The notes under the pieces: generated by a model
Seen by the model: the letters and a program-made list of their open reading frames with translations, nothing else
Database searches by the model: none
What the model was told of the DNA's origin: nothing
Shown: positions 1-54,103 of the stretch, piece by piece
Position numbering within the stretch: position 1 is the stretch's first letter
Layout of the letters: the number at the start of each line of letters is the position of its first letter
Assembly (NCBI GenBank): GCA_902799045.1
Contig: CADBZH010000004.1
Location: forward strand, 1 to 54,103
Reading direction: 5' to 3'
From: an uncultured Eubacteriales bacterium
GTDB lineage: Bacteria > Bacillota > Clostridia > Christensenellales > Aristaeellaceae
DNA: 54,103 nucleotides
Made by a program: the position numbers and the translations under genes

Positions 1-128
1 TTCTGCGGCGCCTTTTCCGGCATCTGTCTCTTGCAAATTTCTCGATTTACCTCCAGTAAACCTTCGAAATCTGCAAGGCCACCTGCCGAAAAATGCACTA
101 GCAGCCTCGATGCTCGAATTAATCATCG
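1..128. repeat. Degenerate copy of a palindromic intergenic repeat, cut by the window edge
   Basis: Non-coding sequence downstream of the minus-strand galactofuranosyltransferase gene. It shares recognisable blocks with the element at 24917-25080: a core reading CTCGA, then CCAGTAAACCTTCGAAA at about 41-70, and a CCGAAAAATGCAC block near 88-100. The similarity is patchy, so this is either an old copy or only a related hairpin. The left end lies outside the window. Confidence 0.45.
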
Positions 129-131
129 TCT

Positions 132-157
132 ACCTAGGGGCTACTTCAGCCCCAGGT
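132..157 (-). other. Hairpin over the end of the GlfT2-like gene
   Basis: ACCTAGGGGCT and AGCCCCAGGT can pair with one bulged base around a 5-base loop, covering the TAG stop of the minus-strand gene. No U-tract follows on the minus strand, so an intrinsic terminator is doubtful. It may act together with the repeat beyond it. Confidence 0.35.
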
Positions 158-1943
158 ACATATCCCAGAACGCGCGGGAGGTCAGCGTGGCGTAGGCCTC
201 GCGATAGCTCTGCCCGGCGGCGTCATAGCCGCGCACCAGGCGAACGCACATCCCCAGCCCCTTGAACACGTAGGACAGCGATTTCAAGACGCTGCGCCGG
301 GTGACAAAGCCGCGCTCGCTCAGCTCGTTGTAATTCAAAAGTGCCTTGCGGCGGTAGCAGGCCCAGGGCGGCGAGAGGAAGGCGTCCACGACGGTCGGCC
401 CCTTCGGCGGCAGGAACAGCCCGTTCAGGAAGTAGAGCCGCAGGGTGTGGATGCCGCCCTTTTTCTTTTTCAGGTTCTTGCGGTAGGTCTTTTCGTCGAA
501 GCGAAGGTCCAGCTCGCCCAAGGGGACGAACTTGTCCGAGGCGGCCATCACCTCGGCGTGCAGCGCTTCCGGGTCCCGCCGCATCAGCCCCTCCGCGCCG
601 GCCAGATAGTCCCGGACGCCCCGGAGCACCAGCTCGCAGTCCTTGTAGCGATAGCGCACCAGGTTTGCCAGGATCCGGTACAGCAGCTGGGCGGACATGC
701 GCATCCAGTTCACATCGGGGCGATGGATGGCGTTCATCATCATCAGATTGCGGATCTCATAGTATTCCATGCTGGAGGCGAACTTGTAGGCGAAGGGCTC
801 GTGCCACAGGCAGATGCCGTTCAGGGCCAGCACGTCGCTGCCGGTGCGCAGGCCGAATTCCACGTCGTCCATGCGGATGAACATCGGCATGGGCAGGCTT
901 TCGTTGGAAATCTTTGACATGGGGATGCAGCTGTACCACCAGGCGTTGAAGTCGAAGGGCACCTCCACCTCGTTCGCCAGCACGTTTTGGATCTGGCGCA
1001 GATCCAGGTTGAACTTGCCGCACTCCACATAGCGCCCGTTCCAAGCGCCGCAGCATTCGTGCTGCCGCCAGCGGTTGTCCAGGCGCAGCATGGCGCCCGC
1101 GATGGTCTTGCCCTGGTATTCGCGCTTCATCAGCCGCAGCAGGCGGTAGTTGCGCAGCAGCGCGTCCGTGTTGATCAGAACGTCGTCGTCCATCACCAGC
1201 ACGTGGGTGAACGGGCGGCGGGGGGCGCAGTCCAGGATCTCCATCATGCCGCGGGCAAAGCCGCCGGAGCCGCCGGTGTTCCTGTTGGGCACGATGTGCA
1301 CGCGGTCGCTTTGGAGCCTGGGGATGTCCAGAGTCCGGCCGTTGTCGGCGATGAACACGTCCAGGTGGCCGTGCAGGTCGCACCCGGGGTTTTCGATGAT
1401 CTCCCGGTTGATCAGGGCGATGTTGCGCTCGATGAACGCCTCCCGCCGGAAGGTGCAGATGTCGATGGCGATGTCCACCGGGTTCAGCTGCCCCTCCGCG
1501 ACCCGCGTCGTGTAGGCGCCGCCATACAGCGCGCAGCGCTCGCTGATGGCGTACAACGAACAGCAGACGACGCCGCGGTCGGAGAGGCCCACGGGGATCT
1601 CAAACTCAAAGGCCTGCCGCTCCCCGGCGCAACACACCTGCTCCGCGAACACGTGGCGGAACGTCTTCTTGCCGATGATCTCCCAGTGCACCAGCTGGAC
1701 CTGGAATTCGCCGCTCAGCTCCAGCCGCAGGCTCAGGTTGTCCAGCCGGGTATACTTGCGCCACTTGCCGAGGGAAAAGCTGTTGAAATAGGTGTCCAGG
1801 TCCAGGTGCGTCCACTGGGGCAGCCTCATCGCGCCGGCTTCGGGATCGCGCCAGGGGCTGTGTTCGCCCTCGCGGGGCCTGAAGTACATTTCCAGCGTCG
1901 AACAGGTGTCCGCGTTCGGAAACAGCAATTCCTGCAGGATCAT
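141..1943 (-). CDS. GlfT2-like galactofuranosyltransferase (GT2 family)
   Basis: 600 aa, close to the length of mycobacterial GlfT2. Residues 1 to about 150 form a beta-rich N-terminal domain, followed by a GT-A fold. The fold contains NTGGSGGFARG, the metal-binding DDD at 252-254 (VMDDDVLIN), DDVEFGLR and a later LWHEPF that places the catalytic-region His. The C-terminus is helical. The family polymerises galactofuranose from UDP-Galf on the cytoplasmic membrane face. The ATG directly follows the TGA of the upstream ABC ATPase gene, with AGGAGG 8 bases before it, so the two are translationally coupled. Neighbouring Wzm/Wzt genes suggest that it builds the glycan they export. No UDP-galactopyranose mutase gene is in the window, so UDP-Galf must come from elsewhere. 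Confidence 0.85.
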   Translation of the reverse strand: MILQELLFPNADTCSTLEMYFRPREGEHSPWRDPEAGAMRLPQWTHLDLDTYFNSFSLGKWRKYTRLDNLSLRLELSGEFQVQLVHWEIIGKKTFRHVFAEQVCCAGERQAFEFEIPVGLSDRGVVCCSLYAISERCALYGGAYTTRVAEGQLNPVDIAIDICTFRREAFIERNIALINREIIENPGCDLHGHLDVFIADNGRTLDIPRLQSDRVHIVPNRNTGGSGGFARGMMEILDCAPRRPFTHVLVMDDDVLINTDALLRNYRLLRLMKREYQGKTIAGAMLRLDNRWRQHECCGAWNGRYVECGKFNLDLRQIQNVLANEVEVPFDFNAWWYSCIPMSKISNESLPMPMFIRMDDVEFGLRTGSDVLALNGICLWHEPFAYKFASSMEYYEIRNLMMMNAIHRPDVNWMRMSAQLLYRILANLVRYRYKDCELVLRGVRDYLAGAEGLMRRDPEALHAEVMAASDKFVPLGELDLRFDEKTYRKNLKKKKGGIHTLRLYFLNGLFLPPKGPTVVDAFLSPPWACYRRKALLNYNELSERGFVTRRSVLKSLSYVFKGLGMCVRLVRGYDAAGQSYREAYATLTSRAFWDMYLGLK

Positions 1944-2693
1944 TCAGTTTTCCTCCTGTTCTTTCATCCAGGCGAGGTAGGCGTCGCAGACCTCCGCGGA
2001 GGGCCCGTCGGCCATCACATGGCCCCGGTTCAGCCAGATGGCCCGCCGGCAGAGCTTCTTCACCTGGTTGATGTCATGCGACACGAACAGCAGCGTCCGC
2101 CCCGCGCCCAGCATCCGGTCCATGGTCCGGTAGCACTTCTGCTGGAAGTTGTAGTCGCCCACGGCCAGCACCTCGTCCACCACCAGGATGTCCGCCTGGA
2201 CGTGGGTGGCGATGGAAAAGCCGAGGCGGGCGATCATGCCGGAGGAGTAGCTGCGCACCGGCACGTCGATGAACGGCTCCAGCTCGGCGTATTCCACGAT
2301 GCTGTCAAAGTTCTCCTGCATGTACCTGCGCCGGTGGCCCAGCAGCGCGCCGTTCAGGTACACGTTCTCGCGGCCGGTGAGATCCGGGTCAAAGCCCGCG
2401 CCCAGCTCGATCAGCGGCGCGATGCTGCCGCGCACCCGCACGCTGCCCTCGGTGGCCTCCATGACGCCGGCGATCAGCTTCAGCATCGTGCTCTTGCCGC
2501 TGCCGTTCTTGCCGATCAGGGCCACGCTCTCGCCCCGTTCGATGGAAAAGCTGACCCGGCTCAGGGCCTCGAAGCCGGAGAAGCGCAGCTTCCGCCGCAC
2601 CAGCTTGACCATGTATTCCTTCAGGGTGTTGGTGCGTTCCTGCTCCATGATGAACCGCATGGAGACGTTTTGAATGTCGATCACATTGTCCAT
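1944..2693 (-). CDS. Polysaccharide ABC exporter, ATP-binding subunit (Wzt/TagH type)
   Basis: 249 aa. Walker A is GKNGSGKST, the signature region is YSSGMIARLGFSIA, Walker B is ILVVDEVLAVGD, and the switch His is in FVSHD. This signature is typical of the Wzt/KpsT/TagH class that powers export of undecaprenyl-linked glycans. The protein ends soon after the NBD, so it has no C-terminal carbohydrate-binding domain of the kind that reads chain caps in long Wzt proteins. Substrate recognition by such a domain is therefore unlikely. It lies 18 bases after the permease gene and abuts the galactofuranosyltransferase gene. Confidence 0.92.
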   Translation of the reverse strand: MDNVIDIQNVSMRFIMEQERTNTLKEYMVKLVRRKLRFSGFEALSRVSFSIERGESVALIGKNGSGKSTMLKLIAGVMEATEGSVRVRGSIAPLIELGAGFDPDLTGRENVYLNGALLGHRRRYMQENFDSIVEYAELEPFIDVPVRSYSSGMIARLGFSIATHVQADILVVDEVLAVGDYNFQQKCYRTMDRMLGAGRTLLFVSHDINQVKKLCRRAIWLNRGHVMADGPSAEVCDAYLAWMKEQEEN

Positions 2694-2711
2694 ATTTCGC
2701 TCTCCGCACGG

Positions 2712-3488
2712 TCAGATGTAGAAGATGAAGTTCCGGCGCATCCGGTCAAACAGCACGGCGCCGACGGCGAACATCGCCAGCGACGTTCCCGCCGCGTAAA
2801 GCCACGCGCCGACGGCGGGGATCCGCCCGTAGAGCATCAGCTCCCGGAACAGGTAGATGATGGTGTAGATCGGGTTCAGGCGGATGATCCGCGCGACGCC
2901 CTCCGGCACGGCCTCGATGGGGTAGAAGATCGGCGTGGCGTACATCAGCACCATCGTGAACACGCTGTACAGGTGCGTCACGTCCTGAAACTTCACCGCC
3001 AGGCCGGAGAGGATCATGCCCATGCCGCCGGCGAAGAACAGCAGGAAGATCAGCGGCACGAAGAACAGCAGCATCGAGAAGTGGAACTGCACCCGGGTGA
3101 ACACCATGACGATCAACACCGCCACCAGGCTCAGCGCCATCGTGGTGAAGTTCGAGAGCACCTTCGCCAGCGGGAACACGCACGTGGGCACGTAGACCTT
3201 CTTGATCAGGATCCCGTTGTCGACGATCGAATACATGGCCTTGTTCGTGGACTCGTTGAAGAAGTTGAAGATGGTCTGGCCGCAGATCAGGTACAGCGGA
3301 TAGTTTTCGATGTCGAAGCGGAACATGTAGCTGAAGACGACCATCATCACCGTCATCATCATCAGCGGGTTCAGCAGGCTCCAGAAATAGCCCAGGAAGC
3401 TTCGGCGGTATTTCAAGCGCAGGTCCCGCTTCACCAGCTCGCCGATCAGGTGGGAATACCGGATCGTCATGATCACTTCGTGCTTCAT
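2712..3488 (-). CDS. Polysaccharide ABC exporter, permease subunit (Wzm/TagG type)
   Basis: 258 aa from the chosen ATG at 3488 (MKHEVI...). An N-terminal amphipathic region with LVKRDLRLKYRRSFLG is characteristic of ABC-2 polysaccharide permeases, followed by about six hydrophobic segments. The frame extends upstream to an ATG at 3551, but the promoter at 3556-3584 would start transcription at about 3549. The longer form is therefore unlikely. A start at 3470 (MTIRYS) is also possible. It is the first gene of the three-gene minus-strand operon and forms the membrane channel for the ATPase next door. Confidence 0.9.
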   Translation of the reverse strand: MKHEVIMTIRYSHLIGELVKRDLRLKYRRSFLGYFWSLLNPLMMMTVMMVVFSYMFRFDIENYPLYLICGQTIFNFFNESTNKAMYSIVDNGILIKKVYVPTCVFPLAKVLSNFTTMALSLVAVLIVMVFTRVQFHFSMLLFFVPLIFLLFFAGGMGMILSGLAVKFQDVTHLYSVFTMVLMYATPIFYPIEAVPEGVARIIRLNPIYTIIYLFRELMLYGRIPAVGAWLYAAGTSLAMFAVGAVLFDRMRRNFIFYI

Positions 3489-3555
3489 TCGTCCAATGCC
3501 CAAAGGTTTCCACGCTCCCGCGCCATGCGGCGTATAATCACAAATATCCATTTAT

Positions 3556-3584
3556 ATTGTACAATGGATGCATGGGCGGGTCAA
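3556..3584 (-). promoter_or_regulatory. Sigma-A-like promoter of the Wzm-Wzt-GlfT2 operon
   Basis: Read on the minus strand: TTGACC (3579-3584), a 17-base spacer, then TACAAT (3556-3561). The expected transcription start is near 3549, about 60 bases before the ATG at 3488. Confidence 0.7.
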
Positions 3585-3730
3585 CCGGTTTTGCCGAAAA
3601 TTCCTGTGACATTTGGCGAAGCGGGAGCCTTTGCGGGAAGCGCGGGGAGGGGGCCGCGCCCGCGCGTGTAAACAAAGGGTCATGATATTGGAAATAAACG
3701 TTACAATCTGTTGTGAGTTTGCAAAGGCGA

Positions 3731-3759
3731 TTGACTCGGCGTGAGAATTCAAGTATAAT
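3731..3759 (+). promoter_or_regulatory. Sigma-A-like promoter of the main plus-strand cluster
   Basis: TTGACT (3731-3736), a 17-base spacer, then a perfect TATAAT (3754-3759). The expected transcription start is near 3766, leaving a leader of about 190 bases before the first gene. The 403-base gap at 3552-3954 holds this promoter, the divergent one at 3556-3584 and the leader; I see no gene in it. Confidence 0.75.
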
Positions 3760-3765
3760 GATGAT

Positions 3766-3954
3766 GTATATTCAGGTGAAATGGGGACTCAGGCACAGGA
3801 CGGGATGGAGGCGGCACCGGCTGGATTGGCGGGCCGTGAAAACCCCGGACACAGCGAAGATGCGCGCGGGACAAAGGTCCGGCGCGGGGCGAAGCCGTGC
3901 CGTTTGACAGAGACGATTTGGGAGAAACGAGCCCAATACGACGGAGGATGGAAT
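3766..3954 (+). promoter_or_regulatory. Long GC-rich 5' leader of the main cluster
   Basis: About 189 untranslated bases between the predicted start of transcription and the first ATG. It contains short complementary stretches such as GGACAAAGGTCC (near 3873-3884) and a GGC...GAAGCC stem just after, which could fold. I do not recognise a known riboswitch class. A role in antitermination or attenuation of a very long operon is inference only. Confidence 0.3.
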
Positions 3955-5325
3955 ATGCGAATCAACAAGAATTACGACATGGAAATCGATCTCAGGGATT
4001 TGTTTTTTGAGCTGCTCTACAAGTGGCGCAGCCTTGTGGCTGCCGCGCTGATCGGGGCGGTTCTGCTGGCGGGGCTTCAGTACTACTCCGTCTCCAGCAC
4101 GCATGCCAAAGGCAAGCAGACCAAGGAGGAGAAGCAGTTCGAGATCGACCTGGAGAACTATCGCGACTCCGTCAAAAACGCTCAGAACAACATTCGCACC
4201 TATAACAAGCTGATCAAGGAGAAGAACGACTATCTGGAGCAGTCCGTCTACATGACGCTGGATTCCCAGAACGTGTGGTCGGCTGCCAAGCGCTTCTACA
4301 TCAAGATGGACCAGTCGGTGCTGGACGCGCTGCCCCAGGGCATCCAGGAGGACCCGGCGGATTACGTCGCCTCCGTCTACACCTCGACGCTGAAGACCAA
4401 CCTGGACGAGGCGGAGATGGAGGCGCTGCTGGGCACCGGCAAGCGGGAATACATCGACGAACTGGTGACCATCGGCAGCGACAACGCCAGCAACACGATA
4501 ACGGTTCGGGTCTACGGCCCGGACGAGGCAACGGTCGCGAGCCAGCTCGACTACTTCGTCGACCGCATGGAGACGGTTTGCCAGCCCATGGCGCAGGAGG
4601 TCGGTGCGCATACGCTGACGCTGGTGGGCGAGAACGTGAACGCCCGCACGGACAGCAACCTGTCCGCCAAGCAGGACGAGATCAACAAGCAGATCGCCGG
4701 CTGGCAGAAGGCCCTCAAGGATCAGCGCGAGGAACTGAACGAGCTGGAGGGCAAGAAGGAGCCGTCCGCCCCCGGCATGCACCTGGTGCGCTACGGCGTC
4801 ATCGGCTTCCTGCTGGGCGCGATCCTGCTGGCGGCCATCTACCTCGTGAAATACGTGGCGGCCAAGAAGCTGCGCTCCGGGCGCGAGCTGAATGACCGCT
4901 TCGGCGTGCAGGTGCTCGGCGAATACGCGCATTCCCGCGCCCGCCGCCCCGGCAAGGGCCTGGACAGGCTGTTTGAGAAGTGGGAGTTCAAGCACGCCGT
5001 CGCCGATCCCAAGGTGGTCGAGGCCAACCTCGGCGCGCTGATGACCGAGCGCTTTGCGGGCAGGAAGCTGCTGCTGACGGGCACCTGCGCCCAGCAGAAG
5101 CTGGACGCGCTGGCCGGCAGCCTGCGGGGCCGGATGCCCGGCGCCTGCGAGATCGCCGCGAAGGGCGATATCCTGGTCAACGCCGACGCCATTTCGGCGG
5201 TGAAGGACGCCGACGCCGTGATCCTGGTGGAGGAGAAGCACGCCTCCCGGATCGCCGATATCGAGCGTGCGGCGGAGCTGCTCATCATCAGCGAGGCCGA
5301 CGTCGGCGGCAGCATCGTCCTGTAG
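3955..5325 (+). CDS. Wzz/CapA-like chain-length regulator with a kinase-like tail
   Basis: 456 aa. The start is fixed by GGAGG at 3943-3947, 7 bases before ATG 3955. The layout is that of a polysaccharide co-polymerase: a short cytoplasmic N-terminus (MEIDLRDLFFELLYKWRS), TM1 at about 26-45, a long extracytoplasmic region with coiled-coil stretches, and TM2 at about 279-300. These proteins set chain length with the polymerase. Unusually, about 155 residues follow TM2. They resemble a bacterial tyrosine-kinase (CpsD/BY-kinase) fold in order, with GRKLLLTGTC where the P-loop strand should be and DADAVILVEEKH where the later strand and helix should be. The GxxGxGK[ST] Walker A motif is absent. 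No separate active CpsD or CpsB is in the window. Confidence 0.82.
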   Translation: MRINKNYDMEIDLRDLFFELLYKWRSLVAAALIGAVLLAGLQYYSVSSTHAKGKQTKEEKQFEIDLENYRDSVKNAQNNIRTYNKLIKEKNDYLEQSVYMTLDSQNVWSAAKRFYIKMDQSVLDALPQGIQEDPADYVASVYTSTLKTNLDEAEMEALLGTGKREYIDELVTIGSDNASNTITVRVYGPDEATVASQLDYFVDRMETVCQPMAQEVGAHTLTLVGENVNARTDSNLSAKQDEINKQIAGWQKALKDQREELNELEGKKEPSAPGMHLVRYGVIGFLLGAILLAAIYLVKYVAAKKLRSGRELNDRFGVQVLGEYAHSRARRPGKGLDRLFEKWEFKHAVADPKVVEANLGALMTERFAGRKLLLTGTCAQQKLDALAGSLRGRMPGACEIAAKGDILVNADAISAVKDADAVILVEEKHASRIADIERAAELLIISEADVGGSIVL

Positions 5326-5346
5326 GGCGTCGGTTATCGCTCCGTT

Positions 5347-8300
5347 ATGGCGACTGAAAACACGCTCCGCGGCCTGGCCGACCGCAGGCGCATCGCCGCG
5401 CGCATCGCGGATTTCCTGGAATACCTGCTGATGCTGGCGGTGCTGCTGGAGTGCAACTCCATGTACTGCTACGCGGTGGAAACCGTGGGCCGCGTGGACA
5501 TGTACATGCTGTTCTACCGGCTGTCGATGGGGCTTGCGGCCGCGGCGCTGGCGATTCGGCTCTGGCTGAATCCGAAGCCCCTTCGCCGGTGTCTGGAAGA
5601 GCTTGCGCCCTTCGGGCTGCTGATCGTCTGGGCCGTCGCGTTTTATCTGTTGAACGTCCGGCTGCAGGAGGCGTGGAAGCGGCAGAGCTATGTCATGAAT
5701 TTCCTGCTGTTCCTGCCGCTGATGACGGCCCTCTTCAAGGCGAAGCAGCGGGACGGGCAGGGGCTGGATCTGCTTCTGAAATATTCGGACATCGTGTGCG
5801 TGCTGGCGGCCCTGAGCCTGGCGGTCTATCTGGCCAGCGTGCTGCGGCCGGAGAGCGTGCAGGCGGATCTGATCTATTCCCGCTGGAACAACCGGCGCGC
5901 CACCACCGCCCAGCTGAACCTGCTGGACGTGTGCCAGGCGGTGCTGCGGGCCAAGTGGCAGATGCTCGGTGTCTCGCTGCTGAGAAACCGCAGCCTGTTC
6001 ACCGAGCCGCTGATGTTCGCGCTGCCCCTCTTGATCTCGCTGAACGCGGAGCTGTTCTTGCGGGACGAGCACGACCGCTGGCGGGTGCTGCGCTGGGCGC
6101 TTCTGTCGGTCGCGCTGCTGGTCGTGAACGCCACCATCGGGTTGATGCTGGCGGCGGTGGCCTGGGGCCTGAAGGCGGTTTCGGCGTGCCTGACCCACCG
6201 CAGGCGCTGGCTGGTCATCCCGATGCTGGTCCTGGCCGTCGGCGTGGTCGCGTTCATGTTCCTCGAAAAGGGACGGTCGTCCTACCTGAACACGGCCATC
6301 TCGGGAAGCTCGATGAGCGACCACCTGGACGACTACAGCGCCAGCTTCAAGGCTTTCGCCACGAGCCCCTGGCTGGGTGTCGGCTTCCTCAACGAGGAGG
6401 GCATTTTCGCCCACATGCAGGCCTTCCGCCTGAACAATCCCGGCCTGAGCAACACCGCGGGCACGGTTCTCGCCGAGGGCGGGGCGATGCTCGGGCTGAT
6501 GTGCGCGCTGCCGTTTTTCGTCTGCTGCCTGTATCTGTTCCGCCGCAGGAACTGGCGCGTCGCCTGCTGGGCCGTGGGCATGCTGGGCGCGGCCGTCGGC
6601 ATCATCTTCAAGTATCACCTGCTGCTGATGCTGCTGATCGCCTTTGGATACTCGCTTCTGGAGGTCCGCCGGGAAGGCGGCAGGCTCCGGCTGGCGCTGG
6701 CGGATGTCAGGGACCGGCAGGCGGAGCCAAAGGCCGACAAAGCCGGGAAATGGCTGCCCGTGCTGGCGGCCGCCCTGGGCATCGGACTGGTGAACGGGGC
6801 GCTGGCGCTCTTCGGCGCGCCGGTGTGGAGCGCGCTGCGTGCGTTCCTCCGCGGCCATCAGTTCAGCGTGGGCCAGTCGCCGCTGCGCGCCTTCTGCCTG
6901 GCAATTGCGCTGCTGCTGAACGGCGTCGGCGTGCGCCGGGCGCTGCGCGGCGAGGCTTCCTGGGCGCGGGTCGCCGGGCTGCTGGCTTGGGACGCCGCTT
7001 ATCTGCTGCTCTATCCGGCGCTGTTTTCCTGGGTCAACACCCTGCTGCCGATGCTCGGCCTGTGGGGAGAGCTTCGGGAGTGCGTGCTGCTGCTGGCGGC
7101 CTGGATGCTGCCGACGGCGCTGCTGCTCCTGTGGCCGGCGCGCCGACTGAACCGCAGAAACGCGGCGGCTCTGGGCGCGACGGCGGCGGTGATCGCCGCG
7201 ATTGTCTGCGCCGGGAGCCTGTACATCGACCGCCATGCCGGCGCGGAGGACGCGCTGGCGGCGGAGCTGAACGAGCTGACACAGTGCGCGACGGGCAGCG
7301 TGTACGTCAACGATATGCCGCTGAAGTATCGCCGCCTGGCGAAGGGCCTCGCCCTGCCCGCGACGCGGGACAGCGGCTACGAGGTCGAGGAGAACGCCAC
7401 GGTCGTCTTTGAGGCGGGCGCGGAGCGGCGCGAGCTGATGGAATACGGCTTCCAGGTGGCGCGGCTTCAGGACGGACACCTGGTCTACACCACCGATCCG
7501 GCGGTCATCGCCCGCCTGGCGGAGCGGGGAACGGCGGTTTACCGCTACTATCCCTTTGGCCGGGAGGTGGATCTGGCCTCCCTGGCGGAGCTGAACGCCC
7601 TCCAGGTGACGGACGAAGGCGCCGTGATCGTGGACGGGCCGATCGAATCGCTGGCCTCCGGGCCGTATGACACGCTCTATCCCGGTGAATACAGCGCCGT
7701 CTACGCGCTGCACATCGATCCCGAGCGCCGCTCGGAGCTGCCCGCGGACGCGACGGTGTGCCGCGCCGCGCTGACCTGGGATTACGGCCAGTCGTCGCTG
7801 GCGCAGCATCCGGTGGCGCTGGATGCCTTTGACGCGAACGGGGACGCCGAGGTTTCGGTGCCGTTTGCGCTGGTCGGCATCGCCGACGGCGTGGAATACC
7901 AGCTGTTCGGCGAGGCGGACGTCCGCGTCGAGGTGCGGTCGATCGACGTTCGGCAGACGCCGAGCTACATCACTGTCACCGACTACAACAGCCATCGGGA
8001 CGTGATCCGCGAGAGCTACTTCAACCTGGACGGCACGCCCTGCGACATGGGCGGATACGCCGTGCTGGAGCAGGAGTTCGACATGGCGGACCGGCTGATC
8101 GCCCAGCGCTTCTGCGACGCGGACAGAAACCCGGTGCTGGTGCGCAGCGGCTACGCGGAGCTTCGGTACACCCACAACGCCAAGGGCTCGCCGGACAGCG
8201 AGTCCTATATGGGAACGGACGGCAAGCCGATCATGATCGCCTATGGCTATGCCTCCCAGCACTGGGAGTACGACGCCTACGGCAACATCGCGGTGACCCG

Positions 8301-8439
8301 CTATTACGATGTAAACGGCGATCCGGTGAACAACGCCGCGGGATACGCGGTGCTGGTGCGAGAATACGACGACCAGCGCCAGATCGTCCGACAGGAATAC
8401 CTGGACACCGACGGAAACGCGGTGGAGCCCGCCTCGTGA
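5347..8439 (+). CDS. Large O-antigen-polymerase/ligase-like membrane protein with 32-residue repeats
   Basis: 1030 aa. The first ~450 residues are a multi-spanning polymerase/ligase-like region containing the Wzy-family pattern ATSPWLGVGF, and NPGLSNTAGTVLAEGG soon after. A further set of membrane segments follows to about 620. Next comes an extracytoplasmic domain (about 625-875) that resembles the C-terminus of the second polymerase at 47351-50140. Residues 880-1030 are about 4.7 copies of a 32-residue repeat. It starts 21 bases after the Wzz-like gene with no strong ribosome site, suggesting translational coupling. It probably polymerises or ligates glycan. The operon also has a simpler Wzy at 25109, so the roles may differ. 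Confidence 0.75.
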   Translation: MATENTLRGLADRRRIAARIADFLEYLLMLAVLLECNSMYCYAVETVGRVDMYMLFYRLSMGLAAAALAIRLWLNPKPLRRCLEELAPFGLLIVWAVAFYLLNVRLQEAWKRQSYVMNFLLFLPLMTALFKAKQRDGQGLDLLLKYSDIVCVLAALSLAVYLASVLRPESVQADLIYSRWNNRRATTAQLNLLDVCQAVLRAKWQMLGVSLLRNRSLFTEPLMFALPLLISLNAELFLRDEHDRWRVLRWALLSVALLVVNATIGLMLAAVAWGLKAVSACLTHRRRWLVIPMLVLAVGVVAFMFLEKGRSSYLNTAISGSSMSDHLDDYSASFKAFATSPWLGVGFLNEEGIFAHMQAFRLNNPGLSNTAGTVLAEGGAMLGLMCALPFFVCCLYLFRRRNWRVACWAVGMLGAAVGIIFKYHLLLMLLIAFGYSLLEVRREGGRLRLALADVRDRQAEPKADKAGKWLPVLAAALGIGLVNGALALFGAPVWSALRAFLRGHQFSVGQSPLRAFCLAIALLLNGVGVRRALRGEASWARVAGLLAWDAAYLLLYPALFSWVNTLLPMLGLWGELRECVLLLAAWMLPTALLLLWPARRLNRRNAAALGATAAVIAAIVCAGSLYIDRHAGAEDALAAELNELTQCATGSVYVNDMPLKYRRLAKGLALPATRDSGYEVEENATVVFEAGAERRELMEYGFQVARLQDGHLVYTTDPAVIARLAERGTAVYRYYPFGREVDLASLAELNALQVTDEGAVIVDGPIESLASGPYDTLYPGEYSAVYALHIDPERRSELPADATVCRAALTWDYGQSSLAQHPVALDAFDANGDAEVSVPFALVGIADGVEYQLFGEADVRVEVRSIDVRQTPSYITVTDYNSHRDVIRESYFNLDGTPCDMGGYAVLEQEFDMADRLIAQRFCDADRNPVLVRSGYAELRYTHNAKGSPDSESYMGTDGKPIMIAYGYASQHWEYDAYGNIAVTRYYDVNGDPVNNAAGYAVLVREYDDQRQIVRQEYLDTDGNAVEPAS
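7984..8436 (+). repeat. Tandem 32-residue Y-D/D-G repeats at a protein C-terminus
   Basis: In the frame of the 1030-aa protein there are four successive units of 31-32 residues and one partial unit. The pattern is YDxxGxIxxxxYxDxDGxPV, then xxxxGYAxxxxE. Examples include YYDVNGDPV with GYAVLVRE, and FCDADRNPV with GYAELRYT. The repeats resemble RHS/YD-type beta repeats and may bind glycan or cell wall; this is inference. Confidence 0.8.
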
Positions 8440-8494
8440 CCGGGCGCCCCGCGCAATAAGACAGGCAGTTTGACGACGGGAGGTACGGCTTTCA

Positions 8495-10498
8495 ATGAGC
8501 AGTAATCCGCTGAACGGCAAGGCGGACGAGATACAGAAGAACAGGCACAGGATCGCCCAGTGGCGCATCGTCGCCTTCTTCATGGCGCTGTATGATTTCG
8601 TGGCGGTTTGCGGCGCGTATTTCATGGGGCTGTTCCTGCGCTTTGACGGGGTGTTCAGCAACATACCGCTTCAGTATCTGGAGCCGTTTGAGAAGTTCAT
8701 CTTTCCGTGCGCCGCGGCTTCCATCGTCGTGTTCTTCCTCTGCCGCATGTACAACGGCATGTGGCGCTACGCCAGCTTTGCCGACTTCATCCGGACCTTC
8801 GTCGGCTCGATGATCTCCTCCGTGCTGCACACGGTGCTGATCACGGTCATCTTCTCGAGAATGCCGCTTTCCTACTACATCCTCGGCGCGGGCTTCCAGT
8901 TCGTGCTGCTGGTGGCGGTCCGGTTCGCGGCGCGCTTCCTGAACATCCTCCGCCGCCGCCACGAGCCGCAGCAGGGGGAATCGAAAAACGTGATGCTGAT
9001 CGGGGCGGGCAACGCGGCGCAGATGATCCTGCGGGACATGACCCGCGCCAACGAAATCAGCGACCGCGTGGTCTGTATCATCGACGACGACCCGAACAAG
9101 TGGCACCGCACGCTGGACGGCATCCCGATCGTCGGCGGGCGGGACGAGATCCTGAACGCCGCGAAGCAGTACAAGGTGGACAAGATCTTCCTGGCCATCC
9201 CCAGCGCCACGATGCAGCAGAAGCGCGACCTGCTGAGCATCTGCTCGGAGACTGGCTGCGAGCTGCAGCAGCTGCCGGGCATGTTCCAGTTCATGCTGGG
9301 CCAGGTCTCCGTCAGCGACCTGAAGAAGGTCTCGGTGGAGGACCTGCTGGGCCGCGAGCCGATCAAGGCCGACATGGAGGAGGTCTATTCCTTCATCAAC
9401 GGCAAGACCGTTCTGGTGACCGGCGGCGGCGGCAGCATCGGCTCGGAGCTGTGCCGCCAGATCGCGGCGCACACCCCGAAGCAGCTGATCATATTCGATA
9501 TCTATGAGAACAACGCCTACTCCATCCAGCTGGAGCTGCGCGAGAAATACCCGGAGCTGAACCTGGTGACGCTGATCGGCTCCGTGCGCGACAGCCGCAG
9601 GATGTTCGAGGTGTTCGAGGTCTATCGCCCGCAGATCGTCTATCACGCGGCGGCGCACAAGCACGTGCCGCTGATGGAGGACAGCCCCTGCGAGTCCATC
9701 AAGAACAACGCCATCGGCACCTACAAGACCGCCTACGCCGCGATGATGCACGGCTGCGAGCGCTTTGTGCTGATCTCCACCGACAAGGCCGTGCACCCGA
9801 CCAACATCATGGGCGCCTCGAAGCGCCTGTGCGAGATGATCGTGCAGTCCTTTGATCGAAAGATCAAATCCGGCCGGGCGGGGGAGATCTCGCAGCTGTT
9901 CACCCACGAGGGCCTGGAGAACGCGGACAAGGTCGGCGACGGCCGGGTGTTTGAGGGCATCCGCACGGAATTCGTGGCCGTGCGCTTCGGCAACGTGCTG
10001 GGTTCGAACGGCTCCGTCATCCCGATCTTCAAAAAGCAGATCGAGAAGGGCGGCCCCGTCACCGTCACCCACCCGGACATCATCCGCTATTTCATGACGA
10101 TCCCCGAAGCCGTGAGCCTGGTGATGCTGGCGGGCACCTATGCCCGGGGCGGCGAGATCTTCGTGCTGGACATGGGCAGCCCCGTCAAGATCGACACGCT
10201 GGCGCGCAACCTGATCCGCCTGTCGGGCCTCAAGCCGGACGTGGACATCCAGATCGAATACACCGGCCTGCGCCCCGGCGAAAAGCTCTACGAGGAAAAG
10301 TTGATGGCGGAGGAGGGCCTCCAGAAGACGGACAACGACCTCATTCACATCGGCAATCCCATCGCCTTCGACGAGGACGCCTTCCTCACGGGGCTGGAAA
10401 AGCTGATGGAGGCCGCCTACGCCAACCGCGAGGGCGACATCCGCGGCCTGGTGAAGGAAATCGTTCCCACCTATCATCCGGAGGATGGGGGCCACTGA
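8495..10498 (+). CDS. Membrane-bound UDP-GlcNAc 4,6-dehydratase (FlaA1/PglF/CapD family)
   Basis: 667 aa, the normal length for the large membrane-bound class. Four N-terminal membrane segments (about 20-140) are followed by a CoA-binding-like Rossmann domain (about 160-280, LIGAGNAAQM). A catalytic SDR domain starts at VTGGGGSIGSELCRQ and carries STDKAVHPTNIMGASKR, where Met takes the place of the usual Tyr ahead of Lys, as in PglF-type enzymes. The family converts UDP-GlcNAc to the 4-keto-6-deoxy sugar. The aminotransferase at 12506 and the PglC-like transferase at 14321 place it at the head of a 4-amino-4,6-dideoxy (bacillosamine-like) sugar pathway. GGGAGG precedes the ATG. Confidence 0.92.
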   Translation: MSSNPLNGKADEIQKNRHRIAQWRIVAFFMALYDFVAVCGAYFMGLFLRFDGVFSNIPLQYLEPFEKFIFPCAAASIVVFFLCRMYNGMWRYASFADFIRTFVGSMISSVLHTVLITVIFSRMPLSYYILGAGFQFVLLVAVRFAARFLNILRRRHEPQQGESKNVMLIGAGNAAQMILRDMTRANEISDRVVCIIDDDPNKWHRTLDGIPIVGGRDEILNAAKQYKVDKIFLAIPSATMQQKRDLLSICSETGCELQQLPGMFQFMLGQVSVSDLKKVSVEDLLGREPIKADMEEVYSFINGKTVLVTGGGGSIGSELCRQIAAHTPKQLIIFDIYENNAYSIQLELREKYPELNLVTLIGSVRDSRRMFEVFEVYRPQIVYHAAAHKHVPLMEDSPCESIKNNAIGTYKTAYAAMMHGCERFVLISTDKAVHPTNIMGASKRLCEMIVQSFDRKIKSGRAGEISQLFTHEGLENADKVGDGRVFEGIRTEFVAVRFGNVLGSNGSVIPIFKKQIEKGGPVTVTHPDIIRYFMTIPEAVSLVMLAGTYARGGEIFVLDMGSPVKIDTLARNLIRLSGLKPDVDIQIEYTGLRPGEKLYEEKLMAEEGLQKTDNDLIHIGNPIAFDEDAFLTGLEKLMEAAYANREGDIRGLVKEIVPTYHPEDGGH

Positions 10499-10513
10499 CA
10501 AGGAGGAATACCC

Positions 10514-11500
10514 TTGAAAAAGCTGTGGAACAACCTGGCGCGAGACCTGTGGATCGTGCTGATGGACATCATCGCCGTCAACTTCGCCTATTTCCTGGCG
10601 GTGCTGGTCCGCTTCTATATCAAAAACTTTGAGTTCCGGCCTGTGATGGGCACCTATATGAACGCCTGGGCGACCTTCACGCCCTTCTACACGGTGCTGT
10701 GCGTCGCGGTGTTCGCGCTGTTCAAGCTCTATGGCGGCATGTGGCGCTACGCGGGCATCAACGACATGAACCGCATCATCGGCGCGAATGTCGTCACGCT
10801 GATTTTGCAAATCGTCGGCACGTCGCTGTTCGTCATCCGCATGCCCATCGCGTACTATGTGGTCGGCGCGGCGGTGCAGTTCGTGCTGGTGGCGCTGATC
10901 CGCTTCGGCTATCGCATCGTGCTGGTGGAAAAGAAGAACATCGCCAGCCGCCGGACGCCCGCCGTACCCTCGCTGGTCATCGGCGCCGGGGAGACCGGGC
11001 GCCGGGCGATCAAGCACCTGGAGGACACGACCGCCTTCCGCCCGGTCGCGGTGGTCGACCCCAAAAGCGCCGGCAAGGCGCTGGACGGCGTGCCGGTGGT
11101 GGCCGAGATGGACGCGGCCCTGGGCGGCGTGCAGGCCGTGTTCATCGCGGACCCGTCCCTGACCCGCGAGCAGCGCGAGGCCATTCGCGCCCTGACCGAG
11201 GAAAAGGGCATCGACCTTCAGGATTACACCGGCTATCTCAGCAACCTGGGCGGGCGCGTGCCGCTGTCCTCGCTGCTGGAGCTGGCGGACGGCCCCGTGA
11301 CCGTCGCCATCGAGGGCCGCGAGCAGACCTTTGAAAGCGGCGACGCGGCGCTGAAGGCCCTGAACGGGCGCTATGACATCGCCCGCGTGCGGAACCTGAA
11401 GCTGGATTTGAAGCAGCCCAACGCGCAGGCGTATGTGGGCTACGAGGCCTGGGCGAAGCAGCACCAGGAGGAGACCGGCGAGGAAGTCAGCTTTTTCTGA
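10514..11500 (+). CDS. Dehydratase paralogue lacking the catalytic domain, copy 1
   Basis: 328 aa from a TTG start with AGGAGG at 10501-10506, 7 bases ahead. It matches the N-terminal half of the preceding 667-aa dehydratase: four membrane segments with MWRYAGINDMNRI, then the Rossmann domain (VIGAGETGRRAIKHLE). It stops where the SDR domain should begin and adds a private tail of about 70 residues (DGPVTVAIEGREQTFESGDA and onward). It cannot be a dehydratase on its own. It could be a scaffold, a sensor or a regulatory partner of the full enzyme. The intact frame, the good ribosome site and a second copy downstream argue against a pseudogene. Confidence 0.85.
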   Translation: MKKLWNNLARDLWIVLMDIIAVNFAYFLAVLVRFYIKNFEFRPVMGTYMNAWATFTPFYTVLCVAVFALFKLYGGMWRYAGINDMNRIIGANVVTLILQIVGTSLFVIRMPIAYYVVGAAVQFVLVALIRFGYRIVLVEKKNIASRRTPAVPSLVIGAGETGRRAIKHLEDTTAFRPVAVVDPKSAGKALDGVPVVAEMDAALGGVQAVFIADPSLTREQREAIRALTEEKGIDLQDYTGYLSNLGGRVPLSSLLELADGPVTVAIEGREQTFESGDAALKALNGRYDIARVRNLKLDLKQPNAQAYVGYEAWAKQHQEETGEEVSFF

Positions 11501-11527
11501 TTCGGACCCGAGGGGATTATCTGAGGC

Positions 11528-12463
11528 ATGAAGAACATACTGTCAAAGCTGAAGGGCAGCCTCTGGCTCATCGTGATGGACATCATCGCGGTGAACGCGG
11601 CGTTTGTGCTCGCGCTGCTGCTTCGCTACTACGTCCATTCGGAGCTGGTCACGGCCGCGTGGCGGTTCGTGAACAACTACGTGCGCTTTGCCCCGTTCTA
11701 CACGCTGTTGTGCCTGGCGGCCTTCTACGTCTGCGGGCTCTATGAGGGCCTGTGGCGCTACGCCGGCTTCAACGACTTCAAGCGCGTGCTGCTGGCGAAC
11801 GTGCTCACGGCGGTGCTGAATGTGGTGGGCATGAAGCTCTTCTTCGAGGGCATGCCCACGACCTACTACGTCGTCGGCGGGCTGCTGCAGCTGCTGTTCG
11901 TCGCCGCGATCCGCTTTTCCTATCGCTTCATGGAGATCAAGCGGCGCCAGGACGCGCGCGACAGGACCTGGACGATCCCGACGATGGTGGTTGGCACCGG
12001 CGAGTGCGCCCGGGCGTTTGCGCAGCATCTGGAGGCGGCCAGCCCGTTCCAGGTGGTCGCGATGGTGGGCGAGGGCAGCGGCAAGACGATGGACGGCATT
12101 CCCATCGTGAACCGCGAGGCCATCCCGGTGCAGATCCGGTACCACGACATCCAGGCGATCTTCCTGGCCGACGAGGCCCTGGAGGCGCGCGAGAAAGAAG
12201 CGATCCGCCGGGAGGCCGGGGACGTCGAAGTGCGGGACTACATCGAGTACCTCAGCGACATGGCGACCGGCATGCCGCTGACCGCCCTGCTGAAGGTGAC
12301 GGACGGGCCGGTCTCGGTGACGCTGAACGGCGAGGAGCGACAGTTCTCCAGCGCGGCGGAGTGCCTGCTGGCGCTCAAGGGCCGCCATGAGGTGAAGCGC
12401 GTCCAGGGCGCGCGGATCGAGCTGGAGGAAGCCGTCCGCCGGGATGACGAACAAAATCAATAA
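11528..12463 (+). CDS. Dehydratase paralogue lacking the catalytic domain, copy 2
   Basis: 311 aa, a paralogue of the gene before it. It has the same membrane region (LWRYAGFNDFKRVLLANVLT), the same Rossmann motif (VVGTGECARAFAQHLE) and the same type of tail (DGPVSVTLNGEERQFSSAAE). The SDR catalytic domain is again missing. The tails of the two copies align with each other but do not belong to the dehydratase family I know, so they define a private module. Copy 1 and copy 2 may form a heteromer or associate with the complete dehydratase at 8495. The function is unknown. Confidence 0.85.
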   Translation: MKNILSKLKGSLWLIVMDIIAVNAAFVLALLLRYYVHSELVTAAWRFVNNYVRFAPFYTLLCLAAFYVCGLYEGLWRYAGFNDFKRVLLANVLTAVLNVVGMKLFFEGMPTTYYVVGGLLQLLFVAAIRFSYRFMEIKRRQDARDRTWTIPTMVVGTGECARAFAQHLEAASPFQVVAMVGEGSGKTMDGIPIVNREAIPVQIRYHDIQAIFLADEALEAREKEAIRREAGDVEVRDYIEYLSDMATGMPLTALLKVTDGPVSVTLNGEERQFSSAAECLLALKGRHEVKRVQGARIELEEAVRRDDEQNQ

Positions 12464-12505
12464 CGCGGCGCGCCGATCGGGGCGCGGCCGCAGGGAGTAA
12501 CAGAG

Positions 12506-13816
12506 ATGCACGATTTTATATCTGACCCCAGGTTCAAGGGCATCGCGCCGTTTGACCGCAAGGTTTGGCTCTCCTCTCCGACCATGCACGGCGACGAGCA
12601 GCGCTGGGTGGACGAGGCGATCCAGACCAACTGGGTCTCCACCGTCGGCGCGAACATCGACGCGGTGGAGAAGCAGATGGCGGAGTATGTGGGCGTGAAG
12701 TATGCCGTGGGCCTCTCCGCGGGCACCGCGGCGCTGCACCTGGCCACGAAGCTGGCGGGCGAGCGCCTCTACGGCCAGGCCCGCCCGAATCACGGCACGC
12801 TGGAGGGCAGGCGGGTGTTCTGCTCCGACGTCACCTTCGACGCCAGCATCAACCCCGTGGCCTATGAGGACGGCGAGGCCGTTTTCATCGACACCGAGCG
12901 CGACACCTGGAACATGGACCCGGTGGCGCTGGAGAGGGCCTTCGAGCTCTATCCGGACGTGCGGCTGATCGTCGTCGCCCACCTGTACGGCACCCCCGGC
13001 AAGATGGAGGCCATCAAGCGCGTCGCGGACGCCCACGGCGCCCTGATCGTCGAGGACGCCGCCGAGAGCCTGGGCGCGAAGTACCGCCTGAACGGCCAGT
13101 GGGTGGAGACCGGCGCGCTGGGCGATTACAACTGCATCTCCTTCAACGGCAACAAGATCATCACCGGCTCCGCCGGCGGCCTGTTCCTGACCGATTCCAA
13201 GGAGGACGCGGACAAGGTGCGCAAGTGGTCCACCCAGAGCCGCGAGGCCGCGCCCTGGTACCAGCACGAGGAGATCGGCTACAACTACCGCATGTCCAAC
13301 ATCATTGCGGGCATCATTCGCGGCCAGATCCCCTATCTGGACGAGCACATCGACCAGAAGCGGGCCATCTACGAGCGCTATCGCGAGGGCTTCAGGGGCC
13401 TGCCGGTGCGGATGAACCCCATCGACTTTGAAAACAGCGTGCCCAACTACTGGCTCTCCTGCCTGATCATCGACGAGGACGCCATGGCGCCCCAGGTGCG
13501 CGGCGAGCAGGACTACCTCTACCAGAGCGTGCCCGGCAAGAGCTCCCCGCAGGAGATCCTCGAGGCCATCGCCGCCTTCCGCGCCGAGGGCCGCCCCATC
13601 TGGAAGCCCATGCACATGCAGCCCATCTACCGCACCCACGCCTTCATCACCACCGAGGGCAACGGGCGCGGCCGCAGCAACGCCTATATCGCCGGCTCCG
13701 GCGTCGATGTCGGCGCGGATATCTTCCGCCGCGGCCTCTGCCTGCCCAGCGATAACAAGATGACGGCCGAGCAGCAGGATATGGTGATCGAGATCGTGCG
13801 CAGATGCTTCAGGTAG
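12506..13816 (+). CDS. DegT/DnrJ/EryC1-family sugar aminotransferase (PglE/LegC-like)
   Basis: 436 aa, somewhat longer than the usual ~380. A PLP-dependent fold is seen, with VGLSAGTAALHLA, the cofactor Asp in VEDAAESLGAKY, and the Schiff-base Lys217 in SFNGNKIITGSAGG. These enzymes aminate 4-keto-6-deoxy UDP-sugars using glutamate. With the dehydratase upstream the expected product is a UDP-4-amino-4,6-dideoxy-HexNAc, the natural substrate for a PglD-type N-acyltransferase. The start ATG has AGGGAG 9 bases upstream. It is not an AEP transaminase, which belongs to a different PLP class. Confidence 0.93.
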   Translation: MHDFISDPRFKGIAPFDRKVWLSSPTMHGDEQRWVDEAIQTNWVSTVGANIDAVEKQMAEYVGVKYAVGLSAGTAALHLATKLAGERLYGQARPNHGTLEGRRVFCSDVTFDASINPVAYEDGEAVFIDTERDTWNMDPVALERAFELYPDVRLIVVAHLYGTPGKMEAIKRVADAHGALIVEDAAESLGAKYRLNGQWVETGALGDYNCISFNGNKIITGSAGGLFLTDSKEDADKVRKWSTQSREAAPWYQHEEIGYNYRMSNIIAGIIRGQIPYLDEHIDQKRAIYERYREGFRGLPVRMNPIDFENSVPNYWLSCLIIDEDAMAPQVRGEQDYLYQSVPGKSSPQEILEAIAAFRAEGRPIWKPMHMQPIYRTHAFITTEGNGRGRSNAYIAGSGVDVGADIFRRGLCLPSDNKMTAEQQDMVIEIVRRCFR

Positions 13817-13826
13817 AGGGGAGAGT

Positions 13827-14324
13827 ATGAACAAAAGGCTTTGGCATTCGCTTCGGATCGCGCTGATGCCGCAATCCGATCAAAGGGTGGCTTATCTGCG
13901 CAGGCATCACGTCTTTGGGCATATCGGCAAAGACAGCATCTGGCGGGACAGGCTGGTGCCGCTGTACGCCGAGAGGATTTATCTGGGGGACAACGTGCGC
14001 TGCGGCTCCAAGGTGCTGTTCATCACGCACGATGTCATTCATTCGATGCTGAACCATCGCGAGGGAAATGATTTCCCATTCGAGGAGAAGGTCGGTGATA
14101 TCCGCGTCGGCGACAACGTCTTCATCGGCACGAACACGACGATCCTCTATGACGTCACCATCGGCTCGAATGTCATCGTCGGCGCCGGGAGCCTGGTCAA
14201 CAGGGACGTTCCCTCGAATTCCGTGGTCGCGGGCGTGCCCGCAAGATACATATGCTCGTTTGACGCGTTTGTGGAGAAGCGGAAACAGGCGCAGATCGAC
14301 GGGACCAAAGGACAGGTAAAATGA
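13827..14324 (+). CDS. Left-handed beta-helix O/N-acyltransferase (CatB/WcaF-like)
   Basis: 165 aa. Hexapeptide repeats run through IYLGDNVRCGSKVLFITHD, IRVGDNVFIGTNTTILYDV and IGSNVIVGAGSLVNRDVP, ending in VVAGVPARYICSF, the classic C-terminus of this superfamily. It has no N-terminal sugar-nucleotide-binding domain, unlike PglD/NeuD. It probably O-acetylates a sugar with acetyl-CoA; the substrate is unknown. Its stop overlaps the start of the next gene by four bases (ATGA). A second acyltransferase of the NeuD/PglD type is present at 17819. Confidence 0.88.
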   Translation: MNKRLWHSLRIALMPQSDQRVAYLRRHHVFGHIGKDSIWRDRLVPLYAERIYLGDNVRCGSKVLFITHDVIHSMLNHREGNDFPFEEKVGDIRVGDNVFIGTNTTILYDVTIGSNVIVGAGSLVNRDVPSNSVVAGVPARYICSFDAFVEKRKQAQIDGTKGQVK

Positions 14325-14947
14325 AGCATCAACCATACGGGCCCTATGAAAAGTTCATCAAGCGGCCGCTGGATTTCCTCTTAGCCCTCTTCGCGCTCAT
14401 CGTGCTGTCGCCGGTTCTTCTGGTCACGGCGGTCCTGGTTCGCGTGAAGCTCGGCTCCCCGGTGCTGTTCACGCAGCGGCGCCCCGGGAAGGACGGCAGG
14501 GTTTTCAAACTGTACAAGTTCCGCACGATGCTTCCGCCCGTGAAGGGCAGGGAGGACCCCCGGTATGACGCCGAGCGCCTGACGCCCTTCGGCAGGAAGC
14601 TGAGATCCACCAGCCTGGACGAATTGCCGGAGCTGATCAATATCCTCAAGGGGGATATGTCCATCGTCGGGCCGAGGCCGCTGCTGGTCCAGTATCTGGA
14701 GCGCTACAATCCTCGTCAGCGCAGGCGGCACGAGGTGAGACCGGGATTCACCGGACTGGCGCAGGTTCACGGCCGAAACGCGATCAGTTGGGAAGAAAAG
14801 TTCGAGTGGGACGTTCAGTACGTCGACCACATCACTTTCCTGAAGGATTGCGGGATCATTCTCGCCACCGTGAAAACGGTGCTCCGGCGGGACGGGATCA
14901 ACTCGGAAGGCGCCGCGACGATGGAAGAATTTATGGGAGGGTCATGA
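14321..14947 (+). CDS. PglC-like monotopic phosphoglycosyl transferase
   Basis: 208 aa, the size of the minimal PglC/WcaJ-C class. A single reentrant hydrophobic segment (about 12-40) follows FIKRPLDFLLALFAL. Then come FTQRRPGKDGRVFKLYKFRT, the catalytic Asp-Glu in LDELPELINILKGDMSIVGP, and RPLL. The family transfers a sugar-1-phosphate from UDP-sugar to undecaprenyl phosphate, starting the repeat unit. PglC in Campylobacter uses UDP-diNAcBac. The dehydratase and aminotransferase upstream fit a related 4-acylamino sugar here. It overlaps the previous gene by four bases. Confidence 0.92.
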   Translation: MKHQPYGPYEKFIKRPLDFLLALFALIVLSPVLLVTAVLVRVKLGSPVLFTQRRPGKDGRVFKLYKFRTMLPPVKGREDPRYDAERLTPFGRKLRSTSLDELPELINILKGDMSIVGPRPLLVQYLERYNPRQRRRHEVRPGFTGLAQVHGRNAISWEEKFEWDVQYVDHITFLKDCGIILATVKTVLRRDGINSEGAATMEEFMGGS

Positions 14948-16876
14948 GTGGCAATGAAGGAGAGTTACCGTGCTGCGGTTAAAATCCGGGCTTTCGAAGA
15001 ACTGATCTTGGATCTGTTCGGGCAAAACAAATTGTCCGGCACCACGCATACCTATATCGGCCAGGAAGCGACCGCCGTCGCGATCATGAAGTACGTCAAG
15101 GACGGCGATTTCGTATTCAGCAATCATCGCTGCCACGGGCACTACCTGGCATACGGCGGCCCGGAAAGGGCGCTGCTCGCCGAGATCATGTCGAGGGAAT
15201 CGGGCCTCTGCCACGGAAAGGGCGGCAGCCAGCATATTCACTATAAGAATTTCTTCACCAACGGCATCCAGGGGGGAATCGTGCCGAATGCCACCGGCGT
15301 CGCGCTGGCGGGCAAGCTGAGACACCAAAAACACAATACGGTGGTCTTCCTGGGCGACGGGACGCTGGGACAGGGTGTTGTCTATGAATCGATGAATATC
15401 GCCGCGGTATACAGCGTTCCGATCGTCTATGTCGTCGAGGACAACGCCTATGCCATGAGCACCCGGAGGACCGATGTCATCGCGGGGGATATCCGCGCGC
15501 GGATCCAGGGCTTTGGCGTGGAGACCTTTGAGATCGAGAGCACGGACGTGGATGCGCTTGAGGCGTTCTTCGCCCGGGTGTTTGACTATGTCGCCTCGGA
15601 GGGAAAGCCGGCCTGCGCAGTGGTGCACAACTATCGCCTGGGCGCGCACAGCAAGGGCGACGACACGAGGGACCCGGAGGAGGTCAACGAGCACCGGAAG
15701 AAGGACCCCATCCTGCTGATCCGGGAGAAAGCGGACCCGGAAGAGGTGGACGCGGCCTATCGCGAATTCCGCGCCGGCTTTGAGAAGATGGAGCGGGAGC
15801 TTGAGCAGGAGCCGGTCCTTCGGGTGAAGATCCCGACTCTGAAGGCGGCGGGCGTAAAAGAATCGCTCCTGTCCTCCGGGGAGAGGCGCTATGTGGAGGG
15901 GATCCGAAGCGCCTTCATGGAAAAGCTGAAGGAGGATGAAACCGCCGTCTTTCTGGGAGAGGACATCCGCGATCCGTATGGCGGGCCCTTCAAGGCCACC
16001 AAGGGACTTTCGGAGGCGTTTGACCGCCGGATCCTGAACATGCCGATCAGCGAGGCCTGCATGACGGGCCTGTGCGTGGGCCTGGCGATCAACGGGATCC
16101 TGCCGGTGATGGAGCTGATGTTTGGCGATTTCATCACGCTCGGATTCGATCAGCTGCTGAATCACGCCTCCAAGTACGGATGGGTGTATGACGTTCAGGT
16201 GCCGATGATCCTGCGCGTGCCGAGCGGCGCGAAGCGGGGCTACGGGCCGACGCACAGCCAGTCGCTTGAGAAGTTCCTGATCGGCGTTCCGGGCGTGAAG
16301 GTGCTGTCCGTGTCGCAGGCCGTTGATCCGGAAAAGCTGTACAGGACAGTCTTTTCGACGATCGGCGAGCCCACGGTCATCGTGGAAAACAAGAAGCTGT
16401 ACGGGCAAAAGTCCTGCGGGATCCAGGACGGACGGTATGGCGTCTTCTCCGTCAGGGAGTTCCGGGATCAGGGCTATTCGACGATCCTGTTTACCGTGGA
16501 CGAAAACACGAAGCCGGATTGCGTGCTGATCACGTATGGCGGCATGCTGGAGGACGCGCTGTCCGCCGCGGAAGCGCTGATGCTGGAGGATGAGATCCAG
16601 GTCAACGTCATCCTGCTGACCCAGCTGAATCCCCTGCCGATGGAGGACCTGAAGAAAGCCATCCGCTTTGATGTGCCGGTCCTCGTCGCGGAGGAGGGCA
16701 CGCGGACGGCCGGCATCGGCGCGGAGATCATCGCGCAATGCGCCGAGCGGGGAATCGGCAGAAAGTTCGGCCGCATCGCAACGCCGGATATGCCGATCCC
16801 AAACGGCATCGCGCTGGAATCCCAGGTCGTGCCGGATTGCGAGCGCATCAAGGCGGAAATCCGATCGGCTCTATGA
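14948..16876 (+). CDS. 2-oxoacid dehydrogenase E1, alpha and beta subunits fused
   Basis: 642 aa from GTG 14948 (GGAGG at 14936-14940, 7 bases before); an ATG at 14954 is less well spaced. Residues 1 to about 300 are E1-alpha: HRCHGHYLAYGG, GKGGSQHIH, and the TPP motif GDG (136-138) to EDN (164-166). Residues from about 310 are E1-beta: FLGEDIRDPYGGPFKATKGL, NMPISEACMTGLCVGLAING, with the transketolase C-terminal part ending in AEIIAQCAERG. The enzyme decarboxylates a 2-oxoacid and acylates lipoyl-lysine. Fused alpha-beta E1 proteins are known, but one inside a capsule operon is striking. The lipoyl protein, lipoate ligase and E3 follow directly. The 2-oxoacid cannot be read from the sequence. 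Confidence 0.92.
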   Translation: MAMKESYRAAVKIRAFEELILDLFGQNKLSGTTHTYIGQEATAVAIMKYVKDGDFVFSNHRCHGHYLAYGGPERALLAEIMSRESGLCHGKGGSQHIHYKNFFTNGIQGGIVPNATGVALAGKLRHQKHNTVVFLGDGTLGQGVVYESMNIAAVYSVPIVYVVEDNAYAMSTRRTDVIAGDIRARIQGFGVETFEIESTDVDALEAFFARVFDYVASEGKPACAVVHNYRLGAHSKGDDTRDPEEVNEHRKKDPILLIREKADPEEVDAAYREFRAGFEKMERELEQEPVLRVKIPTLKAAGVKESLLSSGERRYVEGIRSAFMEKLKEDETAVFLGEDIRDPYGGPFKATKGLSEAFDRRILNMPISEACMTGLCVGLAINGILPVMELMFGDFITLGFDQLLNHASKYGWVYDVQVPMILRVPSGAKRGYGPTHSQSLEKFLIGVPGVKVLSVSQAVDPEKLYRTVFSTIGEPTVIVENKKLYGQKSCGIQDGRYGVFSVREFRDQGYSTILFTVDENTKPDCVLITYGGMLEDALSAAEALMLEDEIQVNVILLTQLNPLPMEDLKKAIRFDVPVLVAEEGTRTAGIGAEIIAQCAERGIGRKFGRIATPDMPIPNGIALESQVVPDCERIKAEIRSAL

Positions 16877-17859
16877 GGGGCCTGTTCTGCCGGTCGGAAA
16901 GCCTGAATCCGTACGGGAACCTGGCTTTGGAGGAATACCTGCTGTCTTCGGGCCGGCCGACTCTGTATCTGTGGCAGAATGACAACACGGTGGTCATCGG
17001 AAGAAACCAGAACGCCTATACGGAATGCGACATGGACTATGTCAGGGCGAGCGGCATCCGCGTCGTCAGGCGGCTGACGGGGGGCGGAGCGGTCTATCAC
17101 GACCGGGGCAACCTGAACTATTCACTGATCCTGCCGCGCGGCCTACATGATATCGCGCGGTCGACGGCGATGATCGTCAGCGCGCTGAACCGTATCGGCA
17201 TCCCCGCGGTCACGAGCGGGCGAAACGATATCCTGCTGGACGACAAAAAGATCTCCGGCAACGCCTATTACTCCAACCGGGAGGTCGGCCTGCACCACGG
17301 AACGCTTCTGTATCGCGTCGATCCGGAGAAGATGGAGCGCGCCCTGTCCGTGCCGGCGTGGAAAAAGACGAAGCACGGAATACGCTCGGTCAGGGCGCGG
17401 GTCACTGATATCGCGTCCCGCTTTCCGGAGATCGACATGGCGCGCATTCAGGACGCGCTGCGGGAGGCTTTCTGCGGGGAATATGGCGTGGATCGGCTGG
17501 AAGCCGTGCTTCCGGACGAACAGCGGCTGCGCATGCTTGAGGATAAGTACGCTTCAGACGACTGGAATTTTGGCCGTATCAACGAATACGACGTCTTTCA
17601 GGAGGCCACTTTTCCCTGGGGAACGGTGAAGGTATCGGTCAGCCTTGCCGGCGGACGGATTCAAAGCGCCGAGATTTCCTCGGATTCGCTGGAGGCGGAC
17701 CTGATCGACCGGGTGAGGGAAATGATCAGGCGGAACGATAGGACCGCGGCGGAAGGCCATGGCGTCGTTTCGGACATACTGTCGGTCTATCAAAATCTGA
17801 TGATGAAGGAGTCTCTGAATGGAAAAGAGCATGAAAATGCCACGCCTGGGTGTGAATGA
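16873..17859 (+). CDS. lplA: Lipoate-protein ligase A
   Basis: 328 aa from ATG 16873, overlapping the E1 stop (ATGA). The hallmark segments are complete: VVIGRNQNAYTE, RRLTGGGAVYHDRGNLNYS, and DDKKISGNAYYSN followed by HHGTLLY. The C-terminal accessory domain is present to the usual length. It activates free lipoate with ATP and attaches it to the lysine of lipoyl domains. Its place between E1 and the lipoyl protein indicates a dedicated role in modifying Lys43 of the next gene product. Its last 41 bases overlap that gene. Confidence 0.95.
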   Translation: MRGLFCRSESLNPYGNLALEEYLLSSGRPTLYLWQNDNTVVIGRNQNAYTECDMDYVRASGIRVVRRLTGGGAVYHDRGNLNYSLILPRGLHDIARSTAMIVSALNRIGIPAVTSGRNDILLDDKKISGNAYYSNREVGLHHGTLLYRVDPEKMERALSVPAWKKTKHGIRSVRARVTDIASRFPEIDMARIQDALREAFCGEYGVDRLEAVLPDEQRLRMLEDKYASDDWNFGRINEYDVFQEATFPWGTVKVSVSLAGGRIQSAEISSDSLEADLIDRVREMIRRNDRTAAEGHGVVSDILSVYQNLMMKESLNGKEHENATPGCE

Positions 17860-18862
17860 TGAATATGTGACGCTCGTCGAATGGAAGGTGACGGACGGAG
17901 CCTATGTGAAGCAGGGCCAGACGGTCGCGGAAATCGAGACGACCAAGGAATCCAGCGAGCTGGAGGCCGAGGCGGAGGGATACATTCACCTCCTGGCAGC
18001 GGCGGATACGGAAATCCGCGTGGCCGAAACGGTGGCGGTGATCACGGATGCCCCGGAATACCGGGTTATGAAGGAGAAGAAGGACTTCTCCGGCATCAAG
18101 ATCACGGAAAAGGCCAGGGCGCTGATCGAAAAGTACAACGTGGATCTGGCCGCGTTTGGGGGATGCACCATCGTTCGCGAGAAGGACGTTCTCGCGTTGG
18201 TGAACCGCAGCGAGACGGTCGAGAGGAGCAGGGCCAACGACGTGGTGATCGTTTGTGGCGGCGGGCTTGCGAAGATGACCATCGACCTGATCAGGCTGAA
18301 CAAGGCCTACAATATCCACGGCTTTGTGGACGACAACCCCAGGGTCGGGCCGGAATTGATGGGCGTTCCGTATCTGGGCGGCCTGGACAAGCTGAAGGAG
18401 ATCCGCTCGGAGGGGTACAAGACGGCGGTCAACGCCAACGGAAGCATCGCGATCGACAACCAGGCGGACGCGTTCCATCGAAGGGAAAGGATCTATGAGC
18501 AGATCTCGCAGAGCGACTATTTCCTTCCGACGCTGATCCATCCTTCAGCCCAGATCGCGCCTTCCGCGCAGCTCGGAGAGGGCGTGCTTGTGTTTGAAAA
18601 CGCGGTGATCGGCAGCGACGCCGTCGTCGGCGACGACTGCATCATCAACACGGGCGCCATCGTGTCGCACGACTGCGTCATCGGGAATCACACGCGCGTC
18701 TCGCCCGGCGCCATCCTGGCGGGCGATGTTCATGTCGGTGAGAATTCGTTGATCGGCATGGGGGTTACGATCTATCTGGGCGTTCGGATCGGCAAGAACG
18801 TCATCATCTCCAACGGCCAGAATATCATGGGGGATATTCCGGACAATACGGTGGTCAAATAA
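17819..18862 (+). CDS. Lipoyl domain fused to a NeuD/PglD-type sugar acyltransferase
   Basis: 347 aa. AAGGAG at 17806-17811 sets ATG 17819. Residues about 5-78 are a lipoyl domain with Lys43 in EIETTKESSE, the site LplA would modify. Residues about 96-132 (KITEKARALIEKYNVDLAAF, then REKDVLALV) resemble the peripheral-subunit-binding domain that docks E1 or E3. From about 140 the chain is NeuD/PglD-like: a Rossmann-type nucleotide-sugar domain (VVIVCGGGLAKMTIDLI), then left-handed beta-helix repeats. His284-Asp285 (IVSHDCVIG) aligns with the catalytic His-Glu of PglD. The E2 catalytic domain (HxxxDG) is absent here and from the whole window. Arg293 stands where PglD has a second His near the acetyl-CoA site. 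I infer acyl transfer from lipoyl-lysine to an amino sugar. Confidence 0.9.
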   Translation: MEKSMKMPRLGVNDEYVTLVEWKVTDGAYVKQGQTVAEIETTKESSELEAEAEGYIHLLAAADTEIRVAETVAVITDAPEYRVMKEKKDFSGIKITEKARALIEKYNVDLAAFGGCTIVREKDVLALVNRSETVERSRANDVVIVCGGGLAKMTIDLIRLNKAYNIHGFVDDNPRVGPELMGVPYLGGLDKLKEIRSEGYKTAVNANGSIAIDNQADAFHRRERIYEQISQSDYFLPTLIHPSAQIAPSAQLGEGVLVFENAVIGSDAVVGDDCIINTGAIVSHDCVIGNHTRVSPGAILAGDVHVGENSLIGMGVTIYLGVRIGKNVIISNGQNIMGDIPDNTVVK

Positions 18863-18879
18863 GCGCAAAGGAAAGAATC

Positions 18880-20244
18880 ATGATGGGATCCTCGTACGAT
18901 GTGACGGTTATTGGCGGCGGCCCGGGCGGATACAAGGCGGCCGAACTGCTGGGTGAAAAGGGGCTGCGCGTGGCGCTCGTGGAAGCGTCCGAGATCGGCG
19001 GCACCTGTCTCAATATGGGATGCATTCCCTTCAAGACGTACCTTCACGCCTCGAGGATCAACCGCGACGCCGCGCTGCTGGCCGGGCGGGGAATCCTGGA
19101 CGCGAATCCGGGCCGGCTTCATCAGGCGCAGATCCTGAAGGAGAAGGACGGCATCGTCAGGGGCCTCCGGCAGAGCGTGGAGGCCGGGCTGCGCCAAAGA
19201 GGCGTGACGCTTTACCGAGGGACTGCGGAGGTGCTCGGGGATTCGGATTCTGAATTCACAGTCCGCGCGGAGGGCGAGCTGCTGAAAAGCACGCGGCTGA
19301 TCATCGCGACCGGCTCGGAGGAGAAGCGGATCACGGTGCCCGACGGGCTGCCCTATCGGGTGATCACCAGCAAGGAGATGCTGGAGCTGGACGCGCTGCC
19401 GGAAGAAGTGGATATCATCGGCGCGGGCACGATCGGGCTGGAGGCCGCCAGCTATTACCTCGACGCCGGGTGCCGCGTCACGCTCGTCGAAGCAGCGGAG
19501 AGGATTGGCGGACACATCGACGGCGAGATGGCGAAGGCGCTCGCGAGAATCCTGGAGAAGCGGGGTGCGACGATCCTGACGGAGACCCGGCTCGAGCGCT
19601 TTGACGCGGACGGCGTGGCGTATCGGAATCGGGAAGGGGAGATCAGGCGCAACCCCGACACGGTGCTCATCGCGGTGGGAAGGCGGCCAAAGGTCGACAG
19701 AAACAGCGTCGAGAGGCTTCAGCTGAGGCTGGACGGCGATGGGATCTGGATCGACGAGATGTGCAGGACTTCCCATGAAAACGTATACGCCTGCGGAGAC
19801 GTGACCGGCAAGCTGATGCTCGCCCATACGGCGTACCGGCAGGCGAAGGTCATCGCGGACGCCATCTGCGGCACGCCCTGCGCGATGGATTACAGCCTGG
19901 TTCCCCGCGTGATTTACACCAACCCCGAGGTCCTGACGATAGGCGCGACCGAGGAGGACTGTGTCAGGGACGGAATCCCCTACAGGGCAGACGCGCTTCC
20001 GATGACCTACAGCGGCAAGTATTTCGCGGAAAATGGAAAAGACGGCGCGAAGGCAAAGATCATCGCGGACGGGGAAGATCGGCTGATCGGCCTTCACGTG
20101 ATCGGAAACGGTTTTTCGGAGTTTTCGATGGCCGCGGAGCTCATGATCGCCAATCGGATGAAAATCGAGGAGATTGGCAGGCTGGTGTTTCCGCATCCCA
20201 CTTACGCGGAGATCTTCTCGGAGCTGACCGCGATGCGCCGATAA
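18880..20244 (+). CDS. lpdA: Dihydrolipoamide dehydrogenase (E3)
   Basis: 454 aa, normal length. The FAD-binding GGGPGG (12-17) is followed by the redox-active GGTCLNMGC with Cys43 and Cys48. An NAD-binding IIGAGTIGLEAASYYL comes next, then the second FAD motif in VYACGDVTG, and the C-terminal interface His-Glu pair in FPHPTYAEIFSE. It reoxidises dihydrolipoyl groups with NAD+. It closes the dehydrogenase module directly downstream of the lipoyl-acyltransferase fusion, giving a full turnover cycle of E1, lipoyl arm and E3. AAAGGAAAG precedes tandem ATGs at 18880 and 18883. Confidence 0.95.
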   Translation: MMGSSYDVTVIGGGPGGYKAAELLGEKGLRVALVEASEIGGTCLNMGCIPFKTYLHASRINRDAALLAGRGILDANPGRLHQAQILKEKDGIVRGLRQSVEAGLRQRGVTLYRGTAEVLGDSDSEFTVRAEGELLKSTRLIIATGSEEKRITVPDGLPYRVITSKEMLELDALPEEVDIIGAGTIGLEAASYYLDAGCRVTLVEAAERIGGHIDGEMAKALARILEKRGATILTETRLERFDADGVAYRNREGEIRRNPDTVLIAVGRRPKVDRNSVERLQLRLDGDGIWIDEMCRTSHENVYACGDVTGKLMLAHTAYRQAKVIADAICGTPCAMDYSLVPRVIYTNPEVLTIGATEEDCVRDGIPYRADALPMTYSGKYFAENGKDGAKAKIIADGEDRLIGLHVIGNGFSEFSMAAELMIANRMKIEEIGRLVFPHPTYAEIFSELTAMRR

Positions 20245-20271
20245 CGAACTGAAAGAAGAAGGAATGGGCGG

Positions 20272-21135
20272 ATGGACGACAGACAGATGAAGCAAAAGCA
20301 GCTGGAAATCCTGCATGAGCTGGACCGGGTGTGCAACGAGGTCGGCGTGCGTTATTACCTGGCCTACGGGTCCTGCCTCGGCGCGGTACGGCATCAGGGC
20401 TATATTCCCTGGGACGATGATATCGACGTGGTCATGACCGTGCCGGCCATGAAAAAGCTGCTGGAGAACCGGGACAGGTTCAGGGACAACTATTTCATAC
20501 AGTGCAGGCAGACCGAGCCCAACTGGACCAATATGATGTACAACCTGCGCGACTCGAATACCTCCTATTTCTCCATCGAAGACGGTCAGAAGGATATCAA
20601 CCACGGCATGAAGGTCGATATCTACCTGCTGTTTCCCTATCCGGACAATCCGTTCGTGGCCCACAAGCTCATCATCGATACGTTTATCCTCCGGCTTCTG
20701 TACATGCGCAACAGCGGGGAATTGCCGGAGCACCATGGCCGATTCGTCAAGTGGGGCTCGAAGGTCGTCAAGGCGCTGTACCCCGGCAAGCGGGGCGACA
20801 GGAAGATCCGCGCGGTTGAGGACAAGCTGGTCAACAACGGGGGAAAGAAGTATGTGTCCGTCTTCTTCGGGGACGACATCACGCCTTTTTCCGCCTTCAA
20901 ATTCCCGGTTGAACTGTTCCAGGAGCCGAAGCGCCTCAAGTTTGAGGACTATATGGCGCCCTGCCCCAGCCAGCCGGAGCTGATGTGCGAAATGTGCTAC
21001 GGAAAGGACTACATGGCCTTTCCGCCGGAGGAAAAGCGGCAGTCCCGGCACGACACCTATTTTGTCAGCTGTGACGAACCGTATACGAAGTATGAAGGAA
21101 TCTACTATCATTCCGGGAAACTGACCAGAGAATAG
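20272..21135 (+). CDS. LicD-family phosphotransferase, copy 1
   Basis: 287 aa. The LicD signature is YLAYGSCLGAVRHQGYIPWD followed by DDIDV. The protein then carries the usual basic and aromatic-rich C-terminal part with YMAFPPEEKRQSRH. LicD proteins move a phospho-alcohol (choline, polyol) from a CDP carrier onto a sugar. This is the first of three LicD genes in the operon (also 21148 and 26425), beside a TarI-like cytidylyltransferase at 21978. It starts 27 bases after the E3 gene. The donor could be a CDP-polyol or a CMP-phosphonate; the sequence does not decide. Confidence 0.88.
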   Translation: MDDRQMKQKQLEILHELDRVCNEVGVRYYLAYGSCLGAVRHQGYIPWDDDIDVVMTVPAMKKLLENRDRFRDNYFIQCRQTEPNWTNMMYNLRDSNTSYFSIEDGQKDINHGMKVDIYLLFPYPDNPFVAHKLIIDTFILRLLYMRNSGELPEHHGRFVKWGSKVVKALYPGKRGDRKIRAVEDKLVNNGGKKYVSVFFGDDITPFSAFKFPVELFQEPKRLKFEDYMAPCPSQPELMCEMCYGKDYMAFPPEEKRQSRHDTYFVSCDEPYTKYEGIYYHSGKLTRE

Positions 21136-21147
21136 AGGACGCATTCG

Positions 21148-21975
21148 ATGAAACCGTTGAACAGGCGCGAATTGCAGATCGGAGAGATTCATGAGATACT
21201 CTACGCGATGCTGCAATATCTGGACGAAGTGTGCCGGGAGAATCATATCACCTACTTTCTCTCCGGCGGGACGGCGATCGGCGCGATTCGTGAAAAGGGC
21301 TTTATTCCCTGGGACGACGATCTGGATATCATGCTGCCGAGAGGGGAATACGACAGGCTGATCCGCTGCCTGGAGGAAAGAAATCACCCCGCGTACAAGG
21401 TTTACTCCCTGCGGGACAGCACCTGGAACCGCCCTTACAGCTGCCTGGTGGACGAGACCACCGAGGGCAGGCACGAGCTGGTCAACTATTCCCACATCGG
21501 CGTCACGATGGATATCCTTCCGATGGACGGGCTGCCTGATTCCTTTGAGAAGGTAAAGCGCTACTACAGAATCCTTCGCCTGAAATACGCCTTCTACTAT
21601 TCCTCCATCAAGGAGGACTACGCGGAGGGCGAGAAGCTGCTGTGGGCCAAAAAGCTCATGGGCGTTCTGGCCAGGAGGATCGGCGCACATCGCATATCGG
21701 AACACATTGACCGATGCGCCCGGAAGATGGATTACGCGACGGCGAATTACGTGGGCTGCTCCGTGCTGATCCACTTCATGGAGAAGGAACGCTTCGACAA
21801 GGATTGGTTCAAATCCCAGGAATACGTGGCGTTTAACGGCGGAGCATTTCCGGTGATGAATGGCTATGACGAATACCTGCGCGCCCTGTATGGCAATTAC
21901 ATGAAGAGGCCGGAAACGGAGTCGGATCCGGATCATCACACACATTATTACCGGAAGAACGGCAAAGGGGATTGA
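21148..21975 (+). CDS. LicD-family phosphotransferase, copy 2
   Basis: 275 aa with the signature YFLSGGTAIGAIREKGFIPW and DDDLDIMLPRGEYDRL, and a C-terminal LYGNYMKRPETES-type end. It is divergent from copy 1, so this is not a recent duplication. GAGGA lies 9 bases before the ATG. Its stop overlaps the region of the next start. By position it forms a unit with copy 1, the IspD/TarI-like cytidylyltransferase and the epimerase at 22700, likely adding one phosphodiester-linked substituent. Confidence 0.88.
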   Translation: MKPLNRRELQIGEIHEILYAMLQYLDEVCRENHITYFLSGGTAIGAIREKGFIPWDDDLDIMLPRGEYDRLIRCLEERNHPAYKVYSLRDSTWNRPYSCLVDETTEGRHELVNYSHIGVTMDILPMDGLPDSFEKVKRYYRILRLKYAFYYSSIKEDYAEGEKLLWAKKLMGVLARRIGAHRISEHIDRCARKMDYATANYVGCSVLIHFMEKERFDKDWFKSQEYVAFNGGAFPVMNGYDEYLRALYGNYMKRPETESDPDHHTHYYRKNGKGD

Positions 21976-21977
21976 GT

Positions 21978-22691
21978 ATGGCAAACATTGCGTTGATAAT
22001 CGCGGGCGGAGCGGGAAACCGCATGCACCAGGACATTCCGAAGCAGTTTCTGACCGTGAATGAAAAGCCTGTGATCGTGTATACGCTGGAAGCATTTCAG
22101 TCTCATCCGGAGATCGACGCGGTGGCGGTGGTTTGCATAGAGGGCTGGGAGCAGGTGCTCTGGGCCTATGCCAAGCAATTCAACATTTCAAAGCTGCAGA
22201 TCGTGGTGCCCGGCGGAAAGAACGGCCAGGATTCCATTCGCAACGGCGTGATGGAGCTGGAGAAGCATTATGCTGCGGACGATCTGGTTTTGATCCACGA
22301 CGCCATTCGTCCGATGGTCAGCGCCGACATCATCTCTGACAACATTCGCGTGGCCCGCAAATACGGCAACGCGATCACCGTGATCCCGTGCGCGGAAGCC
22401 ATGATGCAGACGGAGGACGGCGTGGTGTCGGTCGGCTCCTATCCGCGCGACCGCCTGAAGCGGACGCAGACGCCGCAGGCCTTCCGAATCGGGGATATCT
22501 GCGATTTGCACAGAAGGGCTCTGCAGGCAGGCATCACCAATTCCGTGGCCTCCTGCACCCTCAAGATCGAAATGGGCGAGCCGGTCTATTTCTCCTCCGG
22601 CTCTGAAAAGAACATCAAGCTGACCACCGTGGAGGATATCGATATCTTCAAGGCGCTTCTGGCGGCCAAGCGGTCTGACTGGTTGAAGTAG
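21978..22691 (+). CDS. IspD/TarI-like polyol-phosphate cytidylyltransferase
   Basis: 237 aa from ATG 21978 with AAGGGG 7 bases before; a TTG two codons earlier is possible. The nucleotide-binding start is IIAGGAGNRMHQDIPKQF. GGKNGQDSIRNG, HDAIRPMVSADII, TQTPQAFR and a C-terminal TTVEDIDIFK all belong to the IspD/TarI family. TarI makes CDP-ribitol; IspD makes CDP-methylerythritol. Setting among LicD genes and an SDR enzyme favours a CDP-polyol donor for the glycan over isoprenoid synthesis. The exact polyol is unknown, because no TarJ-type reductase is next to it. Confidence 0.88.
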   Translation: MANIALIIAGGAGNRMHQDIPKQFLTVNEKPVIVYTLEAFQSHPEIDAVAVVCIEGWEQVLWAYAKQFNISKLQIVVPGGKNGQDSIRNGVMELEKHYAADDLVLIHDAIRPMVSADIISDNIRVARKYGNAITVIPCAEAMMQTEDGVVSVGSYPRDRLKRTQTPQAFRIGDICDLHRRALQAGITNSVASCTLKIEMGEPVYFSSGSEKNIKLTTVEDIDIFKALLAAKRSDWLK

Positions 22692-22699
22692 GAGGACGC

Positions 22700-23758
22700 A
22701 TGCTATCCAATCATTCGCTGTGGATTTCCGACATGGACAGGGTCATCGACAGTCTTCCCGCGCTTTCGGAGCTGGAAGGCAGGTCGGTGTTGATCACCGG
22801 GGCTTCCGGGCTGATCTGCTCCGCGATCGTCCATCTGCTGATTCGATACAACGAGACGCACACGGGGCAGATCCGGATCTACGCCGCGGCGCGCAACCGG
22901 GAGAAGCTGGCCGGCATGTTCGGCGACTGCATGGACAGGCCCTGTTTCACCTATGTTCCCTATGAGGCCACCGCCAGGGAGGCGTCGTTTCTGTTTTCCT
23001 GCGATTACATCATTCATGGCGCGGGCAACGCGTATCCGGCCATGATCACCAGGGAACCCGTCGAGACCATGGCGGGGAATTTCCTGGGGCTGCTGGGCCT
23101 GCTGGAGTACGCGAGGCAGCGCGAAGTCAGGCGCGTTCTGTATATCAGCTCCAGCGAGGTATACGGCAGGAAGGACGACACACTGCCCTACGACGAGGGC
23201 GAATACGGATACATCGACCTGCTCAACGCCAGGAACTCCTATTCTGTCGGGAAGCGGGCCGCGGAAACGCTGTGCGTCTCGTATGCCGAGGAGTACGGCG
23301 TGGATTCCGTCATCGTGCGCCCCGGGCACATCTACGGGCCGACGGCCTCCGCCGGCGACAACCGCGTATCCTCCGCGTGGGCGTATGCCGCGGCCCGCGG
23401 AGAGGACATCGTCATGAAGAGCGCCGGGTCTCAGCTCAGAAGCTACTGCTATTGTCTGGATTGTGCTTCCGCCATACTGACGGTTCTGCTGAAGGGCGAA
23501 AGATCCAGTGCCTACAACATCTCAAACAAGGCCTCCATCGCGAGCATCCGTCAGATCGCGGAGATCCTGGCGGAATCGGCGGGCGTGTCACTGAGGCTTG
23601 AATTGCCGTCGCAACAGGATATCAGCGGCTTCAACCCGATGAGCAACTCCTCGCTGCGGAGCGACCGCCTGGAGGGATTGGGCTGGAGAGGGCTGTTTGA
23701 CGCACCCGACGGCTTCTCCCACACAGTGACGATTTTGAGGGACGAATTGAACGGCTGA
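22700..23758 (+). CDS. NAD-dependent epimerase/dehydratase (extended SDR)
   Basis: 352 aa. The Rossmann motif is VLITGASGLICSAIVHLL, with Cys in place of the usual third Gly. The active site has SSSEVYG and the Tyr-Lys pair in NSYSVGKRAAE. VRPGHIYGPTASAGDNR follows. GGAGG lies just before the ATG. The pairing of an SDR of this type with a TarI-like gene and LicD suggests that it makes or modifies the nucleotide-linked moiety transferred by LicD. The substrate is not known. Confidence 0.87.
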   Translation: MLSNHSLWISDMDRVIDSLPALSELEGRSVLITGASGLICSAIVHLLIRYNETHTGQIRIYAAARNREKLAGMFGDCMDRPCFTYVPYEATAREASFLFSCDYIIHGAGNAYPAMITREPVETMAGNFLGLLGLLEYARQREVRRVLYISSSEVYGRKDDTLPYDEGEYGYIDLLNARNSYSVGKRAAETLCVSYAEEYGVDSVIVRPGHIYGPTASAGDNRVSSAWAYAAARGEDIVMKSAGSQLRSYCYCLDCASAILTVLLKGERSSAYNISNKASIASIRQIAEILAESAGVSLRLELPSQQDISGFNPMSNSSLRSDRLEGLGWRGLFDAPDGFSHTVTILRDELNG

Positions 23759-23809
23759 CCGTGAAAGGGATGCCGTCTCACAGATCGCGATAACCGGCGA
23801 GGGAATGCG

Positions 23810-24919
23810 ATGACAAGGGTATTGATGATTACCAACAGGTTCATATTTGGGGGAATCGAAAAGCTCCTGCTGGACGTTTTTGAGAACCGGAAGGACCCCG
23901 ACCTGCAGTATGACCTGTTGATGCTGACAACTGAAAAGGATCCCGCGCTGATCGACCGGGTCAAGGCCGCGGGCGTGAACTGTTACAGCCTGGAGCTGGA
24001 CAGGCACGGTTCCCTGGAGCGGCAGTGGCATCACTACCGGGCGCTGTATCGCTTCCTGAAGGAGCATCGCTACGACGTGGTCCATGTCAACATCACGAGC
24101 TACGCGCGGGTGCTGGACATGCTGACGATCCGGCTGGCGGGCGTGCCCGTGCGGATCATCCATTCCCACTCCGCGGACGAGCATGATCCGCTTTCCAGAA
24201 GGATCATCCGCCCGCTGAGAAAGCTGTACGACTATACGGCGACCGATTTCCTGGCCTGCTCCGACGGCGCGGCCAGGCATCTGTTCAGCAAAAGGATTTG
24301 CAGGGAAAAGAGATATGTGGTTATCAACAACGGGATCGAGGTCGACCAGTACCGCTTTTCCGAAGCGGACCGGGCGGCGGTCCGGGACCGGCTGGGCGTC
24401 GGCGACGCGCTGCTGATCGGGCATGTCGGCCGGCTGACCGAAGCCAAGAACCATGGATTCCTGCTGGAGGTGTTCAAGGCGCTGCATGAGATCCGGCCGG
24501 ACAGCCGGCTCCTGCTGGTGGGGGACGGCGAGCTTCGACAGGCCATAGAGTACCGGATAGCCGAATTTGGGCTGGGCGACAGTGTCATACTGTACGGCGC
24601 TTCGGCGGATATCCCGATGTTGCTTTCGTCGATGGACGTGTTTTTGTTTCCGTCGGTCTGGGAAGGATTGGGTATATCGGTCATTGAGGCACAGTGTAAC
24701 GGCTTGCCGTGCTACATATCCGACAATGTGCCGCGAGCGGCAATGATTACCTCAAACGTTTGGCAATATGACCTCAGCGAGGGCGCTGAACGATGGGCCA
24801 GACATATACTGGACGCGGAGAACAAAAGAGTGGATGAGATGGAAAAAATCAAACAGGCGCATTTTGACATACTCGATTCCGTCCGCCAGCTCGAAGGGAT
24901 CTATGCGAAAAAGGGTTAG
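23810..24919 (+). CDS. GT4-type glycosyltransferase (EpsF-like)
   Basis: 369 aa, GT-B fold. The N-terminal half starts VLMITNRFIFGGIEKLLLD and has HSHSADEHDP. The C-terminal half has IGHVGRLTEAKNHGFLLE, LLVGDGELR and the nucleotide-binding EX7E region VFLFPSVWEGLGISVIEAQ. It is a retaining transferase that probably extends the lipid-linked repeat unit in the cytoplasm. Its TAG stop is formed by the first three bases of the inverted-repeat element at 24917-25080. Confidence 0.93.
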   Translation: MTRVLMITNRFIFGGIEKLLLDVFENRKDPDLQYDLLMLTTEKDPALIDRVKAAGVNCYSLELDRHGSLERQWHHYRALYRFLKEHRYDVVHVNITSYARVLDMLTIRLAGVPVRIIHSHSADEHDPLSRRIIRPLRKLYDYTATDFLACSDGAARHLFSKRICREKRYVVINNGIEVDQYRFSEADRAAVRDRLGVGDALLIGHVGRLTEAKNHGFLLEVFKALHEIRPDSRLLLVGDGELRQAIEYRIAEFGLGDSVILYGASADIPMLLSSMDVFLFPSVWEGLGISVIEAQCNGLPCYISDNVPRAAMITSNVWQYDLSEGAERWARHILDAENKRVDEMEKIKQAHFDILDSVRQLEGIYAKKG

Positions 24920-25080
24920 AGCGTGTTTCTAAAATCCCGAACGTGCATTTTCGGCGTCTCAGGCTGCATTTCTGTGTTGCTTTTCCTCGACTTGCAGCCA
25001 GTAAGCCTTCGGAAAATCGCCTTGAAATGCAGCCTGATACCCTCGAAACTGCACATCCTCGACTTTAGAAACACACTCTA
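24917..25080. repeat. 164-base palindromic element with 17-base terminal inverted repeats (MITE/REP-like)
   Basis: TAGAGCGTGTTTCTAAA (24917-24933) and TTTAGAAACACACTCTA (25064-25080) are inverted repeats with one mismatch. Inner arms also pair imperfectly: GTGCATTTTCGGC with AGGCTGCATTT on the left, and AAATGCAGCCT with CGAAACTGCAC on the right. The whole element can fold into one long hairpin. It fills most of the 189-base gap between two operon genes and has no open frame. A related, degenerate copy is at 1-128. I infer a non-autonomous mobile or REP-type element; the family is not identified. Confidence 0.75.
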
Positions 25081-25108
25081 GTTCAACATCATTCTGGAAG
25101 GTTGTCTC

Positions 25109-26383
25109 ATGAAAAACACGATTTCAAAAATCTTCGCAATACTGCTGTTCACATTCCCGCTGGTGTGCAATTACGATGTGTTTCGGTTCACGCCTTCGCT
25201 GCTGTACTGCGTGATCGGCTTCCTGCTGCTGGCGCTGTATCTGCTGGAGGGGAAGAAGCTGTCGATTGACCTGCGGGCGATGCCGTACCTGGTCTACATC
25301 GTGATATCGGCCACCATCGGCATCGTTCATTCGAAGGACAATACGGTATACACGCTGTTCATGAAGCTGGCGCTGTATGTGCTGACGCTGATTGTGTTCT
25401 ATCTGTGCTACTGGCAGGTGATGGATCAGAAATTCGCGATGCGCCTGTATACGGCAATCACAGTAATCGTCACGGCGATCGTCATCGTGCAGTATGTCTT
25501 CGCGGCGATGGGGAGGGGCTTTTGCCTGGTCGTTCCCGGCATCCCGGTGGCCGGCGTCGAGGATTTGATGACGGATCAGATCAGATCCAACCAGCTGGTG
25601 GCCAATCGGTATTCCTCCTTCTTCTTTGAGCCCGCGCATCAGGCGCAGTTTGTGCTGCCCTGCCTGACGCTGATCCTGCTCGGAAAGCCCCAGGCGAGCC
25701 GCAAGAGCCTGGCCCTGGCGGTTTTCATCACGATCGGCCTGCTGTGCACGACATCCATGATCGGCATCCTGGGCGCGGCCATCATCTGGCTGTTCTATGT
25801 CTATGTGTCGCTGAAATCGAAGAAGGCCAGGCAGTGGTATTTCCTGCTGATCCTGCTTCCGCTGCTAGCCGGCGGCGTGCTGTACTACATCAGCCGGGAC
25901 GATCTGATGCGCGTGCTGAACGACAGGCTGGGTTCGCTCAACCTGTTCAGCCAGGATCGCTCCGAGGGCTTCAGGCGCATGAAGTACGGGTGGTTCTGCT
26001 ATGGCGAGCTCGACGGCGTGCGAAAGCTGCTGGGCGTGGGCTATCAGAACATCGGCGATTATCTGTCAAACTCCGGCATCGGCTACAAGCTGCTGGGCAC
26101 GAACGATCCCCAGTATCTCTCCTATACCAACGGCATCACGAAAATGCTGATCGGCATAGGCCTGGTCGGGACCGTCATGAACCTGAACCTGTTCTTCTTC
26201 GACGCGGTGCGCAGCAAGGATAAGTGCGTCTATGGCCTGCTGCTGGTATGGGGCATCGTCATGTTCACGTCCAATGCCTTCGACGATCTGGGCAATATCA
26301 ACCTGCTGGTGCTGATCATGTGCAAGGTGTATGGAGAGAAGAAGATCAAAATGAAGCACACGCTGTCCATCGCCATACGATAG
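25109..26383 (+). CDS. wzy: Wzy-type O-antigen/capsule polymerase
   Basis: 424 aa with about 11-12 predicted membrane segments and little soluble sequence. A periplasm-facing loop lies between the middle helices, with NRYSSFFFEPAHQAQFVLPC, which fits the EpsG/Wzy pattern of conserved Phe-Glu-Pro. A later region has GVGYQNIGDYLSNSG. These features suit a repeat-unit polymerase working with the flippase at 30383. It is separated from the preceding gene by the palindromic element, so its expression could be modulated by that hairpin. Confidence 0.85.
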   Translation: MKNTISKIFAILLFTFPLVCNYDVFRFTPSLLYCVIGFLLLALYLLEGKKLSIDLRAMPYLVYIVISATIGIVHSKDNTVYTLFMKLALYVLTLIVFYLCYWQVMDQKFAMRLYTAITVIVTAIVIVQYVFAAMGRGFCLVVPGIPVAGVEDLMTDQIRSNQLVANRYSSFFFEPAHQAQFVLPCLTLILLGKPQASRKSLALAVFITIGLLCTTSMIGILGAAIIWLFYVYVSLKSKKARQWYFLLILLPLLAGGVLYYISRDDLMRVLNDRLGSLNLFSQDRSEGFRRMKYGWFCYGELDGVRKLLGVGYQNIGDYLSNSGIGYKLLGTNDPQYLSYTNGITKMLIGIGLVGTVMNLNLFFFDAVRSKDKCVYGLLLVWGIVMFTSNAFDDLGNINLLVLIMCKVYGEKKIKMKHTLSIAIR

Positions 26384-26424
26384 GGCGGATTCGGGACAGA
26401 GCGACGGGCGGAGGTAGAGCGAAT

Positions 26425-27249
26425 ATGAACCTGATTCCCCAGAAAGATCAGCGCAGGATACAGCTGAACCTGCTGAAGTATTTCGCGGAGATCTGCGAAC
26501 AAAACCACTTTCGATACTACGTGATCGACGGGACGCTGCTGGGCACGATCCGGCACAAGGGCTACATTCCCTGGGACGACGACATCGATGTCGCGATGCC
26601 CAGGGCCGATTACGACAGGTTCCTGAAGGAATTTTCCAGGATCAACCGCGACGAAAACATGAAGCTGATCAGCCGGGACACTAACCCCCTGTATCACCTG
26701 GCCTTCGCGAAGCTGTACGATGGAACCACGACGCTGCGGGAGAGAAGGGTGCGGAAAAAGTTCCAGTTCCTGTATGGGATCTACATCGACATCTTCCCGC
26801 TGGACAGCGTTCCCTCCGATCCCAAGGCGCGCAAGCGCTTTGTGATGCGGAATTACTACCTGTCAAAGACCATCTCCATGAACGTGATCGGGCTGGAGGT
26901 GCCCCACAAGAGCTGGGTCGGCAAGGCCCTGTATACGACGCTCTACTACCTGCAAAAGCCGTTTCCGATCAAACAGCTGACCAAACTGCAGGAAAAGTGG
27001 ATCAAGGGCTGCGACGAAAAGAACCGGGGCAGCGGCCTGATCAAGGAACTGGCCTTTCAGGACGCGAATGCCGAGCTGTATTTCTTCGAAGAGGACTTCC
27101 GGGAGTGCGTGGAGATGCCCTTTGAAAACCTGATGGTCCGGGTGCCGAAGGGATACGACAGGATCCTGACGAATACGTATGGGGATTACATGCAGCTGCC
27201 GCCGGAGAGCGAAAGAATCAACCATGGCATTGAAGCGTATACAATCTGA
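26425..27249 (+). CDS. LicD-family phosphotransferase, copy 3
   Basis: 274 aa. The start ATG 26425 is chosen because GGAGG lies about 10 bases upstream; the frame runs further up without a good site. The signature is YYVIDGTLLGTIRHKGYIPW, then DDDIDVAMPRADYDRFL, with YIDIFPLDSVP and a C-terminal YGDYMQLPPESER. It is the typical small LicD seen in Gram-positive capsule loci and is closer to the standard family than copies 1 and 2. It could transfer phosphocholine-like or phosphonate groups activated by the LicC-like enzyme at 31843. Confidence 0.9.
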   Translation: MNLIPQKDQRRIQLNLLKYFAEICEQNHFRYYVIDGTLLGTIRHKGYIPWDDDIDVAMPRADYDRFLKEFSRINRDENMKLISRDTNPLYHLAFAKLYDGTTTLRERRVRKKFQFLYGIYIDIFPLDSVPSDPKARKRFVMRNYYLSKTISMNVIGLEVPHKSWVGKALYTTLYYLQKPFPIKQLTKLQEKWIKGCDEKNRGSGLIKELAFQDANAELYFFEEDFRECVEMPFENLMVRVPKGYDRILTNTYGDYMQLPPESERINHGIEAYTI

Positions 27250-27300
27250 TGCGCCGGTTCGTCGGAGAGATTGCAAGCGCAGATATAAAGAGGAGAAAGT

Positions 27301-28461
27301 ATGGAGAAGGTATTATTGAGCGTGCTGGTGCCCACCTACAAGCGCTATCAGTATCTGAAGGGATGTCTGTCGTCCATCTCGCGCATCAAGTCGGACCGGT
27401 TTGAGGTCATCGTCCAGGACAACACCGTCGAGAACGAGGAGATACTGCCGTTCATCGAGGGCCTGAACGATCCCAGGATCAAGTACTTCCACGAGGTGGA
27501 GCATGTCAGCCAGAGCGAGAACAGCGATCTGGCCATGAGCCACGCGACGGGAAAGTATATCGTGATGATCGGCGACGATGATTCGATATGCGACTGCCTG
27601 ATCGACGCGTGCGAGTTCTGTGACAAAAACGGCATCGACGCCGCCAATTACCTGATCCCGGGATTCAACTGGCCCGACATGCAGTTCATCGGCAAGGCCA
27701 GCGAGCCGAACTTCTTCCTCGACGACAAGGCGGACGGAACGGTGGTCATCCAGAATGAAAAAGCGGAGCTGGAAAAGGCGATCAGGTCGGCGGTCGGCCT
27801 GCCGGATACGATGCCGAGGGCCTATCACGGGCTGACCTCCAGGGCCTGCATGGAGGCGATCCGCGCACAGACGGGCGCGTACTTCCCGGGGCCGTCGCCG
27901 GACATGGGCAACGCCGCGGCGGTGTGCCTGGCCGCGAAGAAGACGGCGTTCATCAATGATTACCTGATCGTGTCCGGGTATGGCTACAACAGCGCCCGCG
28001 GAGAAGGCAACCGCAAGAGCCATTACGGCGAAATCAAGGACAAGCCCTGGCTTCCCAAGGATATCCTCGAGAGATGGGATCCGGAGATCCCCAGGATATT
28101 CTCGGCCGAAACCATCATCGCCACCTCGCTGACGGAATCGCTGAAGCGAATGGGGCGGGTGGACCTGGCCAGGAAATACAACTACGGCGTCCTGTACGCG
28201 CTGTACATCCGAAACCATCGGCAAGACCTGTCCCGGGTGCTGGCGTTTTGCCTGAAGAAGCCGACCCGGCTGTTCAGGCTGGCCAGGGGCATCGTCGAGA
28301 GGCTCCACACGAGGCGGCAGATCCTGAAGAACAGGGTGATCCAACCCCGGTTCTTCGAGGACATGGGCATCGACTCTCTGGAGACGGCCCAGGATACGAT
28401 CGCGCGCGTGAGGCGCGAGCTTGGCATCAATGGATTGAAAATGGCGGACAATAACCGATAA
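27301..28461 (+). CDS. GT2-family glycosyltransferase
   Basis: 386 aa. The GT-A start is LLSVLVPTYKRYQYLKGCLS, followed by QDNT and the metal-binding IVMIGDDDSICD. The C-terminal ~150 residues are helical and basic (FCLKKPTRLFRLARGIVERL). AGAGGAG precedes the ATG. It is an inverting transferase that adds one residue to the repeat unit. Acceptor and donor are not predictable. Confidence 0.92.
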   Translation: MEKVLLSVLVPTYKRYQYLKGCLSSISRIKSDRFEVIVQDNTVENEEILPFIEGLNDPRIKYFHEVEHVSQSENSDLAMSHATGKYIVMIGDDDSICDCLIDACEFCDKNGIDAANYLIPGFNWPDMQFIGKASEPNFFLDDKADGTVVIQNEKAELEKAIRSAVGLPDTMPRAYHGLTSRACMEAIRAQTGAYFPGPSPDMGNAAAVCLAAKKTAFINDYLIVSGYGYNSARGEGNRKSHYGEIKDKPWLPKDILERWDPEIPRIFSAETIIATSLTESLKRMGRVDLARKYNYGVLYALYIRNHRQDLSRVLAFCLKKPTRLFRLARGIVERLHTRRQILKNRVIQPRFFEDMGIDSLETAQDTIARVRRELGINGLKMADNNR

Positions 28462-28476
28462 AGGAGTAAACAAAAG

Positions 28477-29514
28477 ATGGATAAGCTCGAGAATTCAACG
28501 CTGCTGATCACCGGGGGTACGGGCAGCTTCGGCAATACGGTGCTCAAGCATTTTCTGACGACCAACATCGCGCAGATTCGCATTTTCAGCCGGGACGAGA
28601 AGAAGCAGGACGATATGCGGCATGAGCTGCAGGCCCGGTATCCGGATTACGCCAGCAAGGTGAAGTTTTATATCGGCGACGTGCGGGATCACAGGTCCAT
28701 CGAGGACGCGATGCCGGGCGTCGATTACGTCTTCCACGCGGCGGCCCTGAAGCAGGTTCCCTCCTGCGAGTTCTTCCCGATGCAGGCTGTCAAGACCAAT
28801 ATCGAGGGCACCGACAACGTGTTGCATGCCGCGATCGACGCGGGCGTGAAGCGCGTCGTCTGCCTCTCCACCGACAAGGCGGCGTATCCGATCAACGCCA
28901 TGGGCATTTCCAAGGCGATGATGGAGCACGTGATCTATGCCAACGCCCGAGTGGCCGCGGAGCGCGGCGGCACGGTCATCTGCTGTACCCGCTACGGCAA
29001 CGTCATGTGCAGCCGGGGATCGGTCATACCGCTCTTCATCGACCAGATCCGGGCGGGAAACCCCATCACCATTACAGACCCGAACATGACCCGCTTCCTG
29101 ATGAACCTGGACGAAGCGGTCGATCTCGTGCAGTTTGCCTTTGAGAACGCCGAGCCCGGCGATTTGTTCATCCAGAAGGCGGATGCCAGCACCATCGGCG
29201 ATCTGGCCAAGGCGGTGCAGAAGCTGTTTGGCGATACCGGGACCAGCATCATCGGCACGCGGCACGGAGAGAAGGTCTATGAAACGCTGATGACGCGGGA
29301 AGAGCGCATCCGCAGCACGGATATGGGCAACTATTTCAGGATCGTCGCGGATAACCGGGATCTCAATTACGACAAATACCTGGTGGACGGCAAGGTCAAG
29401 GAGGTTCCCAACGAAGAGTATACCAGCAGCAACACCACGCTGCTCACCGTCGATGAGATCGTGAAGAAACTCCTGACGACCGATTACGTTCGACAGGCTT
29501 TGGAGGTGCAGTGA
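28477..29514 (+). CDS. capE: CapE/FnlA-like UDP-GlcNAc 4,6-dehydratase/5-epimerase
   Basis: 345 aa, the standard length for CapE/FnlA/WbjB. TGGTGSFGNTVL is the NAD motif, and STDKAAYPINAMGISKAMME carries the family's Met-x3-Lys in place of Tyr-x3-Lys. CTRYGNVMCSRGSVIPLF and TRFLMNLDEAVDLV follow. CapE converts UDP-GlcNAc to the 4-keto-6-deoxy-L-arabino sugar used for L-FucNAc and L-PneuNAc. The reductase-like gene next door overlaps its stop. This is a soluble enzyme, distinct from the membrane dehydratase at 8495. Confidence 0.92.
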   Translation: MDKLENSTLLITGGTGSFGNTVLKHFLTTNIAQIRIFSRDEKKQDDMRHELQARYPDYASKVKFYIGDVRDHRSIEDAMPGVDYVFHAAALKQVPSCEFFPMQAVKTNIEGTDNVLHAAIDAGVKRVVCLSTDKAAYPINAMGISKAMMEHVIYANARVAAERGGTVICCTRYGNVMCSRGSVIPLFIDQIRAGNPITITDPNMTRFLMNLDEAVDLVQFAFENAEPGDLFIQKADASTIGDLAKAVQKLFGDTGTSIIGTRHGEKVYETLMTREERIRSTDMGNYFRIVADNRDLNYDKYLVDGKVKEVPNEEYTSSNTTLLTVDEIVKKLLTTDYVRQALEVQ

Positions 29515-30368
29515 TGCGTTTTTTGGTTTTAGGCTGCAACGGCATGGCGGGTCACACGATCAGCCTGTATCTGAAGGAGCGCGGCCATTCGGTTCTGGGC
29601 TTTGACCGCCGCCTGTCCCAGCTGGTCGATTCGGTCACCGGGGACGCCAGGGACGCGGCGTTCATCAAAGAGCTGGTCGGCACGAATAAGTTTGACACCG
29701 TGATCAACTGCATCGGGATCCTCAATCAGTTTGCCGAACGCGACAAGGCGGGAGCGGTCTATCTGAACGCCTATTTTCCGCATTATCTCGCGGAGCTGAC
29801 CGAGGGGACGGATACCCAGGTCATCCACATGAGCACGGATTGCGTGTTCAGCGGGGAGCGGGGCATGTACACCGAAGAGGACTTCAAGGACGGCGAGACG
29901 TTTTATGACCGATCCAAGGCCCTGGGAGAGCTGGACGATGGCAAGAACCTCACGCTGCGGAATTCCATCGTGGGTCCGGACATCAACCCCAGGGGAATCG
30001 GCCTGCTGAACTGGTTCATGCAGCAGCATGATAGCGTATACGGCTTCACGGGAGCCATGTGGACGGGCCAGACGACCCTGCAGCTCGCAAAGACCATGGA
30101 AGCCGCGGCGAAAGAGAAGGCGCACGGCCTGTACAACACCGTTCCGGATCACAGCATTTCCAAGTGCGACCTGTTGAAGCTGTTCAACCAGAGCATCAGG
30201 AAGGAACCGGTGGAGATCATCCCGCAGAACAAAATGGCGGTGGACAAGTCCCTGAAGCGGACGCGGTGGGAATTCGGCTACAGGATCCCGGACTATGATC
30301 AGATGGTCGCGGAGCTGGGAGACTGGATGCGGGCGCACAGGGAGCTCTATCCGCATTATCAGCTGTAA
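29514..30368 (+). CDS. RmlD/CapF-like sugar-nucleotide reductase
   Basis: 284 aa from ATG 29514 (GGAGG at 29502-29506, 7 bases ahead; TGATG overlap with capE). LVLGCNGMAGHTISLYL is the Rossmann motif, followed by MSTDCVFSG and the active pair YDRSKALGE. It resembles RmlD and the N-terminal SDR half of CapF; the C-terminal cupin of CapF is absent. With CapE it should reduce the 4-keto group to give UDP-L-PneuNAc. No CapG-type 2-epimerase is in the window, so L-FucNAc is less likely. Confidence 0.85.
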   Translation: MRFLVLGCNGMAGHTISLYLKERGHSVLGFDRRLSQLVDSVTGDARDAAFIKELVGTNKFDTVINCIGILNQFAERDKAGAVYLNAYFPHYLAELTEGTDTQVIHMSTDCVFSGERGMYTEEDFKDGETFYDRSKALGELDDGKNLTLRNSIVGPDINPRGIGLLNWFMQQHDSVYGFTGAMWTGQTTLQLAKTMEAAAKEKAHGLYNTVPDHSISKCDLLKLFNQSIRKEPVEIIPQNKMAVDKSLKRTRWEFGYRIPDYDQMVAELGDWMRAHRELYPHYQL

Positions 30369-30382
30369 TTGGGCATGTCGTC

Positions 30383-31822
30383 ATGAAAAAAACGATCAGA
30401 GTCAATGCCGTACTGAATACGATCAAGCAGTTGATGCAGATCGTATTCCCGATCATAACCATCCCCTATGCGACGCGCACCCTTTTGCCGGAGAACTTCG
30501 GGAAGGTCAACACGGGCAACTCGATCATCAGCTATATCACGCTGCTGGCCGGGCTGGGCATATCCACCTATGCGGTGCGGGAAGGATCGCTGGTCAGGGA
30601 GGATCGCAAGGCCTTCAACGACTTTTCCAGCCAGGTATTCTCGATCAACATTGTCTCAACGCTGATCTCGTACGGGCTTCTCGCGATGCTCATGCTGCTC
30701 GTCCCGCACTATCGCGAATACCGGACGCTGCTGATGATCCAGAGCGTATCCGTGCTGTTTGCGACGCTGGGAGCCGACTGGATCAACACCATTGAGGAAG
30801 ACTATCTGTACCTGACGCTCAGGTATATCGTCCTGCACATCGTGTCGATGGGCCTGCTCTTCACCCTCGTGAAGCAGCCGTCGGATTACCTGCTGTACGC
30901 CGCGATCTGCCTCGTCACGTCGGCGGGCGCCAATATCCTGAACATCTTCTATATCCGCAGGTATGTCAATATCCGCTTGACGTTTCAAATCGACTGGCGC
31001 AGGCACCTTCCCCCGATCCTGATCCTGTTCGGCAACGCGGTGGCGATCACGATCTACGTCAGCTCGGACATCACGATGCTGGAGATCTACAAGGGAGCTC
31101 AGGACGTTGGAATATACAGCGTTTCCTCCAAGATCTATTCCATCGTGAAGCAGATCCTCAACGCGGTGATCGTCGTGGCCATCCCGCGCCTGTCCATGCT
31201 CATCGGCGCGAACAACCGGGAGGATTTTTCAAGACTGGGCCGCAAGATCATCGGCGCCCTGGTGACGCTGATGTGTCCGCTGATAGCGGGCATCATCGTC
31301 TTCCGCGAAGAAGCTGTGTTCTTCGTCGGGGGGGAGGACTATATGAGCGGCACGGGAAGCCTGCTGATCCTGTCCTTTGCCGTCGCCGCGTCGCTGCTGG
31401 CGACCTTCTATTCCTCCTGCATACTGATGCCCTTGCGCGAGGAAAAGCATATCCTGATCGGCACGATCCTGTCCGCGATCATCAATGTGACGCTGAATCT
31501 GGTGTTTATTCCGCTGTGGGGCGGCAATGGAGCGGCGATGACCACGCTGATTTCGGAGCTGTTCGTTGCGGTTTTCTTCTGGTATCGCGTCCGAAAAGAG
31601 CAATTCCGCCTGTTGGACAGAAGGATCGTGTTGCTTTCGCTGCTGGGCAGCGGGGTCGTCGCGCTGTTTTCCATGTTCATGAAACGGCTGCTGAACCCGT
31701 TTGTGCTATACTTTGGCATCTCGGTGATCGGCTCGGGCATTCTCTACGGCCTGATCCAGATCGTGGGCAAAAACCGATTGGTCACGGAGCTCATGCACAC
31801 GTACATTAAACCGCGCAAGTAA
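30383..31822 (+). CDS. wzx: Wzx-type oligosaccharide flippase
   Basis: 479 aa, MOP/PST superfamily, about 14 membrane segments. The N-terminus TIKQLMQIVFPIITIPYATR and LLPENFGKVNTGNSI are the typical entry helix pattern. GVYS-like GIYSVSSKIYSIVKQILNAV lies in the middle. It flips the undecaprenyl-linked repeat unit made by the glycosyltransferases of this cluster, for the Wzy at 25109. A second flippase sits in the minus-strand cluster at 42755. Confidence 0.93.
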   Translation: MKKTIRVNAVLNTIKQLMQIVFPIITIPYATRTLLPENFGKVNTGNSIISYITLLAGLGISTYAVREGSLVREDRKAFNDFSSQVFSINIVSTLISYGLLAMLMLLVPHYREYRTLLMIQSVSVLFATLGADWINTIEEDYLYLTLRYIVLHIVSMGLLFTLVKQPSDYLLYAAICLVTSAGANILNIFYIRRYVNIRLTFQIDWRRHLPPILILFGNAVAITIYVSSDITMLEIYKGAQDVGIYSVSSKIYSIVKQILNAVIVVAIPRLSMLIGANNREDFSRLGRKIIGALVTLMCPLIAGIIVFREEAVFFVGGEDYMSGTGSLLILSFAVAASLLATFYSSCILMPLREEKHILIGTILSAIINVTLNLVFIPLWGGNGAAMTTLISELFVAVFFWYRVRKEQFRLLDRRIVLLSLLGSGVVALFSMFMKRLLNPFVLYFGISVIGSGILYGLIQIVGKNRLVTELMHTYIKPRK

Positions 31823-31842
31823 TAGGGAAAGGAACCAACGAT

Positions 31843-32733
31843 ATGACGCTGAACAAGAAACAGTTTGAGGTATTGGAGACGCTGGCTGAAGAAGACAAGC
31901 ACCTCACCCAGAGACAGATGGAGGAGTGCACCGGGTATTCCCTGGGCCTGATCAATAAAACCATCAAGGAGCTCACCGAAATGGGAGCGGTGGAGAAGGG
32001 CAGGATCACGAAGGTGGGCCTCGACGCGCTGGAGCCCTACAGGGTCAAGAAGGCGGTCATCGTCGCCGCCGGCTTTGGAACGCGCATGGTGCCCCTCACC
32101 TTCAACACGCCTAAGCCGCTCATACGCGTTCACGGAGAGCGCATCATCGACAGCCAGATCGACGCCTGCCTCAACGCCGGGATCGACGAGATCTACATTG
32201 TCCGCGGCTATCTGGCGGAGCAGTTCGATCAGCTTCTGTACAAGTATCCGATGCTGAAGTTCATCGAGAACCCCGCCTACAACGACGCCAACAACATCAG
32301 CTCCGCCATGTGCGCCCGATACCTGCTCCAGGGGGCGTACGTCTTTGAGGCGGACATACTGATCCACAATCCCAAGGTCATCAAGCGGTATCAGTATCAA
32401 TCCAACTTCCTGGGCATCTACAAGGAGCGGACCGACGACTGGTGCTTCGACGTGAAGAACGGCGTGATCGCGGAGCAGAGCGTCGGCGGATTGAACTGCT
32501 ATCAGGAAGTGGGCATTTCCTATTGGAGCCTGCAGGATGGCGCGCATCTGGCCGAGGACATCAAGAAGGCCTACGAGCTTCCCGGAGGGAAGGAGCTGTA
32601 CTGGGACCAGGTGCCGTTGAAAGTGTTCAAGGAGCACTATCAGGTGGCCGTCAGGGATTGCAGGCAGGAGGACATCGTGGAGATCGACACCTTCAAGGAG
32701 CTGAAGGCCATCGACCCCACCTACAACGTCTGA
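31843..32733 (+). CDS. LicC/PntC-like cytidylyltransferase with N-terminal winged helix
   Basis: 296 aa. Residues 1 to about 65 look like a MarR-type winged helix (LTQRQMEECTGYSLGLINKT, then LTEMGAVEKGRIT). Residues from about 70 are a GT-A nucleotidyltransferase: VIVAAGFGTRMVPLTFNTPK, ENPAYNDANNISSAM, FEADILIHNP, then SYWSLQDG. LicC activates phosphocholine with CTP. Related PntC enzymes activate phosphonates such as 2-AEP with CTP. Position just ahead of the phosphonate genes and in an operon with three LicD genes makes CMP-phosphonate a good guess. The winged helix may be regulatory or just structural. Confidence 0.85.
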   Translation: MTLNKKQFEVLETLAEEDKHLTQRQMEECTGYSLGLINKTIKELTEMGAVEKGRITKVGLDALEPYRVKKAVIVAAGFGTRMVPLTFNTPKPLIRVHGERIIDSQIDACLNAGIDEIYIVRGYLAEQFDQLLYKYPMLKFIENPAYNDANNISSAMCARYLLQGAYVFEADILIHNPKVIKRYQYQSNFLGIYKERTDDWCFDVKNGVIAEQSVGGLNCYQEVGISYWSLQDGAHLAEDIKKAYELPGGKELYWDQVPLKVFKEHYQVAVRDCRQEDIVEIDTFKELKAIDPTYNV

Positions 32734-32820
32734 TGGTTCATGATTTGCAGCGGCCAGCTTAAAAACGAACGAATAATGTGTTAAACATTGCATATGTACC
32801 GCAAATGCGCTCCCTGCCCG

Positions 32821-32849
32821 TTGACAACTGTTCAGAATGATGGTAGAAT
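32821..32849 (+). promoter_or_regulatory. Strong internal promoter of the importer/phosphonate genes
   Basis: TTGACA (32821-32826), a 17-base spacer, TAGAAT (32844-32849). The expected start is near 32856. It lies in a 160-base gap with otherwise no feature, and allows the downstream genes to be expressed apart from the glycan genes. Confidence 0.75.
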
Positions 32850-32893
32850 GAAGCTGTTCGTGAACATACAATTTCAACTGGAGGGTGAGTGCT

Positions 32894-33925
32894 ATGAAGA
32901 AGCTGTTTGCTGTATTGCTGATCATGACCCTGGTGCTGTCCTGCGTTGCCGGCGTTTGCGCGGAAGGCGTTTCGGGCAAGACCTTTGAGGCACCCGCGAT
33001 GCCGGAGGGCCTGGACGACAGCAGCAACAAGGTTGTCATTTACTCTGGCGCCGAGGAGTACCGCAACGAGTATTTCCTCAAGAGAATCAACGAAGCGTTT
33101 CCGGACTACGACGTGACCATCGAGTACATGCCCACCGGCAATCTGGCCGCGAAGCTCGCCGCCGAGGGCACGGATACCGACATGGACATCTTCTACGACC
33201 TGGACTTCAGCTATGCCGGCCTGGTGGAGCAGTATCTGGCCGACGTTTCGGCCTATGACCAGTCGATCTACGTGCCGGATTGCCAGATCGAGAACGCACA
33301 CTATCTGGCGGCCACGCGCAACGGCGGCGCGATCATCGTCAACCCCGACGTGCTGGCCGAGAAGGGCATCGAAGAGCCCACCTGCTATGAGGACCTGCTG
33401 AAGCCGGAGTTCAAGAACCTGATCTCCATGCCCAGCCCGAAGTCTTCCGGCACCGGCTACATGTTCGTCAAGAGCCTGGTCAACGCCTGGGGCGAGGACA
33501 AAGCCTTTGAGTACTTCGACGGCCTGGCTGAGAACATCCTCCAGTTCACCGAATCCGGCTCCGGCCCGGTCAACGCGCTGGTTCAGGGCGAGGTTGCCGT
33601 TGGCCTCGGCATGACCGCTCAGGCGGTGACCGCGATCAACGACGGCGCGAACCTGAAGATCCTGTTCTTCGAGGAAGGCTCTCCCTACTCCCTGTACGGA
33701 TACGCGATTCCCGAGGGCAAGCAGAACCGCAAGGCCGTTGTCGACGTGTTCAATTTCTTCTACACCACCCTGGTTCTGGAAGACAAGGAGCTGTATTATC
33801 CGGAGCAGGTCTTCGTCGATCAGGTCAACAACATCGAGAACTATCCCACCGACATCCAGTATGCCGACATGCACGACAATACCACCGAGGAAAAGGCGCG
33901 CCTGCTGGACAACTGGGAATACTGA
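32894..33925 (+). CDS. ABC importer solute-binding protein (Fe3+/AEP/spermidine class)
   Basis: 343 aa from ATG 32894 with GGAGG 9 bases before. The signal peptide MKKLFAVLLIMTLVLSCVAG runs on to VCA-EG, a good type I cleavage site. A lipobox reading (VLSC) is weaker. The mature part is a two-lobe type 2 binding protein: VIYSGAEEYRNEYFLKRINE at the start, SPKSSGTGYMFVKSLVNAWG in the middle, GEVAVGLGMT later. This class includes FbpA, ThiB and the AEP-binding proteins. With PEP mutase and phosphonopyruvate decarboxylase downstream, a phosphonate ligand is plausible but not shown. Confidence 0.88.
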   Translation: MKKLFAVLLIMTLVLSCVAGVCAEGVSGKTFEAPAMPEGLDDSSNKVVIYSGAEEYRNEYFLKRINEAFPDYDVTIEYMPTGNLAAKLAAEGTDTDMDIFYDLDFSYAGLVEQYLADVSAYDQSIYVPDCQIENAHYLAATRNGGAIIVNPDVLAEKGIEEPTCYEDLLKPEFKNLISMPSPKSSGTGYMFVKSLVNAWGEDKAFEYFDGLAENILQFTESGSGPVNALVQGEVAVGLGMTAQAVTAINDGANLKILFFEEGSPYSLYGYAIPEGKQNRKAVVDVFNFFYTTLVLEDKELYYPEQVFVDQVNNIENYPTDIQYADMHDNTTEEKARLLDNWEY

Positions 33926-33948
33926 TTTCCGGTCGGGGCATGCGAACA

Positions 33949-33977
33949 GGGGAGGAAGGACGAGCTTCCTCCCCTTT
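33949..33977 (+). terminator. Attenuator hairpin after the solute-binding protein gene
   Basis: A 10-bp perfect stem, GGGGAGGAAG (33949-33958) with CTTCCTCCCC (33965-33974), 6-base loop, followed by TTTCT. The short U-run suggests partial termination. That would give more binding protein than transporter, as is common in ABC operons. Confidence 0.65.
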
Positions 33978-34005
33978 CTAAACGAGATTTAAAGGGGCTG
34001 TAGCT

Positions 34006-34809
34006 ATGGAGAAAATAACGGTTGAGCATTTGTCAAAGGCTTTTGGACAGGCTGGGGTTTTAAAAGACGTTAGCTTCTCCGTGAATGATGGGGAGTTTCT
34101 CTCCATCCTTGGCCCCTCCGGCTGCGGAAAGACCACGATCCTGCGCATTCTGATCGGCCTGGAAACGGCGGACGCCGGCCGGATCGTCATGGACGGCAGG
34201 GACATCACCAGCGCCCCTTCCGCCCAGCGGCGCATGGGGATCGTTTTCCAGAATTACGCCCTCTTTGAGAACATGACCGTTCTCAAAAACGTCACTTACG
34301 CGCTCTTGAACAGCGCGACCTCGAAGAAACAGTACAGCAAGGCGGAGGCTGCCGCGAAAGCGAAGGAAATGCTCGAGCTGGTCGGCCTGTCCGAGCACCT
34401 GGACAAAAAGCCGAGGCAGTTGTCCGGCGGCCAGCAGCAGAGGGTCGCGATCGCCCGGACGCTGGCGCTGAAGCCGGACGTCATACTGTTCGACGAGCCC
34501 ATGTCGGCCCTGGACGTCGACACGAGGCTGACCCTTCGAACGGAGTTGAAGGAGCTTCAAAAGCGGTTCGGCACGACCATGATCTATATCACGCACGACC
34601 AGGAAGAGGCGTTCGCGATGTCTGACCGGATCATGGTCATGGATTCGGGCTTGATCCATCAGCTGGACACGCCGCAGAACATCATCGATCATCCCGCGGA
34701 CGACTATGTCGAGCGCTTTGTCATCAAGAATATCAACACGAAGATCAACAGCCTGATCCAGTTCGCGAGGGTTTCCAAAGCGGGCGTTGAAGCGGAGGAT
34801 GCGAAATGA
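34006..34809 (+). CDS. ABC importer ATP-binding protein (PotA/FbpC class)
   Basis: 267 aa. Walker A GPSGCGKTTILR, the signature LSGGQQQRVAIARTL, Walker B VILFDEPMSALD, and switch YITHDQEEA are all intact. It is shorter than PotA/FbpC (~350 aa) because the C-terminal regulatory domain is missing. Its stop overlaps the permease start (ATGA). It energises the import system with the protein at 32894. Confidence 0.93.
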   Translation: MEKITVEHLSKAFGQAGVLKDVSFSVNDGEFLSILGPSGCGKTTILRILIGLETADAGRIVMDGRDITSAPSAQRRMGIVFQNYALFENMTVLKNVTYALLNSATSKKQYSKAEAAAKAKEMLELVGLSEHLDKKPRQLSGGQQQRVAIARTLALKPDVILFDEPMSALDVDTRLTLRTELKELQKRFGTTMIYITHDQEEAFAMSDRIMVMDSGLIHQLDTPQNIIDHPADDYVERFVIKNINTKINSLIQFARVSKAGVEAEDAK

Positions 34810-36401
34810 CGCGGACGGGGTTTGCAATCAAGAAGTGGACGCCCTCCACGGCGTTGAAGGTCTTTCTGTGCCTGTTCTGGCTCGTGGCCATCATCCTGCC
34901 GCTGGCGAGCATGCTTTCAACGATGGCGTCCGTCGATGTCCTGGGCGTGATGCAGACGCGGAAGTTTTCCAAGGCGCTGTCCCAATCGCTCGCCGTGAGC
35001 CTCACTGCCACGCTGATCTCGGTCTGCCTGGCGGGGTTGCTGTCCTGGGCGGTGGTCAGGACCAGAATTCGCCACAAGACGATATTCAATACGCTGCTGA
35101 CGGTGCCCATGCTCATTCCCTCCATTTCTCACGGCATGGGCCTGATCATCATTCTCGGGGCCAACGGCTGGCTTTCGAAGATCATGGGGCTGCAGGCCGG
35201 GATCTACGGCTTCTGGGGAATCGTCATTGGGTCTGTGATGTATTCGTTCCCGGTGGCGTATCTGATGCTCTACGACGTGCTGCGCTATGAGGACGGCACG
35301 CCCTACGAAGCCGCGGAGGTCATGGGCCTCTCCGCGAAGGACAAGCTGTTCGCCATCACGCTGCCCTATCTGCGCAAGCCCCTCATCTCCGTGGTGTTCG
35401 CCACGTTCACGATGATCATCACGGACTACGGCGTCCCGCTGATGGTCGGGGGCAAGTACATGACCCTGCCGGTCATGATGTACCAGGATGTCATCGGCAT
35501 GCTGGATTTCGGCAAGGGCTCTGTCATCGGCATGATCCTGCTGGTGCCGGCCCTGATCGCCTGCATCCTCGATATGATCAACCGGGACAAGGGCAACGCC
35601 TCGTTTGTGGGGAAGCCCTACGGAATCAAGAACAATGTGCTCAGGGACAACGTCGCCAGGCTCTGCTGCATGGTGGTCATCCTGCTGGTTTTCCTGCCGA
35701 TCGGCTCGTTCGCGGTGCTGGGCTTCGTGAAGAAATACCCGATCGACATGACGCTGTCGCTTGAAAACATCGCTCAGACAGTCAACATGGGCGCGATGCG
35801 GTATCTGCGGAATTCGCTCGTCATCGCGGTGACGGTTTCCCTCCTCGGCACGGCGCTGGCGGTGGTGAACGCCTATATGACCGCCAGGAACAAGACGAAG
35901 CTGAGCTATGTGCTGCATTTGATGTCCATCACCTCCCTGGCGATCCCCGGCCTGGTGCTGGGCCTTTCCTACGTGATGTTCTTCAAGTCCACGCCGATCT
36001 ACGGGACCTTCGCGATGCTGTTCCTGGTGAACTCCATGCACTTCTTTTCATCGCCCTACCTGATGGCCTACAACACCTTCGGCAAGATCAATGAGAACCT
36101 GGAGGACGTGGGCGCCACCATGGGCATCAGCCGGTGGAAGGTGGTCCGCGACGTGCTGCTGCCGCAGTCGGTCGGAACGATCATGGAGATGATGAGTTAT
36201 TTCTTCGTCAACTGCATGATGACGATTTCGGCCGTCTCCTTCCTGGCCAACGTGGGCAATAAGCCGATCGCCCTGATGATCACGCAGTTTGAGGGACAGA
36301 TGCAGCTGGAATGCGCCGCGTTTGTGTCCCTGATCATACTGACAGTCAATGTCGCCATGAAATACGTGGTGTTTGTGATCAAGAGAGCCATCGCGAAATA
36401 A
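34806..36401 (+). CDS. ABC importer permease, two fused membrane halves (FbpB/PhnU-V class)
   Basis: 531 aa with about 12 membrane segments in two homologous halves. Each half has an EAA-type loop: GTPYEAAEVMGLSAKDKLFA in the first and NLEDVGATMGISRWKVVRDV in the second. Fused permeases of this form occur in Fe3+, thiamine and 2-aminoethylphosphonate importers. It is coupled to the ATPase gene by a four-base overlap. The substrate is inferred only from the neighbours. Confidence 0.92.
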   Translation: MTRTGFAIKKWTPSTALKVFLCLFWLVAIILPLASMLSTMASVDVLGVMQTRKFSKALSQSLAVSLTATLISVCLAGLLSWAVVRTRIRHKTIFNTLLTVPMLIPSISHGMGLIIILGANGWLSKIMGLQAGIYGFWGIVIGSVMYSFPVAYLMLYDVLRYEDGTPYEAAEVMGLSAKDKLFAITLPYLRKPLISVVFATFTMIITDYGVPLMVGGKYMTLPVMMYQDVIGMLDFGKGSVIGMILLVPALIACILDMINRDKGNASFVGKPYGIKNNVLRDNVARLCCMVVILLVFLPIGSFAVLGFVKKYPIDMTLSLENIAQTVNMGAMRYLRNSLVIAVTVSLLGTALAVVNAYMTARNKTKLSYVLHLMSITSLAIPGLVLGLSYVMFFKSTPIYGTFAMLFLVNSMHFFSSPYLMAYNTFGKINENLEDVGATMGISRWKVVRDVLLPQSVGTIMEMMSYFFVNCMMTISAVSFLANVGNKPIALMITQFEGQMQLECAAFVSLIILTVNVAMKYVVFVIKRAIAK

Positions 36402-36419
36402 CGACAGGAGAAACGAACT

Positions 36420-37718
36420 ATGAAAACGGTATACACGTGCTTTTGCACCGATGTGATTCACGACGGGCATCTGAACATCCTGAACCATGCCAGGGAATAC
36501 GGCAGGGTTGTGGTCGGATGCCTGAGCGATAAAGAGATGATCCGATGCACCAAATTCCCCACGACGAGCGAGGAAGAGCGCATCGCGCTGTATCGGTCAC
36601 TGGAGGGCGTCGACGAGGTGATCCTCCAGGACAGCATGCTCTATGACGATGTGATCGCCAGGCTCCATCCGGATTATGTGGTGCACGGCGACAACTGGAA
36701 GGAAGGCGCGGAAAAGGTCGTTCGGGATCACGTGGAGCAGCTGATCGCGCCCTATGGCGGCGAGATCATCGACGTGCCCTATACCTACAGCGAAAGCGTC
36801 AAGAAGGTCGACCAGAGGCTGAAGGAGAAGCTGGCCATGCCGGAATACCGGAGGAAGCGCCTTCGCCAGCTGATCGACATGACGCCGGTCGTGAAGGTCA
36901 TGGAGGCGCATTCCGGGCTTACCGGGCTGATCGTCGAGAAGACGGTGGTCGACAGCCACAACGGAAAGCTGGACCAGTTTGACGGCATGTGGGTGTCCTC
37001 CCTGTGCGACAGCACGGACAAGGGCAAGCCGGATATCGAACTGGTCGACATGACTTCCCGCCTGCGGACGATTGACGACATCATGGAGGTCACGACGAAG
37101 CCGATCATCCTGGACGGCGATACGGGCGGCCTGACGGAGCATTTCGTCTATAACGTCCGAACCCTGGAGCGCATGGGCGTCAGCGCCGTGATCATCGAGG
37201 ACAAGACCGGCCTCAAGAAGAACAGCCTGTTCGGCACGGAGGTCGTGCAGACCCAGGACAGCATCGAGAACTTCAGCGCCAAGATCGCCGCCGGCAAGAA
37301 GGCCCAGCTCTCCGACGACTTCATGATCATCGCCCGCATCGAGAGTCTGATTCTGGAGCGGGGCATGGAGGACGCGCTGGAGAGGGCCTTTGCCTTCACG
37401 GCTGCGGGCGCCGACGGCATCATGATCCACAGCCGCAAGAAGGACCCGGCGGAGATATTTGAGTTCTGCGACAGGTTCCGCGAAAAGGACGCCAAGACCC
37501 CTATCGTCGTCGTGCCTACGTCCTTCAACCAGGTGACGGAGGAGGAGCTGGCGGCCCACGGCGTGAACATCGTGATCTATGCCAACCAGCTGATGCGCGC
37601 GGCGTTCCCCGTGATGCAGAAGACGGCGGAGAACATCCTGAAGGCGCACCGGGCGAAGGAAGTGGATTCCGCGCTGATGCCCTTCAAGGACATCATCCGG
37701 CTGATCGACGAACTGTAA
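36420..37718 (+). CDS. pepM: Phosphoenolpyruvate mutase fused to a cytidylyltransferase-fold domain
   Basis: 432 aa. Residues 1 to about 130 are a TagD-like nucleotidyltransferase with the HxGH motif HDGH (14-17) in FCTDVIHDGHLNIL. Residues from about 140 are PEP mutase: SGLTGLIVEKTV, FDGMWVSSL, IILDGDTGG, and the PEP-mutase signature EDKTGLKKNS (from Glu260). PEP mutase forms the C-P bond by rearranging PEP to phosphonopyruvate. Forms with this N-terminal domain are known from capsule loci. The decarboxylase that pulls this unfavourable reaction is at 41477. Confidence 0.93.
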   Translation: MKTVYTCFCTDVIHDGHLNILNHAREYGRVVVGCLSDKEMIRCTKFPTTSEEERIALYRSLEGVDEVILQDSMLYDDVIARLHPDYVVHGDNWKEGAEKVVRDHVEQLIAPYGGEIIDVPYTYSESVKKVDQRLKEKLAMPEYRRKRLRQLIDMTPVVKVMEAHSGLTGLIVEKTVVDSHNGKLDQFDGMWVSSLCDSTDKGKPDIELVDMTSRLRTIDDIMEVTTKPIILDGDTGGLTEHFVYNVRTLERMGVSAVIIEDKTGLKKNSLFGTEVVQTQDSIENFSAKIAAGKKAQLSDDFMIIARIESLILERGMEDALERAFAFTAAGADGIMIHSRKKDPAEIFEFCDRFREKDAKTPIVVVPTSFNQVTEEELAAHGVNIVIYANQLMRAAFPVMQKTAENILKAHRAKEVDSALMPFKDIIRLIDEL

Positions 37719-37753
37719 GGCGGCCAGGCGGTTCGCGGTGAGGAGAATATCCG

Positions 37754-38500
37754 TTGGATAACAAATATCTGATTCTCTCTGACATTCACGGCAATGTCAG
37801 CGCCCTGGACGCCGTGCTGGCGGACTGCCGGGGCGAGACGTTCAAGGGGATCCTGCTGCTGGGAGACTGCATCGACTATGGGATGCGGTCGAATGAAATC
37901 ATCCAGACGCTGAAGACGCTGATCGGAAGCGAATGGAAGGGCAGGGTGCTCGTCAATCTGTGGGGCAACCACGAAAAGCTGGTGGTGGACCGGGATTTGG
38001 AGCGGCTCTCGTCCGATCGGGGCCGCGTGATGGCGAATTACACGGCGCGGCAGCTGTCGCCTGAATCCGTCGACTACATCCGCTCGGAGATGAACCGGGA
38101 GGGGCTCGAGGCGTTTGAGATGGGCGGGCTGCGCTGCCTGGCGGTGCACGGCTCGCTGGAGGATCGCTACTGGAAGGCCATCGGCCCGGACAATCTGCGC
38201 GGGGATTACGCCGAATACGACATGGTATTCGGCGGGCATTCCCACTACTCCCACTGCTTCACCCACTTCTATCCGGCGGACGCCCCGGAGCTGCGGAACA
38301 AGAAGGCCGTGACCTTTGTGAATCCGGGCTCGGTCGGGCAGCCGAGGAACCAGAACCCCTGCGCCCAGTACGCGGTGGTCAGCCTGCCTTCCAGGCGGGT
38401 TGAGCTCAGGGCGGTGCCCTATGACGTGGCGTTTGAGCAGGCGCTCTATCCGGATGAGATCGACGCGTTTTACAAGACGAGACTTACGCGAGGCGTTTAA
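37754..38500 (+). CDS. YfcE/MJ0936-type metallophosphoesterase
   Basis: 248 aa from TTG 37754, supported by AGGAG at 37741-37745, 8 bases before. The calcineurin-like metal motifs are complete: LSDIHGN, LLGDCIDYG, LWGNHEKLV, and VFGGHSHYSH. It hydrolyses a phosphomono- or diester in the cytoplasm. Lying between PEP mutase and an SDR enzyme, it could remove a phosphate from a pathway intermediate or cleave a CMP- or CDP-linked compound. The substrate is unknown. Confidence 0.9.
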   Translation: MDNKYLILSDIHGNVSALDAVLADCRGETFKGILLLGDCIDYGMRSNEIIQTLKTLIGSEWKGRVLVNLWGNHEKLVVDRDLERLSSDRGRVMANYTARQLSPESVDYIRSEMNREGLEAFEMGGLRCLAVHGSLEDRYWKAIGPDNLRGDYAEYDMVFGGHSHYSHCFTHFYPADAPELRNKKAVTFVNPGSVGQPRNQNPCAQYAVVSLPSRRVELRAVPYDVAFEQALYPDEIDAFYKTRLTRGV

Positions 38501-38517
38501 TGAAAGGCGGTAACCAT

Positions 38518-39522
38518 ATGAGCAAGCTGTACGCGATCAGCGGTGTGACGGGTATGACGGGAAACGAGCTCGTGCGGCAGATCCTGGTGGAGGGCAGCAC
38601 GGACCACATCCTGGGGTTTGACAACTTCTATGCCTCTTCCATCGAGACGGTATCGGACCACATCGACGACGAGCGCTTTGAGTTCTTCGAGTACGACCTG
38701 AACGACGCGGCGCAGATGGAGGACTTTGAGAGCCGCGTCAGGGCGCAGGCAGGCGACTACGACGAGGTGATCTACATCAACTGCGCCGCGGTGGTGCACA
38801 CGGAGCACTTCTACCACGTCTATGAGACCTTTGAGACGAACGTGGAGGGCATGAACAACTTCCTGCAGCAGGCGATCCGCGTCGGCGCCGGCAAATACAT
38901 CAATTGTTCCACTTCAGAGGTCTATTCCATGAATTCCTGGAATGAAAACGGCGGCGTGAAGGAGAGCGACTACCTGACCATGGCGGTGGCCGAACACAGT
39001 CAGAGAACCAGCTATGCCACCGGCAAGCTCCTGACGGAGTTTTTCATGAAGGACGCGGTGGACGAGGGCAGGATCAAGGGCTGCAGCATTCGCTTTGCGA
39101 ACGTCTACAGCAAGGACGAGCGCTATCCGAAGCACATCATACCGTTTATCATCAACAGCTTTCGCGACCACGGCAAGGTCGTCCTGCTTGAAAACAGCCG
39201 CAGGAACCGGCGAACCTTCCTGAACAACTATGACAGCTGCAGCGCCGTGCTGGCGCTGGCGGCCACCGATTCCGCGCTGGACGGTACGGTCTACAACGTC
39301 GCCACGGACGAGGAGATTTCCATCATCGATCTGGCGAAGCTGTGCGCGAAGAAGATGGGGATCGACGATCCCGTCATTGAATTCAGCGGCTATCGCGCGT
39401 CCGACCCCGAGAGAAGGCTTCTGTCGACCGAGAAGATTCGCACCCGGACCGCATGGAAGCCGGCGGTGACCCTCGAAAAGGGACTCGACGAGTGCATCTC
39501 CAACTATCTGAAGCAGGCGTGA
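38518..39522 (+). CDS. NAD-dependent epimerase/dehydratase (extended SDR)
   Basis: 334 aa from ATG 38518, preceded by AAAGGCGG; an ATG at 38500 overlapping the previous stop is less likely. The Rossmann start is YAISGVTGMTGNELVRQILV, with INCSTSEVYSMN and the active pair TSYATGKLLTEFF. The C-terminal half has FLNNYDSCSAVLALAAT and VYNVATDEEIS. It belongs to the sugar-nucleotide SDR group. Sitting inside the phosphonate module, it may provide a sugar to which the phosphonate is linked, or modify the activated phosphonate. Confidence 0.87.
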   Translation: MSKLYAISGVTGMTGNELVRQILVEGSTDHILGFDNFYASSIETVSDHIDDERFEFFEYDLNDAAQMEDFESRVRAQAGDYDEVIYINCAAVVHTEHFYHVYETFETNVEGMNNFLQQAIRVGAGKYINCSTSEVYSMNSWNENGGVKESDYLTMAVAEHSQRTSYATGKLLTEFFMKDAVDEGRIKGCSIRFANVYSKDERYPKHIIPFIINSFRDHGKVVLLENSRRNRRTFLNNYDSCSAVLALAATDSALDGTVYNVATDEEISIIDLAKLCAKKMGIDDPVIEFSGYRASDPERRLLSTEKIRTRTAWKPAVTLEKGLDECISNYLKQA

Positions 39523-39528
39523 GATTCC

Positions 39529-40287
39529 ATGAAAGCAGCAATCATCACAGTCGCCGGCATTTCCAGCCGGTTTAACGCGGGCGTACCGACGCCCCAAAAA
39601 GAGCTGAAGGCGATCTACACCGAGAAGGGCGCCGAGGATACGCTTCTGTATCACTTGCTCGTGAAGTGCGCGTTTGCGGATGTCATCGTCATCGTCGGCG
39701 GGTATAAGTATGAGGATCTCGAGCGGTACTGTGCCGCGCTGGCGCCGGCGCTGCGGGACAGGATCGCGCTGGTTCGCAACGACCATTACGAGGACCTGGC
39801 CTCCGGCTACAGCCTGTATCTGGGCCTGCGGGAGGCGTTCGGGCGCGGCGCGGACGAGATACTGTTCGTCGAGGGCGACCTGGACGTGGACGACGCCTCC
39901 TTCCGGAGGGTGGTCGACGCTGAAAACAGCGTGCTGACCTACACGTATGAGCCGATCTACGCCAACAAGGCGGTCGTGCTGTACAGGGACGCGGAAGGGC
40001 GCTACAAATACGCCTTCAACAGCAGCCACGGCCTGCTGAAGATCGAGGATGCCTTCTCCTGCGTCCTCAATTCCGGTCAGGTCTGGAAGTTTACCCGGGC
40101 TGACCTGCTGCGGCAGGCGAACGACCGCTTTTACGCCGAAACAAGGGACGGCACGAACCTGCGGATCATCCAGAATTATCTGGAAGCGGGCGCGGAGGCA
40201 GAGCTGGTGCCGCTGGTGCGCTGGACGAATTGCAACACGAAGGAAGATTTCCGAAAAATCATGACATACTGGGAGGCGGAAGAATGA
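39529..40287 (+). CDS. GT-A-fold nucleotidyltransferase-like protein
   Basis: 252 aa. The start VAGISSRFNAGVPTPQKELK matches the NTP-transferase N-terminus, with the usual L-A-A-G changed to V-A-G-I. The acidic pair in FVEGDLDVDD fits the metal site. It resembles small sugar- or choline-phosphate cytidylyltransferases, but is divergent. A third nucleotidyltransferase in this module (others at 31843 and the N-terminus of 36420) suggests that more than one compound is activated. No good ribosome site is seen, so it is likely coupled to the previous gene. Confidence 0.7.
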   Translation: MKAAIITVAGISSRFNAGVPTPQKELKAIYTEKGAEDTLLYHLLVKCAFADVIVIVGGYKYEDLERYCAALAPALRDRIALVRNDHYEDLASGYSLYLGLREAFGRGADEILFVEGDLDVDDASFRRVVDAENSVLTYTYEPIYANKAVVLYRDAEGRYKYAFNSSHGLLKIEDAFSCVLNSGQVWKFTRADLLRQANDRFYAETRDGTNLRIIQNYLEAGAEAELVPLVRWTNCNTKEDFRKIMTYWEAEE

Positions 40288-41465
40288 AGACGATGCAACA
40301 GCGGCTCGCGGTGGTGGAGAGCCACGTCAATGCCGGCAATGTCAAGGTGATGATCATCGGCCTGGGCAGCGTGGGCAGCTATTTGCTGGACTATCTGATC
40401 AGCAAGAACGATCCCGCGATCAGCGTGGTCGTGGTGGGCCGGGACGCGGCCAAGATGCAGACGAAGGTGAACATCACCCGGGTGGCCGGGCTGATCCGCG
40501 GCGTGAACAAATCCCGCATCGAGGTGGAGGGCGGCGTGGACCTGACGGATATCGACGCGATCCGCGGGGCCATCGCCAGGCACCAGCCGGATTTTATCGT
40601 CAATTCCAGCCGCGCCTATCCGGGCCTCAAGTATGGCAGCATCTCCTGGGCGAATGTGCGGGCTTATGGCATCTGGAGCCCGCTGGCCATCCGCTTCACC
40701 AAGAACATCATGGAGGCCTGCGACGCGGCGGACGCCGACGCGATCGTCATCAACACCTCCTATTCCGACGCGGTCATACCGTGGCTGAAGAGCGCCGGCA
40801 AGGCCTATCCGGACTTTGGCTCCGGTAACCTGAACCATCTGGTGCCCCGGATGAAGTTTGCCGTGGCGGACAGGCTGGGCGTTTCGGATTACTGGAACGT
40901 GGACGTGATGTTCGCGGCCGGCCATTTCCACGACGTCTGCATCAGCAAGGAAGGCCAGGCGGAGGGTGTGACGCTGCCGCTGAAGGTCTACTACAAGGGT
41001 GTGGAGCAGGACATCCCCCAGGACGATATCTTTGCCGCCTGCAGGATCCCCATGCCGGTGGACCAGACCCGGAACATGATGAACGCCTCGTCGAACTACC
41101 AGATCATCACGGCGGTCATCGACGCCATTCGCACGAAGGAGAACCAGCGGGTGTTCACCCCCGGTTTTGACGGCAACATCGGCGGCTATCCCGTGCTGGT
41201 CGGCTACAGGGCGGGCAGGCTGGACGCCTGGATCGACGAATCCGTGTTCAGCTTCGAGGAGATGAACCGGGCGGACCGCGCCTCGATGGCTTTGGACGGG
41301 GTTGAGGACATCGTGGACGGGAAGCTCGTCTACACCGACGCGCTGATCGAGAAGGCCCGGAAGGCGTTTGGCGCGGAGCTGCCGAAGACGGTGGCGTTTG
41401 AAGACATCGAGAAGACGGCGAAGTTCATCATCGATGAGATCATACTGCCGCAGACGCAGAAATAA
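40284..41465 (+). CDS. Malate/lactate-dehydrogenase-like NAD(P) enzyme of the phosphonate module
   Basis: 393 aa from ATG 40284 (GGGAGG at 40271-40276; ATGA overlap with the previous stop). The Rossmann motif is VMIIGLGSVGSYLLDYLI. Later NSSRAYPGLKYG, IVINTSYSDAVIPWLKSAGK and GSGNLNHLVPRMKFAVADRL follow the order seen in lactate/malate dehydrogenases. Identity is too low for me to name a family with confidence. Flanked by PEP mutase and phosphonopyruvate decarboxylase, it may reduce phosphonoacetaldehyde or phosphonopyruvate to a hydroxy-phosphonate. That is inference. Confidence 0.65.
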   Translation: MKTMQQRLAVVESHVNAGNVKVMIIGLGSVGSYLLDYLISKNDPAISVVVVGRDAAKMQTKVNITRVAGLIRGVNKSRIEVEGGVDLTDIDAIRGAIARHQPDFIVNSSRAYPGLKYGSISWANVRAYGIWSPLAIRFTKNIMEACDAADADAIVINTSYSDAVIPWLKSAGKAYPDFGSGNLNHLVPRMKFAVADRLGVSDYWNVDVMFAAGHFHDVCISKEGQAEGVTLPLKVYYKGVEQDIPQDDIFAACRIPMPVDQTRNMMNASSNYQIITAVIDAIRTKENQRVFTPGFDGNIGGYPVLVGYRAGRLDAWIDESVFSFEEMNRADRASMALDGVEDIVDGKLVYTDALIEKARKAFGAELPKTVAFEDIEKTAKFIIDEIILPQTQK

Positions 41466-41476
41466 GGAGTATCGCT

Positions 41477-42598
41477 TTGAAAGTACAAAAACTTGTTGAA
41501 ATCATAGGGGCCGACTTTTACACCGGCGTTCCGGACAGCCAGCTGAAGGCGCTGTGCAATTATCTGATGGCTGCATACGGCATTGATCCGGCGCACCACA
41601 TCATTGCCGCCAACGAAGGCAATTGCACGGCCCTGGCCGCGGGCTATCACCTGGCGACGGGCAAGGTTCCCGTGGTCTACATGCAGAACAGCGGCGAGGG
41701 GAACATCATCAATCCGGTGGCGAGCCTGTTGAACGACAAGGTCTATGCCATTCCCGTGGTCTTCATCGTCGGCTGGCGGGGCGAGCCCGGCATCCACGAC
41801 GAGCCCCAGCACATCTATCAGGGCGAGGTCACGGTCCGCCTGCTGGAGGATATGGGGATCCAGCCCTTTGTCATCGGCAAGGATACGACCGATGAAGAGG
41901 TTGAAGCGGCGATGGAGGCGTTCCGATCCATACTTGCGGCGGGAAAAGACGTTGCTTTTGTGATTCGCAAGGGCGCCCTGACCGACGCGCCGAAGGTTGA
42001 ATACAGGAATGAAAACCGCATGGTGCGCGAGGAGATCATACAGCATATCGTGAAAGCCAGCGGCGAGGACCCCATCATTTCGACCACCGGCAAGGCCAGC
42101 CGCGAGCTGTTTGAGACGCGCGTCGCGAACGGACAGAGCCACAAGTACGACTTCCTGACGGTGGGCTCGATGGGCCACAGCAGCTCCATCGCGCTGGGGG
42201 TTGCGCTGAACAAGCCCGGGCAGCGCGTCTGGTGCGTCGATGGCGACGGCGCGGTGCTGATGCACATGGGTTCCATGGCGGTGCTGGGCGCGAACCGGCC
42301 CGGGAACCTGATCCATGTGGTCATCAATAACGGCGCTCACGAGACGGTGGGCGGCATGCCCACGGTGGCCGGAAGCATCGACCTTGTGGCCATTGCCAGG
42401 GCGTGCGGCTATCCCAACGCGGTCTGCGTGGATTCCTTCGAGGATCTGGACAGGGAATTGATGGCGGCCAGGGAGCGCCATGAACTGAGCCTGATCGAGG
42501 TCAAGTGTTCGATCGGCGCGAGGGAGGACCTGGGCCGCCCGACGACCTCGGCACTGGAGAACAAGAACAGCTTTATGGAGTATCTGAAGACGCTGTAA
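41477..42598 (+). CDS. ppd: Phosphonopyruvate decarboxylase
   Basis: 373 aa from TTG 41477 with AAGGAG at 41464-41469, 7 bases before. It is a TPP enzyme with the full Ppd pattern: FYTGVPDSQLK, ANEGNCTALAAGYHLATGK, YMQNSGEGNIINPVASLLN, GWRGEPGIHDEPQH, and the TPP motif DGDGAVLMHMGSMAVLG ending in VVINNGAHETVGG. It decarboxylates phosphonopyruvate to phosphonoacetaldehyde, driving PEP mutase forward. The usual next gene, an AEP aminotransferase, is not in the window. It is the last gene of the plus-strand operon. Confidence 0.95.
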   Translation: MKVQKLVEIIGADFYTGVPDSQLKALCNYLMAAYGIDPAHHIIAANEGNCTALAAGYHLATGKVPVVYMQNSGEGNIINPVASLLNDKVYAIPVVFIVGWRGEPGIHDEPQHIYQGEVTVRLLEDMGIQPFVIGKDTTDEEVEAAMEAFRSILAAGKDVAFVIRKGALTDAPKVEYRNENRMVREEIIQHIVKASGEDPIISTTGKASRELFETRVANGQSHKYDFLTVGSMGHSSSIALGVALNKPGQRVWCVDGDGAVLMHMGSMAVLGANRPGNLIHVVINNGAHETVGGMPTVAGSIDLVAIARACGYPNAVCVDSFEDLDRELMAARERHELSLIEVKCSIGAREDLGRPTTSALENKNSFMEYLKTL

Positions 42599-42641
42599 GC
42601 GCTCTCGGCATTCGACAAAAGAAGCCGGTTCTTCACGGAAA

Positions 42642-42678
42642 GCGTACAGATCCTGCGCTTCGCTCAGGATCTGTACGC
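42642..42678. repeat. Perfect 14-bp hairpin between convergent clusters
   Basis: GCGTACAGATCCTG (42642-42655) pairs exactly with CAGGATCTGTACGC (42665-42678) around a 9-base loop. No T-run follows, so it is not a typical terminator. It could be a REP-type repeat or an RNA 3'-end stabiliser for the long operon. Confidence 0.7.
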
Positions 42679-42730
42679 AACGTCTACAGACTACGTTATT
42701 CCAATCCCACAACATTCCGTAAAGAACCAA

Positions 42731-42768
42731 AAAACTGACCATCCCCGGGGATGGTCAGTTTTCTTTTG
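42731..42768. terminator. Bidirectional intrinsic terminator between the two clusters
   Basis: AAAACTGACCATCCCC and GGGGATGGTCAGTTTT form a perfect 16-bp palindrome (42731-42762). TTTTCTTTT follows on the plus strand and TTTTTT on the minus strand, so it can stop transcription both ways. The TGA stop of the minus-strand flippase (42755-42757) lies inside the right arm. Confidence 0.9.
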
Positions 42769-44251
42769 TCGGGAGGGCGCCCTTGAGCTTCGACCAACCC
42801 TGCGTCCACACCTCCGCCGCGATCTCGTCCTTGCGCCAGAGCATGAACAGGCCGTAGGCGCCGAAGAAGCAGAGGGCGGAGAGGAGGAGGGAGGCGAACG
42901 GGCCGAGGGGGAGGAGCTTGACCCAGCCGCCCGCCGCGGCGGCGACCGCGAGACCGGCGAGCAGGCGCGGCCAGGGATAGGCCTTGAAGAAATCGGCGAT
43001 TTCGCCGCGAAGGGCTCGGTACTGCACGATCAGCACGGCGGCCTCGGCGGCGAGGGTGCCGATGGCGGCGCCGGTGGCCCGGAAGCGGGGGATCAGGAGG
43101 GCGTTTAAGATCAGGTCGACGATCACGCCCGCGATCTCGGATTTCAAAACCAGCTTTTCCCGGCCCAGGGGCACCAGGATCTGCATGCCCAGCACGTTGG
43201 AAAGCCCGATGAACAGCACCGTGGGCATGATGAAGCGCATCGGCGGGATGGAGCCGAGGTAGGCCTCGCCGGAGAGGAACAGCACGCATTCCGGCGCGTA
43301 GAGCATGAAGTAGAGCGAAAGCGCCGAGGCGAACATCAGCACGAAGCGCAGGGCTTTGCGGGCCATGCGGCGGAATTCATCCATCTGGCCGTGCTCCACG
43401 TAGTAGCTGAACCGGGGCAGCAGCACCGCGCCGAGCGCCGTGACGACGCTGACCAGGATCGTCTTGATCTTTACCGCCGCGTTGTAGTAGCCCACGTCCA
43501 CGTCCGTGGTCATGAAGCCCAGCATCAGCGCGTCCAGGTTCGTATAGATCGTCGCGGCGCAGGACATGCCGAAGAAGATCATCACCGGCCTGACGTGCCG
43601 CCGCCAGTCGCAGTCCCGGGGCCGCCGCAGGTCGATGTAGCGGCGGGCATTGGCGAAGTTCAGCAGGTTCGAGGCCGAGGCGGCGAAGATCGACAGGCCG
43701 CCGTAGATCACATAATCCCCCTCGGCGCGCACCAGCATAAACATCGCCGCCAGCGCCACCAGCTTGAACGCGATGGAGCGCACGGTGATGTAGGTGTACT
43801 GCTCCAGCGCTTTGTAGAGCCATTCCATGCCGATGGAGTTCAGCAGCACCGTGGCGCTGATGATGATGAACAGCGTCCGTTCGGCCCTCAGCTTCGGCAC
43901 GAACAGCAGCGCCAGCGCCAGCAGCAGATAGGACAGCGCGTCCATCGCCAGGTTGATGCCCAGCAGCTCGTGGGCCGTGCGGGACAGCGCCTCGCGGTCG
44001 TCGCGCACCTTCGCGCAGGCGCGGATGCCGTAGGTGGGGATGCCCAGCTGGGCGAACATCGAGAAATAGGCGATGACGGACGTGGCAAAGCTCACCTTGC
44101 CCGTGCCCGCCGGGCCGAGCACCCGCGAGATGTAGGGGAAGGTGATGATCGGGAACACGAAGCCGGACATCGCCAGCAGCGCGTTCATGATGAAGTTTTT
44201 CTTGACGGACCTGCCCTTTGCGGCTTCGCCCGCGCTCATTCTCTCTCGCAT
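42755..44251 (-). CDS. wzx: Wzx-type flippase of the second cluster
   Basis: 498 aa, MOP/PST superfamily, about 14 membrane segments. FIMNALLAMSGFVFPIITFP, then YISRVLGPAGTGKVSFATSV, is the standard N-terminus, and NLDALMLGFMTTDVDVGYYN is the mid-protein pattern. Start choice is uncertain between Met1 and Met5 (44239). It is homologous to, but clearly different from, the flippase at 30383. This is the last gene of the minus-strand operon, ending within the terminator hairpin. Confidence 0.93.
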   Translation of the reverse strand: MRERMSAGEAAKGRSVKKNFIMNALLAMSGFVFPIITFPYISRVLGPAGTGKVSFATSVIAYFSMFAQLGIPTYGIRACAKVRDDREALSRTAHELLGINLAMDALSYLLLALALLFVPKLRAERTLFIIISATVLLNSIGMEWLYKALEQYTYITVRSIAFKLVALAAMFMLVRAEGDYVIYGGLSIFAASASNLLNFANARRYIDLRRPRDCDWRRHVRPVMIFFGMSCAATIYTNLDALMLGFMTTDVDVGYYNAAVKIKTILVSVVTALGAVLLPRFSYYVEHGQMDEFRRMARKALRFVLMFASALSLYFMLYAPECVLFLSGEAYLGSIPPMRFIMPTVLFIGLSNVLGMQILVPLGREKLVLKSEIAGVIVDLILNALLIPRFRATGAAIGTLAAEAAVLIVQYRALRGEIADFFKAYPWPRLLAGLAVAAAAGGWVKLLPLGPFASLLLSALCFFGAYGLFMLWRKDEIAAEVWTQGWSKLKGALPTKEN

Positions 44252-44267
44252 ATCGCCCTTGGTTTCC

Positions 44268-45317
44268 TTATGCTCGCAGCAGCGCCTCCGCCCGCTGCAG
44301 CGCCCGGGTCAGGTACGCGCCCCGGCGCACTTCCTTGCCAATCGTTGCCGCGTTGCGGCACAGCTCGTCATAGCGCTCCTCTGAAAGCCCGTTGAGCGCG
44401 TTTCCAAGCTCATCCAGGCTCTCGATTGCGATGCCCACGCCGTTCTCCCGCGCGAAATCGGCCAGCGCCGCGTCCTTCCAGATCACCGCCGGCAGACCCG
44501 CGGCCATGTAGAGGGAGAACTTGTGCGGGTTGTTGACGCGCAGGTATTCGCCGGCACGATCGGCGCAGGCGTCGGCGGAGGGCCCGTCCCACACCAGGCC
44601 GAAGCCGCCCGTCAGCGCCGCGGGCAGGGCCTCCGGCGGGAACGCGCCGTGAAGACGGACGTTCTCCGGCAGCGCGCCGGTCTCCAGCCCCTTGCCGTAG
44701 AGGTGCAGCGGCAGCGGCTTTCGGATCAGCCCGCCGATGTAGCCGCACTTTTGCGGCGACAGGTTCCCAGCCACGGCGACGCCGTCCGAAAGCCGGTGCG
44801 CTGAACCGGGCCTGTCAGTCAGATAGTCGAAGATGCCCAGCGGCACCAGCTTGTCGCCGGGCATTCCCTGTTTTTTGAGGTGGTTTGCCATCTGCCCGTT
44901 GTGGCAGATGACGGCGTCGAACAATGGCAGCAGCTTCTGGTCGCTGTAGACTGCCGCCCGGCCGTGCAGCCCCCGCAGCCCGTCCAGATCGTGCACCAGC
45001 GCGATGAACCGCAGGCCCTTGCGCCGCGCCTTCGGCAGCATCCACCGGGCGAGGAAGGCGGACTTCATCGGATAGTGGGGGTATTGGATCAGCACGAGAC
45101 TGCCTGCCTCCGCCTCGCGGATCAGCCGCCGCCAGTTGTTCAGCCCGTCCAGCGCCAGCCGGATCGCGCCGGTCAGCGAGCCGTCCGCCGTGCGCGCGCC
45201 GCGAAACCCGAACGGCTCGTAGCCCAGCCGCACCGCGATGGCGTCCGCGTCCCGCCGGGCCTTGGAGGCGGCGTTGAAGGCTTCGCCCTCGCCCGTGCGC
45301 ACAATGTACTTCTTCAT
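44268..45317 (-). CDS. Galactofuranosyltransferase-like GT-B enzyme (WbbI type)
   Basis: 349 aa. SLVLIQYPHYPMKSAFLARW, FIALVHDLDGLRG, VAVAGNLSPQKCGYI, GFGLVWDGPSAD and LRVNNPHKFSLYMAAGLPAV follow the beta-1,6-galactofuranosyltransferase group of E. coli WbbI and lactobacilli. It would add galactofuranose from UDP-Galf. With the GlfT2-like gene at 141, this is the second sign of furanosyl galactose in the locus. Its ATG overlaps the Stealth gene stop by four bases. Confidence 0.82.
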   Translation of the reverse strand: MKKYIVRTGEGEAFNAASKARRDADAIAVRLGYEPFGFRGARTADGSLTGAIRLALDGLNNWRRLIREAEAGSLVLIQYPHYPMKSAFLARWMLPKARRKGLRFIALVHDLDGLRGLHGRAAVYSDQKLLPLFDAVICHNGQMANHLKKQGMPGDKLVPLGIFDYLTDRPGSAHRLSDGVAVAGNLSPQKCGYIGGLIRKPLPLHLYGKGLETGALPENVRLHGAFPPEALPAALTGGFGLVWDGPSADACADRAGEYLRVNNPHKFSLYMAAGLPAVIWKDAALADFARENGVGIAIESLDELGNALNGLSEERYDELCRNAATIGKEVRRGAYLTRALQRAEALLRA

Positions 45318-46324
45318 CGCTCAAACCCGCACGGCTTCGGCAGGATGGCCTCAAACGCCGCTTGCAGTTGCCGCCGGGCCGCCTCAAAGCGCTCCGGCTC
45401 CAGCGCGCCGTCGTTGACGCAGATCATCTTCGCGGACTGGCCGCGGATCGCCTCGGCGGCGCCCGCCGCGTCCACGTCCAGGTCGAACACCCGGCCAACC
45501 TTCGGCGAGCGCGGCATGAACCGGCCCTCGGCCAGCTGGCGCTGGCGGATCAGCCACTGGTTCACGTCGCGGTCGTTGCGGATGGCGCGGCGGGACGTGG
45601 CGTCCAGTACGTCGAAATCCTGCTGCCAGGCGGCCTCGAAGGAGGCCTTCAGGAACGGCTGGGGCAGGTGCGGCTCGTCGAAGCCCACGAAGCGCGGCCA
45701 GGTCATCAGCGCGAGGTTGCGCAGCAGGCTCTTGCCGTAGCGAAGGTTCAGCCACTTCAGCGGATGCGCCTTCACGCAGGCCCTGAAGTCGTAGTCACGG
45801 TTCAGCACCTCCACGTCGTTCAGCGGGATCGTGAACACGATGGCCTCCCTGCCGCGGCCGCGCAGGTCCGTGGTGGGCACGGGATTCAGCAGCGCCGCGT
45901 CCACCGGCAGGCCGTTTTTGAAGAAGTCGCCCTCCGCCGCCGGCTTCAGCAGGAACATGTCGTCGTTGAAGAACACGAAGCGCTCGGCCAGGCCGGGAAG
46001 GCGGTGCATGTTCAGCTCGATGGGGTTGGCGCTGAACGCGGGGCGGTAGGCCTCGGGGATGAAATCCTCGTGGCGCGCGATCCGAAGCCGGGGATGGGCG
46101 GCGTTCAGCCAGCGGGGCGGCTCCTGGTCGCAGACGAACCAGACCTTCCGCACCCATGGCGAGAAGGCCTCCACCCCGCGGAACCAGTAGCGCAGCAGAT
46201 CCCAGTCCCGATAGCGGTGTTCGCGGTCGTCGGACAGGCGCTCGCCCAGGCAGGCCGCCTTGCGCCGCTGCCAGTCGGGGTCGCTGCCGTCCACCCACGC
46301 GATGACAAAATCAATTTCAGCCAT
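45314..46324 (-). CDS. Stealth-family capsule phosphotransferase
   Basis: 336 aa. Stealth CR1 is IDFVIAWVDGSDPDW. CR2 is long and clear: WFRGVEAFSPWVRKVWFVCD, EDFIPEAYRPAFSANPIELN, and FVFFNDDMFLLKP. CR3 and CR4-like parts follow (WLIRQRQLAEGRFM, MICVNDGA). The family includes hexose-1-phosphate transferases that build phosphodiester-linked capsules from UDP-sugars. It suggests that the second glycan has a phosphodiester bond. AAGGAG precedes the ATG. Confidence 0.92.
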   Translation of the reverse strand: MAEIDFVIAWVDGSDPDWQRRKAACLGERLSDDREHRYRDWDLLRYWFRGVEAFSPWVRKVWFVCDQEPPRWLNAAHPRLRIARHEDFIPEAYRPAFSANPIELNMHRLPGLAERFVFFNDDMFLLKPAAEGDFFKNGLPVDAALLNPVPTTDLRGRGREAIVFTIPLNDVEVLNRDYDFRACVKAHPLKWLNLRYGKSLLRNLALMTWPRFVGFDEPHLPQPFLKASFEAAWQQDFDVLDATSRRAIRNDRDVNQWLIRQRQLAEGRFMPRSPKVGRVFDLDVDAAGAAEAIRGQSAKMICVNDGALEPERFEAARRQLQAAFEAILPKPCGFER

Positions 46325-46340
46325 CGATATATCTCCTTAA

Positions 46341-47333
46341 TCAGTTCTGGCCCTGGCGGCGGGCGTTCTGCGCCTGGCGCAGCTTCACCGCGGCCCACAC
46401 CGCCGCGTACAGCCGCGCTTTCAAGCATGCGAGCGTTGCGCGCTTCGCGAAGCCCATGCCCCGCAAATGCGCCTGTCTGAAGGCCGCCGAAAAGTTCGGA
46501 AGCTCCCTCAGCCGCCTCGCTTCCTGAAACCGCGCCCTGGCGCCGGCCGGATTGGCCGGGTGGAAGGTATCGTGCGTCAGGATCAGCAGGAGCGTCGTCA
46601 GCACGTACAGCGGCCAGTTATCCTCCCGGCTCACCGGCGACGAGGCGATTGCCTCCAGCATGTCCAGGTAGGCCTCGGTTTGCCCGGGCTTCCAGCGATG
46701 GATGGACGATTCGCCGGACAGGGTGTAGCGATACACCGGCGCGCTGACGAAGGCCGCTCCCCGACAGGCGGACAGATAGCGCAGCACCCAGTCGCTGTCC
46801 TCGCCCAGGCGCAGAGCGGGATTGAACCACACGCCATGCCGCAGGCATATGCTCCTGCGGAACAGCCAGCCGTGGATCGTCAGGCGATCCGTGGGTTCGG
46901 CCAGGGCAAAGTTCAGAAGATCATGCCTGTCCGTCTTGAGAATCGCTGGCGCGGCTACCGGCCTTGCAGCGTCCTTCCCGCGAATGATTCTGCCGCAGCA
47001 GGCATCCGCGCGCCCGTCGAGGCTGGCGCAGAGCGCCTGAATCGCGCCTTCGCACAGGGCGTCGTCGGCGTCCAGAAAGAGGAGCCACTCACCGCGCGCT
47101 TCCCGGATCCCCAGGTTCCTGGCTTCGGAGGCGCCGGCATGGGGTTGCCGCAGGCAGCGCACGGCGGGAAACCTTGCGGCGAGCGCTTCCGCGCGTTCGA
47201 GGGTGCTGTCCGTCGAGCCGTCGTCGATGAGCAGGATTTCCGAAGGGTCGCCTCCGGAGGCGGCGCACGATTCCACGCAGCGCTCGATCGTGTCCGCGGC
47301 GTTGTACATGGGGACAATCACAGATAGCTTCAC
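46341..47333 (-). CDS. GT2-family glycosyltransferase
   Basis: 330 aa from a GTG start with a GGGGGTG ribosome site. LSVIVPMYNAADTIERCVES, LLIDDGSTDSTLERAEALA, HAGASEARNLGIREARGEWL and FLDADDALCEGA are textbook GT-A family 2 motifs. The C-terminal part is basic and helical. It adds one sugar to the second repeat unit; the donor is unknown. Confidence 0.93.
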   Translation of the reverse strand: MKLSVIVPMYNAADTIERCVESCAASGGDPSEILLIDDGSTDSTLERAEALAARFPAVRCLRQPHAGASEARNLGIREARGEWLLFLDADDALCEGAIQALCASLDGRADACCGRIIRGKDAARPVAAPAILKTDRHDLLNFALAEPTDRLTIHGWLFRRSICLRHGVWFNPALRLGEDSDWVLRYLSACRGAAFVSAPVYRYTLSGESSIHRWKPGQTEAYLDMLEAIASSPVSREDNWPLYVLTTLLLILTHDTFHPANPAGARARFQEARRLRELPNFSAAFRQAHLRGMGFAKRATLACLKARLYAAVWAAVKLRQAQNARRQGQN

Positions 47334-47350
47334 AGCGTCACCCCCACAAT

Positions 47351-50140
47351 CTACGCCACTCGCCGCCAGGCGATTTCGTCCACGCAGAGGGTCACGCCCT
47401 CAGCGGCGATGACGCGGTATTCCACGCGGGGCATGAACGGGCTGAAGTAGGCCAGCGTCAGGGAACAACGGCCTTCCCGGTCGAACTCCTGCCGCTGCAC
47501 CTCCCGCGTCAACAGGGTCTCTTCGCCCTTGTTTCCGAGGACTTGCAGCTGGCAAACGGCGTCCCCGTCCCGCAGGTCGCTTTCCTCCATGTCCAGCGTC
47601 AGGGAGAAGCGAACCTCATAATCCGTCTGAAGCTGATCCAGATAGCGGTTCTCGGACAGCGAGTGATCCGGGCCTTCGAGGATCAGGCTTCCGCTTTCGC
47701 TTCGGCGCAGATGGTTCAGCTCGGCCAGATCCTGCAGGTCGCAGGCCCGCTCCGAGCTGTAGAAGCCCGCCCACTCATAGCCGGCCGCCGCCATGGCTTC
47801 GATCATCGCGGGATCGAAGCTGTAGACGCCGCTTTGCTCGGAAAACTGCACATATTTCGCGCCCAGGCTGGTCGCCCATATCATCTCCCGGGACTTGTCG
47901 GTGAACAGCGTTCCCCGCTTGTCCCGGCAGATATCCTCCGGCGTCATGACGCGCTCGTCGACGCAGCGGTATTCCCGCTGATAGAGCGCGGCCTGCTCCA
48001 TGGCGAAGATCGGCTGCTCCGCGGAAGCGCAAATCAACTGAACGGCCTCGGCCTCGGCGTTCAGCGCATCCGCGTGGGAAGCTGCGTATTGCGAGACGCG
48101 CTGGTTTGCCAGCGCCCCGCCCAGGATCAGCGCCAGGACGGCGGCCGCGGCGCAGGCGAGGCGGCGCGCCCTGCGGTCAGCGAGAAAACCGGCCAGGGCC
48201 TTGCAGAGGGCGACGACGGCGAGCGCCAGGCCGACGCAGATCAGATACGCGCGTCCGGCCCGCATTCCGTGGTCCCATCGCTCGATGTAAAACAGCGTGC
48301 GGAGGCGGGACAGCAGCCCGGGCAGCAGGAAATAGCCGATCCCGAGGACGGCGAACGTGGCGAGGGGAGCCTGCCAGCCTGTCTGGGCGCGATTGCCCGA
48401 TTGGTCGGTCGTGCCCAAAGACGCGGTCGCTTCGGCGGGGGCATCGAGCCGTGAAAACGGCAGTATCAGAAAGAGGCAATAGTTGATGTTGACGAGCTGG
48501 CTCTCCGACAGGGCGTAGAGCGCCAGCACGCCCATGGCGTAGGCGACGGCCCGATTGCCGCGCCGGATCGCCCGGACGGCCGTCCAGACCCAGAGGGCGG
48601 TGATGACCGCCGTGACGGCGACGCCGTAGCGAATGAGCAGGTACGCGAAGCTGCTGTCCAGGAAATCGTAGACCCCGCCGCTGCGAAGGAGCGACGCGCC
48701 GTTGCCGTGCATGGTAAACTGCGCGCCGAACAGATGGATCCCGTGCGCTTCGTAGCTCTCCCGGATCGGCATGATGCGCCTGGAGAGCAGCGTCTCGTCC
48801 AGGTTCACGACCCACGGGTTATTCCGCGCGTAGAGGAAGACGCCGACGCCCAGGACGATGAACATGAGGGGGAAGGACGCGACGGCGAACCGATCCGAAA
48901 GCCAGGCGCTTCGCTGAAAGAACGGATGCCTTTGAGACAGCCTCGGAAGGAACGCCGCCCAGAGGCAGGCCAGCGCGGCCAGTGCGCAGCAGATCAGCGC
49001 GGTCCGGCTTTCGTTTATCCTGTAGAGGAAGACGCCTGCGACCGCCATCGCGGCGGCGAGGCCCGCCGAGCCGAGAACGCTGCCGCGCTTTCGGCACCAC
49101 ACGTAGAGGAGCAGGAAGAGGCAGTAGGAGGCGAAATCGGTGCTGTTGAGAATGCCGTAGGCTTCCTTGAAGCGCCCGTTGTAGAGGCTGTTGATGTTTT
49201 GCACCGCACCCGCCAGGCAGCACAGCACCGTCGCGGCGAGCATGACGCCGATCACGCGCACATACCACTTGAAGACGAGCTCGGCCCGAAGGTCGTAGAG
49301 GCACATCCAGCAGATGGGGATGAATATGAGGACCTTATAGTCGTGAAGATAGGCGACGATGACGAAGGGCAGGGCGAGGGCGCAGGCGCCGACGAACCGG
49401 AGGAAGCGCCGGATCTGCGCCTTTTCGTCGGCGTCGGCCCAGAGCTTGCGGGCGAAGAGATAGGCAAAGCGCGCGCCGCCGAAGACGACCAGCGACATCA
49501 AGGTGGCCGTCTTGTAGAGCTCGGAATAGATGAACTCAAACATGGTGGTCTGGAGGAAGCGGTAGCCCACGTACTGCATCACCGCCGCCAGCGACAGCGC
49601 GTCCAGGCAGCGCTCCAGGCGACGCTTCGCCACGGGGTGCTTCGCGTCCCAATCCTCGAAGAACCACCTTTTGCACAGCGCGTTCAGCTTTGGCAGCAGC
49701 AGCGCCGCGGCGAGGCCGAGGGCGATGCCGATCAGGTCGATCAGCGTGTCCTGCCAGCGCCCGTAGCGCCCCGAGAGGCTTTGGTGCAGCTCGTCCAGAA
49801 CGCCGTAGAGGTAGGCCGAGCCGGCGGCGATGAGCAGGCGATGCCTGACGCCCGCGAAGGCCTGAAACGCGCAGAAGCCCAGCGCGGCAAACAGGAAGAT
49901 GTGCGCCAGCTTCCGAAGCGTCAGCCCGAAGAGGATCGACTGGTTGGAGACGCGCGTGGCCAGGTCCTGCTGCTCCATGCGCAGAAGGCCGGCAAAGGCG
50001 TCGCTCGCCTCCTCCGAGGCCAGGGACGTCTGGGACGAGAAGACAAAGATCACCGCCATCACCAGCACCGCGGCGATGGCCCACAGGAGGCGCTTTTCCG
50101 TTCTCGCGCTCATATTCGTCAAAACCGTCGGCGTCTTCAT
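47351..50140 (-). CDS. VanZ-fused polymerase-like membrane protein with extracytoplasmic tail
   Basis: 929 aa. Residues about 14-160 are a VanZ domain (FSSQTSLASEEASDA, LRKLAHIFLFAALGFCAFQA, DELHQSLSGRYGRWQDTLID). About 170-620 is a multi-spanning O-antigen-polymerase-like region with IHLFGAQFTMHGNGAS and SFAYLLIRYG. More membrane segments reach about 690, and then a soluble domain runs to the end. That tail has LQDLAELNHLRRSESGSLIL, matching LASLAELNALQVTDEGAVIV of the 1030-aa protein at 5347. It is the only Wzy candidate of the second cluster. VanZ domains bind lipid-linked or lipoglycopeptide substrates in some cases; the role here is open. Confidence 0.82.
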   Translation of the reverse strand: MKTPTVLTNMSARTEKRLLWAIAAVLVMAVIFVFSSQTSLASEEASDAFAGLLRMEQQDLATRVSNQSILFGLTLRKLAHIFLFAALGFCAFQAFAGVRHRLLIAAGSAYLYGVLDELHQSLSGRYGRWQDTLIDLIGIALGLAAALLLPKLNALCKRWFFEDWDAKHPVAKRRLERCLDALSLAAVMQYVGYRFLQTTMFEFIYSELYKTATLMSLVVFGGARFAYLFARKLWADADEKAQIRRFLRFVGACALALPFVIVAYLHDYKVLIFIPICWMCLYDLRAELVFKWYVRVIGVMLAATVLCCLAGAVQNINSLYNGRFKEAYGILNSTDFASYCLFLLLYVWCRKRGSVLGSAGLAAAMAVAGVFLYRINESRTALICCALAALACLWAAFLPRLSQRHPFFQRSAWLSDRFAVASFPLMFIVLGVGVFLYARNNPWVVNLDETLLSRRIMPIRESYEAHGIHLFGAQFTMHGNGASLLRSGGVYDFLDSSFAYLLIRYGVAVTAVITALWVWTAVRAIRRGNRAVAYAMGVLALYALSESQLVNINYCLFLILPFSRLDAPAEATASLGTTDQSGNRAQTGWQAPLATFAVLGIGYFLLPGLLSRLRTLFYIERWDHGMRAGRAYLICVGLALAVVALCKALAGFLADRRARRLACAAAAVLALILGGALANQRVSQYAASHADALNAEAEAVQLICASAEQPIFAMEQAALYQREYRCVDERVMTPEDICRDKRGTLFTDKSREMIWATSLGAKYVQFSEQSGVYSFDPAMIEAMAAAGYEWAGFYSSERACDLQDLAELNHLRRSESGSLILEGPDHSLSENRYLDQLQTDYEVRFSLTLDMEESDLRDGDAVCQLQVLGNKGEETLLTREVQRQEFDREGRCSLTLAYFSPFMPRVEYRVIAAEGVTLCVDEIAWRRVA

Positions 50141-50863
50141 CTATCCCTTCACTTTCCTGAGCAGGAACGCCCCGCCCTTCTTCAGCCAGTTCACCTTTTC
50201 GGTGTGGTAGACCGGCAGCTCCCGATAGGGCAGGCCCTCCGTCTCGATCCAGGCGTCCAGCAGGCGCTCCGCCAGGAAGCCCATCATCCGGGGCTGAGGC
50301 GCGCCCAGCCGCCGTTCCGTCTCAAACAGTATGCCGAAGAGCCACTCGCAGTAGGCGTCCAGCTGTGCTTTTCGCATCACGAGCATGTTGAACCGGTGGC
50401 CCTTCGTCCGGGCCATGCTGCGGTCGAAGGCGGGCAGAAAACGCGGCTGCCTTTCCCGGAGCACCGCCCTCAGCGCGTCCAGCGGTTCCTGCCCGTGGGC
50501 GTGCACGAACTGGCTCGTGCCGGTCTCGATGAAGTAATCCCGCTTCTTCGGCAGCAGCACCGGCGCTTCCTTCAAAAGCGCCTCGAGCGCCGCGGCGTCG
50601 GCGGGGCGCTTTGCGCCCGGCTGCTTGAAGTAGCGGCGGTAGTGGCACAGGCCCACGGCGTCCGCGTCCAGGTTTTTCCAGGCCCAATAGAGGGACGTCA
50701 GCTCGCAATACTGGTCGTTGCGGGCGCTGATGTTCACGCCGCTGTCGTCCCCGGCATAGTCCAGGCGCGGATGCAGCGCGGCGCCCGCCTGCACCGGCAG
50801 GTAGACGGCGTCATCGGGCATCGGATACGCCTTGTGGGTCGCCACCACGATCTTGATATTCAA
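50141..50863 (-). CDS. DUF4422 family glycosyltransferase-like protein
   Basis: 240 aa from TTG 50863. No in-frame ATG is nearby, and the first residues NIKIVVATHKAYPMPDD are the family's standard N-terminus. NDQYCELTSLYWAWKNLDAD and GLCHYRRYF are DUF4422 hallmarks. Members sit in capsule loci and have a GT-A-like fold; a few are assigned as galactosyltransferases. It lies 3 bases after the priming transferase and abuts the polymerase gene. Confidence 0.9.
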   Translation of the reverse strand: MNIKIVVATHKAYPMPDDAVYLPVQAGAALHPRLDYAGDDSGVNISARNDQYCELTSLYWAWKNLDADAVGLCHYRRYFKQPGAKRPADAAALEALLKEAPVLLPKKRDYFIETGTSQFVHAHGQEPLDALRAVLRERQPRFLPAFDRSMARTKGHRFNMLVMRKAQLDAYCEWLFGILFETERRLGAPQPRMMGFLAERLLDAWIETEGLPYRELPVYHTEKVNWLKKGGAFLLRKVKG

Positions 50864-50866
50864 CGC

Positions 50867-52249
50867 CTACACCAGCTTTTCCGAATTCTTCATGCCGCCG
50901 AAGGCCGTGCGCAGCAGGATGCGGATGTCCAGGCCCAGGCTCCAGTTCTGGATGTACCAGATGTCATAATCCACGCGCTCCTCGATGGACGTGTCGCCCC
51001 GCAGCCCGTTCACCTGCGCCCAGCCGGTCATGCCGGGGCGCACCTGCTGGCGCACGAGATACAGCGGCACCTCTTCCTTGAACCGCGCCACGAACACCGG
51101 AAGCTCCGGCCGCGGCCCGACCAGGCTCATGGAGCCCATCAGCACGTTGAACAGCTGGGGCAGCTCGTCCAGGCTGAACTTGCGGATGAGGCTGCCGAAG
51201 CGGGTCTTGCGGGAATCCGCGTCGGTGGTCCAGCCGTTGTGGTCGATGTCGGTGCGCATGCTGCGGAACTTGAGCATCACGAAGGGCTTCTTGTTCTTGC
51301 CGACGCGCTCCTGCCGGAACAGCACCGGCCCCGGCCCGGACAGCTTCACGCCGATGGCGATGGCGATCATCAGCGGCGAGAGCATGACCAGCAGGACGGC
51401 CGAGCCGACGAGGTCGCCCGCCCGCTTCACTGCCGCCAGCGCGATGTTGTCCAGCGGGGTGGCGCGCAGGTCCACCAGCCGGGTGTTGCCCACGGACTCA
51501 AAGGTGGGGTGGGTGGGGTAGTATTCGCTGTACATCGGGATCATCTCGACCCGCGTGCCCTCCTTCTCCGCCGCGCTGAGGATCAGCGGCATGAAGGAGA
51601 TCTCGTGGGGCTCCAGCGCCACCACCATTTCGTCGTAGTTGCCGTTTTCCAGGATGGAGCCGATCTCCTCATAGCTGCCGAGGCTCACGCCCAGGCCCTC
51701 CTTGGGCTTGCCGCTGACGTAGCCCTCGACGCGGATGCCCAGCTCCGGATGATTCTCGATCTCCCGGATGTACTGGGCCGCGCTCTTGCCGTTGCCGACC
51801 ACGACGACATGCAGAAGATACTGCTCCTTCATGCGCATCGTCTGGCGGACGCGCGCCACCAGCGCGCGCTTGAGTATGACAAGCAGCGTGGACACGCCCC
51901 AGAAGATGACGATGGTCCAGCGCGAGATATCGATCAGGCGGAACGTGAACAGCAGGGCCATCAGCACCAGGGCGCTCAGCGTGTTCACCAGCAGGATCAC
52001 CCCGGCGTCCCGGCCCAGGCGCGTGTTGCCGAAGGGCTGGTACAGGTGGCAGGCCGCGTAGATCAGCACGATCAGCGCCGCGTAGCCCCACATGACCGCC
52101 TGCGCGCCGAGGCTGTCCATCGAGACGCTCACCACGCCGCTGAACACCCGGAACCGCAGCTCCACCGCCAGCAGATAGGCAAGAAAAGTGAGCACGACAT
52201 CCAGTGCCGCGCTGACAAATCCTATGATCGTTTGATTGGTTCGTCTCAT
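50867..52249 (-). CDS. WbaP/CpsE-type initiating phosphoglycosyl transferase
   Basis: 460 aa from ATG 52249 (MRRTNQ...), with AGGA 9 bases ahead; the frame extends 20 codons further but without a better site. Four N-terminal membrane segments, a CoA-binding-like domain (LHVVVVGNGKSAAQYIREIE), then the catalytic region: KRAGDLVGSAVLLVMLSPLM, FRQERVGKNKKPFVMLKFRS, LDELPQLFNVLMGSMSLVGP, RPELP. It loads the first sugar-phosphate on undecaprenyl phosphate for the second cluster. This is a second priming enzyme beside the PglC-like one at 14321, so the two glycans are started independently. Confidence 0.94.
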   Translation of the reverse strand: MRRTNQTIIGFVSAALDVVLTFLAYLLAVELRFRVFSGVVSVSMDSLGAQAVMWGYAALIVLIYAACHLYQPFGNTRLGRDAGVILLVNTLSALVLMALLFTFRLIDISRWTIVIFWGVSTLLVILKRALVARVRQTMRMKEQYLLHVVVVGNGKSAAQYIREIENHPELGIRVEGYVSGKPKEGLGVSLGSYEEIGSILENGNYDEMVVALEPHEISFMPLILSAAEKEGTRVEMIPMYSEYYPTHPTFESVGNTRLVDLRATPLDNIALAAVKRAGDLVGSAVLLVMLSPLMIAIAIGVKLSGPGPVLFRQERVGKNKKPFVMLKFRSMRTDIDHNGWTTDADSRKTRFGSLIRKFSLDELPQLFNVLMGSMSLVGPRPELPVFVARFKEEVPLYLVRQQVRPGMTGWAQVNGLRGDTSIEERVDYDIWYIQNWSLGLDIRILLRTAFGGMKNSEKLV

Positions 52250-52345
52250 GTGGCTTGTCCTGCGTGTCTTCAGGTCTCCCGCGGGGCTGTGTGCTGTGCG
52301 GGCGGGCAATTATATACAATTACCCATCGTATAGTATCTACGATT

Positions 52346-52374
52346 AATATAGCACCGGCGCGGGGGAATGTCAA
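52346..52374 (-). promoter_or_regulatory. Sigma-A-like promoter of the second Wzx/Wzy cluster
   Basis: On the minus strand: TTGACA (52369-52374), 17-base spacer, TATATT (52346-52351). Start expected near 52339, about 90 bases before ATG 52249. The 331-base gap at 52250-52580 holds this promoter, an AT-rich near-palindrome around 52308-52322, and GC-rich sequence with no supported gene. Confidence 0.75.
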
Positions 52375-52580
52375 TACGACGGGAACGAGGCCGCGGCGGC
52401 GGCGCCAGCCGCGGGCGCGCCGCGTCGACGCTTCCGCGATGGCGGGCATTCCCTTAAGCGCCGATGGCTTTGTTGACGGCAGCTTCCGCACGAAGCCCGC
52501 GCAGGCCGAAGCTGACGCTACAGAGGTTGGAGAAGCGGTTCCTGCGCCCCGGCACGGCGTACAGCCACTTTAACGCGTGA

Positions 52581-53690
52581 TTATTCATGCTTCTTTTTAC
52601 TCAATATCGCTTTCAACTCCGTCATAACGATCTGGTTGTACTGGAAGAGCCCTCTCAGCAGCCGCAGTACCCAGAACACGGGGTACAGAAACGGAGCCTT
52701 TTTCAACACTGGATACAGCACCGCGAGCTTCTCGGGAGAAAAGCTGAGTTTTGAGAAGAAATAGCCCAGACGACCCTTCTGGCGAATCTCATTGTTGGCA
52801 TGGTTGACCGTCGTTCCATAGGCGCCTGAGGAGACGATATAGTCCAGCATCGCCTGATCGTCGTCCGAAAGAGCCTCCCCGTCAAACAAGTGGAATGAGA
52901 GACGCCGGTTTTTTGGCTCAAATTCCGCTATCCCGATCTTTTCCGCCTCTCGCCGCACATATTCCATATCAAGGCTTTTATCCTTGAGATAGACATAAGT
53001 ATCCAGAAGGGAGCGCAGGCCGGTTCCGCCGGACGAGTAATGCGCGTGCTCGTGGGCGATGACGTAGAGATAAAAGTCCTCATCGGTGAAATGATAGCTG
53101 AAGCGCCCCTCCGCGTCCGGGATCAGCTTTTCCTTTATGTTGACGTAGTAGCGATGAAGCTCCGGATGGAAGGCATTGAGAAACAGATCCTTGTGCATCT
53201 CGAAATTGCTCACCGGTGGCTTCATGTAATCATCGTCATTGCGTTTGCCATAGGACTTAATCGTAAACCCCAGGCTCTCCATGATGCCCTTGACGTCCTC
53301 GGCGCGGCTCTTGTCGAACAGAATGTCAATATCCGACATTTCGCGCATGCCGAAGCGGGGGTACAGGTCCTTCAGGATCGCGCCCTTCAGCGGCATATGC
53401 CAGATGCCGGCCGCCTCCAGCCTCTCGAGCACGGCGGCTTTGTCGGCGTCCAGCAGCGCGGCCTTCCGCTGGGCCATCGCCACGGCCTGCACAAAGCGCC
53501 CGTTTACGACGCCGGCCAGCTCCAGGGCCATGCCCACGGCGGCGGCCAGCTTGTGCCGCTCCGCCTCTTCATAGACGAGCTCCAGGTTCATCGCCTCGAC
53601 CCTCTCCCGATCCGGCGCTTCCTGCCGGATGGCGCAGCGCAGCAGGTAGACGATGTCGCCGGTCACGTTTCGCTTTTCCCGAACGTCCAT
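52581..53690 (-). CDS. Uncharacterised nucleotidyltransferase-fold protein (NTP_transf_5-like)
   Basis: 369 aa. A polymerase-beta-type nucleotidyltransferase core is seen in MPLKGAILKDLYPRFGMREM followed by SDIDILFDKS, where the two Asp of SDIDIL are the metal ligands. YLYVIAHEHAHYSSGGTGLR and LDTYVYLKD follow as in the putative nucleotidyltransferase family found near capsule and lantibiotic loci. The reaction is unknown. It is a single-gene unit with its own promoter at 53726-53754 and GGGAG before the ATG. It may not share the job of the cluster downstream. Confidence 0.85.
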   Translation of the reverse strand: MDVREKRNVTGDIVYLLRCAIRQEAPDRERVEAMNLELVYEEAERHKLAAAVGMALELAGVVNGRFVQAVAMAQRKAALLDADKAAVLERLEAAGIWHMPLKGAILKDLYPRFGMREMSDIDILFDKSRAEDVKGIMESLGFTIKSYGKRNDDDYMKPPVSNFEMHKDLFLNAFHPELHRYYVNIKEKLIPDAEGRFSYHFTDEDFYLYVIAHEHAHYSSGGTGLRSLLDTYVYLKDKSLDMEYVRREAEKIGIAEFEPKNRRLSFHLFDGEALSDDDQAMLDYIVSSGAYGTTVNHANNEIRQKGRLGYFFSKLSFSPEKLAVLYPVLKKAPFLYPVFWVLRLLRGLFQYNQIVMTELKAILSKKKHE

Positions 53691-53725
53691 ACAACCACTC
53701 CCGTGAAATGAATTCCTACTACTTT

Positions 53726-53754
53726 ATTATACCGTTCGCCGGGGCTAAAAGCAA
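53726..53754 (-). promoter_or_regulatory. Sigma-A-like promoter of the nucleotidyltransferase gene
   Basis: On the minus strand: TTGCTT (53749-53754), 17-base spacer, perfect TATAAT (53726-53731). Start near 53719, giving a ~29-base leader with GGGAG just before ATG 53690. Confidence 0.75.
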
Positions 53755-53891
53755 GGCACGCCGCTCACATGCCGGGAAAATAACAAACGCCGGGCAAAGC
53801 CTTTGACAATTATTGGAAATTCCGGCCCGTCCCGCCGAGTTTCCGCCGCAATTGCTCCCTATTTATTATAGGTTAGTTCAAAAAGTTACAA

Positions 53892-53938
53892 ATCGCTCAC
53901 AAAAATCACAAAGCTTGTCCACATATTTCGTGAGCGAT
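53892..53938. promoter_or_regulatory. Inverted repeat upstream of the right-end promoter
   Basis: ATCGCTCAC (53892-53900) and GTGAGCGAT (53930-53938) are a perfect 9-bp inverted repeat around 29 bases. They sit 15 bases ahead of the -35 box of the promoter at 53953-53982, a place where an activator or repressor could bind. Between them TTGTCCACA (53915-53923) is one base off a DnaA box. Confidence 0.45.
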
Positions 53939-53952
53939 ACGGGTGGGGGGTA

Positions 53953-53982
53953 TTGCAATAGACACCGGAATTGACATATAAT
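53953..53982 (+). promoter_or_regulatory. Promoter pointing out of the window, with leader and ribosome site
   Basis: TTGCAA (53953-53958), 18-base spacer, perfect TATAAT (53977-53982). The start is expected near 53989. A ~100-base leader follows, ending with AAAGGAGG at about 54084-54091, so a gene probably starts just at or beyond the window end. The ATG at 54092 touches the ribosome site and is too close to be the start. The 413-base gap at 53691-54103 holds only this, the minus-strand promoter and the inverted repeat. Confidence 0.65.
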
Positions 53983-54103
53983 AACCATGGCTTGTTGTCA
54001 TAAAGTAGGTTTTCTGGCAGCAGCTGACAGACGAGGGAGCGAACAGGAATGCCTTCGTCCTTTGATCGATGAACGAAACAGAGAAAGGAGGATGGGTTTA
54101 AGT

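Follow-up and report, generated by a model that had tools for sequence, protein, structure and literature searches.

The beta-helix acyltransferases LpxA and LpxD are dependent on acyl-ACP. Pcryo_0637 is a CoA enzyme, in which the proline of a G-x-P turn undergoes a trans-to-cis change on CoA binding, the tail folding back as it does so, and in which Gly160 provides the oxyanion hole (PMC8040287). QncN, QncL and QncM are reported to build a glycolicacyl unit and to attach it, and for SclQ1-4 the same has been proposed, with a ketose phosphate as source (as described in part of PMC6335953), while in Qnc/Nap-type systems an E2-type acyltransferase core hands the glycoloyl group to ACP (parts of PMC6335953 and PMC7570522). 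The gene set of the locus described here suggests, by its predicted functions, the CoA-free addition of a two-carbon acyl group to an amino sugar.

Gene order and the lipoyl-PglD fusion

The window analysed is one entire contig of 54,103 bases from a draft assembly of 54 contigs, 93% complete. Dehydratase, aminotransferase and phosphoglycosyl transferase genes stand upstream of a set encoding an E1, a lipoate-protein ligase (LplA), a fusion of a lipoyl domain to a PglD-type N-acyltransferase, and an E3. The first three genes of this set overlap consecutively and the E3 starts 17 bases past the stop codon of the fusion. The earlier note had placed a fused E1, LplA, a lipoyl protein and E3 in this order inside a glycan operon, which the open reading frames and the Pfam and NCBIfam matches bear out, all four frames being open:

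8495..10498 (+), UDP-sugar 4,6-dehydratase, PglF/EpsC-like (PF02719, E 5.8e-114)
12506..13816 (+), DegT/LegC-like aminotransferase (PF01041, E 4e-66; TIGR04181 272 bits, below the cut-off of 420)
13827..14324 (+), separate hexapeptide acyltransferase (PF00132; C-terminus with GVPAR)
14321..14947 (+), PglC/EpsL-like phosphoglycosyl transferase (PF02397, E 9.4e-61)
14948..16876 (+), E1, fused alpha and beta ThDP enzyme of 642 aa (PF00676, PF02779, PF02780)
16873..17859 (+), LplA, lipoate-protein ligase, in an open frame of 16738-17859 (TIGR00545 301 bits, above the cut-off of 280)
17819..18862 (+), fusion of lipoyl domain, helical linker and PglD-type N-acyltransferase (Pfam, NCBIfam, AlphaFold model)
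17828..18043 (+), lipoyl domain, fusion residues 4-75 (PF00364, Biotin_lipoyl, E 7.9e-12)
17945..17947 (+), codon of fusion Lys43 (ETTKES), presumed lipoylation site (sequence)
18092..18208 (+), short helices, fusion residues 92-130 (AlphaFold model)
18242..18430 (+), PglD_N nucleotide-sugar binding domain, fusion residues 142-204, with D171 and D172 (PF17836, E 6.1e-8)
18668..18670 (+), codon of fusion His284, predicted catalytic base (alignment)
18809..18862 (+), altered last coil (SNGQNI) and early stop of the fusion, no G-x-P turn (alignment)
18880..20244 (+), E3, dihydrolipoyl dehydrogenase-like (TIGR01350 383.6 bits, below the cut-off of 408.8)

The ETTKES around Lys43 we take to be a lipoylation-site motif, and GGTCLNMGC is the redox motif of the E3. 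The C-terminal part of the fusion is of the NeuD type, with hexapeptide repeats and a TIGR03570 score of 178.5 bits (cut-off 160.8), and PF00198, the E2 core, gives no match to the fusion at E 0.001, in agreement with the earlier reading of a NeuD/PglD acyltransferase instead of an E2 core. The fusion stands in the place of E2 in the gene set. Its AlphaFold model has PerB (4eaa) as top PDB match, with a TM-score of 0.89 by target length. The lipoyl part is modelled poorly (pLDDT below 50), while residues 92-130 reach pLDDT 82-86. The helices predicted in this region (97-106, 110-113 and 121-139) resemble a peripheral-subunit-binding domain, with no match to the E3_binding Pfam family at E up to 10.

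The catalytic residues H284, N277 and G302 are retained. Together with R222 they are present in the fusion and in all 59 aligned relatives, and the fusion keeps D171 as well. By spacing and alignment His284 corresponds to His142 of Pcryo_0637 (PMC8040287 for the reference enzyme), and G302 corresponds to its Gly160. The fusion ends, however, short of the conserved G-x-P turn, the proline of which is found in 56 of the 59 relatives; the turn is absent from 3/59 genome relatives and 5/42 viral relatives. The adjacent acyltransferase at 13827 retains it (GVPAR) and so offers an internal contrast. A frameshift behind the lost tail is disfavoured, as the gap between the stop and the E3 is just 17 bases and no G-x-P was read by eye in the other frames before the E3. 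The alignment also reveals that H150 (57/59 relatives) and H293 (52/59) are missing from the fusion and that a Cys replaces G146, a Gly in all 59, so that it could act on another sugar or be altered in activity.

Kinship of the E1 and occurrence of related genes

The E1 is 38% identical to RenH end to end (454 bits) and 39% identical to an E1 of genome G353. In the tree it forms a 100/100 clade with RenH and with viral, actinobacterial, Paenibacillus and G353 E1s, apart from 25 other E1s; beside the window E1 this clade holds RenH and four others in one tree and RenH and five others in a second. Residues specific to the clade are GGSQH, G[IV]QG (GIQG in the window E1), GDGT and GYGPTHS. Proteins with a lipoyl domain and an E2 core lie near clade E1s according to Pfam, in RenI and in the Streptomyces, Paenibacillus and G353 loci, the Paenibacillus lipoyl match being below the Pfam cut-off, and another such protein lies near the E1 of locus L211 by reading of the sequence (L212 is not counted). 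Among twelve loci with family E1s (L129-L140) a DHRxxDG core lies beside the E1 in five (L130, L131, L133, L134 and L136), the remaining loci including some cut by contig ends, and PglD has no match in any of the twelve. By gene order and via RenH-type relatives, the clade E1s appear to resemble the two-component transketolases QncN/QncL, which place a glycoloyl unit, with a ketose phosphate as its probable source, first on lipoyl and next on ACP.

As the E1 groups with RenH and other natural-product-type E1s from antibiotic clusters, a 2-oxoacid, the substrate expected in the earlier note, is no longer the best guess. Pyruvate or hydroxypyruvate may still be the substrate given that the E1 carries a His equivalent to H128beta, a residue that serves 2-oxoacid E1s also (PMC2663715, in the part concerned). 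Of the candidates proposed earlier, phosphonopyruvate has become unlikely since a decarboxylase for it is encoded in the cluster itself, at 41477 (TIGR03297 458.5 bits, cut-off 312.5). The acyl group derived from hydroxypyruvate would equal the glycoloyl predicted from E1 kinship.

A viral contig (L141) carries an E1 of the same type and a tail-less PglD protein. Among 113 other PglD-family proteins this one alone combines the lost tail with Asn332 and Asn335 (N-G-x-N), and its locus is the only one of the 113 with an E1 neighbour. PF00364 has no match across the 54.9 kb of the viral record, so E1 and tail-less PglD can co-occur without an encoded lipoyl arm. A viral scan using the window E1 alone gave no relative. 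The lipoyl-PglD fusion is itself known from a single instance. Three genome samples that overlap one another (297, 391 and 398 genomes) gave no second full-length one, limited candidates per genome being scored and, for one search, the absence holding among the matches listed; neither 72,556 plasmid records nor 50,697 phage records held a place covering 80% of the query. Two loci came from the genome contig scan, with open frames (210 and 233 aa) that fall short of the fusion's length. A hint that flagellin glycans undergo 'lipoylation' was dropped, fatty acid chains being meant in the part of PMC4875605 concerned.

A proposed lipoyl-dependent route to acylated sugars and its alternatives

The genes present, their architecture, the missing CoA turn, the E1 clade, the lack of other lipoate users found in the assembly and the separate viral pair of E1 and tail-less PglD are read from the sequence, and every chemical step of what follows is inferred. 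The whole is probably a dedicated module for lipoyl-dependent N-acylation of sugars. The dehydratase at 8495 is proposed to make a 4-keto sugar and the aminotransferase at 12506 a 4-amino sugar, and LplA is proposed to load Lys43 in the fusion with lipoate obtained by scavenging. The E1, a ThDP enzyme of the two-component-transketolase type, would split a ketose phosphate, xylulose 5-phosphate for example, and place the two-carbon unit on the lipoyl disulfide, giving glycoloyl-S-dihydrolipoyl. The lipoyl arm would then enter the channel filled by CoA in an ordinary PglD, where, with the assistance of His284, a UDP-4-amino-6-deoxy sugar would accept the glycoloyl on its 4-amino group as an amide. 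The E3 is proposed to reoxidise the arm with NAD+, and the acylated sugar would next pass to the phosphoglycosyl transferase. Such a route would need neither CoA, nor ATP activation of the acyl group, nor an E2 core.

Direct passage of the acyl group from lipoyl to sugar is highly probable. The loss of the CoA turn with catalytic residues kept, the lack of an E2 core in the fusion, the absence of an intact E2 among the proteins found in the draft assembly and the viral pair are as such a transfer predicts, and the CoA-free transfer claimed in the earlier note is, at the level of sequence, well supported. The acceptor is quite likely a UDP-4-amino sugar, glycoloyl derived from a ketose phosphate is the somewhat favoured acyl group, and moderate confidence is placed in the full reading, a dedicated module for lipoyl-dependent glycoloylation. 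It is rather unlikely that the same lipoyl-to-sugar path is fed by a true 2-oxoacid dehydrogenase E1, yielding an N-acetyl, N-glycoloyl or other acyl sugar: the nearest NCBIfam is PDH E1 alpha (TIGR03182, 218 bits, below the cut-off of 393.85) and the H128beta-type His is retained, but the tree and the four clade-specific motifs set this E1 apart, and acetyl-CoA would be a simpler source of plain acetyl. That the PglD domain still uses acyl-CoA, with the lipoyl arm handing its acyl group to CoA or merely docking E1 and E3, would fit its nearest solved relatives (PerB, PglD, PglB and Pcryo_0637), all CoA enzymes, and the existence of a few relatives without G-x-P; it is nevertheless improbable, as the fusion has lost the turn that closes on CoA and its last coil is changed, while the neighbour at 13827 keeps its turn, and no E2 core is present to produce acyl-CoA.

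An ordinary dehydrogenase with its E2 encoded elsewhere, which the earlier note held would refute its reading, is very unlikely. The assembly is incomplete and does contain one PF00198 protein, on contig 12, but this lacks a lipoyl domain and has DERIADG in place of DHRxxDG, and no intact E2 was found elsewhere in the draft assembly. Three other PF00364 matches in the assembly are secreted or membrane-anchored efflux-type proteins; GcvH, LipA and a further E1 were not found in it, a second PF00676 match reading like DXP synthase. Since the window is a single whole contig of a draft assembly, these genome-wide absences depend on correct binning. No E1 was detected at E 1e-30 in 13 same-genus genomes. 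Equally remote is that the fusion is a degenerate, non-functional remnant of gene shuffling: H150, H293 and the tail are lost and the instance is single, but the frames are open and overlapping, the catalytic residues are intact, and the viral pair of E1 and tail-less PglD exists separately.

If the glycoloylation module is real, lipoate, a cofactor of central metabolism, would drive the decoration of surface sugars through an acyltransferase fed by a swinging arm instead of CoA, on a CoA-free path to N-glycoloyl amino sugars. This would also explain a lipoate ligase in an organism whose assembly shows no lipoate synthase and no other classical lipoyl protein. Further examples could be sought by a lipoyl-PglD fusion, by N-G-x-N with a lost G-x-P, and by a GGSQH-type E1. 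There may be an even chance that acyl-lipoyl constitutes a third donor class of beta-helix sugar N-acyltransferases beside acyl-CoA and acyl-ACP, giving an N-glycoloyl nucleotide sugar from a ketose phosphate with neither CoA nor ATP activation, the pair of E1 and tail-less acyltransferase having spread to a viral nonulosonic-acid-like locus, there perhaps with a host lipoyl protein or none.

Comparison with known systems

The locus shares with PDH, BCKDH and acetoin dehydrogenase the gene set of E1, lipoyl protein and E3 and the order lipoyl-linker-catalytic domain, and its E1 has the ThDP-binding and transketolase-like beta domains of 2-oxoacid dehydrogenase complexes. It differs from them in lacking an E2 core, in an E1 outside the clade of the 25 other E1s and in its predicted product, a sugar amide. 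LbpA of sulfur oxidation is likewise a non-classical lipoyl protein, and an LplA-like ligase dedicated to it is encoded alongside, but LbpA is proposed as a sulfur binder and not as an acyl carrier (PMC6067878, in the part concerned). With PglD, NeuD, PerB and VioB the fusion has in common the left-handed beta-helix fold, the catalytic His, Asn and Gly and the uridine-binding Asp, whereas the N-terminal lipoyl arm, the missing G-x-P turn and the changed last coil set it apart. In LpxA and LpxD, as in a PglD-ACP-like protein of genome G254 (L037, 7935-8873, minus strand), a beta-helix acyltransferase works with a carrier protein, which either supplies it or is joined to it in one chain; these carriers are, however, of the phosphopantetheine type and not lipoyl, and the G254 protein retains a GNPAR turn. 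As in QncN-QncL-QncM, NapB-NapD, SclQ1-4 and, by homology, RenH-RenI, a lipoyl group would carry the acyl and the final acceptor would not be CoA, and with RenH the E1 shares one clade. Where the Qnc, Nap and SclQ systems have an E2-type core, the fusion in this glycan operon has that of a PglD sugar N-acyltransferase, LplA and E3 lie alongside, and no ACP was seen among the operon genes scanned. Since CoA-free chemistry from E1 via lipoyl to an acceptor has already been reported for ACP acceptors, the novelty lies in a sugar as the acceptor.

Gene content of the module and its surroundings

The earlier note had described a set of E1, lipoate-protein ligase (LplA), lipoyl-PglD fusion and dihydrolipoyl dehydrogenase-like (E3) genes beside sugar genes, and all four are indeed found, the first three with overlapping ends and the E3 gene without overlap:

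14948-16876, plus strand, fused E1, module gene 1
16873-17859, plus strand, LplA, module gene 2
17819-18862, plus strand, lipoyl-PglD fusion, module gene 3
18880-20244, plus strand, E3, module gene 4

Upstream of the module lie a UDP-sugar 4,6-dehydratase gene, an aminotransferase gene, the gene of a hexapeptide acyltransferase distinct from the fusion, and a phosphoglycosyl transferase gene. The grouping is that of EpsC/EpsN/EpsM/EpsL or PglF/PglE/PglD/PglC, the place of EpsM/PglD being occupied by the fusion. The G+C content of the module is about 0.60-0.62, within a window range of 0.55 to 0.69. Two consecutive proteins (10514-11500 and 11528-12463), lacking any Pfam match at E 0.001, read like the membrane N-terminal half of the dehydratase at 8495 without its catalytic domain. 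The window also encodes three LicD proteins (20272, 21148 and 26224), an IspD-like protein (21972) and phosphonate functions (36420-42598), among them a PEP mutase carrying a cytidylyltransferase-like domain in the same chain and a phosphonopyruvate decarboxylase (41477). The PEP mutase, decarboxylase and LicD set likely serves phosphonate decoration of a glycan.

The fusion as a probable acyltransferase and lipoate carrier

The PglD half was compared to 59 of 87 fetched relatives (E <= 1e-20 and near-full coverage). H284, N277, R222 and G302 are conserved in the fusion and in all 59, and the D171 position is Asp in 53. In Pcryo_0637, according to PMC8040287, the likely base is His142 and the oxyanion hole is formed by Gly160, which correspond to H284 and G302. 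Compared with the 59 relatives, the last coil of the fusion is changed at 331 (G to S), 332 (A to N) and 335 (V to N), and the proline of the C-terminal G-x-P turn, present in 56 of them, falls past the point where the fusion stops (a plain text search detects the turn in 54, two of the five failures carrying it upstream of a long tail). This proline is cis in CoA-bound Pcryo_0637 and trans without CoA, and the coil starting there folds back into the last strand (PMC8040287). Judged from its sequence, the PglD half has lost the CoA clamp, while the adjacent acyltransferase gene (13827) retains a GVPAR turn. H150, H293 and G146 are also changed in the fusion, which counts against an unaltered PglD site; the CoA enzyme Pcryo_0637 has a Cys at the H150 position.

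The AlphaFold model of the fusion has a mean pLDDT of 77.7 and PerB as its best match. From residue 91 onward most values exceed 80, apart from lower stretches at 131-140 and 211-220; at residues 1-87 most stay below 50, probably because the alignment contains no rows there. Modelled helices at 92-130 resemble a peripheral-subunit-binding domain, a stretch giving no Pfam match to the E3-binding domain. A carrier-tethered analogue is seen in genome G254 (L037, 7935-8873, minus strand), where a PglD-type acyltransferase with an intact GNPAR turn bears, by reading, an apparent C-terminal acyl carrier protein (ACP) and adjoins an AMP-ligase-like gene.

Other lipoate users were sought in the assembly (54 contigs, 93.1% complete, 1.8% contaminated). 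PF00676 matches the window E1 and, weakly (19.7 bits, passing the cut-off only when taken together with its neighbours), an open frame of 661 aa which, by reading, resembles a DXP synthase. PF00364 matches five stretches: the fusion, a biotin carrier (EAMKM motif) and three contig 1 proteins resembling, by reading, efflux-type proteins that are secreted or anchored in the membrane; one of the three, despite containing a TDK sequence, starts with what looks like a signal peptide. The GCV_H and lipA profiles gave no match in the 54 contigs; of the 14 control genomes, 13 were positive for GCV_H and 12 for lipA in the same searches. The earlier note had raised an E2 elsewhere that completes a normal dehydrogenase; in this draft the single PF00198 protein (305 aa) lacks a lipoyl domain and has DERIADG replacing the DHRxxDG of E2s. 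From these searches, the fusion is the sole likely lipoate carrier seen in the assembly, and LplA would rely on externally supplied lipoate. At E 1e-30 or better, E1 occurs in 12 of 220 genomes sampled from the family, including the window's own, and is absent from all 13 listed genomes of the same genus.

Kinship of the E1 and a viral E1-PglD pair

The plasmid-record matches that cover the window E1 best and resemble it most are RenH, from the renieramycin cluster (38% identity, 454 bits), together with E1 pairs from actinobacteria and Paenibacillus at 37-41%; where annotated, these lie in NRPS/PKS surroundings. In a tree of 33 E1s (597 columns; 32 rows in an earlier version), the window, the viral locus L141, RenH, three actinobacterial E1s, Paenibacillus and the class-level relative genome G353 form one clade with support 100/100, outside which the 25 others fall. 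L141 does not come out as the sister of the window within it, although the AU test does not reject such a pairing (p 0.172). With few exceptions, clade members share GGSQH, G[IV]QG, GDGT and GYGPTHS. The Q-type motif occurs in seven of 35 distinct E1 alpha instances among the collected loci, all clade members, and in two of 42 in an overlapping second count (L221-L270), the window and G353. In profile searches built on five E1 alphas of the clade, the window alone scored above 234 bits in 338 phylum genomes, and only the window and G353 (363.7 bits) above 230 in 336 class genomes.

An IMG/VR scan with a PglD alignment yielded 64 loci, among them L141 (IMGVR_UViG_3300028897_000717), where E1 alpha and beta genes (43% and 40% identity to the window E1) lie immediately upstream of a PglD ending in VVKNGENV, without G-x-P. 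Leaving the fusion aside, 113 PglD-family proteins were compared, 59 of them genomic and 54 distinct viral ones; of these, L141 alone carries Asn at position 332 as well as at 335, alone ends by the fusion's end, and alone has E1 neighbours (flanks of 1.5 or 3 kb, shorter at contig ends). Loss of G-x-P by itself is weaker evidence, since five of 42 viral proteins reaching the end also lack it. The contig further encodes a cytidylyltransferase, a UDP-GlcNAc 2-epimerase, a DegT protein and a 4,6-dehydratase, which point to a nonulosonic-acid pathway whose N-acyltransferase step the pair would serve. As PF00364 has no match at E 1 in the 54.9-kb record, the pair may use a host lipoyl protein or E1 directly.

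Proposed route and comparison with known systems

The window E1 retains (in THSQS) the counterpart of H128 beta, a histidine of PDH E1 required for reductive acylation of lipoate (PMC2663715), and for this reason a lipoyl-acylation route is proposed. LplA would lipoylate K43 of the fusion, E1 would convert a ketose phosphate to glycoloyl-dihydrolipoyl, the PglD domain would transfer the glycoloyl group to the 4-amino sugar, and E3 would reoxidise the arm.

Lipoyl domain and E2 core matches are found in RenI, in the Streptomyces and Paenibacillus neighbours (the lipoyl match of the latter, 20.5 bits, being below cut-off) and in G353, there fused to polyketide synthase domains. At the G353 locus (L270, minus strand), the RenH-type fused E1 (8272-10239) stands beside a 2390-aa protein (1103-8275) whose single chain unites a lipoyl domain, an E2 core and a ketosynthase. 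In L211, a lipoyl-like start with a DHR-type motif, by reading, adjoins the E1. On Leisingera plasmid L215 (3962-7369), a fused E1 precedes an ACP and a protein of the dihydrolipoamide acetyltransferase type, possibly another E1-lipoyl-ACP set beyond the RenH clade.

The original report on such C2-unit systems is said to be that of Peng et al. 2012. According to PMC6335953, QncN/QncL/QncM have been shown to direct how a C2 glycolicacyl unit is produced and attached, a ketose phosphate being proposed there as the unit's source in SclQ1-4; Streptomyces locus L208 likewise has the order ACP, alpha, beta, lipoyl-acyltransferase. DinS/DinU, homologues of NapB/NapD, are taken to form a hydroxyethyl unit from xylulose 5-phosphate, handed to the ACP DinT (PMC7570522). 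Rif15 is a two-subunit transketolase acting on ketoses, and the accessible portion of its paper contains no word starting with 'lipo' (PMC6002545). No report of lipoyl-dependent sugar acylation was found in the open-access literature, most subscription papers lying outside that search's reach. Transfer from E1 and lipoyl to a non-CoA acceptor, namely ACP, has already been reported; what is new here is the proposed sugar acceptor, together with the PglD fusion and the presence of LplA and E3 alongside.
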